Below, piece after piece: positions 1 through 22,200 of a DNA stretch of 22,200 nucleotides. The stretch comes from a virus. The translations under genes were made by a program, and so were the position numbers. Location of the stretch: positions 1 through 22,200 of the IMG/VR virus record IMGVR_UViG_3300047547_000147; one strand, given 5' to 3'. Position 1 is the first letter of the stretch; the number at the start of each line of letters is the position of its first letter. The notes beneath the pieces were generated by a model. It saw only the letters and a program-made list of their open reading frames with translations, did no database searches and was not told the origin of the DNA.

Positions 1-290
1 CTTTTATTGTATTCTTCAAAAGCGGTTTTATCCCCCGGCTCCGCTGTACGCATGACTTGCTGAAAATCGAGCGCTAGGTCCGCATTCGCTTTTGCCGTTT
101 TCGCCGTTATATCACTTAAGTTTTCTTGCTCTTCTCTTTGAGAAAGAATACTTCCAACTTGAGATACGGCTTGCCCCAAAGCTTGCAGTCCTTGCGCCGA
201 CGCCGCCCCGAATTGTGCAGGCGTCGCATAGTTTTTTTCCGACGGTCCTGGCGCCCTTACTTGCTGCCCGTACTCTCTTATAATTGGCAC
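1..290 (-). CDS. Internal virion protein, N-terminal fragment (partial, runs off window edge)
   Basis: This open frame enters from the left edge and is read leftward. It starts at a GTG (290-288) with an AGGTGA ribosome site just upstream that overlaps the stop of the preceding gene. The visible ~96 residues begin MPIIREYGQQVRAPGP. They continue with an Ala/Gln-rich helical stretch (ASAQGLQALGQAVSQVG) and a charged helix (QREEQENLSDI). This kind of start, directly after a small internal-protein gene and the tail nozzle gene, is usual for the large internal virion or ejected proteins of podoviruses (T7 gp15/gp16 position). Such proteins leave the capsid with the DNA and form a trans-envelope conduit. 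The function is inferred from position and N-terminal style; the catalytic part, if any, lies outside the window. It was overlooked by ATG-based calling because of the GTG start. Confidence 0.75.
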   Translation of the reverse strand, partial: MPIIREYGQQVRAPGPSEKNYATPAQFGAASAQGLQALGQAVSQVGSILSQREEQENLSDITAKTAKANADLALDFQQVMRTAEPGDKTAFEEYNK

Positions 291-299
291 AAAATCACC

Positions 300-740
300 T
301 TAATCCTTCATAAAGCCGCCGGCGCCCATAAGTAGCGTCGCGGCCCCTTGAAATTTTCCTGCTTTTTTTGCGTCCTTTGCCGAACGTCTAAACCCCTGCG
401 CTTGTCGTAAATAAGAGCTTCGCTCAAGCTCCCCTGCACGTCTAATATTTTGCGCATCTTTTTCCGCATTCGCTGCGTTATCCCTTAAAACTTCAAGTGG
501 CGAACCTTCAAGTTTAACCCCGCTTGCGGCGACTGCGGTCACGTTGCGAGCTTCTTCCCTTTTGAAAGAAAGTCGAAATTGTCGTTCATCCTCTACCGCA
601 CGCTCACGGGAAAGCCTGGCGTTTATTTCCGCTTCTCTCGCATTTGCTTTTGCTGCGCGAACATTCGCCCGCGTTTCTTCTTGCCCCCCGATAAAAGAAG
701 CAATCGTTCCTACTCCCATCAATAATGCTGGCAAAGCCAT
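300..740 (-). CDS. Small internal virion protein (T7 gp14-like position)
   Basis: This 146-residue protein has a short hydrophobic N terminus with small residues (MALPALLMGVGTIASFIGG). A long Ala/Arg/Glu-rich helix follows (about residues 20-125), and a Gly/Ala-rich tail (GAATLLMGAGGFMKD) ends the protein. This architecture, a glycine-rich membrane-active end plus a helical rod with no Cys, matches small podovirus internal core proteins that are ejected at infection and insert into the outer membrane. Translation starts at ATG with an AAGGGGG site. The gene sits 11 bases after the nozzle gene, and its stop overlaps the ribosome site of the next gene, so the three are one transcription unit. 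The family is inferred from architecture and order, not from a recognised motif. Confidence 0.65.
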   Translation of the reverse strand: MALPALLMGVGTIASFIGGQEETRANVRAAKANAREAEINARLSRERAVEDERQFRLSFKREEARNVTAVAASGVKLEGSPLEVLRDNAANAEKDAQNIRRAGELERSSYLRQAQGFRRSAKDAKKAGKFQGAATLLMGAGGFMKD

Positions 741-751
741 AATAATCCCCC

Positions 752-3274
752 TTACCTATCCTGCGTATGTAATTGCGGCATAATCGCAAGTACCATACTC
801 GGTAGCGGCTGATCTTGCTCAAAACAAAATTGATTCTCAAAATCATAATCCGCTTCTATAGTCTCTGATATTATTCCAGAAAACAAAGGCACCGCTCTGC
901 TTAACGCGTCCGACGCTTTTCTAAAAGTAAGCCTAGTTAAATCGCTAAAGCTCATTCCTATTTTCAACCCTAAAGACCTATGCAGTAAAATTCCTACTCT
1001 GTGCGTCCTTTGTGTTTTCCCTAACGCAGTCCCGTCCGCCGCGCCAACATTTAATCTTAACATTTTTCCACGGCTTAAATATCCAAGGCCTACTTGCACA
1101 GTAGTCGCAGGCGTAGCTAATGTTATGCTGCCAGACGCAACGGTTTTACTCGGCTGAACTGCGCCGTCCCCTAGTACGTCTACGGTCTGCCCCTCTAAAT
1201 GAGTGAGCCCCGTAATAGTAGATACATACTTCCTCGCATATCCGCCCGACACATACGCCGTGTCATAAGCCGACGTGTCAATGTTATTACCCTCTAAATC
1301 AGTTAAAGCAAAAGTATTAGCCGCAGCACTCGCTACGAGAAAACTTTCTCCGTTTAAATCCGAAGTTTCATCCTCCGAATCATTTAAAATTCCTAAAATA
1401 TCTGAAAGTAAAACCTTATCCCCATTACTAAATCCATGCGACGTACTTGTCACAACTGCGGGATTCGCCCTCGTAATCGAGGTTATCGTTTTAGGCGCGT
1501 CATATGTTAGTCCGCTATCTACAAAGAAAGCGTCTTTCTGCTCAATACTATCTTCAAACATTGGCGTCATGTATTCCACATATCTATTAACTGAACCGTC
1601 GATGTATCTTTTTACAATTAACCATAACTCGTAAGAAGTGCCAGTAGAGTTTGGAATGACTGCGACACTCTCAACTTCCGCGTCTGTTCCCGCCGCATCA
1701 CTTGCACCGCCTACTATGTGTCTATGCCATCCTACCTTAAACGATTCTACGTCTCTCTCGTAAGTAAGCCCTACTAATTGGCCGTCGTCTCTCACACACC
1801 ACAAAATAGGTTGTGGCTCTTTTTGCACAGCCATCTCAACTATTCCGCCTTCTGTTACGTGCTCTGCGAGCATGGTCATGTCAGAAGCTTTAAACCCGTC
1901 CGCATCAAAAAAATACATTAACTCTCTTATTTTTCTTCCAGCTTTTTGTAAAAACAAAATAGATTTTCCAAAGGCTACCGCTTGCACGTTAGCACTTCCA
2001 TACGACGTGCTTTTTTTAGCTGATATATTTGTAGGCGTAAGTGCTTCCCCGCTTGAAGACGGGCGAATAAGCCACTCGCCCCCTGCGGTTCCCGCGAACA
2101 AACCTTTTTCGTCTGAAAGCACCCATCTGACTACGTTCACGTCATTAGCGTTAAAGGTAAAACTTAGCGCCGACGTTGCAATCACGGTTCCGTCTGTCCC
2201 CGACGGCGCAAAGTTGTAATAATCCGATGTTACGCTGCCATCCATTCTTTGCGGATAATTCGTGGCGCCCGCTAAAAAAAGGCGGTCTTCGTGGAAAGTA
2301 ACAACTGCCGGATATCCCGTCGTCGCCGACCACACGCCTAGTCGCCAAAAAGTTTTAGCACTAGTATTGGTAAGCGTTGACTGAATATCTATCGTTATAC
2401 TTCCGTAATGCACAAAGCTTGCTACTCGCGCCCATCCCCACACTGAGCCTTCTCTCAAACGAATAAGTCTACCTACATCAGTTGAAACAAACACACCTGG
2501 GTGCGCTGTTCCGCCGGCGGTGTACGCATTCACAAAAGTGGACCCTTGTAAATCAAAAGTATTCGCTGTGATAACCGTAACAGTCCAAGAGCCATTCGCT
2601 TCCGTCGTCCCGCCTACAGATTCTATCCCGACACTTTGCCCCGTTGAAAATCCATGCGTAGCTGCCGTTATTCTTATTAATCCAGACCCGTTATTGGCGG
2701 CGCCCGTTATATTAATCGCAGTCCCCGATTTTAACGTAACTCCGCTTCCCGTCGCCGCTCCCGGCGTTAATGAATACGCAGTTGTGTTGGTCGGTAAATA
2801 AGGCCCGTCTGAAAAAGAAATAGCCGCCAATGTCCATGTAGTATGTCCGGTACGAGATAAAGTTCTCGGCGCGTAGCTTGGATGACATATGTATAAAACG
2901 TCAGCGCTTTGAGTAAATCTCAATTGAAAAAGGTCAGCCGCTAAATACGGACTGGCTACTTCATAAGGGCTTCCGCCACTTTCGATCTGTCCGTTATTTC
3001 TGTAAAACCTTATGTATTGGTCGCCGAATTCTAATATGTACGCTTGTGTAGTTGAAAACTCAAACGACATAAGCCTCGAAACCGAGCTACTTGTTTTCGT
3101 TTCCGCCACATACTTTGTGCCGGACCTTCTTACTAACCCGCCCTGTAAAGACGGAATGTAGTTTTCACACGTAGCTAGCGCCTGCTTATATCGGTCTAAC
3201 TCTACTCCACCGTATAGTAACGGACTAAACTCACCCGCACCGAAACTTGTTTGTATTGGTGAGACTTTAGGCAT
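752..3274 (-). CDS. Tail nozzle protein (T7 gp12 / tail tubular protein B-like) with two FCCH-like inserts
   Basis: This 840-residue protein begins MPKVSPIQTSFGAGEFSPLL and continues with ENYIPSLQGGLVRRSGTKYV, the characteristic opening of podovirus tail-tube/nozzle proteins. The nozzle forms the distal beta-propeller-rich part of the short tail, through which DNA leaves. The body is beta-rich and has the typical HEDRLFLAG and TAGGEWLI-type propeller segments (about residues 328-403). Two segments, about 198-257 (RITAATHGFSTGQSVGIESV) and 596-680 (SITRANPAVVTSTSHGFSNG), look like E1-FCCH-type beta domains, modules often inserted in phage tail proteins. The gene lies four bases after the adaptor gene, and its ATG is preceded by AAGGGA. 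Low-helix composition and position between adaptor and internal proteins support the call. Confidence 0.88.
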   Translation of the reverse strand: MPKVSPIQTSFGAGEFSPLLYGGVELDRYKQALATCENYIPSLQGGLVRRSGTKYVAETKTSSSVSRLMSFEFSTTQAYILEFGDQYIRFYRNNGQIESGGSPYEVASPYLAADLFQLRFTQSADVLYICHPSYAPRTLSRTGHTTWTLAAISFSDGPYLPTNTTAYSLTPGAATGSGVTLKSGTAINITGAANNGSGLIRITAATHGFSTGQSVGIESVGGTTEANGSWTVTVITANTFDLQGSTFVNAYTAGGTAHPGVFVSTDVGRLIRLREGSVWGWARVASFVHYGSITIDIQSTLTNTSAKTFWRLGVWSATTGYPAVVTFHEDRLFLAGATNYPQRMDGSVTSDYYNFAPSGTDGTVIATSALSFTFNANDVNVVRWVLSDEKGLFAGTAGGEWLIRPSSSGEALTPTNISAKKSTSYGSANVQAVAFGKSILFLQKAGRKIRELMYFFDADGFKASDMTMLAEHVTEGGIVEMAVQKEPQPILWCVRDDGQLVGLTYERDVESFKVGWHRHIVGGASDAAGTDAEVESVAVIPNSTGTSYELWLIVKRYIDGSVNRYVEYMTPMFEDSIEQKDAFFVDSGLTYDAPKTITSITRANPAVVTSTSHGFSNGDKVLLSDILGILNDSEDETSDLNGESFLVASAAANTFALTDLEGNNIDTSAYDTAYVSGGYARKYVSTITGLTHLEGQTVDVLGDGAVQPSKTVASGSITLATPATTVQVGLGYLSRGKMLRLNVGAADGTALGKTQRTHRVGILLHRSLGLKIGMSFSDLTRLTFRKASDALSRAVPLFSGIISETIEADYDFENQFCFEQDQPLPSMVLAIMPQLHTQDR

Positions 3275-3278
3275 TTAC

Positions 3279-3851
3279 TTAATCCCTTATTGTTATCCAT
3301 TCATCTTCGGGCGGACGTTCCGCCACTTTTTCAATGGCATTCGCTTTTTTAGCTTGTGCTAAAATTTCATCGTACATAGCTTTTGCGTCTGCTTTTTTAG
3401 AATTAGACTGCGTTATTTCTTCACATAATTCCATCGCGAGTTTCGAAGATAATAACTCCCTAAACAAAACATCCATTTCGTTAGGGTCTGTTACATCGTA
3501 AATATATCTAACGTCTAGCGGATCATCCCAATCCGTAATTATGTTCCGCCCCTCTATCTGCCAATCTAAATCATTGAAATTTACTTCCGGATCTGGAGAT
3601 AAAAGTCGGACGCAATCACTCGGCAAAGGAAAGCTGTTTTCCCTATTAAAAAGTGGCTCCGTCGTGCTTGCCGCTAATTGTGCCCTTTTTATCGCAAAAT
3701 TCCACGGGTGTTTTCTCAGTTCGGCCAACTTGACCGGCTCATACGCCAAATTTATCGACCTGGCATTTCGAGAATCTTCAGTCAAAGAAGTAATACTCTT
3801 AGCGCCTAAAAGTTGTAACGCTCTATTCGCAATTTCAACTTTACTCGCCAC
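3279..3851 (-). CDS. Tail adaptor protein (T7 gp11 / tail tubular protein A-like)
   Basis: This 190-residue protein opens with EIANRALQLLGAKSITSLTED and contains LRKHPWNFAIKRAQLA, FPLPSDCVRLL and LRELLSSKLAMELCEEIT-type segments. These are the standard landmarks of the gp11-like adaptor family: an N-terminal helical bundle around 'NxALxxLG', the 'hPWNFAxxR' motif, then a C-terminal helix pair. Twelve copies of such adaptors sit between portal and nozzle in short-tailed phages. The start is a GTG (3851-3849) preceded by GAGGTAAGG. The length is normal for the family. The gene directly precedes the nozzle gene in transcription order, as in T7-like and many other podoviruses. Confidence 0.9.
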   Translation of the reverse strand: MASKVEIANRALQLLGAKSITSLTEDSRNARSINLAYEPVKLAELRKHPWNFAIKRAQLAASTTEPLFNRENSFPLPSDCVRLLSPDPEVNFNDLDWQIEGRNIITDWDDPLDVRYIYDVTDPNEMDVLFRELLSSKLAMELCEEITQSNSKKADAKAMYDEILAQAKKANAIEKVAERPPEDEWITIRD

Positions 3852-3859
3852 GCCTTACC

Positions 3860-4144
3860 TCAATGTGCTGAATTTAAATATGCATACACCGCCGTTGCCG
3901 TGGCGATATTCGCTCGGTACTGCCCTTGCGGAAGCCATAACACTGCTGTCATTCCCGCTGCGGTCAAAGACCCTCCGGCTACATCTACCCAAGTAGACCC
4001 ATCCGGAAGCAAAACTTGTAGTTTTACTGTACCGCCGCCAAACGTAGCCGTCGCCGAAAACGTAGAAGGCCCGCCTTTATAAAGCTTGGCGCTTCCCGTA
4101 GCCGACGCATTTTCCACAAGATTAACTCTCTGTGCGTTAGCCAT
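3860..4144 (-). CDS. Small beta-rich virion-associated protein, unknown function
   Basis: This 94-residue product is made almost wholly of short beta-prone stretches (SAKLYKGGPSTFSATATFGGG, VKLQVLLPDGSTWVDVAGG, GQYRANIATATAVYAYL). It has no Cys and few charged residues. The layout (signal in replicate, quantity, uncertainty) resembles the small jelly-like proteins often found beside capsid and tail genes in phages, possibly decoration or head-completion proteins. It has a clear AAGGAGT site before its ATG and lies in the capsid-to-adaptor interval of the late operon. I do not recognise a named family; the structural role is inferred from composition and place only. Confidence 0.7.
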   Translation of the reverse strand: MANAQRVNLVENASATGSAKLYKGGPSTFSATATFGGGTVKLQVLLPDGSTWVDVAGGSLTAAGMTAVLWLPQGQYRANIATATAVYAYLNSAH

Positions 4145-4154
4145 CTAAGACTCC

Positions 4155-4379
4155 TTATGCTGGCGGCCAATTGCCTTTTATAATATGATTTTTAATTTTA
4201 TCAATCGCGTCGATTACTTCTTGTTTCTCTACCCCGCGCGTGCTCCCACGCCAATTGACTGCCGTAGTCGCTAACTCAACGGTCAATTCAACTTTATCAG
4301 AGGACACCGCTGCGCCAGCCGCTTCTGTGATAGAAAACTCACCTTCGCCGATAGAAATACCATAACGTCTAGTTGCCAT
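4155..4379 (-). CDS. Small hypothetical protein in the head module
   Basis: This 74-residue product begins MATRRYGISIGEGEFSITEAAG and carries Val/Thr strands (VELTVELATTAVNW). It ends in a helix (KQEVIDAIDKIKNHIIKGNWPPA). The ATG has a strong AAGGAG site seven bases upstream. It stands between a hairpin terminator (4402-4423) and the next small virion gene, so it is probably the first gene expressed from any transcript passing that hairpin. No family is recognised with certainty. Similar short 'ITEAAGAAVSSDKVELTVE' proteins accompany head genes in other phages, so a minor virion or head-joining role is plausible but unproven. Confidence 0.68.
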   Translation of the reverse strand: MATRRYGISIGEGEFSITEAAGAAVSSDKVELTVELATTAVNWRGSTRGVEKQEVIDAIDKIKNHIIKGNWPPA

Positions 4380-4397
4380 CTATAACTCCTTAAAATT

Positions 4398-4423
4398 TTA
4401 AAGGCGGGATTTTCGCCCCGCCT
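4398..4423 (-). terminator. Hairpin terminator after the capsid gene pair
   Basis: A perfect 7-bp G+C-rich stem (4402-4408 with 4417-4423) encloses an 8-base loop. On the minus strand it is followed by a TTTAAAATTTT stretch. It begins eight bases past the stop of the 166-residue gene. The broken T-tract suggests partial termination, which would lower tail-gene expression relative to capsid. Read on the plus strand it would also precede AAAGTTTTT, but no plus-strand gene ends here. Confidence 0.6.
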
Positions 4424-4430
4424 AAAGTTT

Positions 4431-4931
4431 TTAGATTGCGTATATTACTTGCAAAGATAGCGTTCCGCCGCCGACTGTCGCTTGTGTAAGCGTCAATACA
4501 ACGTCGTAATCAATCTTTGGGTCCGCTGAAAGACCAAGTGCTTCCCACAATGGTTTTTCAATGTCTTCCACCCCATAAACGCCTGACTCAAAAGTAACAT
4601 CGGAATTTTTAAGCGCCGTTGTTAAAGCTTGAGCACTCGCGAAATGGTCCGCATCTACAACCGCGCTACCGTTTTTAGTAGTTTGGTAAATCCCAATATC
4701 TGCCGTGCCGGTTGTGCCGACACTATCGCAAGATAAAAGAACTTGCATGACGCGTGCGTTAGACGGAAGCGAACACATATAATACTTCGATCCGATATCG
4801 TCAGCCGCCCCCGCTTCTGCGATACCCGCAGAAACTTGCATTGCGCCCTTCGAAATTCTCGCGTTGTTCAATACGCGAGGCGAAGCATCTCTATTTGTAA
4901 TCTGTGTAGAGTACACCGATACTGTAGCCAT
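4431..4931 (-). CDS. Probable minor head / decoration protein downstream of capsid
   Basis: This 166-residue protein has alternating beta segments (SKYYMCSLPSNARVMQVLL, TADIGIYQTTKNGSAVVDAD, YDVVLTLTQATVGGGTLSLQ) and a central helix (FASAQALTTALKN). The pattern 'phase-V-L-S-C-D..GTTGTADIGIYQ' followed by 'VVDADHFASAQ' is one I recognise as typical of unnamed proteins encoded immediately after the major capsid gene in many phages. Those are usually regarded as decoration or head-stabilising proteins. It is eleven bases from the capsid gene, has an AAGGGGG site before ATG, and is followed by a terminator, so it is probably made at capsid-like levels. The exact role is inferred. Confidence 0.72.
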   Translation of the reverse strand: MATVSVYSTQITNRDASPRVLNNARISKGAMQVSAGIAEAGAADDIGSKYYMCSLPSNARVMQVLLSCDSVGTTGTADIGIYQTTKNGSAVVDADHFASAQALTTALKNSDVTFESGVYGVEDIEKPLWEALGLSADPKIDYDVVLTLTQATVGGGTLSLQVIYAI

Positions 4932-4942
4932 TAGTTACCCCC

Positions 4943-5827
4943 TTATTCCGCACACTTAATTTCAACAACTTTTTCTTCCTCAAGTCGAGTAGCCCCAACC
5001 GTCATGTAAACATACGACTGCCAAGGTAATCCCTTGATATCTTTTCGTTGTGAAATATCAGTAGTTATATCATTCCATAAACCTAGATGCATACCTGATT
5101 TAGCAAATACCGGCACGCGTCTGTAACTTGACCCGTCGGTGTCAAGACGTTCGCAATGAACGAATTGAATGCCTAAGAACGACTTAAGTTTACCGTCAAC
5201 TAGTACGGGCTTGTCGTTAAAATCTAGGCTGATTACTTGCGCTTCCGCAAGTAGGTTGTCTTCTTGTTTTGCCGTAACTACGCAAGTAATTGGCTCCGTA
5301 TCTAGATCAACTTCAGCCGCACGTAACAACCGACGCGCTTCGCGAAGTTTTGCTACCGTTAGACCTGTGTTGCCGCTCGCCCCGTGGTTAACAGCTACTT
5401 GTTGCCCCGATGGGAAAGTCGTACTAGTAGAACCTGTCTTACCAGTTTTTGACGTTCCAAAAAAAGCATCAATGATAACGTCATCCATTTTTCGGCCCGC
5501 TGCATGTACGGCGTTTTGCACGTAAATAGACTGTGGGTCTGTCAAAAGACGAAGTTTATCGAAATTATCAATCATCTGTGGAAGGTCGAAATCAAGTGGC
5601 AAAACCCATCTACGATCCGTGTCCGCATCTACGCGGCCCATCGCTTCGAAACGGCCTGTTACTTCTTGCATTTCTACTTTGTCAATCTGATCGACCGGAG
5701 ATGCTTGCTCCCCGATGTACGAACCCGAGCTAACTAAACCACGAAGTTTCGAACCTTTTTGTTGTAACAAAAGTTCAATGTTCGTCGCGTATTGCTGGGC
5801 ATAGTGATTTGGTAAATTTAAAGACAT
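4943..5827 (-). CDS. Major capsid protein
   Basis: This 294-residue protein follows the scaffold-like gene and precedes the head and tail genes, the place of the shell protein. Landmarks include an N-terminal helix (YAQQYATNIELLLQQKGSKLRG), DADTDRRWVLPLDFDLPQMIDNFDKLRL, a helix-plus-loop (QNAVHAAGRKMDDVIIDAFFG), LREARRLLRAAEVD, and a C-terminal strand segment (PWQSYVYMTVGATRLEEEKVVEIKCAE). These agree with HK97-fold podovirus capsid proteins of similar length (about 290-340 residues). The ATG is preceded by AGGGGG at good distance. The 200 bases upstream form a structured RNA (separate entry), which may matter for expression of this very abundant product. No cleaved delta domain is evident, consistent with a separate scaffold. 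Confidence 0.88.
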   Translation of the reverse strand: MSLNLPNHYAQQYATNIELLLQQKGSKLRGLVSSGSYIGEQASPVDQIDKVEMQEVTGRFEAMGRVDADTDRRWVLPLDFDLPQMIDNFDKLRLLTDPQSIYVQNAVHAAGRKMDDVIIDAFFGTSKTGKTGSTSTTFPSGQQVAVNHGASGNTGLTVAKLREARRLLRAAEVDLDTEPITCVVTAKQEDNLLAEAQVISLDFNDKPVLVDGKLKSFLGIQFVHCERLDTDGSSYRRVPVFAKSGMHLGLWNDITTDISQRKDIKGLPWQSYVYMTVGATRLEEEKVVEIKCAE

Positions 5828-5873
5828 TTTGTGCCCCCTAAAAAGTGTTTATCTTAAAAACTGTACTCTTATC

Positions 5874-6027
5874 GAAGGGCTTGTCTGCGAAGCAGGGCCT
5901 AACTTCATGCCGAGGGAAAGCCCCTCGGTCAGGCTACCGACTTTATCCGGCGGTCAAAATCGGCCCACAATAGAATTGCGGGTTATCGACTATATGGCTA
6001 AAGCATAACCTTAGCCACGCAATAGTC
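5874..6027 (-). ncRNA. Highly structured intergenic RNA upstream of the capsid gene
   Basis: Between the scaffold-like stop and the capsid start the sequence is almost entirely self-complementary. In minus-strand order: stem 6022-6027/5988-5993 continuing into 6011-6017/5995-6001; its loop 6005-6010 is complementary to 5981-5986 (pseudoknot). Then come stems 5975-5982/5964-5971, 5956-5963/5937-5944 and 5922-5928/5910-5916. A final three-part stem is 5903-5906/5874-5877, 5897-5899/5878-5880 and 5892-5895/5885-5888. Two positions (5967/5979 and 5941/5959) form G-U pairs on the minus strand but A-C clashes on the plus strand, so the RNA belongs to the late transcript. I cannot assign it to a known family. 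It could be a cis-acting leader, a processing element or a stable small RNA. Confidence 0.72.
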
Positions 6028-6925
6028 AATCGGAAGCTGCGGCCATTTCATGTAGTCTAGACATTTCGGAACGCGCTTTAACGTCGCCTTTTATGTATCT
6101 GCTTGTAAATTCTGGATCAGACTTTAGTGCCTGAATTCTGGATTTAGCTTGCGAAGGCGTTAGTATAACCCCGTCCCCGAAACCTTGCCCGCTTTGACCG
6201 CTAACAAAACCATGCTCGCCTATACGCGAACCGATATTGTGCATGAACTTCATTACCCCATCGAAACCCATAGCGCCTTCTAATGCTTTGAGCGCGCTAT
6301 CTGGTAATCCGAAAGACCTGTACGCGGCTTGCGCTCTTGCAATGTTTTGCTGATACGCGGCGCCCCATTCTTTTTGCAAAGCCTTGGTTTGCTCTTGTAC
6401 TTCTATCGCGTATTTTTCTTGCTCATGGACCGTCTGTACTGAATCAAATTCTTTTAGCTGTTCTATTAAACTCTGCGCTTGAGTTGTCGAAAGATTAAGT
6501 TGATGAAATGTATTTTTCGCCCAGTCCGCAAAAGTTTTGTCCGCGCCTTCATTTACAATAAATCCATATCCTTCCGGCGTAGGCGGTTTTCCTAACTTAG
6601 AATAAACGTCATTCCACTCCGGCGCATCCGCACTATCCGGCAATTTTAAAAGTCTTTCCTGCGGAACCCCTCTTAATTTTTCTAAATTAACGTAACTCTC
6701 TAAAAGCATTTTAGGATCTTGAAAGCCTTTGTTAGTTACGTAGTCTTTAAGCCCCGGATCAAAGCTATCTGTCCAGTGCGCCGCCACTGGTTTACTCTCT
6801 TGCGCGCCTTTAACCCCGGCGCCGGAAGCTCCCTCTACTACGGCACCCGCCGCGCCCGCTTGCCCTGATACTTCGGCATTTCCTCCGCTAGCGCCCGCTG
6901 ATACCGCCCCCGCTGCTTCACTCAT
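6026..6925 (-). CDS. Capsid scaffold-like assembly protein
   Basis: This 299-residue acidic protein has a low-complexity Ala/Gly/Glu N terminus (residues 1-45). A conserved-looking block follows (DSFDPGLKDYVTNKGFQDPK, LLESYVNLEKLRGVPQERL, KLPDSADAPEW, YSKLGKPPTPEGYGF). The rest is mostly helical (LIEQLKEFDSVQTVHEQEKY, AAYRSFGLPDSALKALEGAM) and ends in a small basic helix-rich tail. The 'lRGvPxexLLkLP' and 'GKPxTPEGYgf' strings are typical of podovirus scaffold/capsid-assembly proteins, which act inside the procapsid and exit before packaging. Its ATG overlaps the preceding gene's end by eight bases (ATGAGTGA), implying coupled translation. It lies directly before the capsid gene, as expected for a scaffold. 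Confidence 0.82.
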   Translation of the reverse strand: MSEAAGAVSAGASGGNAEVSGQAGAAGAVVEGASGAGVKGAQESKPVAAHWTDSFDPGLKDYVTNKGFQDPKMLLESYVNLEKLRGVPQERLLKLPDSADAPEWNDVYSKLGKPPTPEGYGFIVNEGADKTFADWAKNTFHQLNLSTTQAQSLIEQLKEFDSVQTVHEQEKYAIEVQEQTKALQKEWGAAYQQNIARAQAAYRSFGLPDSALKALEGAMGFDGVMKFMHNIGSRIGEHGFVSGQSGQGFGDGVILTPSQAKSRIQALKSDPEFTSRYIKGDVKARSEMSRLHEMAAASD

Positions 6926-7187
6926 AAGTGTCCTTTCTGCTTAACTCCCATAACTCGTCTGGAGTTAAATTTAAATGTTTTTGTATACGTAGCCAAACTT
7001 CTCTGCGCCCTTCAAGCACTGCATGTAATCTTGCATCTTGCTTAAAAGTAGTTTCATTCGCCCTGCAAAATTTAGCTAAATCTTTAAGTACAATCTGTGT
7101 GTCCGCGTCTATGCCCCCGAATAAAGTGGCGTAAGCTTTTTTCCTAGAAAATAAAATGTTTTTTGCTTTTGCTAAAATATCGTCCAT
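6918..7187 (-). CDS. Bbp19-like small phage protein
   Basis: This 89-residue protein has the core LKDLAKFCRANETTFKQDAR followed by HAVLEGRREVWLRIQKHLNL. I recognise this as the signature of the Bbp19-like family, named after a Bordetella phage BPP-1 gene product and usually found between portal and scaffold genes in podoviruses. The molecular function is unknown. Its conserved position suggests a role in capsid assembly or portal incorporation. The protein is helical, with an Arg/Glu-rich centre. Translation of the next gene is coupled through an eight-base overlap. Its own ATG lacks an obvious Shine-Dalgarno, so it may rely on readthrough from the portal gene fourteen bases upstream. Confidence 0.8.
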   Translation of the reverse strand: MDDILAKAKNILFSRKKAYATLFGGIDADTQIVLKDLAKFCRANETTFKQDARLHAVLEGRREVWLRIQKHLNLTPDELWELSRKDTYE

Positions 7188-7201
7188 TTATAAAAGGAAG
7201 C

Positions 7202-8815
7202 TTATTTCTTTTGCGCCTTTTGTAAAGCTGCAACGCTAGGCGCAGCTTGAATCAGTTGTTGCTCTTGCGCCTGCTCTTCTCTGCCCTGCCGTATTGCTTG
7301 TATTTGTTCTAAACTATTTCGCCAACGGACAGGCACCGCATTAATATCAGATATGTCCGGAATTATAGTGTCCCAATTAAAATGATCTAATGGCGCCATA
7401 TTTCCCGTAACATTAACTACATTAAGCGCAGTCTCTACCGTTCGCATCAATCCGGAAGCTTCTTCCGCTCTTTGCGCTCTAGATAACGGTGAGTCATATT
7501 CTACTTTAAATTGCGCGCCAGCTTCTTTTAATATTTCTGGCATCGGCGGCAAAAGACCTTGCTGAGATAAAACATCTATCTCCCGCTCAATTTGAGGGCC
7601 TAGTCTTTCCGATTGCTGCCTGCCAAAAGTAGGCGCCAACAATATTCCCTTTTCCCGTGTCCGCTCCATTACTTCAGTCGCCGTCATTTGCGGAGTTTCA
7701 AGTAATATCTGAAATAGTGTGACTAAGAAATTATCCTTAATGACATTTCTTTCTTCGTCCATCATATCTTTGCCCGCAGCTATGTTGCCCACAGGTAACG
7801 CGTGCACTAAAGGACGCCCGTCTTTACTCACCCCGCCCGCATTAGCCGCTCCCGGTTTTAAAGAAAAAGTATCCAATATGCCGTCATCATGAACCAAAAG
7901 AACTGGATCTACGGCCCTATGCCCTTGCTTTAAATAAGTTTTCTTTTGTTCGTTTAAAGTCTTAATCGCAGGCAAAACATCCATTGCCGGACTTCGCCCG
8001 TAAACTTCGTTAGGACTCTGCTCATACCTTGACGGCGTGTAAGGAAAAGTGTTGTACCCACCTTCTTCGATGTGCATTTTCCCTTGAAGCGAAATGTAAT
8101 GCGACTCATATGCCATGCCTTTAAAATCTGCTCTGCTCGGGTCTATATCTAATCGAGGCCCCACGTAATGAATAAACTTGTATTCGCGCCCCGGAAAAGT
8201 CGCCGCCGCTTCTCTTATCATCACGGGACATTTTTCTTTAAATTTTTGAGTAGCTTGCTTCGCAGTTAAAGTAAAACACCTTAAAACTTCGTCAATTATC
8301 CCTTGATGATTTTCTATAAAAAACATCTCGCCTAAATGACAAGTCTTGTATCTAAGCCCGGGCTCAGACCCCGCCGCATCTACGTACATAGCTGCCGATC
8401 CAAACGCCCCTAATGATTTATTAAACATCATGTTTTGCGAAGCGAAATTTGCGATAGTTGAATATCTATATTTAAACAAAAGCCGCGTTACGTCTTCATA
8501 ATAAACTCTGACCGCGCGGTCTCTATTTAACTCATCTACGCTTGACATAACTCGGTGCCATGTCTGATTTCTTGGCGTTAAATACGAATCTAAAATAGCT
8601 GCAAATCGATTTAGCGCCGTAGCCGCCGTAGAATCAAAAACTTCCTGATTTCTCTTAGACCCCGGAGTCGTTTCCCTATTTGTGAAATCAGCCGTGGCCG
8701 GATAAATTCTGTCCTTAATTTCCTGCCAATGCGACTCCCAAGTTCCGCGCATACCGGACTCTTGCTCGTAAAGCCTGCAAATTTCAAAAGCTTTTTCTTC
8801 TAAAGGACTATTCAT
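7202..8815 (-). CDS. Portal protein (head-to-tail connecting protein family)
   Basis: This 537-residue protein forms the dodecameric ring at one capsid vertex for DNA entry and exit. Family landmarks include WESHWQEIKDRIYPATADFT and RNQEVFDSTAATALNRFAAILDSYLTPRN near the N terminus. LGAFGSAAMYVDA, YGRSPAMDVLPAIKTLNEQKKTYLKQG and the LLETPQMTATEVMERTREKG stem region (about residues 390-410) follow. The C-terminal segment is Gln-rich (REEQAQEQQLIQAAPSVAAL). This arrangement and length match the head-tail connector portal family of T7-like and related podoviruses. The portal gene lies six bases after a small gene and is followed by the Bbp19-like gene, a conserved podovirus order. Confidence 0.93.
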   Translation of the reverse strand: MNSPLEEKAFEICRLYEQESGMRGTWESHWQEIKDRIYPATADFTNRETTPGSKRNQEVFDSTAATALNRFAAILDSYLTPRNQTWHRVMSSVDELNRDRAVRVYYEDVTRLLFKYRYSTIANFASQNMMFNKSLGAFGSAAMYVDAAGSEPGLRYKTCHLGEMFFIENHQGIIDEVLRCFTLTAKQATQKFKEKCPVMIREAAATFPGREYKFIHYVGPRLDIDPSRADFKGMAYESHYISLQGKMHIEEGGYNTFPYTPSRYEQSPNEVYGRSPAMDVLPAIKTLNEQKKTYLKQGHRAVDPVLLVHDDGILDTFSLKPGAANAGGVSKDGRPLVHALPVGNIAAGKDMMDEERNVIKDNFLVTLFQILLETPQMTATEVMERTREKGILLAPTFGRQQSERLGPQIEREIDVLSQQGLLPPMPEILKEAGAQFKVEYDSPLSRAQRAEEASGLMRTVETALNVVNVTGNMAPLDHFNWDTIIPDISDINAVPVRWRNSLEQIQAIRQGREEQAQEQQLIQAAPSVAALQKAQKK

Positions 8816-8821
8816 TTTTAA

Positions 8822-9256
8822 TTAAAATCCCATCAAGGCTTTTTTAGAAATAGAATCCTCATCGCCGTCCAGTCCCATCGCACTCGTTAGAAGCGTTTTG
8901 GATTTACTCCCTACTGCCATGCGCTCCGCTTCGATTCTTTGATTCTCGGCAAAAGCTTGTTTTTTAGACTGTTCAATGCTTGCGGCTTTCTCGGACGCCA
9001 TACGTCTTTCTTCGCCTTGCTGGATACCTTCTTGGATTCGTTTATCTCGGCCAGAGGCTTTGTCTATTAGGCCGCCGCTAAAGTCGTTAACTGCCTTTGA
9101 CGCTTTGTCCCCAAATTCAACTATCCCTTTTTGGCCAGTCGCCCGCGCTATTTCGCGTACGGGTTTAAGGGTAAAGTCCCCTACCCCCTGTACAAGTTCT
9201 TTGTACGGGTTCCCCCCTTTAGAAAAAGCCTTTCTCACTCGACTAAAAAGACCCAC
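8822..9256 (-). CDS. Hypothetical protein between terminase and portal
   Basis: This 144-residue basic protein has GTG start (9256-9254) with a strong GGGGAGGG site. It contains a Gly/Lys N terminus (MGLFSRVRKAFSKGGNPYKE), VREIARATGQKGIVEFGDKA and NDFSGGLIDKASG. A long charged helix of coiled-coil character follows (about residues 70-118, EGIQQGEERRMASEKAASIE). It ends in a short acidic tail (GLDGDEDSISKKALMGF). No catalytic motif or Cys is seen. Proteins of this kind, with a glycine-rich head and helical rod, occur near portal genes in several phages and may be minor virion proteins. I do not recognise a named family, so function is left open. Confidence 0.68.
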   Translation of the reverse strand: MGLFSRVRKAFSKGGNPYKELVQGVGDFTLKPVREIARATGQKGIVEFGDKASKAVNDFSGGLIDKASGRDKRIQEGIQQGEERRMASEKAASIEQSKKQAFAENQRIEAERMAVGSKSKTLLTSAMGLDGDEDSISKKALMGF

Positions 9257-9337
9257 GCTAACCCTCCCCGGAAAGAAAATGTAAAAAACAAAAACCTAAT
9301 CGGATACTCTTAAACTTTAAATTAGATAAAACAAATA

Positions 9338-10885
9338 TCAACCAAAAATGTCGTAATTGGTGCCTTTAACACTTTGCCCGTGCCTATTTTCTTTATTACG
9401 GCTTACCCTAATGTCGCGTCTAGCTACTTTTACCGCAAAAGTTACCGCAAGTGCGTCCGCGCAGTCCGGACTCGCAACCCCGCGTTTTTTCATTTTCTCC
9501 TTTGCTTCAAGCTTAATTCTTTCAAATTTATCAAACCCATACTCCGGCCCCAAGATATCGTCTTTCAAATCTGAATCATTAGGAATACATCCGCCGGGTA
9601 GCCACTCCCGCATTTTAGCCCAAAGCTCAGTCCTTAAATCTGCCCACTCTTCGCCTTCGGCTTTCGACCCAAACCATATCTCATTTACCTTATACCCCAA
9701 CTCCCGAAGTCTATCTATAACTCCCGTCCCGTTTCCCGCATCTACACAAATAGCGTCCGGTCTATACTCTTCAATGTACGCCATGCATTCGTTGGCCACG
9801 GCCATATTATCGAGACCTTTAAGTTTAATTGGTAAAATACTTCTCGCATCGCGCCCCCTTCTAAAATAAATAACAGTCGTGTCGTCCCCAAACCTAGCAA
9901 CGTCCACCCCCATTATGAGGCCTGCAAAATTATCCTTTTCTGTCTCTCTGTCAACTGCGCCCTCCACAACTTCTCTTGAAATAAATTGCTTATCACCTTG
10001 GTTAGGAAACAGCCCTTTTACTTCAATGCGCGCCTCGTCCGAATCTTCCCCGTGTTTCTCTACGATTTGTCCAAGTAGTTTTTTATCTGTCCCTTCTACT
10101 TTTCTAGAATCTAAATTGCGCCTCTGCCAATATTCCCGCATCCGGTGAAAACATTCGTAAAATTCCCCCGTGTTACGACGTGGGTTTGAAAAACAAAACC
10201 AGTACCTATGAAGTACAGGCTCCGTAAAGAACCCCTCCGATACCGTCCAAATAGGTTTTGGAATACCCGACGCCTCGTCGAATATTAAAAGAACTCCGTT
10301 ATGATTATGAACCCCGGCGAACGCATCCGGATTTTCTTCACTCCATAACTGCGCCTGTGCATAATAATATCCCGTATCAATCTTTAACTGATTCTTAAGC
10401 GCCGTCTCAAACCACGGGTTGGGCCTTAACGTTAAAGCCGTTCTCTCAAACCAATGGCTATTAATCATTAACGTATGCCACTTCCCCAACTCCGCCCACG
10501 TTCTACTCTGAAGCTGCGGCCCCGTATTCGCAGTCGTAATCGCGGTACTACCTAACACGCAGCTAAGCATCCATAAATTTAGCCACGCCGTTAGCGCCGA
10601 CTTCCCCACTCCACGGCCCGATGCGGTAGCACTCTGATATATCTCCGGGTCCAGCCCTTTTTTAATTCTCTCTTTGTTTTTTATAATGTGGTCTTTGATT
10701 CTAGTTAACTCTTCTTTTTGCCACGCCCTCGGCCCGTCCTTAAACCTCTCAAGCGGCGCGCCCTCTTTCCCCCACGGGAAAACAAACATCACAAACGCTA
10801 GCGGATCTTCCGCAATCTTCGGCGACCATAACTCTGTCATTAATTTCTGATCATCCTGCGGAGAATACGGACTCGAAACAGACAC
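9338..10885 (-). CDS. Terminase large subunit (packaging ATPase and nuclease)
   Basis: The enzyme pumps phage DNA into the prohead and cuts it. With the GTG start at 10885 it has 515 residues. It shows Walker A GRGVGKSA (about 90-97), Walker B LLIFDEA (199-205) with catalytic Glu, a coupling-type CFSNP segment (232-236), and RNaseH-like nuclease acidic residues in MGVDVARFGDD (Asp 328), ICVDAGNGTG (Asp 382) and SPDCADALA (Asp 474/477). I chose GTG 10885 because it overlaps the previous stop as TAGTG and has a GGGAG site six bases upstream. The 37-residue in-frame extension to 10996 is Cys-rich, lies wholly over the neighbouring gene and has no family counterpart. The gene precedes the portal, as usual. 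Confidence 0.95.
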   Translation of the reverse strand: MSVSSPYSPQDDQKLMTELWSPKIAEDPLAFVMFVFPWGKEGAPLERFKDGPRAWQKEELTRIKDHIIKNKERIKKGLDPEIYQSATASGRGVGKSALTAWLNLWMLSCVLGSTAITTANTGPQLQSRTWAELGKWHTLMINSHWFERTALTLRPNPWFETALKNQLKIDTGYYYAQAQLWSEENPDAFAGVHNHNGVLLIFDEASGIPKPIWTVSEGFFTEPVLHRYWFCFSNPRRNTGEFYECFHRMREYWQRRNLDSRKVEGTDKKLLGQIVEKHGEDSDEARIEVKGLFPNQGDKQFISREVVEGAVDRETEKDNFAGLIMGVDVARFGDDTTVIYFRRGRDARSILPIKLKGLDNMAVANECMAYIEEYRPDAICVDAGNGTGVIDRLRELGYKVNEIWFGSKAEGEEWADLRTELWAKMREWLPGGCIPNDSDLKDDILGPEYGFDKFERIKLEAKEKMKKRGVASPDCADALAVTFAVKVARRDIRVSRNKENRHGQSVKGTNYDIFG

Positions 10886-11133
10886 TAAAAACTCCCGGAG
10901 CCTGGACGAATAATGCGCGAATCTTCCGCATCCGGGCAAACCTTCTTCGCCAAAGCATGGAGTGCATACGCAAGCATCTGCCCCATTGAACCGCACTTCT
11001 TTGTCGAAATATAATCCTCCACGTTACCCGCCGCATACGCCTTCACAAAACTACCAGACGGGAACTTTACATCTTCAAATTCTTTTCTTCTTACCGCCCC
11101 ATACACAATAACTATCTCGTCACCTTTTTTCAT
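10885..11133 (-). CDS. Small hypothetical protein overlapping terminase start
   Basis: The product is 82 residues from ATG 11133, which overlaps the methyltransferase stop as ATGA and is preceded by GGGGGAT. An in-frame GTG at 11145 would add four residues. The sequence starts MKKGDEIVIVYGAVRRKEFE and has strands (VKFPSGSFVKAYAAGNVEDYI). A Cys-containing helical part follows (QMLAYALHALAKKVCPDAED) and ends GSGSF. Stop and terminase start share a base (TAGTG), so it is translationally coupled on both sides. I do not recognise a family. Coupling to both neighbours argues that it is real and made in amounts similar to the terminase. Confidence 0.7.
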   Translation of the reverse strand: MKKGDEIVIVYGAVRRKEFEDVKFPSGSFVKAYAAGNVEDYISTKKCGSMGQMLAYALHALAKKVCPDAEDSRIIRPGSGSF

Positions 11134-11687
11134 TCTATCCCCCACGCTGGCTTAACTATCTTTTCTAAAACCAAAACAATCGAATAATTCCCCTTAGAAT
11201 GTAATTCTCTCCCAAGGCTGTAATCAAACTTATAATCAAAATCCATTAAACACCGCACCCTATAGCTGTTCGGCTCTAGCGATTCTTCCACTTCCCGCAT
11301 CAAACTCGCCGGCGTATAAAATCGCTTGTGATCTTTGTTGTACACACTCGGGATGCATTCTTTTTTCTCGTACAAAAATTTGTGCGGTAGTATTAAAACC
11401 AAGTGCCCTCGCGTTTTAAGAATTCGAAACCACTCCGATATACTTAACTTATAATCGTCTATGTGCTCCAGGCAATGCGAGGAAAAAACACACTCAAAAC
11501 TTTCGTTCTTAAACGGCATGTGCGACGGGGCGAACCCCCTTGTATCCTTGTCATATCCAAGAAAATCTAGTATTGGCGTACTTCCTCTGCCGCCGTATCC
11601 AATATCAATTCCGTTTTTTAAAACGCTCTTGATGTTAAACGGAACTTCTGAATCTAAATAATTTAAGAATTTATGCGACTCATTCAC
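11130..11687 (-). CDS. Class I SAM-dependent methyltransferase
   Basis: This 185-residue protein has a SAM-binding motif I (GIDIGYGGRG, residues 26-35). An acidic or polar strand-2 region follows (FLGYDKDTRG), then the post-motif FECVFSSHCLEHIDD (64-78) typical of methyltransferases of the Methyltransf_11/23 group. Motif GHLVLILP (94-101) and a downstream DHKRFYTPASLMREVEE helix complete the fold. The substrate cannot be read from the sequence. The HCLEH variant is common in small-molecule and glycan methyltransferases, not in DNA methylases (no NPPY/DPPY). It starts at GTG 11687 with AAAGGA upstream and overlaps the glycosyltransferase by eight bases, suggesting that the two act on a common product. 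Confidence 0.82.
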   Translation of the reverse strand: MNESHKFLNYLDSEVPFNIKSVLKNGIDIGYGGRGSTPILDFLGYDKDTRGFAPSHMPFKNESFECVFSSHCLEHIDDYKLSISEWFRILKTRGHLVLILPHKFLYEKKECIPSVYNKDHKRFYTPASLMREVEESLEPNSYRVRCLMDFDYKFDYSLGRELHSKGNYSIVLVLEKIVKPAWGIE

Positions 11688-12708
11688 TCGAAGATTCCTT
11701 TATCGCTAAATCAATCGTAGAAATCCAACTCTCTGAATTTAATTCTCTTATACACGCGGGCGTGTTTTCTTGGTACATACACGTCGTAAAACTATGCCCG
11801 CCTTTTTCACTAAAATGAAATCTCATCTTCTCTTGGCAAAACAGGCATTTTACTTTTTCTTTATCTCCGTAAAGCTCATAAGTAATTCCGTGCGGCCTAG
11901 GGATTCTTCTCTGTTTTGGCCCGGCGATTGTATACCCATACAAAATAGTGGCATCTGTCATTCCCGCTAAATGAAGTAGCCCATTGTCAATCCCCAGCAC
12001 CATTTCCGCTTGCTGCATAATCTTAGCCGCCACTAATAAACTCGTCCGGTTTGTTAAGTCCAACCCCTTAGATAAATCCGCCCCCTCCGGCAAACTTATC
12101 TCCCGCTTCCCCATTTGCGTTTTACCTAAATAAACCGGAACCCGCCCAATACTTAAAAGATAATCCGAAACTTCGTTAATAACTTTTCCGGGCATTTTTC
12201 TTGTTAACGCTTCCGCATACGGAGTTATGACCACGTACCGACTCCCACTTAATTCTCCGGGCACCACTCCAACTTCGGCGTCTGATAAATCAAGCTGCAA
12301 ATACTCTTTATCCTTTTCGTCGTCGGGGATAATTCCGTTAAATAGCAAAAAACCTAAATCGACTAAAGACATCATCGTCGCATTCGGATAAAGCATTTGC
12401 TCGCGCAGAGGTACGCAGTCTAATAATCTATCGGGTATCGTGTTCTTGTGTATTCTCCAGTGCGGATACTGTCTCATCACATTGGTCGCTATCTCTACTA
12501 AGTATTCCGGAATAATTAAATGCCCCCTGACCCACGGGTAATTCTCCGCCACATACCTAATCGCAGGAAGCCACGCTATTGCATCTCCTAAAGCGCAGGT
12601 AGTCCAGCCGGGGAGTGAAAATTTAAATACCACTTCTATCGGCTGGATCATAGACCCGTTACGGTAATTGGGATTTGTTACTAAAATCCGCCCACTTTTG
12701 TTTTCCAC
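11680..12708 (-). CDS. GT9 / heptosyltransferase-like glycosyltransferase
   Basis: The protein has GT-B glycosyltransferase features: an N-terminal LPGWTTCALGDAIAWLPAIR segment, then a C-terminal Rossmann domain. That domain carries ITPYAEALTRKMPGKVINEV, VPVYLGK, LTNRTSLLVAAKIMQQAEMV and the family signature GIDNGLLHLAG, corresponding to the D(S/N)GxxHLA motif that binds nucleotide-sugar in ADP-heptose:LPS heptosyltransferases. A Cys cluster (CLFC about residues 288-291, then TTC and PAC) near the C terminus resembles the metal-type cluster of some family members. The start is uncertain. GTG 12708 avoids overlap with the zinc-ribbon gene, while an in-frame GTG at 12756 would add 16 residues. 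Target (host envelope sugar, virion protein or small molecule) is unknown. Confidence 0.8.
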   Translation of the reverse strand: MENKSGRILVTNPNYRNGSMIQPIEVVFKFSLPGWTTCALGDAIAWLPAIRYVAENYPWVRGHLIIPEYLVEIATNVMRQYPHWRIHKNTIPDRLLDCVPLREQMLYPNATMMSLVDLGFLLFNGIIPDDEKDKEYLQLDLSDAEVGVVPGELSGSRYVVITPYAEALTRKMPGKVINEVSDYLLSIGRVPVYLGKTQMGKREISLPEGADLSKGLDLTNRTSLLVAAKIMQQAEMVLGIDNGLLHLAGMTDATILYGYTIAGPKQRRIPRPHGITYELYGDKEKVKCLFCQEKMRFHFSEKGGHSFTTCMYQENTPACIRELNSESWISTIDLAIKESSSE

Positions 12709-12712
12709 TAAA

Positions 12713-12976
12713 TTACATTTCGTCGTGAATAGCTTCGAAGTCCTCGGCACCCGCACGCACTAGATCCGATACTTGTTTTCTCAATTTAATAATTTCATCC
12801 TTAAGACGAATGTTTTCTTCTTGCGCTTGCTTTAAAAGAAGATCAGTTCGTTTTAATCCGTCAAAACCCGGAACCCATACGTGTCTACACTTAGAACAAT
12901 AACGCTTACTAGAGGCGTCTTCCGCCTTAGCGAAAATCTCGCTCGTACATTTCGGACACGCTTCTTTTTTTGCCAC
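12713..12976 (-). CDS. Zinc-ribbon / coiled-coil small protein
   Basis: This 87-residue product has a four-cysteine zinc ribbon (CPKC at 7-10 and CSKC at 27-30) followed by RHVWVPGF. A heptad-like charged helix comes next (about 43-75, LLLKQAQEENIRLKDEIIKL). It starts at GTG 12976 with GGAGGTTAGG upstream and is the first gene of the accessory cluster downstream of a 361-base non-coding region. Zinc ribbon plus coiled coil suggests a nucleic-acid or protein-binding oligomer, possibly a transcription-related or scaffold factor. Specific function is unknown. The stop lies four bases from the first coupled start candidate of the glycosyltransferase. Confidence 0.75.
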   Translation of the reverse strand: MAKKEACPKCTSEIFAKAEDASSKRYCSKCRHVWVPGFDGLKRTDLLLKQAQEENIRLKDEIIKLRKQVSDLVRAGAEDFEAIHDEM

Positions 12977-13337
12977 CCTAACCTCCGCTGCTAAAGGGGC
13001 GACCCTCGCAAAAAGGCCAGCCCCCGAGTAAAAACTTTAACTAAAACGTAATCGTTCTTTGCGATACGTGCAATATTTTCAGAAAAATAAAAAAATTTTT
13101 AACGGAAATATAAAATTGGACGCGCGTAGGTACCGTTGAAAACAGATTTCAAACGAATTTCCTCCCCCACCCCCGTCCACACCCCCCGGGTCTAAGGCTA
13201 AAGCCCAACACTTTGTCTAGGTCTAGAGGCATTTTTTTAACGGCATTCCTTAGTTATATCACGCATTTAGATGTTGTTTTTGAAATCTGTGTAACATAAT
13301 GCAACTTATCGGATGAAAGTCTAGTAACCCATTGATA
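12977..13337 (-). other. Non-coding region between small terminase gene and accessory cluster
   Basis: This 361-base stretch has no convincing ORF on either strand. It holds a 12-bp perfect inverted repeat (separate entry) and a G-rich minus-strand tract (13161-13187: runs of 6, 2, 5, 5 and 2 G). A very A/T-rich segment follows (13079-13112). Location beside the small terminase gene makes a packaging-initiation or late-promoter role possible; neither is demonstrated. No good promoter hexamer pair or terminator is evident. Confidence 0.5.
13142..13290. repeat. 12-bp inverted repeat flanking a G-rich tract
   Basis: ACAGATTTCAAA at 13142-13153 recurs as its exact reverse complement at 13279-13290, bracketing 125 bases. 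The interior contains the C-rich (plus) / G-rich (minus) run at 13161-13187. The arms could be paired binding sites for a dimeric or looping protein, or the stem of a large hairpin. Confidence 0.6.
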
Positions 13338-13850
13338 CTACTCATCTTCGTTATCTTGCCACACTTTCTTGGGTGTTACATCTATAAGGCCAGCTAATGG
13401 CATTTCCGAATTCTCGTACTCTTTTGAAAGTCTGGGTGTTTCAATCCTAGACCGCGCTTCTTTAATGGCGCCACTCAAATCAATCGTTTGACTCACATGA
13501 ATGTCCACTTTGTCGCCATAAGTAGTCGGTTTACGTTTCGACAATAACCACTTGTGATTATCAGACTTTAGCCGCGCTCTTTGAACATCAATGTAATCAT
13601 CTGCCATTGTTATTAATGCATCCGCTAAATGCTCTAATCCCTCTTGCCGCGCAGAGTCGAAACTCTTTTGAAAGTTTGGGTTATCTTGTCTGTATCTCCA
13701 GAAGTGTATTTCGCTTGTAAGTATGCTATTTATAATGGTTTTTAGCGATTCACCTTTAGCTGCAAGCTCTATCGCCAAATCCAACTGCTCATTGGTGTAT
13801 TCAATCGGCGGCGCTTTTGGCCGTCCTATCTTATTATTTTGATCGCTCAT
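13338..13850 (-). CDS. Terminase small subunit (Sf6 gp1-like)
   Basis: This 170-residue protein begins MSDQNNKIGRPKAPPIEYTN, then has a DNA-binding helical head (LDLAIELAAKGESLKTIINS, IHFWRYRQDNPNFQKSFDSA). The family hallmark EGLEHLADALITMADD, VQRARLKSDNHKWLLSKRKP and YGDKVDIHV follows. This order matches Sf6-type small terminases that recognise packaging sites and stimulate the large-subunit ATPase. The C terminus is acidic and less conserved. The gene is separated from the large-subunit gene by five non-packaging genes, whereas the two are usually adjacent. Start is ATG 13850 with a weak GGGGCC site; it is the first minus-strand gene beside the divergent region. Confidence 0.85.
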   Translation of the reverse strand: MSDQNNKIGRPKAPPIEYTNEQLDLAIELAAKGESLKTIINSILTSEIHFWRYRQDNPNFQKSFDSARQEGLEHLADALITMADDYIDVQRARLKSDNHKWLLSKRKPTTYGDKVDIHVSQTIDLSGAIKEARSRIETPRLSKEYENSEMPLAGLIDVTPKKVWQDNEDE

Positions 13851-13971
13851 TAAAATATAAGGCCCCTATTTGTCTCAAAATGGTATGTCGAACTAAACCA
13901 AAATGTCTATAAGTTATTCAATTTGAGAAATACCCGATTTTTTGAGGTTTTTTAGATTTTATCTGTTTTTG

Positions 13972-13989
13972 ATACATTTTGTGTATAAA
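13972..13989 (+). promoter_or_regulatory. Palindromic operator-like site overlapping a -10 element
   Basis: ATACA-TTTTG-TGTAT (13972-13986) is a perfect dyad with a 5-base spacer; the right arm runs into TATAAA. A near-identical site occurs at 17843-17861 (14 of 17 aligned bases match). Overlap with a -10-like element suggests a repressor or activator site. Factor unknown. Confidence 0.5.
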
Positions 13990-14001
13990 AGTTCTACAGC
14001 C

Positions 14002-14056
14002 CTGAAGCCTACAGGCCTCAGTTGATCCGGCTAGTTAGCGCTGGCACGCCCAGTGC
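14002..14056 (+). other. Two hairpins in the leader of the first plus-strand gene
   Basis: A near-perfect stem (14002-14009 with 14014-14021, one mismatch) with loop TACA is followed by a 7-bp stem (14038-14044 with 14050-14056, one G-U on the plus strand). Both lie between the putative TATAAA and the ribosome site at 14086. No T-tract follows, so they are not ordinary terminators. Confidence 0.45.
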
Positions 14057-14095
14057 AATACCTGAATGTAACAAACGCTTAAAAAGGAGATAGTT

Positions 14096-14254
14096 ATGAG
14101 CAAGATATTAAGTATTTCAATGGCAATAGTTATAGCTTTGGTAGTTCTAACGGGCATCAAAGCTGTTCACGACCTTAATGATGGCCGAATCAAAAGAGTA
14201 GTTATTCAAATGAGTGGCGTTGGTATCAAAAACGCACAAGCTAATAATCAGTAA
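14096..14254 (+). CDS. Small membrane or exported protein (52 residues)
   Basis: The ORF starts at ATG 14096 with AAAAAGGAGATA upstream and ends at TAA 14252-14254. The product begins MSKILSISMAIVIALVVLTG, a hydrophobic segment (about 4-20) after a single Lys, typical of an uncleaved signal anchor or signal peptide. A 30-residue polar tail (VHDLNDGRIKRVVIQMSG) follows. There is no lipobox Cys. It is the first gene of the plus-strand cluster and so probably among the earliest expressed. Function unknown. A membrane-facing early role, such as altering the envelope after infection, is conceivable but not shown. Confidence 0.68.
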   Translation: MSKILSISMAIVIALVVLTGIKAVHDLNDGRIKRVVIQMSGVGIKNAQANNQ

Positions 14255-14305
14255 CTTAAGTAAACCCATGTAAGGGGTTAGTTAAACACGAAATAGGAGA
14301 TAATT

Positions 14306-14710
14306 ATGAGCACACGCAGTCAGATTAAGTTAAAAAATAGTAGCGATAATATTCACATTTATAAACATTGGGACGGCTATCCAGAGGACGTATTGCCTGT
14401 ACTGGTGCCCTTCGTTCAAGATTTTATGGCATCACGCGGTTACGACGAATGCTATATGCTCGCCCAAATAGTGCGCGCGTTCGCCGTTGCTGACCATAAA
14501 TATAACGAAGAGCAAGCCAAAAAAAAAAATCCAGAGCTATTCAGCGGTGACGATAAAAGTCCATACAGATTCCTTGGCTGGGGCTTGGATCTCGAACATC
14601 ACGGCGACATTGAGTATCTATACGAGATCGACGAAAATGGCGCCATTTTTGTTAATGGTAAAAAGCTGACAACGGCGCAAATACGTAAATACACAAAACA
14701 GGGAGGTTGA
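14306..14710 (+). CDS. Conserved-type phage protein beginning MSTRSQIK, unknown function
   Basis: This 134-residue protein has IHIYKHWDGYPEDVLPVLVP near the N terminus and a helical middle (YMLAQIVRAFAVADHKYNEE). Its C-terminal half carries FLGWGLDLEHHGDIEYLYEI and a short strand end. Proteins with the opening 'STRxQIK...IYxHWDGYP' and a later 'GxxLxxxxHGDIEYxYxI' are a family I recognise from phages and plasmids, without known activity. The His/Asp/Trp-rich motifs could bind metal or ligand, but no catalytic set is clear. The ATG has an AGGAGATA site almost identical to that of the preceding small gene. The next micro-ORF follows two bases after its stop. Confidence 0.75.
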   Translation: MSTRSQIKLKNSSDNIHIYKHWDGYPEDVLPVLVPFVQDFMASRGYDECYMLAQIVRAFAVADHKYNEEQAKKKNPELFSGDDKSPYRFLGWGLDLEHHGDIEYLYEIDENGAIFVNGKKLTTAQIRKYTKQGG

Positions 14711-14712
14711 AC

Positions 14713-14823
14713 ATGAATAACCTCATAAAACTACAACTTTTATACATATCGCTCGACCCTCAATACAATTGGTATTTGAGGGAAATAATCAAAAACATAA
14801 TCCTTAAAGGGGGTTTAAAATGA
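14713..14823 (+). CDS. Micro-ORF coupled to the lipoprotein gene (36 residues)
   Basis: An ORF from ATG 14713 to TGA 14823 encodes a 36-residue product (start MNNLIKLQLLYISLDPQYNW). It is preceded by GGGAGG at eight bases. Its stop overlaps the lipoprotein start as ATGA, the arrangement used for translational coupling. The sequence is moderately hydrophobic with no clear signal. It may be a real small protein or a coupling leader that sets lipoprotein translation. Too short for family assignment. Confidence 0.55.
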   Translation: MNNLIKLQLLYISLDPQYNWYLREIIKNIILKGGLK

Positions 14824-15185
14824 AAAACTTAATACTATTAGCCTTATTGTTATCCGCCTGCGCATCTAAAAAAGACGCGGGTGCAACCGGCGGCCCATCT
14901 TGTCAAACTTTGGCGGGCCACTACATATCAAACCAAAATGCCGCCGATACTCTAGACATAGCTAGTAACTGTACATTCACAGACTCACTATGTGGCTACA
15001 ACGCGGCCTACACAGTACCCGCAAGTGATTGGGCAACCACGATCACAGTATTTGGGACCAATGGGACACCGGCATGTCTAGCCAATACCGCGCACACCTG
15101 TGAATTAGAGTATGACAGTGTATCGGGCGGTCTAGCTATTGAATGCGACGGCGGGGCATATTTAATGCTTTTTTGGAAACAATAG
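14820..15185 (+). CDS. Phage-encoded outer/inner-membrane lipoprotein
   Basis: The 121-residue precursor has a signal peptide MKNLILLALLLSAC with lipobox LSAC; Cys 14 is the expected lipidated residue after cleavage by signal peptidase II. The mature part has a Lys/Asp and Gly/Thr linker (SKKDAGATGGP). A small beta-rich domain follows with six further Cys (in PSC, SNC, SLC, PAC, HTC and IEC contexts), enough for three disulfides and therefore suited to the periplasm or surface. Ala at +2 suggests outer-membrane sorting if host rules follow E. coli. Phage lipoproteins of this size commonly block superinfection by masking a receptor; this is an inference here. GGGGGT precedes ATG, and a micro-ORF is coupled upstream. 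Confidence 0.8.
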   Translation: MKNLILLALLLSACASKKDAGATGGPSCQTLAGHYISNQNAADTLDIASNCTFTDSLCGYNAAYTVPASDWATTITVFGTNGTPACLANTAHTCELEYDSVSGGLAIECDGGAYLMLFWKQ

Positions 15186-15215
15186 CCCGCTAAAGCAGAT
15201 AGGCCCCTCGCAATT

Positions 15216-15244
15216 TTGGCTAAGATTTCGGATTTTGCTACACT
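15216..15244 (+). promoter_or_regulatory. Sigma70-type promoter candidate
   Basis: TTGGCT (15216-15221), a 17-base spacer and TACACT (15239-15244) form a housekeeping-like promoter about 34 bases before the next plus-strand ATG. A TG dinucleotide (15236-15237) sits one base before the -10, giving an extended -10. It lies in the 93-base gap after the lipoprotein gene. Confidence 0.55.
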
Positions 15245-15278
15245 CTAAAATAAGAGTTTTACTGGAAAGGACGTATTT

Positions 15279-15737
15279 ATGGCACAAAAAGAAAAAGATG
15301 AATTAAACGAAGCACTTTTTACGGCGGGCATACTTTTATTTGCGGCGTTTCTTGTCTTCGCCCTTAAACCAGGCGGCTTGGTTTGGTTTTTCTTCGGCGT
15401 CGATTCTAGCTCTACTGCCAAACCAACCGGCGTCTCTTGCTTTCGCCGCAAAACTTTTTATAACGTCTACCGTACTTTTAGACTCTTCTTGCTTACGTTT
15501 TTTAGGTTCGTCTGGTTTAGGCATAGAAAAGCACTCCTTTTATCTACGGTTGTATTTACTTTTTTATTCTTTCATCCCGATCGTATATTAGCAAACCTTT
15601 TCGATGAGCGAACCCTTTGTCCAGATGGGTACGCCTACCAGCTTGGAAATGGGCACTACATCCGTTGCGAGGATTTCGACGAATTTCATGAAGGTCTCTC
15701 TAGGGGCATTTTCCGTAAAGAATTGTATTTAAAATAG
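15279..15737 (+). CDS. Putative membrane protein with Phe-rich segments
   Basis: This 152-residue protein starts at ATG 15279 with GGAAAGGA upstream. A charged N terminus (MAQKEKDELNEA) leads into a membrane segment (about 13-30, LFTAGILLFAAFLVFAL). A second aromatic stretch comes at about 64-78 (RTFRLFLLTFFRFVWF) and a third at about 83-97 (LLLSTVVFTFLFF). A soluble tail with two Cys ends the protein (TLCPDGYAYQLGNGHYIRCE). The middle part is unusually rich in Phe because its antisense strand encodes a Lys-rich frame with its own ribosome site (separate entry). The hydrophobic profile would fit a holin-like or envelope protein, but I see no specific family motif. Confidence 0.6.
   Translation: MAQKEKDELNEALFTAGILLFAAFLVFALKPGGLVWFFFGVDSSSTAKPTGVSCFRRKTFYNVYRTFRLFLLTFFRFVWFRHRKALLLSTVVFTFLFFHPDRILANLFDERTLCPDGYAYQLGNGHYIRCEDFDEFHEGLSRGIFRKELYLK
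15336..15524 (-). CDS. Candidate antisense ORF, 62-residue Lys-rich protein
   Basis: Entirely inside the plus-strand membrane-protein gene, this frame starts at ATG 15524 with AAAAGGAG (15541-15534) nine bases upstream and stops at 15336. The product is highly charged (MPKPDEPKKRKQEESKSTVD, AAWFKGEDKKRRK) with a repeated A-G/A-W-F element (DAGWFGS and QAAWFKG). Composition is like a genuine soluble basic protein, and the ribosome site is as good as those of accepted genes. Either this frame or the Phe-rich middle of the opposite gene may be the constrained one. Both may be used. No promoter is identified on this strand. Confidence 0.4.
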   Translation of the reverse strand: MPKPDEPKKRKQEESKSTVDVIKSFAAKARDAGWFGSRARIDAEEKPNQAAWFKGEDKKRRK

Positions 15738-15759
15738 GCACAGAAAGGTAACTTTGAAA

Positions 15760-15942
15760 ATGGAAACAAAAGTTTTAGAACTACAAGTTCGCCACACTTA
15801 CGGTCTTGAACGAATATATCCAATAAACCCGCCTGCCGTACTTTTAGCCAAGCTTCTAAAAAAGAAGACCTTTGATCGGGAAGACCTAAAACTTCTAGCC
15901 GAGCTTGGCTACACCTTTTCTTGGGTTGCGGCTTCAATTTAG
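15760..15942 (+). CDS. Small conserved-looking phage protein
   Basis: The 60-residue product starts METKVLELQVRHTYGLERIY and continues INPPAVLLAKLLKKKTFDRE, LKLLAELGYTFSW. ATG 15760 is preceded by AGAAAGG at eleven bases; an in-frame TTG at 15754 (five bases from the same site) would add two residues. Short proteins with the pattern 'vRHxYGxERIYP..P.A...A.L...K.f...dL..l..LG' occur in other phages. I recognise the style but know no function. It is the last gene before the repeat-rich non-coding region. Confidence 0.65.
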   Translation: METKVLELQVRHTYGLERIYPINPPAVLLAKLLKKKTFDREDLKLLAELGYTFSWVAASI

Positions 15943-16015
15943 GGAAAACACCCGAGCAGTTAGCCAAAAACGCCTTTTCTAGCCACCGATAGAGGACCCG
16001 TTCTAATCCCGGTTA

Positions 16016-16328
<313 letters not shown>

Positions 16329-16415
16329 GGCCCTATTTAGCCCCCCGGTATTCGTGCCGCGCCGTGCTGGGGCTTTTGCTTTTAAAGTCTCACAAACCTT
16401 AGTAGTTTTTTAGCC

Positions 16416-16868
16416 ATGTACTTTACGACAAAGATAAAAAGAAGACTTGAGCAGAAGCGCAAACTTGAATTAAAGCTTGAGGCGTTAAAGCGCCAAGAGT
16501 CCGAGACCAAAAAAATAGCGGTAAAAGAGAAGCTTGTTCATGGTAGGCGTAGGCCTGAAATTACTGGCATAGGCAGGGCCCGGATTTCCAAGGTATTACA
16601 CCGGGAATTAATGGCCACCCAGGCGGGGCGTATTATCAGTTTGTTTGGAACGGCGTATGCTTTATGTCGTGCGGTTAACCGGATTTTGCCTGAAGGCGAG
16701 AAGAAGTGGCATCCTTCTACTGTATATAGATGGGCATATCCGAAGGAAGTAAACCGTGGAACTGGCGGCGAGATACCGACTAGAAAGATTAAGACTGTAC
16801 TTAGGGCGGCGAGGTATGAAGGAATTTTGATTACAATAGATGATCTTTACCCTAACCTTTTTGATTAG
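16416..16868 (+). CDS. Putative helix-turn-helix DNA-binding regulator
   Basis: This 150-residue basic protein has a Lys/Arg-rich N-terminal helix (residues 8-40, RRLEQKRKLELKLEALKRQE), then a compact C-terminal domain. In that domain IISLFGTAYALCRAVNRI, HPSTVYRWAYP, IPTRKIKTVLRAARYEGI and ITIDDLYPN follow in order. 'YALxxAV...STVYRW.YP....GGxIPT..i..vl.AAr..GI.lt..Dl.P' is the layout of small phage Cro/YdaS-like helix-turn-helix proteins, with STVYRW as recognition helix. It directly follows the repeat-rich region and could bind those repeats as regulator or replication initiator. The start is uncertain: ATG 16416 has no good ribosome site, and internal Met 67 is an alternative. Confidence 0.65.
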   Translation: MYFTTKIKRRLEQKRKLELKLEALKRQESETKKIAVKEKLVHGRRRPEITGIGRARISKVLHRELMATQAGRIISLFGTAYALCRAVNRILPEGEKKWHPSTVYRWAYPKEVNRGTGGEIPTRKIKTVLRAARYEGILITIDDLYPNLFD

Positions 16869-16885
16869 AACTGGCGGTAAAAAGC

Positions 16886-17167
16886 GTGGGCGCGTTTAAG
16901 GAAATGGAACTGGCGTTGGAAGACCATTTAAGCGTAAAATTAGCTGATTTTTTTAGAGACAAGGAAGGTCAATCGCTGGACCTCATACCTGACGAGGACG
17001 AAAAGCCGCACGCCGATATTTCGACGCACGGGATGATCCCTCCGAAAGACCCGAATAAGCGAAGAAATTTCTTATATTATGAGCATCCGTGCTGGTGTTC
17101 GCCGGATTTGATATATAGGGATGAGCATAAAAAGAACGATGCGTGGGTGCATAAGCGAGTACAGTAG
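16886..17167 (+). CDS. Small phage protein with CWC motif, unknown function
   Basis: The 93-residue product has an N-terminal helix (FKEMELALEDHLSVKLADFF), an acidic linker (LIPDEDEKPHAD) and a C-terminal part PCWCSPDLIYRDE ... DAWVHKRVQ. Short phage proteins ending in 'H..CWC.P......(W/V)xHR' are common and lack known function; the CWC pair with nearby His residues could bind zinc. GTG 16886 has a GGCGG site eight bases upstream. ATG 16904, in frame, has AAGGA only one base away, so the GTG is preferred. It lies in the operon between the regulator and the resolvase. Confidence 0.62.
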   Translation: MGAFKEMELALEDHLSVKLADFFRDKEGQSLDLIPDEDEKPHADISTHGMIPPKDPNKRRNFLYYEHPCWCSPDLIYRDEHKKNDAWVHKRVQ

Positions 17168-17219
17168 CGTTTTATGTATTTCTGTACTTAAATTTAGCCA
17201 AAAAAGGAGTTGAATTGTC

Positions 17220-17366
17220 TTGTTTTTAGTTATCTGTTTAGTGTGGACAGCACTTGTAGTGGGGTTACTTTGGCCGATAAAAGCGGAAAACGAAATATCA
17301 TTTTGGGTGTTGATCCCGGTATTCGCGGCGCTATCTGTGTATTTGATGTTTCTTCTGATAAAATAA
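17220..17366 (+). CDS. Candidate two-TM micro-protein overlapping the RuvC-like gene
   Basis: A very good AAAAAGGAG site (17201-17209) is too close to the first in-frame resolvase start (TTG 17210) but properly spaced (10 bases) for TTG 17220 in another frame. That frame runs 48 codons to TAA 17366. Its product has two membrane-length hydrophobic segments: FLVICLVWTALVVGLLW (about 2-18) and FWVLIPVFAALSVYLMFLLI (about 28-47), joined by PIKAENEIS. Phage holins, antiholins and small inhibitors look like this. It overlaps the first 97 bases of the proposed resolvase gene. The ribosome-site argument is direct; the function is not known. Confidence 0.45.
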   Translation: MFLVICLVWTALVVGLLWPIKAENEISFWVLIPVFAALSVYLMFLLIK

Positions 17367-17806
17367 TCGATATCCACGACATTCCGACTTATAAAAAAGC
17401 GACTAATGCCCGTGCGCAGGGTTTTTTCGAGTATGTGGACGCACATTTATTGGTAACTTTGGTGGAAAAATACGCAAAATCGGTAGCCATGGCTGTATTA
17501 GAAGAGCCTGGCGCTATGCCGAAGCAGGGGTTATCTAGTACATTTAATTTTGGCCATACATGCGGGATTATTCACGGAGCACTTGCTGGGTGTTATCTGC
17601 CCGTGGTTCCGGTAAAGCCGCAGGTTTGGAAATTAGCGATGGGATTAAGTAGCGACAAAGAAGATACTAGACGCCGGGCGAGTCTGGAATTTCCTAATGA
17701 GAAGGTGTTTTGGCCGCTTAAGAAGCATCATGACCGCGCGGAAGCGGCGCTTTTAGCTTTATATGGGGTTAAATATCTCAGTAAATTGATAGAACAAGCT
17801 CAATAA
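17270..17806 (+). CDS. RuvC-like Holliday-junction resolvase
   Basis: The RNaseH-fold nuclease resolves branched DNA made in replication or recombination. From TTG 17270 it has 178 residues. The first motif ILGVDPGIRGAI places catalytic Asp at 15. VLEEPGAMPKQG gives the second acidic pair (78/79), and HHDRAEAALLALYG gives the third motif with His 154, Asp 155 and Glu 158, an expected RuvC layout. TFNFGHTCGIIHGAL and VPVKPQVWKLAMG are also family-like. TTG 17270 is preferred: it has GTGGGG five bases upstream, and resolvases normally begin 5-15 residues before the DPG motif. The longer TTG 17210 start would translate 20 residues lacking family similarity and has a zero-spaced ribosome site. 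A terminator follows. Confidence 0.85.
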   Translation: MADKSGKRNIILGVDPGIRGAICVFDVSSDKIIDIHDIPTYKKATNARAQGFFEYVDAHLLVTLVEKYAKSVAMAVLEEPGAMPKQGLSSTFNFGHTCGIIHGALAGCYLPVVPVKPQVWKLAMGLSSDKEDTRRRASLEFPNEKVFWPLKKHHDRAEAALLALYGVKYLSKLIEQAQ

Positions 17807-17833
17807 TTTTTTAGTTTTTCACGATAATATTAC

Positions 17834-17862
17834 TGGAAATTGTTATACATTCCTTGTATAAA
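17834..17862 (+). promoter_or_regulatory. Promoter-like element with operator palindrome
   Basis: TGGAAA (17834-17839), 17 bases and TATAAA (17857-17862) form a weak sigma70-like promoter. TTATACA-TTCCT-TGTATAA (17843-17861) is a perfect 7-bp dyad spanning the spacer and -10; its core matches the site at 13972-13989. A transcript from here would begin near 17869 and meet the terminator at 17892-17939. Confidence 0.5.
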
Positions 17863-17879
17863 GCGATTGTCCAACTCAT

Positions 17880-18125
17880 TCAAGTCCTATAAGGGGCTTC
17901 AAGGTTTAAGTTTGTTGAGCTTTGAAGCCCTTCCTTTTTAAGTCTTCTTAGTTTTATAAATTTAGTTAGTGCGGCGCTTTTCTTTTTATTTTTTGATGCT
18001 CTATCGAGTCTCTCGTCTATGTAGTGGTGAAAGCGGCATTCGGCGCAAGTTGTTTTAATTATGTGGTTAGTAAATTGTTTCTTTGTGTAAGTATAGACGC
18101 CGCAAAGTTCGCATGTGCTTTTCAT
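17880..18125 (-). CDS. Small zinc-finger-like basic protein
   Basis: The 81-residue product has CELC (residues 5-8) and CAEC (27-30) separated by a Lys/Thr/His-rich loop, a likely zinc-binding pair. A strongly basic helical tail follows (about 41-66, RASKNKKKSAALTKFIKLRR). Such proteins often bind nucleic acid. It is read against the surrounding plus-strand genes. Its last ~20 codons coincide with a strong plus-strand terminator hairpin, which constrains or disfavours the C-terminal coding. No Shine-Dalgarno is seen before ATG 18125. The four-Cys pattern supports a real gene, while the missing ribosome site and hairpin overlap lower certainty. Confidence 0.55.
   Translation of the reverse strand: MKSTCELCGVYTYTKKQFTNHIIKTTCAECRFHHYIDERLDRASKNKKKSAALTKFIKLRRLKKEGLQSSTNLNLEAPYRT
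17892..17939 (+). terminator. Intrinsic terminator after the resolvase operon
   Basis: A continuous 13-bp stem (17892-17904 with 17920-17932) has two G-U pairs when read on the plus strand; these become A-C clashes on the minus strand. The loop is 15 bases, and five T follow two bases after the stem (17935-17939). The wobble pattern and T-tract both fix the direction as plus. Confidence 0.8.
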
Positions 18126-18179
18126 GGCGGGATTAATATATTAAGAATTACATACGCGCAAGAAATAAGATGACGGGTT

Positions 18180-18230
18180 ATGGCGGATATGCCTAAATAT
18201 GAAAAACCTAAACCAAGTAAAAGGAGATAA
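18180..18230 (+). CDS. Possible 16-residue leader peptide
   Basis: ATG 18180 to TAA 18230 encodes a Lys/Pro-rich 16-mer (MADMPKYEKPKPSKRR). Its last codons and stop contain the AAAAGGAG ribosome site of the following gene, so ribosomes translating it would occupy that site. GACGGG lies upstream. It may be chance; coupling or attenuation is an inference. Confidence 0.3.
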   Translation: MADMPKYEKPKPSKRR

Positions 18231-18232
18231 GT

Positions 18233-18442
18233 ATGCCATTACCAGCACTAGTACACGTAGAAGGAAAAGTTGGAGCTATTCGCGCAGTCGTAGGCGACCA
18301 AGCCGTGAGTGAGCTTGAAATTCAAATTACCGAAGGCGGCGTTGCTAAGACTTTCCGCGCACCCTTGGGCTCAGTGAGCATCTTAAAAACAGAAGGCCAA
18401 CCGGATAAAGTTCTTTTCTCGTCAGACGACGGGATTGAGTAA
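18233..18442 (+). CDS. Small beta-rich protein, unknown function
   Basis: The 69-residue product begins MPLPALVHVEGKVGAIRAVV and has several beta-prone segments (SELEIQITEGGVAKTFRAPL, SVSILKTEGQPDKVLF) and an acidic end (SSDDGIE). It has no Cys or hydrophobic anchor. AAAAGGAGATAAGT before ATG is one of the strongest ribosome sites on the plus strand and resembles those at 14086 and 14295. It stands alone between the convergent small Cys protein and the oppositely read tail spike, facing the spike gene tail-to-tail with five bases between stops. I do not recognise a family. Confidence 0.7.
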   Translation: MPLPALVHVEGKVGAIRAVVGDQAVSELEIQITEGGVAKTFRAPLGSVSILKTEGQPDKVLFSSDDGIE

Positions 18443-18447
18443 TCTGA

Positions 18448-20355
18448 TTACTTAAGACCTAGGAATTTAGCGACCGTTAGGAGCTTTTGAACAAAGGCTC
18501 CGAAGGTCCCCGCCGTCGTGTGGCTCGTAAGGTTCGCGTCCCAGACGCTTGAGCCTCCCCCAAGAAGAGAGCCAGTTCTGTTATTCGTGGTCGAATTAGC
18601 CTTGTATGCAAGTCCCGATAAAACTTCGACTGCGGCAAGATCCGTCCAACGGTCTGATCCGTCATACGTTCCCGTCTTAGTTGAATTATCAAAACTAACT
18701 CCCGTTTTTGTATTCGCCTCACTCGGGAGATCGAGTGTTCCGGTCAACTCACTGTTTGAATAAATAACTCCCGAGCGTACGTCAGTTACGGCTGGACAGT
18801 TTTCATTTCGCTGAATTGCGCCGATATCCCGGTAATTTGTAGTGAGTGCGCCGGGGAAGAGTCCAGGGGCGGCAGTCGCTTTAAGTGCCGAGCCCACGGA
18901 GAAATTTCGCCCAATTGTAATCTGATAAACGTGATCCGCGACGCCACTGTTTCCAGGGGGCGAGTCAAATGTTAACGTGGTCGCAGTGAGTCCAGTGATT
19001 GTGTAATTACCAAATGTTGGTCCCGCAGTTCCGCTCACGATATAACATACGTCGCCGACTACGACACCGGCTGTGATGAATGAGGCAGAAAGACTAGTTA
19101 AAACACTACCTGATATCGTGGCGTCTGATCCTGTCACTTGCGTTACACTTGTGAAGCTCGGATTAAGTGCAACGTCTGTCGCCCCTTTAACCCAGACTGA
19201 AACGTCAGTGTCGTTATTATGAAAAGTGTTCGTGTCACTGAAATTTGTTCGGGCAGTCGCGTGGACAATACCTGTGGTAAAGCCACTTATAATATTATTA
19301 AAGACCCGATGCAAAGTACAGCCTGCGGCCATGTTAATTCCTACACTTGTCGTATTCGCCGCGCCGTAGAGGGTATTTCCTGCAATAATACAATGCTCAG
19401 TGTGAGACGCAGACGAGTTAATCGCATACGTCGTGCATCCTTCGATAATATTATCCGTAATCGTGCAAGGATTTCCTGTCGAGGAATTTCGAATGCCTTC
19501 GACACTCCCCCGGATATAACTCTGCGTTACCATGGCGCCCGAGCCGTTGACTAAGATTCCATAACCCTTCGAGCAGATGGCCTCACATTGGTAGGCTATA
19601 CTATTATGACTCGCAAGGGAGAGGGCATTACGTCCTGCCGTCGTGCTCGGGTTCGAAAACTTACAGTACCCGATAACGCTTCCGATATTAACGGAGCAGG
19701 CACTATTACCCTCGCCCGTAACATCCATACAGTACATGTCCCAGTAGTTCCACAGTGCGACCGTAGTTCCGGCACCGTAGACAAACTTAGGCCGAGTACT
19801 TCCCTTCGGACGGTCCCCTCGCGTAGTCTGATATCCTTCGATTATGTGGTGACTGACTGCGGTCCCTGCGTCAGCGAGAAGTAACACGGCACCTAAGTTA
19901 TAGGTTCCAGACTTAACCCAGAATTTAATCCCCGGATTCGTTGAAAGTGCATTATTAAATACGGCAAGATCCGTACTGTGGCCAAGCGAAATCGCGCCGC
20001 CAATATTCATCACGCCATTTGATCCGACACCCGTACAAATTGAAGTGCCCGCCTGGTTCGTCGAGCAGGTAATTGAAACGCCTGCGACAACGGAAGTAAT
20101 TTCAAACCATGAATTGTTGGTAAAGTTCGTGCCCGAGACGGTTCGAATTCCATTTCCGACCATGTCCGCTGCGGCACTTGCTGTGAGTATTGTATTCCCG
20201 GCACCGGCGCTCGTAACCCCGGTAAGAGCATACTGAGCCGCGTTTTGCTGTGAGTAATCCGTACCCGAGGCACCCGTTACGAAGAAACCTCCGTTAACAT
20301 TTCCTGAGGTCGCACTCGCTCTTATCTCAAACACGGAATTAGCTGAAATAGGCAC
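18448..20355 (-). CDS. Beta-helix tail spike / receptor-binding protein
   Basis: This 635-residue protein is Gly/Ser/Thr/Asn-rich with repeated short turns typical of a right-handed parallel beta-helix. Examples are VNIGSVIGYCKFSNP, SIAYQCEAICSKGYGILVNG, TITDNIIEGCTTYAINSS, CIIAGNTLYGAANTTSVGIN and LHRVFNNIISGFTTGIVHAT (about residues 215-370). An N-terminal domain (residues 1-140) would attach to the tail, and a C-terminal part (about 530-635) ends in a helix (FGAFVQKLLTVAKFLG). Proteins of this type recognise or cut surface polysaccharide; no active-site set is assignable here. G+C appears higher than in flanking genes by eye, in keeping with exchange of host-range genes. It forms a two-gene minus-strand unit with the upstream small gene. 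Confidence 0.82.
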   Translation of the reverse strand: MPISANSVFEIRASATSGNVNGGFFVTGASGTDYSQQNAAQYALTGVTSAGAGNTILTASAAADMVGNGIRTVSGTNFTNNSWFEITSVVAGVSITCSTNQAGTSICTGVGSNGVMNIGGAISLGHSTDLAVFNNALSTNPGIKFWVKSGTYNLGAVLLLADAGTAVSHHIIEGYQTTRGDRPKGSTRPKFVYGAGTTVALWNYWDMYCMDVTGEGNSACSVNIGSVIGYCKFSNPSTTAGRNALSLASHNSIAYQCEAICSKGYGILVNGSGAMVTQSYIRGSVEGIRNSSTGNPCTITDNIIEGCTTYAINSSASHTEHCIIAGNTLYGAANTTSVGINMAAGCTLHRVFNNIISGFTTGIVHATARTNFSDTNTFHNNDTDVSVWVKGATDVALNPSFTSVTQVTGSDATISGSVLTSLSASFITAGVVVGDVCYIVSGTAGPTFGNYTITGLTATTLTFDSPPGNSGVADHVYQITIGRNFSVGSALKATAAPGLFPGALTTNYRDIGAIQRNENCPAVTDVRSGVIYSNSELTGTLDLPSEANTKTGVSFDNSTKTGTYDGSDRWTDLAAVEVLSGLAYKANSTTNNRTGSLLGGGSSVWDANLTSHTTAGTFGAFVQKLLTVAKFLGLK

Positions 20356-20366
20356 TTAATTTCTCC

Positions 20367-20708
20367 TTAAGAGTAAGAAAGGGAGGCGCGATTATCCCAT
20401 ATATTGTCAAACGAATCATTTGCATCTGCCCACGTAATAGAAGTTACTGTGCCGGAAACTGTTATTTTTTTAATCTGCCAACTAGCGGCACTCGTAGCGG
20501 TTCCCATTACGGCTTGTCCGATGTAAGTTACCGAGCTTGAAGGCTCGTCGATAGAAATAGCTAACCCGGCGCTGCCTAAATTAACGGTATGTAGCCCGCG
20601 TTTAGTCCCGGCGGACTGCGCGGTAATATCGCCGTATAAGTTTGTGGCGTCGTTAGGGTCATTTACTAACCCGGTAGTTTTGCTTGGCGCTAATATTTTA
20701 CCTGACAT
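20367..20708 (-). CDS. Small tail-associated protein upstream of the spike
   Basis: From ATG 20708 the product has 113 residues: MSGKILAPSKTTGLVNDPND, ITAQSAGTKRGLHTVNLGS, SVTYIGQAVMGTATSAASWQ, IKKITVSGTVTSITWADAND and a conserved-looking end FDNIWDNRASLSYS. The block 'VTYIGxAxxGtatSaasWqIkkIt...itWAdgndsFdniWdnRasLsYs' is one I recognise as a widespread phage protein family found with tail or fibre genes; its exact role is unknown. An upstream in-frame start at 20744 would add 12 residues, but these lie under the divergent helicase gene start. No clear Shine-Dalgarno precedes 20708. It lies eleven bases before the spike gene. Confidence 0.78.
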   Translation of the reverse strand: MSGKILAPSKTTGLVNDPNDATNLYGDITAQSAGTKRGLHTVNLGSAGLAISIDEPSSSVTYIGQAVMGTATSAASWQIKKITVSGTVTSITWADANDSFDNIWDNRASLSYS

Positions 20709-20736
20709 GATTTTTAGGATATGCGATAGCAAAGGT

Positions 20737-22098
20737 ATGCACAAGCTTTTCCCCTACCAAGAACAAGGGATTAAATACCTATCTGGCAGAAAACACGCGC
20801 TTTTAGCGGATGAAATGGGCCTCGGTAAAACAGTCCAGGCCATCCGTGGCCTTGATGCTATCCTAGCAAAGACTGCCATTGTTATTTGTCCAAGTGTGGC
20901 GAGAATAAATTGGCTCCGCGAGTTTGAAATGTGGGGCCAAATATCAAGGAATATAGTTATAATGGAGCAGCTTTCCGACATGCCGCCGCAAGATAGCGTA
21001 ATCATATGTTCTTTTGATTATGCCACGAGAAATTTTGAAAAACTAAAAAAGATAGGGGCCGAAGCGTTAATTTTAGATGAAGCGCAATATGTAAAAACGG
21101 TTGGCGCCAAAAGAACAACAGCCATAATGGGAAAAAACGGGGTGTTGCATTCGGTTAAAAGAGCGTGGTTTCTGTCAGGTACCCCCGCGCCCAATCACCC
21201 CGGCGAATTGTGGGTTTTGCTATTTACTTTTGGCGTGACAAAAATGGCACACGATGCTTTTATAGAAAAGTATTGTACTTATCGTAAAACCACTTACGGG
21301 GTACAAATTACCGGCGCAAACCGAGCAAAAATCCCCGAGTTAAAACTTTTATTAAAAGATGTAATGCTTAGACGTTTAAAAAAGGACGTTATGAAAGAGC
21401 TTCCTCATATATCGTATACATACGAGCACGTACTTCCGGGTAGAGTAGCAATAGAAGATCAGGCTAGTTTCATGGATTATTTTGTGCCCACAGACAGACG
21501 CGCGGAGCTAAAAGAAAAATTACAAAAAGAAGCTGAACTTTTGCGGATGGTATTCGATGCGTCGGGGGATAACGCCGACGCTAAGTTCAAAACATTAGAA
21601 GGTGTTCAGCAAAGCGTGTCAACTCTCAGAAGATTTATAGGATTACAAAAAGTAGAGCCGGTAGTTGAATTAGTGAGAAGTGCTTTTCAAAACCATTCCT
21701 ATAAAAAGGTAGTTTTGTTTGCAGTACATCGCGATGTAATTGAAGGTCTAAGAGTAGGTCTACAAGAGTTTCACCCAGTAGTTATTTATGGCGGTACGGA
21801 CCCGAAAAAAAGGCAAAGAAATATAGATAGATTTCAAAAGTACGATAAGTACAAAATATTTATTGGTAACATTCAGGCCGCAGGTACAGCTATCACATTG
21901 ACGGCAGCGCACCACGTTTTATTTGTAGAACAAGATTGGGTTCCGGGGAATAACGCGCAAGCTGTTATGCGAGTACACCGAATTGGGCAGGAAAATAACG
22001 TGTCGGTGCGGTTCGTCACAATAGATAAAACCCTAGATACTAGAATAGCTTATCTACTTCGTAAGAAAACAGAAGAGCTAACCGAAATTTTTGACTAG
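20737..22098 (+). CDS. SNF2-family DNA helicase / translocase
   Basis: From ATG 20737 the protein has 453 residues and all main superfamily-2 SNF2 motifs: Q-like FPYQEQGIKYL at the start, Walker A DEMGLGKT (about 25-32), CPSVARINW (motif Ia region), DEAQ box (114-117), SGTP (motif III, 147-150), a C-terminal RecA domain with VVLFAVHRDVIEGL, and motifs V/VI in QAAGTAITLTAA and RVHRIGQ (412-418). This short, single-subunit form resembles the SMARCAL1-like helicases of phages, which are thought to remodel forks or help recombination. It starts opposite the tail-associated gene. In-frame Met codons at 20707 and 20644 are alternatives, but the Q motif follows 20737 directly. Confidence 0.93.
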   Translation: MHKLFPYQEQGIKYLSGRKHALLADEMGLGKTVQAIRGLDAILAKTAIVICPSVARINWLREFEMWGQISRNIVIMEQLSDMPPQDSVIICSFDYATRNFEKLKKIGAEALILDEAQYVKTVGAKRTTAIMGKNGVLHSVKRAWFLSGTPAPNHPGELWVLLFTFGVTKMAHDAFIEKYCTYRKTTYGVQITGANRAKIPELKLLLKDVMLRRLKKDVMKELPHISYTYEHVLPGRVAIEDQASFMDYFVPTDRRAELKEKLQKEAELLRMVFDASGDNADAKFKTLEGVQQSVSTLRRFIGLQKVEPVVELVRSAFQNHSYKKVVLFAVHRDVIEGLRVGLQEFHPVVIYGGTDPKKRQRNIDRFQKYDKYKIFIGNIQAAGTAITLTAAHHVLFVEQDWVPGNNAQAVMRVHRIGQENNVSVRFVTIDKTLDTRIAYLLRKKTEELTEIFD

Positions 22099-22163
22099 AC
22101 ATTATTTTATTTTTTAATCTATATTCTTTTTACAAATTAATTCACTTTTTTTCAGGGGGAAAA

Positions 22164-22200
22164 ATGGTAACAGTCACATTCGCTTGCGAATCTATTCCGC
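22164..22200 (+). CDS. Start of next plus-strand gene (partial)
   Basis: ATG 22164 is preceded by AGGGGGA at five bases, and the frame stays open to the window edge (MVTVTFACESIP). An A/T-rich 65-base gap separates it from the helicase gene. Too little is visible for a function. Confidence 0.6.
   Translation, partial: MVTVTFACESIP

Follow-up and report, generated by a model that had tools for sequence, protein, structure and literature searches.

A structured RNA with a repeated bulged module upstream of the capsid gene in diverse short-tailed phages

We describe a structured RNA family that, judging from comparative sequence evidence, is under structural selection and is encoded between the scaffold-like and capsid genes. 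It precedes the capsid gene in many diverse short-tailed phages (podophages), is new as far as the databases and open-licence literature that we searched extend, and belongs by kind with the cis-acting phage leader RNAs. This leader RNA probably controls the expression strength of capsid and tail-fibre genes. The window, which is the whole 22,200-nt stretch of DNA that was analysed, comprises positions 1-22,200 of IMG/VR virus record IMGVR_UViG_3300047547_000147, and a covariance-model match places the whole conserved leader RNA (120 nt) at 5871-5990 on its minus strand. On the same strand, the major capsid protein gene occupies 4943-5827 (PF19821 Phage_capsid_2, E 1.5e-79), and the gene at 6026-6925, regarded as scaffold-like or capsid-assembly from its position between portal and capsid, ends within the promoter discussed below. 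The scaffold-like gene (6925-6026) has no Pfam match, and its PHROG matches are families of unknown function and 'protease'; the window's portal matches PF12236, the head-tail connector family. A 39.4 kb IMG/VR record (L001/L041) encodes a capsid protein 100% identical to that of the window, and its leader letters are the same by eye. Elsewhere in the window, a SNF2-type helicase gene lies on the plus strand at 20644-22098 (PF00176, E 2.9e-29; PF00271).

Read from 5′ to 3′ on the minus strand, the leader RNA consists of module M1, a linker UGAC, hairpin C, a variable hairpin D, and module M2 inside helix E, giving four hairpins of which the first and last contain the same bulged module. In M1 (5959-5990), where both helices covary, an outer helix GUCG (5990-5987)/CGAU (5962-5959) is followed by the bulge AUAA (5986-5983) and an 8-bp inner helix CCCGCAAU (5982-5975)/AUUGUGGG (5971-5964), the first 3 pairs of which are in the model, with C 5963 left unpaired. 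The linker UGAC (5956-5953) and hairpin C, GCCG (5951-5948)-GAUAAAGU-CGGU (5939-5936), together span 5936-5956 and are supported by covariation; the linker is present in 50 of 74 non-redundant sequences, and the hairpin C loop is most often GAAAGA. Hairpin D (5910-5928) reads CCGAGGG (5928-5922)-GCUUU-CCCUCGG (5916-5910) in the window and varies in length and loop between relatives. M2 inside helix E (5874-5906), again supported by covariation, has the helices GGC (5899-5897)/GCC (5880-5878) and CUGC (5895-5892)/GCAG (5888-5885), the unpaired C 5896, and the bulge ACAA (5884-5881). The enclosing helix E is GAAG (5906-5903)/CUUC (5877-5874) in the window and occurs across phages as GAAG/CUUC, GGAU/AUCC, GAAA/UUUC, or GAGG/CCUC. 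In the window clade, M1 and M2 also contain, by eye, the letters of a possible GGGCC/GGCCC switch, which are absent from other clades.

The two outer hairpins present one element in permuted form, as M1 runs helix-RYAA-helix-loop-helix-C-helix and M2 runs helix-C-helix-loop-helix-RYAA-helix. The shared module is therefore two GC helices flanking an RYAA bulge that faces a C, and in the window the M1-C-D-M2 fold, its bulges of RYAA form, precedes a capsid gene of the PF19821 type. Among 74 non-redundant sequences, the M1 bulge is ACAA in 21, AUAA in 20, GGAA, GUAA, or GCAA in 16, and something else in 17 (two of them empty), and the M2 bulge is ACAA in 41, AUAA in 22, and something else in 11 (two empty). 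The base facing the bulge is C in 70 of the 74 for M1 and likewise for M2. Departures from the AA ending tend to occur together: nine sequences of alignment A6 have a bulge that does not end in AA, and in seven of these M1 and M2 both deviate (four ACAC/ACAC, two ACUA/ACUA, one AUUA/ACUA), the deviation being confined to a single module in the remaining two (L255, L197). One further A6 sequence has CCAA in both modules. The co-occurrence of non-AA bulges has a Fisher p of 2.9e-8, which is only indicative because the rows are partly related, and the second bulge position shows no such coupling between the modules (C/C 30, U/C 18, U/U 10, others). Sharing of the bulge letters could stem from a contact between M1 and M2 instead of from an outside factor.

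Relatives were gathered via capsid tblastn, DNA searches, and two pattern scans of viral contigs. A pattern for the 3′ module returned 38 stretches (some near-duplicates), of which 35 precede a capsid-like frame, one (L033) precedes a tail-fibre-like gene, and 2 are unrelated; all six stretches returned by the second pattern precede a capsid-like frame. A pattern scan of genome_contigs gave at least 118 stretches, and since among the matches listed only L076 precedes a capsid-like frame, no prophage set was obtained. For a set of loci chosen by protein rather than by RNA, the 21-sequence capsid alignment A1 served as query; at least 600 stretches matched, 592 of them encoding a relative, and the best 80 of the 592 were kept (L190-L269). 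Covariance model R1, built from 7 close relatives (A2) that are all absent from these 80 loci, matches 51 of the best 80 of 592 at E ≤ 1 and 43 at E ≤ 0.01, with one match per locus, always in capsid sense and always upstream of the capsid gene. The figure of 51 in 80 is not an unbiased prevalence, as most A1 capsids come from known RNA carriers and at least three loci (L199, L213, L217) are also contigs found by RNA pattern. Model R2, built from the matches of R1 (training set A3, from L190-L269), matches 59 of the best 80 of 592 at E ≤ 0.01, all in capsid sense and most of them in its training set; three of the 21 loci without an R2 match at this threshold have 40 nt or less upstream. The distance from the RNA end to the capsid start, computed for 50 of the 59 R2 matches, is 27-70 nt, with a median of 35; L267, which has a partial R1 match ~170 nt before its capsid match, was excluded from the distance count. 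The window RNA scores 101.3 bits with R1, to whose training set the window belongs, and 63.7 bits (E 2.8e-12) with R2, whose training set A3 lacks the window. R3, a third model with the window in its training set, scores 69.7 bits on L001, the letters of which are identical to those of the window here.

The initial annotation had proposed a structured RNA between the scaffold and capsid genes, and both folding and covariation bear this out. Over 5860-6040, the minus strand folds at -69.8 kcal/mol against a shuffle mean of -52.2 kcal/mol (z -4.41), with 0 of 200 shuffles as good, and the plus strand gives a weaker signal (z -2.20, 3 of 200 shuffles as good). Pair statistics used all 91 sequences of alignment A5, that is, the R2 matches at E ≤ 0.1 in 97 sources. 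With helix E added, 92.8% of 2152 pair cells are standard and two-sided changes occur at 24 of 25 pairs. The covariation score is 0.580 compared with 0.156 in shuffled alignments, none of 500 reaching 0.580, and with 0.029-0.077 when the partners are slid. Single pairs take up to six standard types; pair 3-82, for example, is GC in 51, CG in 29, AU in 5, UA in 3, UG in 1, and unpaired in 0. By helix, 90.7% and 97.4% of cells are paired in M1 helices 1 (4 pairs) and 2 (3 pairs), with two-sided changes at every pair; 97.6% in hairpin C, with two-sided changes at 4 of 4 pairs; 90.6% over 4 pairs of hairpin D; 86.5% and 83.6% in helix E; and 99.6% and 91.4% in the two M2 helices. A filter on length and 85% identity reduces the 91 rows to 74, or to 72 under the stricter length used for mutual information. 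After background correction, the 14 top-ranked pairs by mutual information in these 72 rows are all model pairs, in an alignment fitted to the model. Among the best pairs beyond the model, the largely paired ones are 1-84, which extends M1, and 182-274 and 183-268, which belong to helix E. Fitting A5 and A6 to models biases these statistics toward structure; the slid-partner controls and the performance of R1 on loci that it was not trained on serve as checks. G-U exceeds A-C in the paired columns (92 vs 45 in 91 sequences), which supports the capsid-sense strand.

These homologues also decide among the features first drawn from the window's letters. A lack of covarying pairs, one of two outcomes named in advance as speaking against the RNA, is excluded, and the proposal that it was selected on the capsid-sense transcript gains from both the covariation and the excess of G-U. 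Two of the predicted elements, the 7-bp GC helix (5928-5922 with 5916-5910) and the three-part terminal stem (5906-5874), are conserved by covariation, the right end at 5874 being exact. Of the two abutting 8-bp helices, the first (5982-5975/5971-5964) covaries and the second is dropped, as the 4-bp hairpin C (5951-5948/5939-5936) covaries in its place. The pseudoknot between 6005-6010 and 5981-5986 is rejected, since the complement is not kept among clade members: it is 6/6 only in the window among 9 close relatives and 5/6 in four. The compound stem at the 5′ side (~5990-6027) lies outside the conserved RNA 5990-5871 and overlaps the promoter-like TTGACT-16-TATGCT at 6029-6002; hairpins at the same position in several relatives indicate that the palindrome there is real. 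A reading of the RNA as a terminator, discounted from the outset, is likewise rejected by a terminator scan, which finds no minus-strand terminator-like site between 5871 and 5990.

The sigma70-like promoter TTGACT-16-TATGCT (6002-6029, minus strand) was located by sequence scan, and its position recurs in relatives; a transcript from it would be expected to start near 5995. Scanned over 1-13000, the window has no excess of promoter-like sites (15 vs 18.5 in shuffles). Among the 72 rows with enough upstream DNA, on which the upstream analyses are based, 39 stretches have a promoter score of at least 9 against 11.8 expected from shuffles, and at a score of at least 6 real and shuffled stretches hardly differ (64 of 72 vs 60.9). 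Of these 64 stretches, 33 have a -10 whose end falls 0-19 nt upstream of the RNA, with ~15 expected, and in other relatives the promoter-like site sits further upstream. Around the -10 hexamer of the window lies a palindrome, TGGCTAA...TTAGCCA (5995-6017, minus strand). Similar hairpins occur in L039, L060, L055, and L065, and the arms of the -10 palindromes differ among the window, these four, and G002 and G024-G026 (the G records by eye). Such a palindrome is a candidate operator or a possible site for a phage activator or antiterminator. The upstream reading frame stops within the first 36 nt of the RNA, inside M1, in 21 of 72, some of which are chance frames. Terminator-like sites appear in 7 of 72 non-redundant upstream stretches, two of them doubtful by eye, and in one clade an intrinsic terminator lies between promoter and RNA. 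In L219, L221, L230, L236, L239, L241, and L242, a TTGCNN-17-TACTAT-type site is followed by a ~60-nt leader, an intrinsic terminator, and then the RNA, and the letters of the terminator stems vary with pairing kept. The promoter-terminator-RNA order of this clade resembles the Q-type late control of lambda at pR′-tR′.

One lineage carries the RNA twice per genome. The record of L033 (G002) has two copies, with R2 E-values of 1.3e-7 and 9.0e-7. One copy sits in the gap that separates the scaffold-like gene from the capsid gene (PF19821, E 5.5e-38). The other has a virion structural gene (phrog_684, E 4e-128) on one side and a tail gene (phrog_1640, E 2.4e-10; phrog_6518 tail fibre) on the other. 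All six loci of this lineage, namely that of L033's record and those of relatives of its capsid, have an RNA match before the capsid gene. Whole records of the lineage were searched further for G024, G025, and G026, with the L285 and L286 records left out, and each of the three has a second copy (R3, E 5.0e-9 to 8.7e-8) preceding a large frame that matches the phrog_1640 tail protein. R3 was trained on three capsid copies and the G002 tail copy, and the tail copies of G024-G026 are outside its training. Each copy in G002 and G024-G026 has a TTGACG- or TTGACGT-type promoter-like site, and most have the -10 palindrome (by eye). Counting both copies, each of G024-G026 has four bulges ending in UA, and the four of G002 end in AA. 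The G002 tail copy is 0.74-0.76 identical to the other tail copies, compared with 0.64-0.71 between a tail copy and the capsid copy of its own genome, suggesting that the duplication may predate the split of the lineage; capsid copies are not discriminating, with identities of 0.69-0.71 vs 0.64-0.71. If the duplication does predate the split, the change between AA and UA bulge ends would have occurred at both copies. Copies on the tail-fibre side of four phages weaken the earlier suggestions that the element is capsid-specific, that it is packaged, or that the capsid protein alone exerts autogenous control through it. A search for relatives with the tail-fibre protein returned its own record only. 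Weak and probably chance R3 matches include G025 7450-7536 (E 0.006, in a reading frame) and four at E 0.13-0.58. The tail-fibre-like gene behind the second copy of L290 (G024) encodes a C-terminal GDSL lipase/acylhydrolase domain (PF13472, E 1.3e-12).

Transcription of these phages likely falls to the host polymerase, because a T7-type RNA polymerase (PF00940) was found in 0 of 34 phage records, several of which may be incomplete and one of which is 9.9 kb; T7 itself, the positive control, matches. The phage single-subunit RNA polymerase that marks a T7-type late leader was thus not found in these records. In whole records, R2 matches 22 of 34 (E ≤ 1) and R3 matches 24 of 33, partly other records, and since W03 and W04 are matched by R2 as loci and not as whole records, whole-record searching loses AT-rich members. 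Matches before the capsid gene extend to cultured Pelagibacter phages, with EXVC029P, HTVC100P, and HTVC204P found by R2 and EXVC029P and HTVC203P by R3. At E ≤ 10 in 18 sources, R2 matches L041, L033, and the pelagiphages L019, L028, and L021, and in 37 sources the pelagiphage matches of R3 are L019 and L018, with L019 and L028 in R3's training set; the two models therefore disagree on pelagiphages. HTVC010P (L016) is matched by neither R2 nor R3, though M1 is visible by eye.

We lean toward the view that the RNA acts in cis as the 5′ leader of late virion mRNAs, and that a putative trans-acting factor binds it and raises the output of the next gene. A sigma70-type promoter read by host RNA polymerase, or an upstream polycistronic transcript, would yield an mRNA starting with or containing the ~100-120-nt RNA, with the next gene's start codon ~35 nt downstream. 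This RNA would fold as four hairpins, the outer two presenting the bulged module in permuted order, so that a single putative factor, whether encoded by the phage or part of a host machine, could occupy the RNA at two sites, one per module. Binding would make the virion-protein mRNA more productive, most likely via 5′-end protection or helped translation. We infer both the factor and the step that it affects (mRNA stability, translation, or polymerase processivity). The proximity to the start codon (27-70 nt), together with retention of the RNA where the upstream frame enters it, favours action on the mRNA through stability or translation. A leader is made less secure by a promoter that is not universal and hardly separates real from shuffled stretches at low cut-offs, by upstream frames that end inside the RNA in some phages, and by the 21 of 80 capsid loci without an R2 match at E ≤ 0.01. 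A simple strong leader is further weakened by the one clade with an intrinsic terminator between promoter and RNA.

A nearby promoter and the presence of two copies in one genome would also fit put- or nut-like action on the polymerase, in which the emerging transcript, by itself or together with a phage protein, binds RNA polymerase and makes it resistant to pausing and termination through the remaining late genes. We regard this as rather unlikely, even though many phages have the RNA immediately after a promoter-like site and no phage RNA polymerase was found in 34 records. The nut/boxB elements of lambda are short RNA modules found at two operons of a single phage; they vary from one related phage to the next and combine a small hairpin loop with boxA, whereas here a bulge lies between two GC helices, twice per RNA, and we know of no N-like partner for it. 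As described in the portion of PMC9378689 considered here, the putRNA of HK022, a lambdoid phage, is ~70 nt with two stem-loops, lies in early genes as putL and putR near promoters of two transcription units, and antiterminates via the beta′ zinc-binding domain of RNA polymerase. The RNA described here shares with it the position near promoters and, in one genome, the two copies in two transcription units (PMC9378689), and differs in having four hairpins over ~100-120 nt, in serving late virion genes, and in lying near the start codon. The two stem-loops within ~70 nt of a putRNA are not seen, put being compared by that paper's description and not by a put model. This four-hairpin fold thus speaks against put-like action, as do the position 27-70 nt from the capsid start at 50 loci, which antitermination would not need, and the terminator that in one clade precedes the RNA and is out of its reach.

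Three other readings appear weaker than action on the polymerase. Translational control, in which a putative phage structural or regulatory protein would bind both modules and turn the translation of capsid and tail-fibre mRNA down or up, is improbable in our judgement: it would account for the repeated module and for bulges that change together within the RNA and in both copies of the two-copy lineage, but no conserved model helix covers the capsid ribosome site, which falls beyond the conserved RNA. Very little probability attaches to a self-cleaving ribozyme or an endonuclease processing site that would release a capsid-only mRNA. The conserved unpaired letters (RYAA, C, UGAC, GAAAG) and a location between genes with very different product demand are what such a site might show. 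However, the hairpins stand in series with neither a multibranch core nor a pseudoknot conserved, model pairs take all 14 top places for covariation (in a model-fitted alignment), and no Rfam ribozyme family matches. A structural or packaged RNA of the pRNA kind is hardly credible, given second copies before a tail-fibre-like gene and upstream reading frames that end inside the RNA in some phages, despite its place next to the capsid gene in a phage whose portal is of the head-tail connector family.

The absence of a known class, noted at the start, holds up in Rfam 15, where 0 matches in the window reach the gathering threshold. At E ≤ 10 over 5700-6200, none lies on the minus strand and one lies on the plus strand, with 11.3 bits against a threshold of 34, and at E ≤ 1 the 14 loci of relatives give 2 sub-threshold matches, neither over the RNA. 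No known class of self-cleaving ribozyme in Rfam matches the window, or the RNA in the 14 relatives' loci. Mu-gpT-DE and other phage-associated motifs are also structured RNAs near a phage head gene, and Rfam gave no match of this type to the window RNA or over the RNA in the 14 relatives' loci. A survey of the open-licence literature, judged by titles and abstract openings, found no description of the leader RNA; in the excerpts considered, PMC9004378 concerns a glutamine riboswitch at phage tmRNA, distinct from the leader RNA, and PMC12753301 concerns transcriptomes of other pelagiphage groups.

The two genomic sites of the RNA invite a comparison with T7. In T7, separate late promoters, phi10 and phi17, precede the capsid and tail-fibre genes, and gene 10 has a structured 5′ leader; the two sites of the leader RNA correspond to the phi10 and phi17 positions. 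Unlike the phages here, for which none was seen in 34 records, T7 has its own RNA polymerase, and R3 finds no match in T7. It is tempting to speculate, and we put this forward only tentatively, that a new phage RNA class and a dedicated partner reading the duplicated RYAA-bulge module turn on the late virion genes of phages that lack a polymerase of their own. Such an RNA counterpart of phi10/phi17 control would stand before the capsid gene, in one lineage also before the tail-fibre gene, and would be present in cultured marine pelagiphages. A structured RNA absent from the databases searched and attached to the capsid gene of a large, diverse podophage group bears on how polymerase-less phages reach much higher capsid output. 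The module, its bulge, and the second copies offer precise targets for mutations and reporters, and with matches in cultured Pelagibacter phages, the leader RNA could be looked for in infection transcriptomes.

Several loci depart from the usual arrangement. In L010 (~2150-2320) and L011 (~2810-2960), successive bulged modules (GGCCCC..GGACAAGGCC) replace the usual fold before the capsid gene, as seen by eye. L185 and L186 have an extra M1-C-like unit upstream, in tandem with the full RNA, and that of L186 is matched by R2 at 7593-7676. In L265 and L266, apparently only an M2-like module is left upstream of the capsid gene (by eye), which hints at a minimal functional unit.
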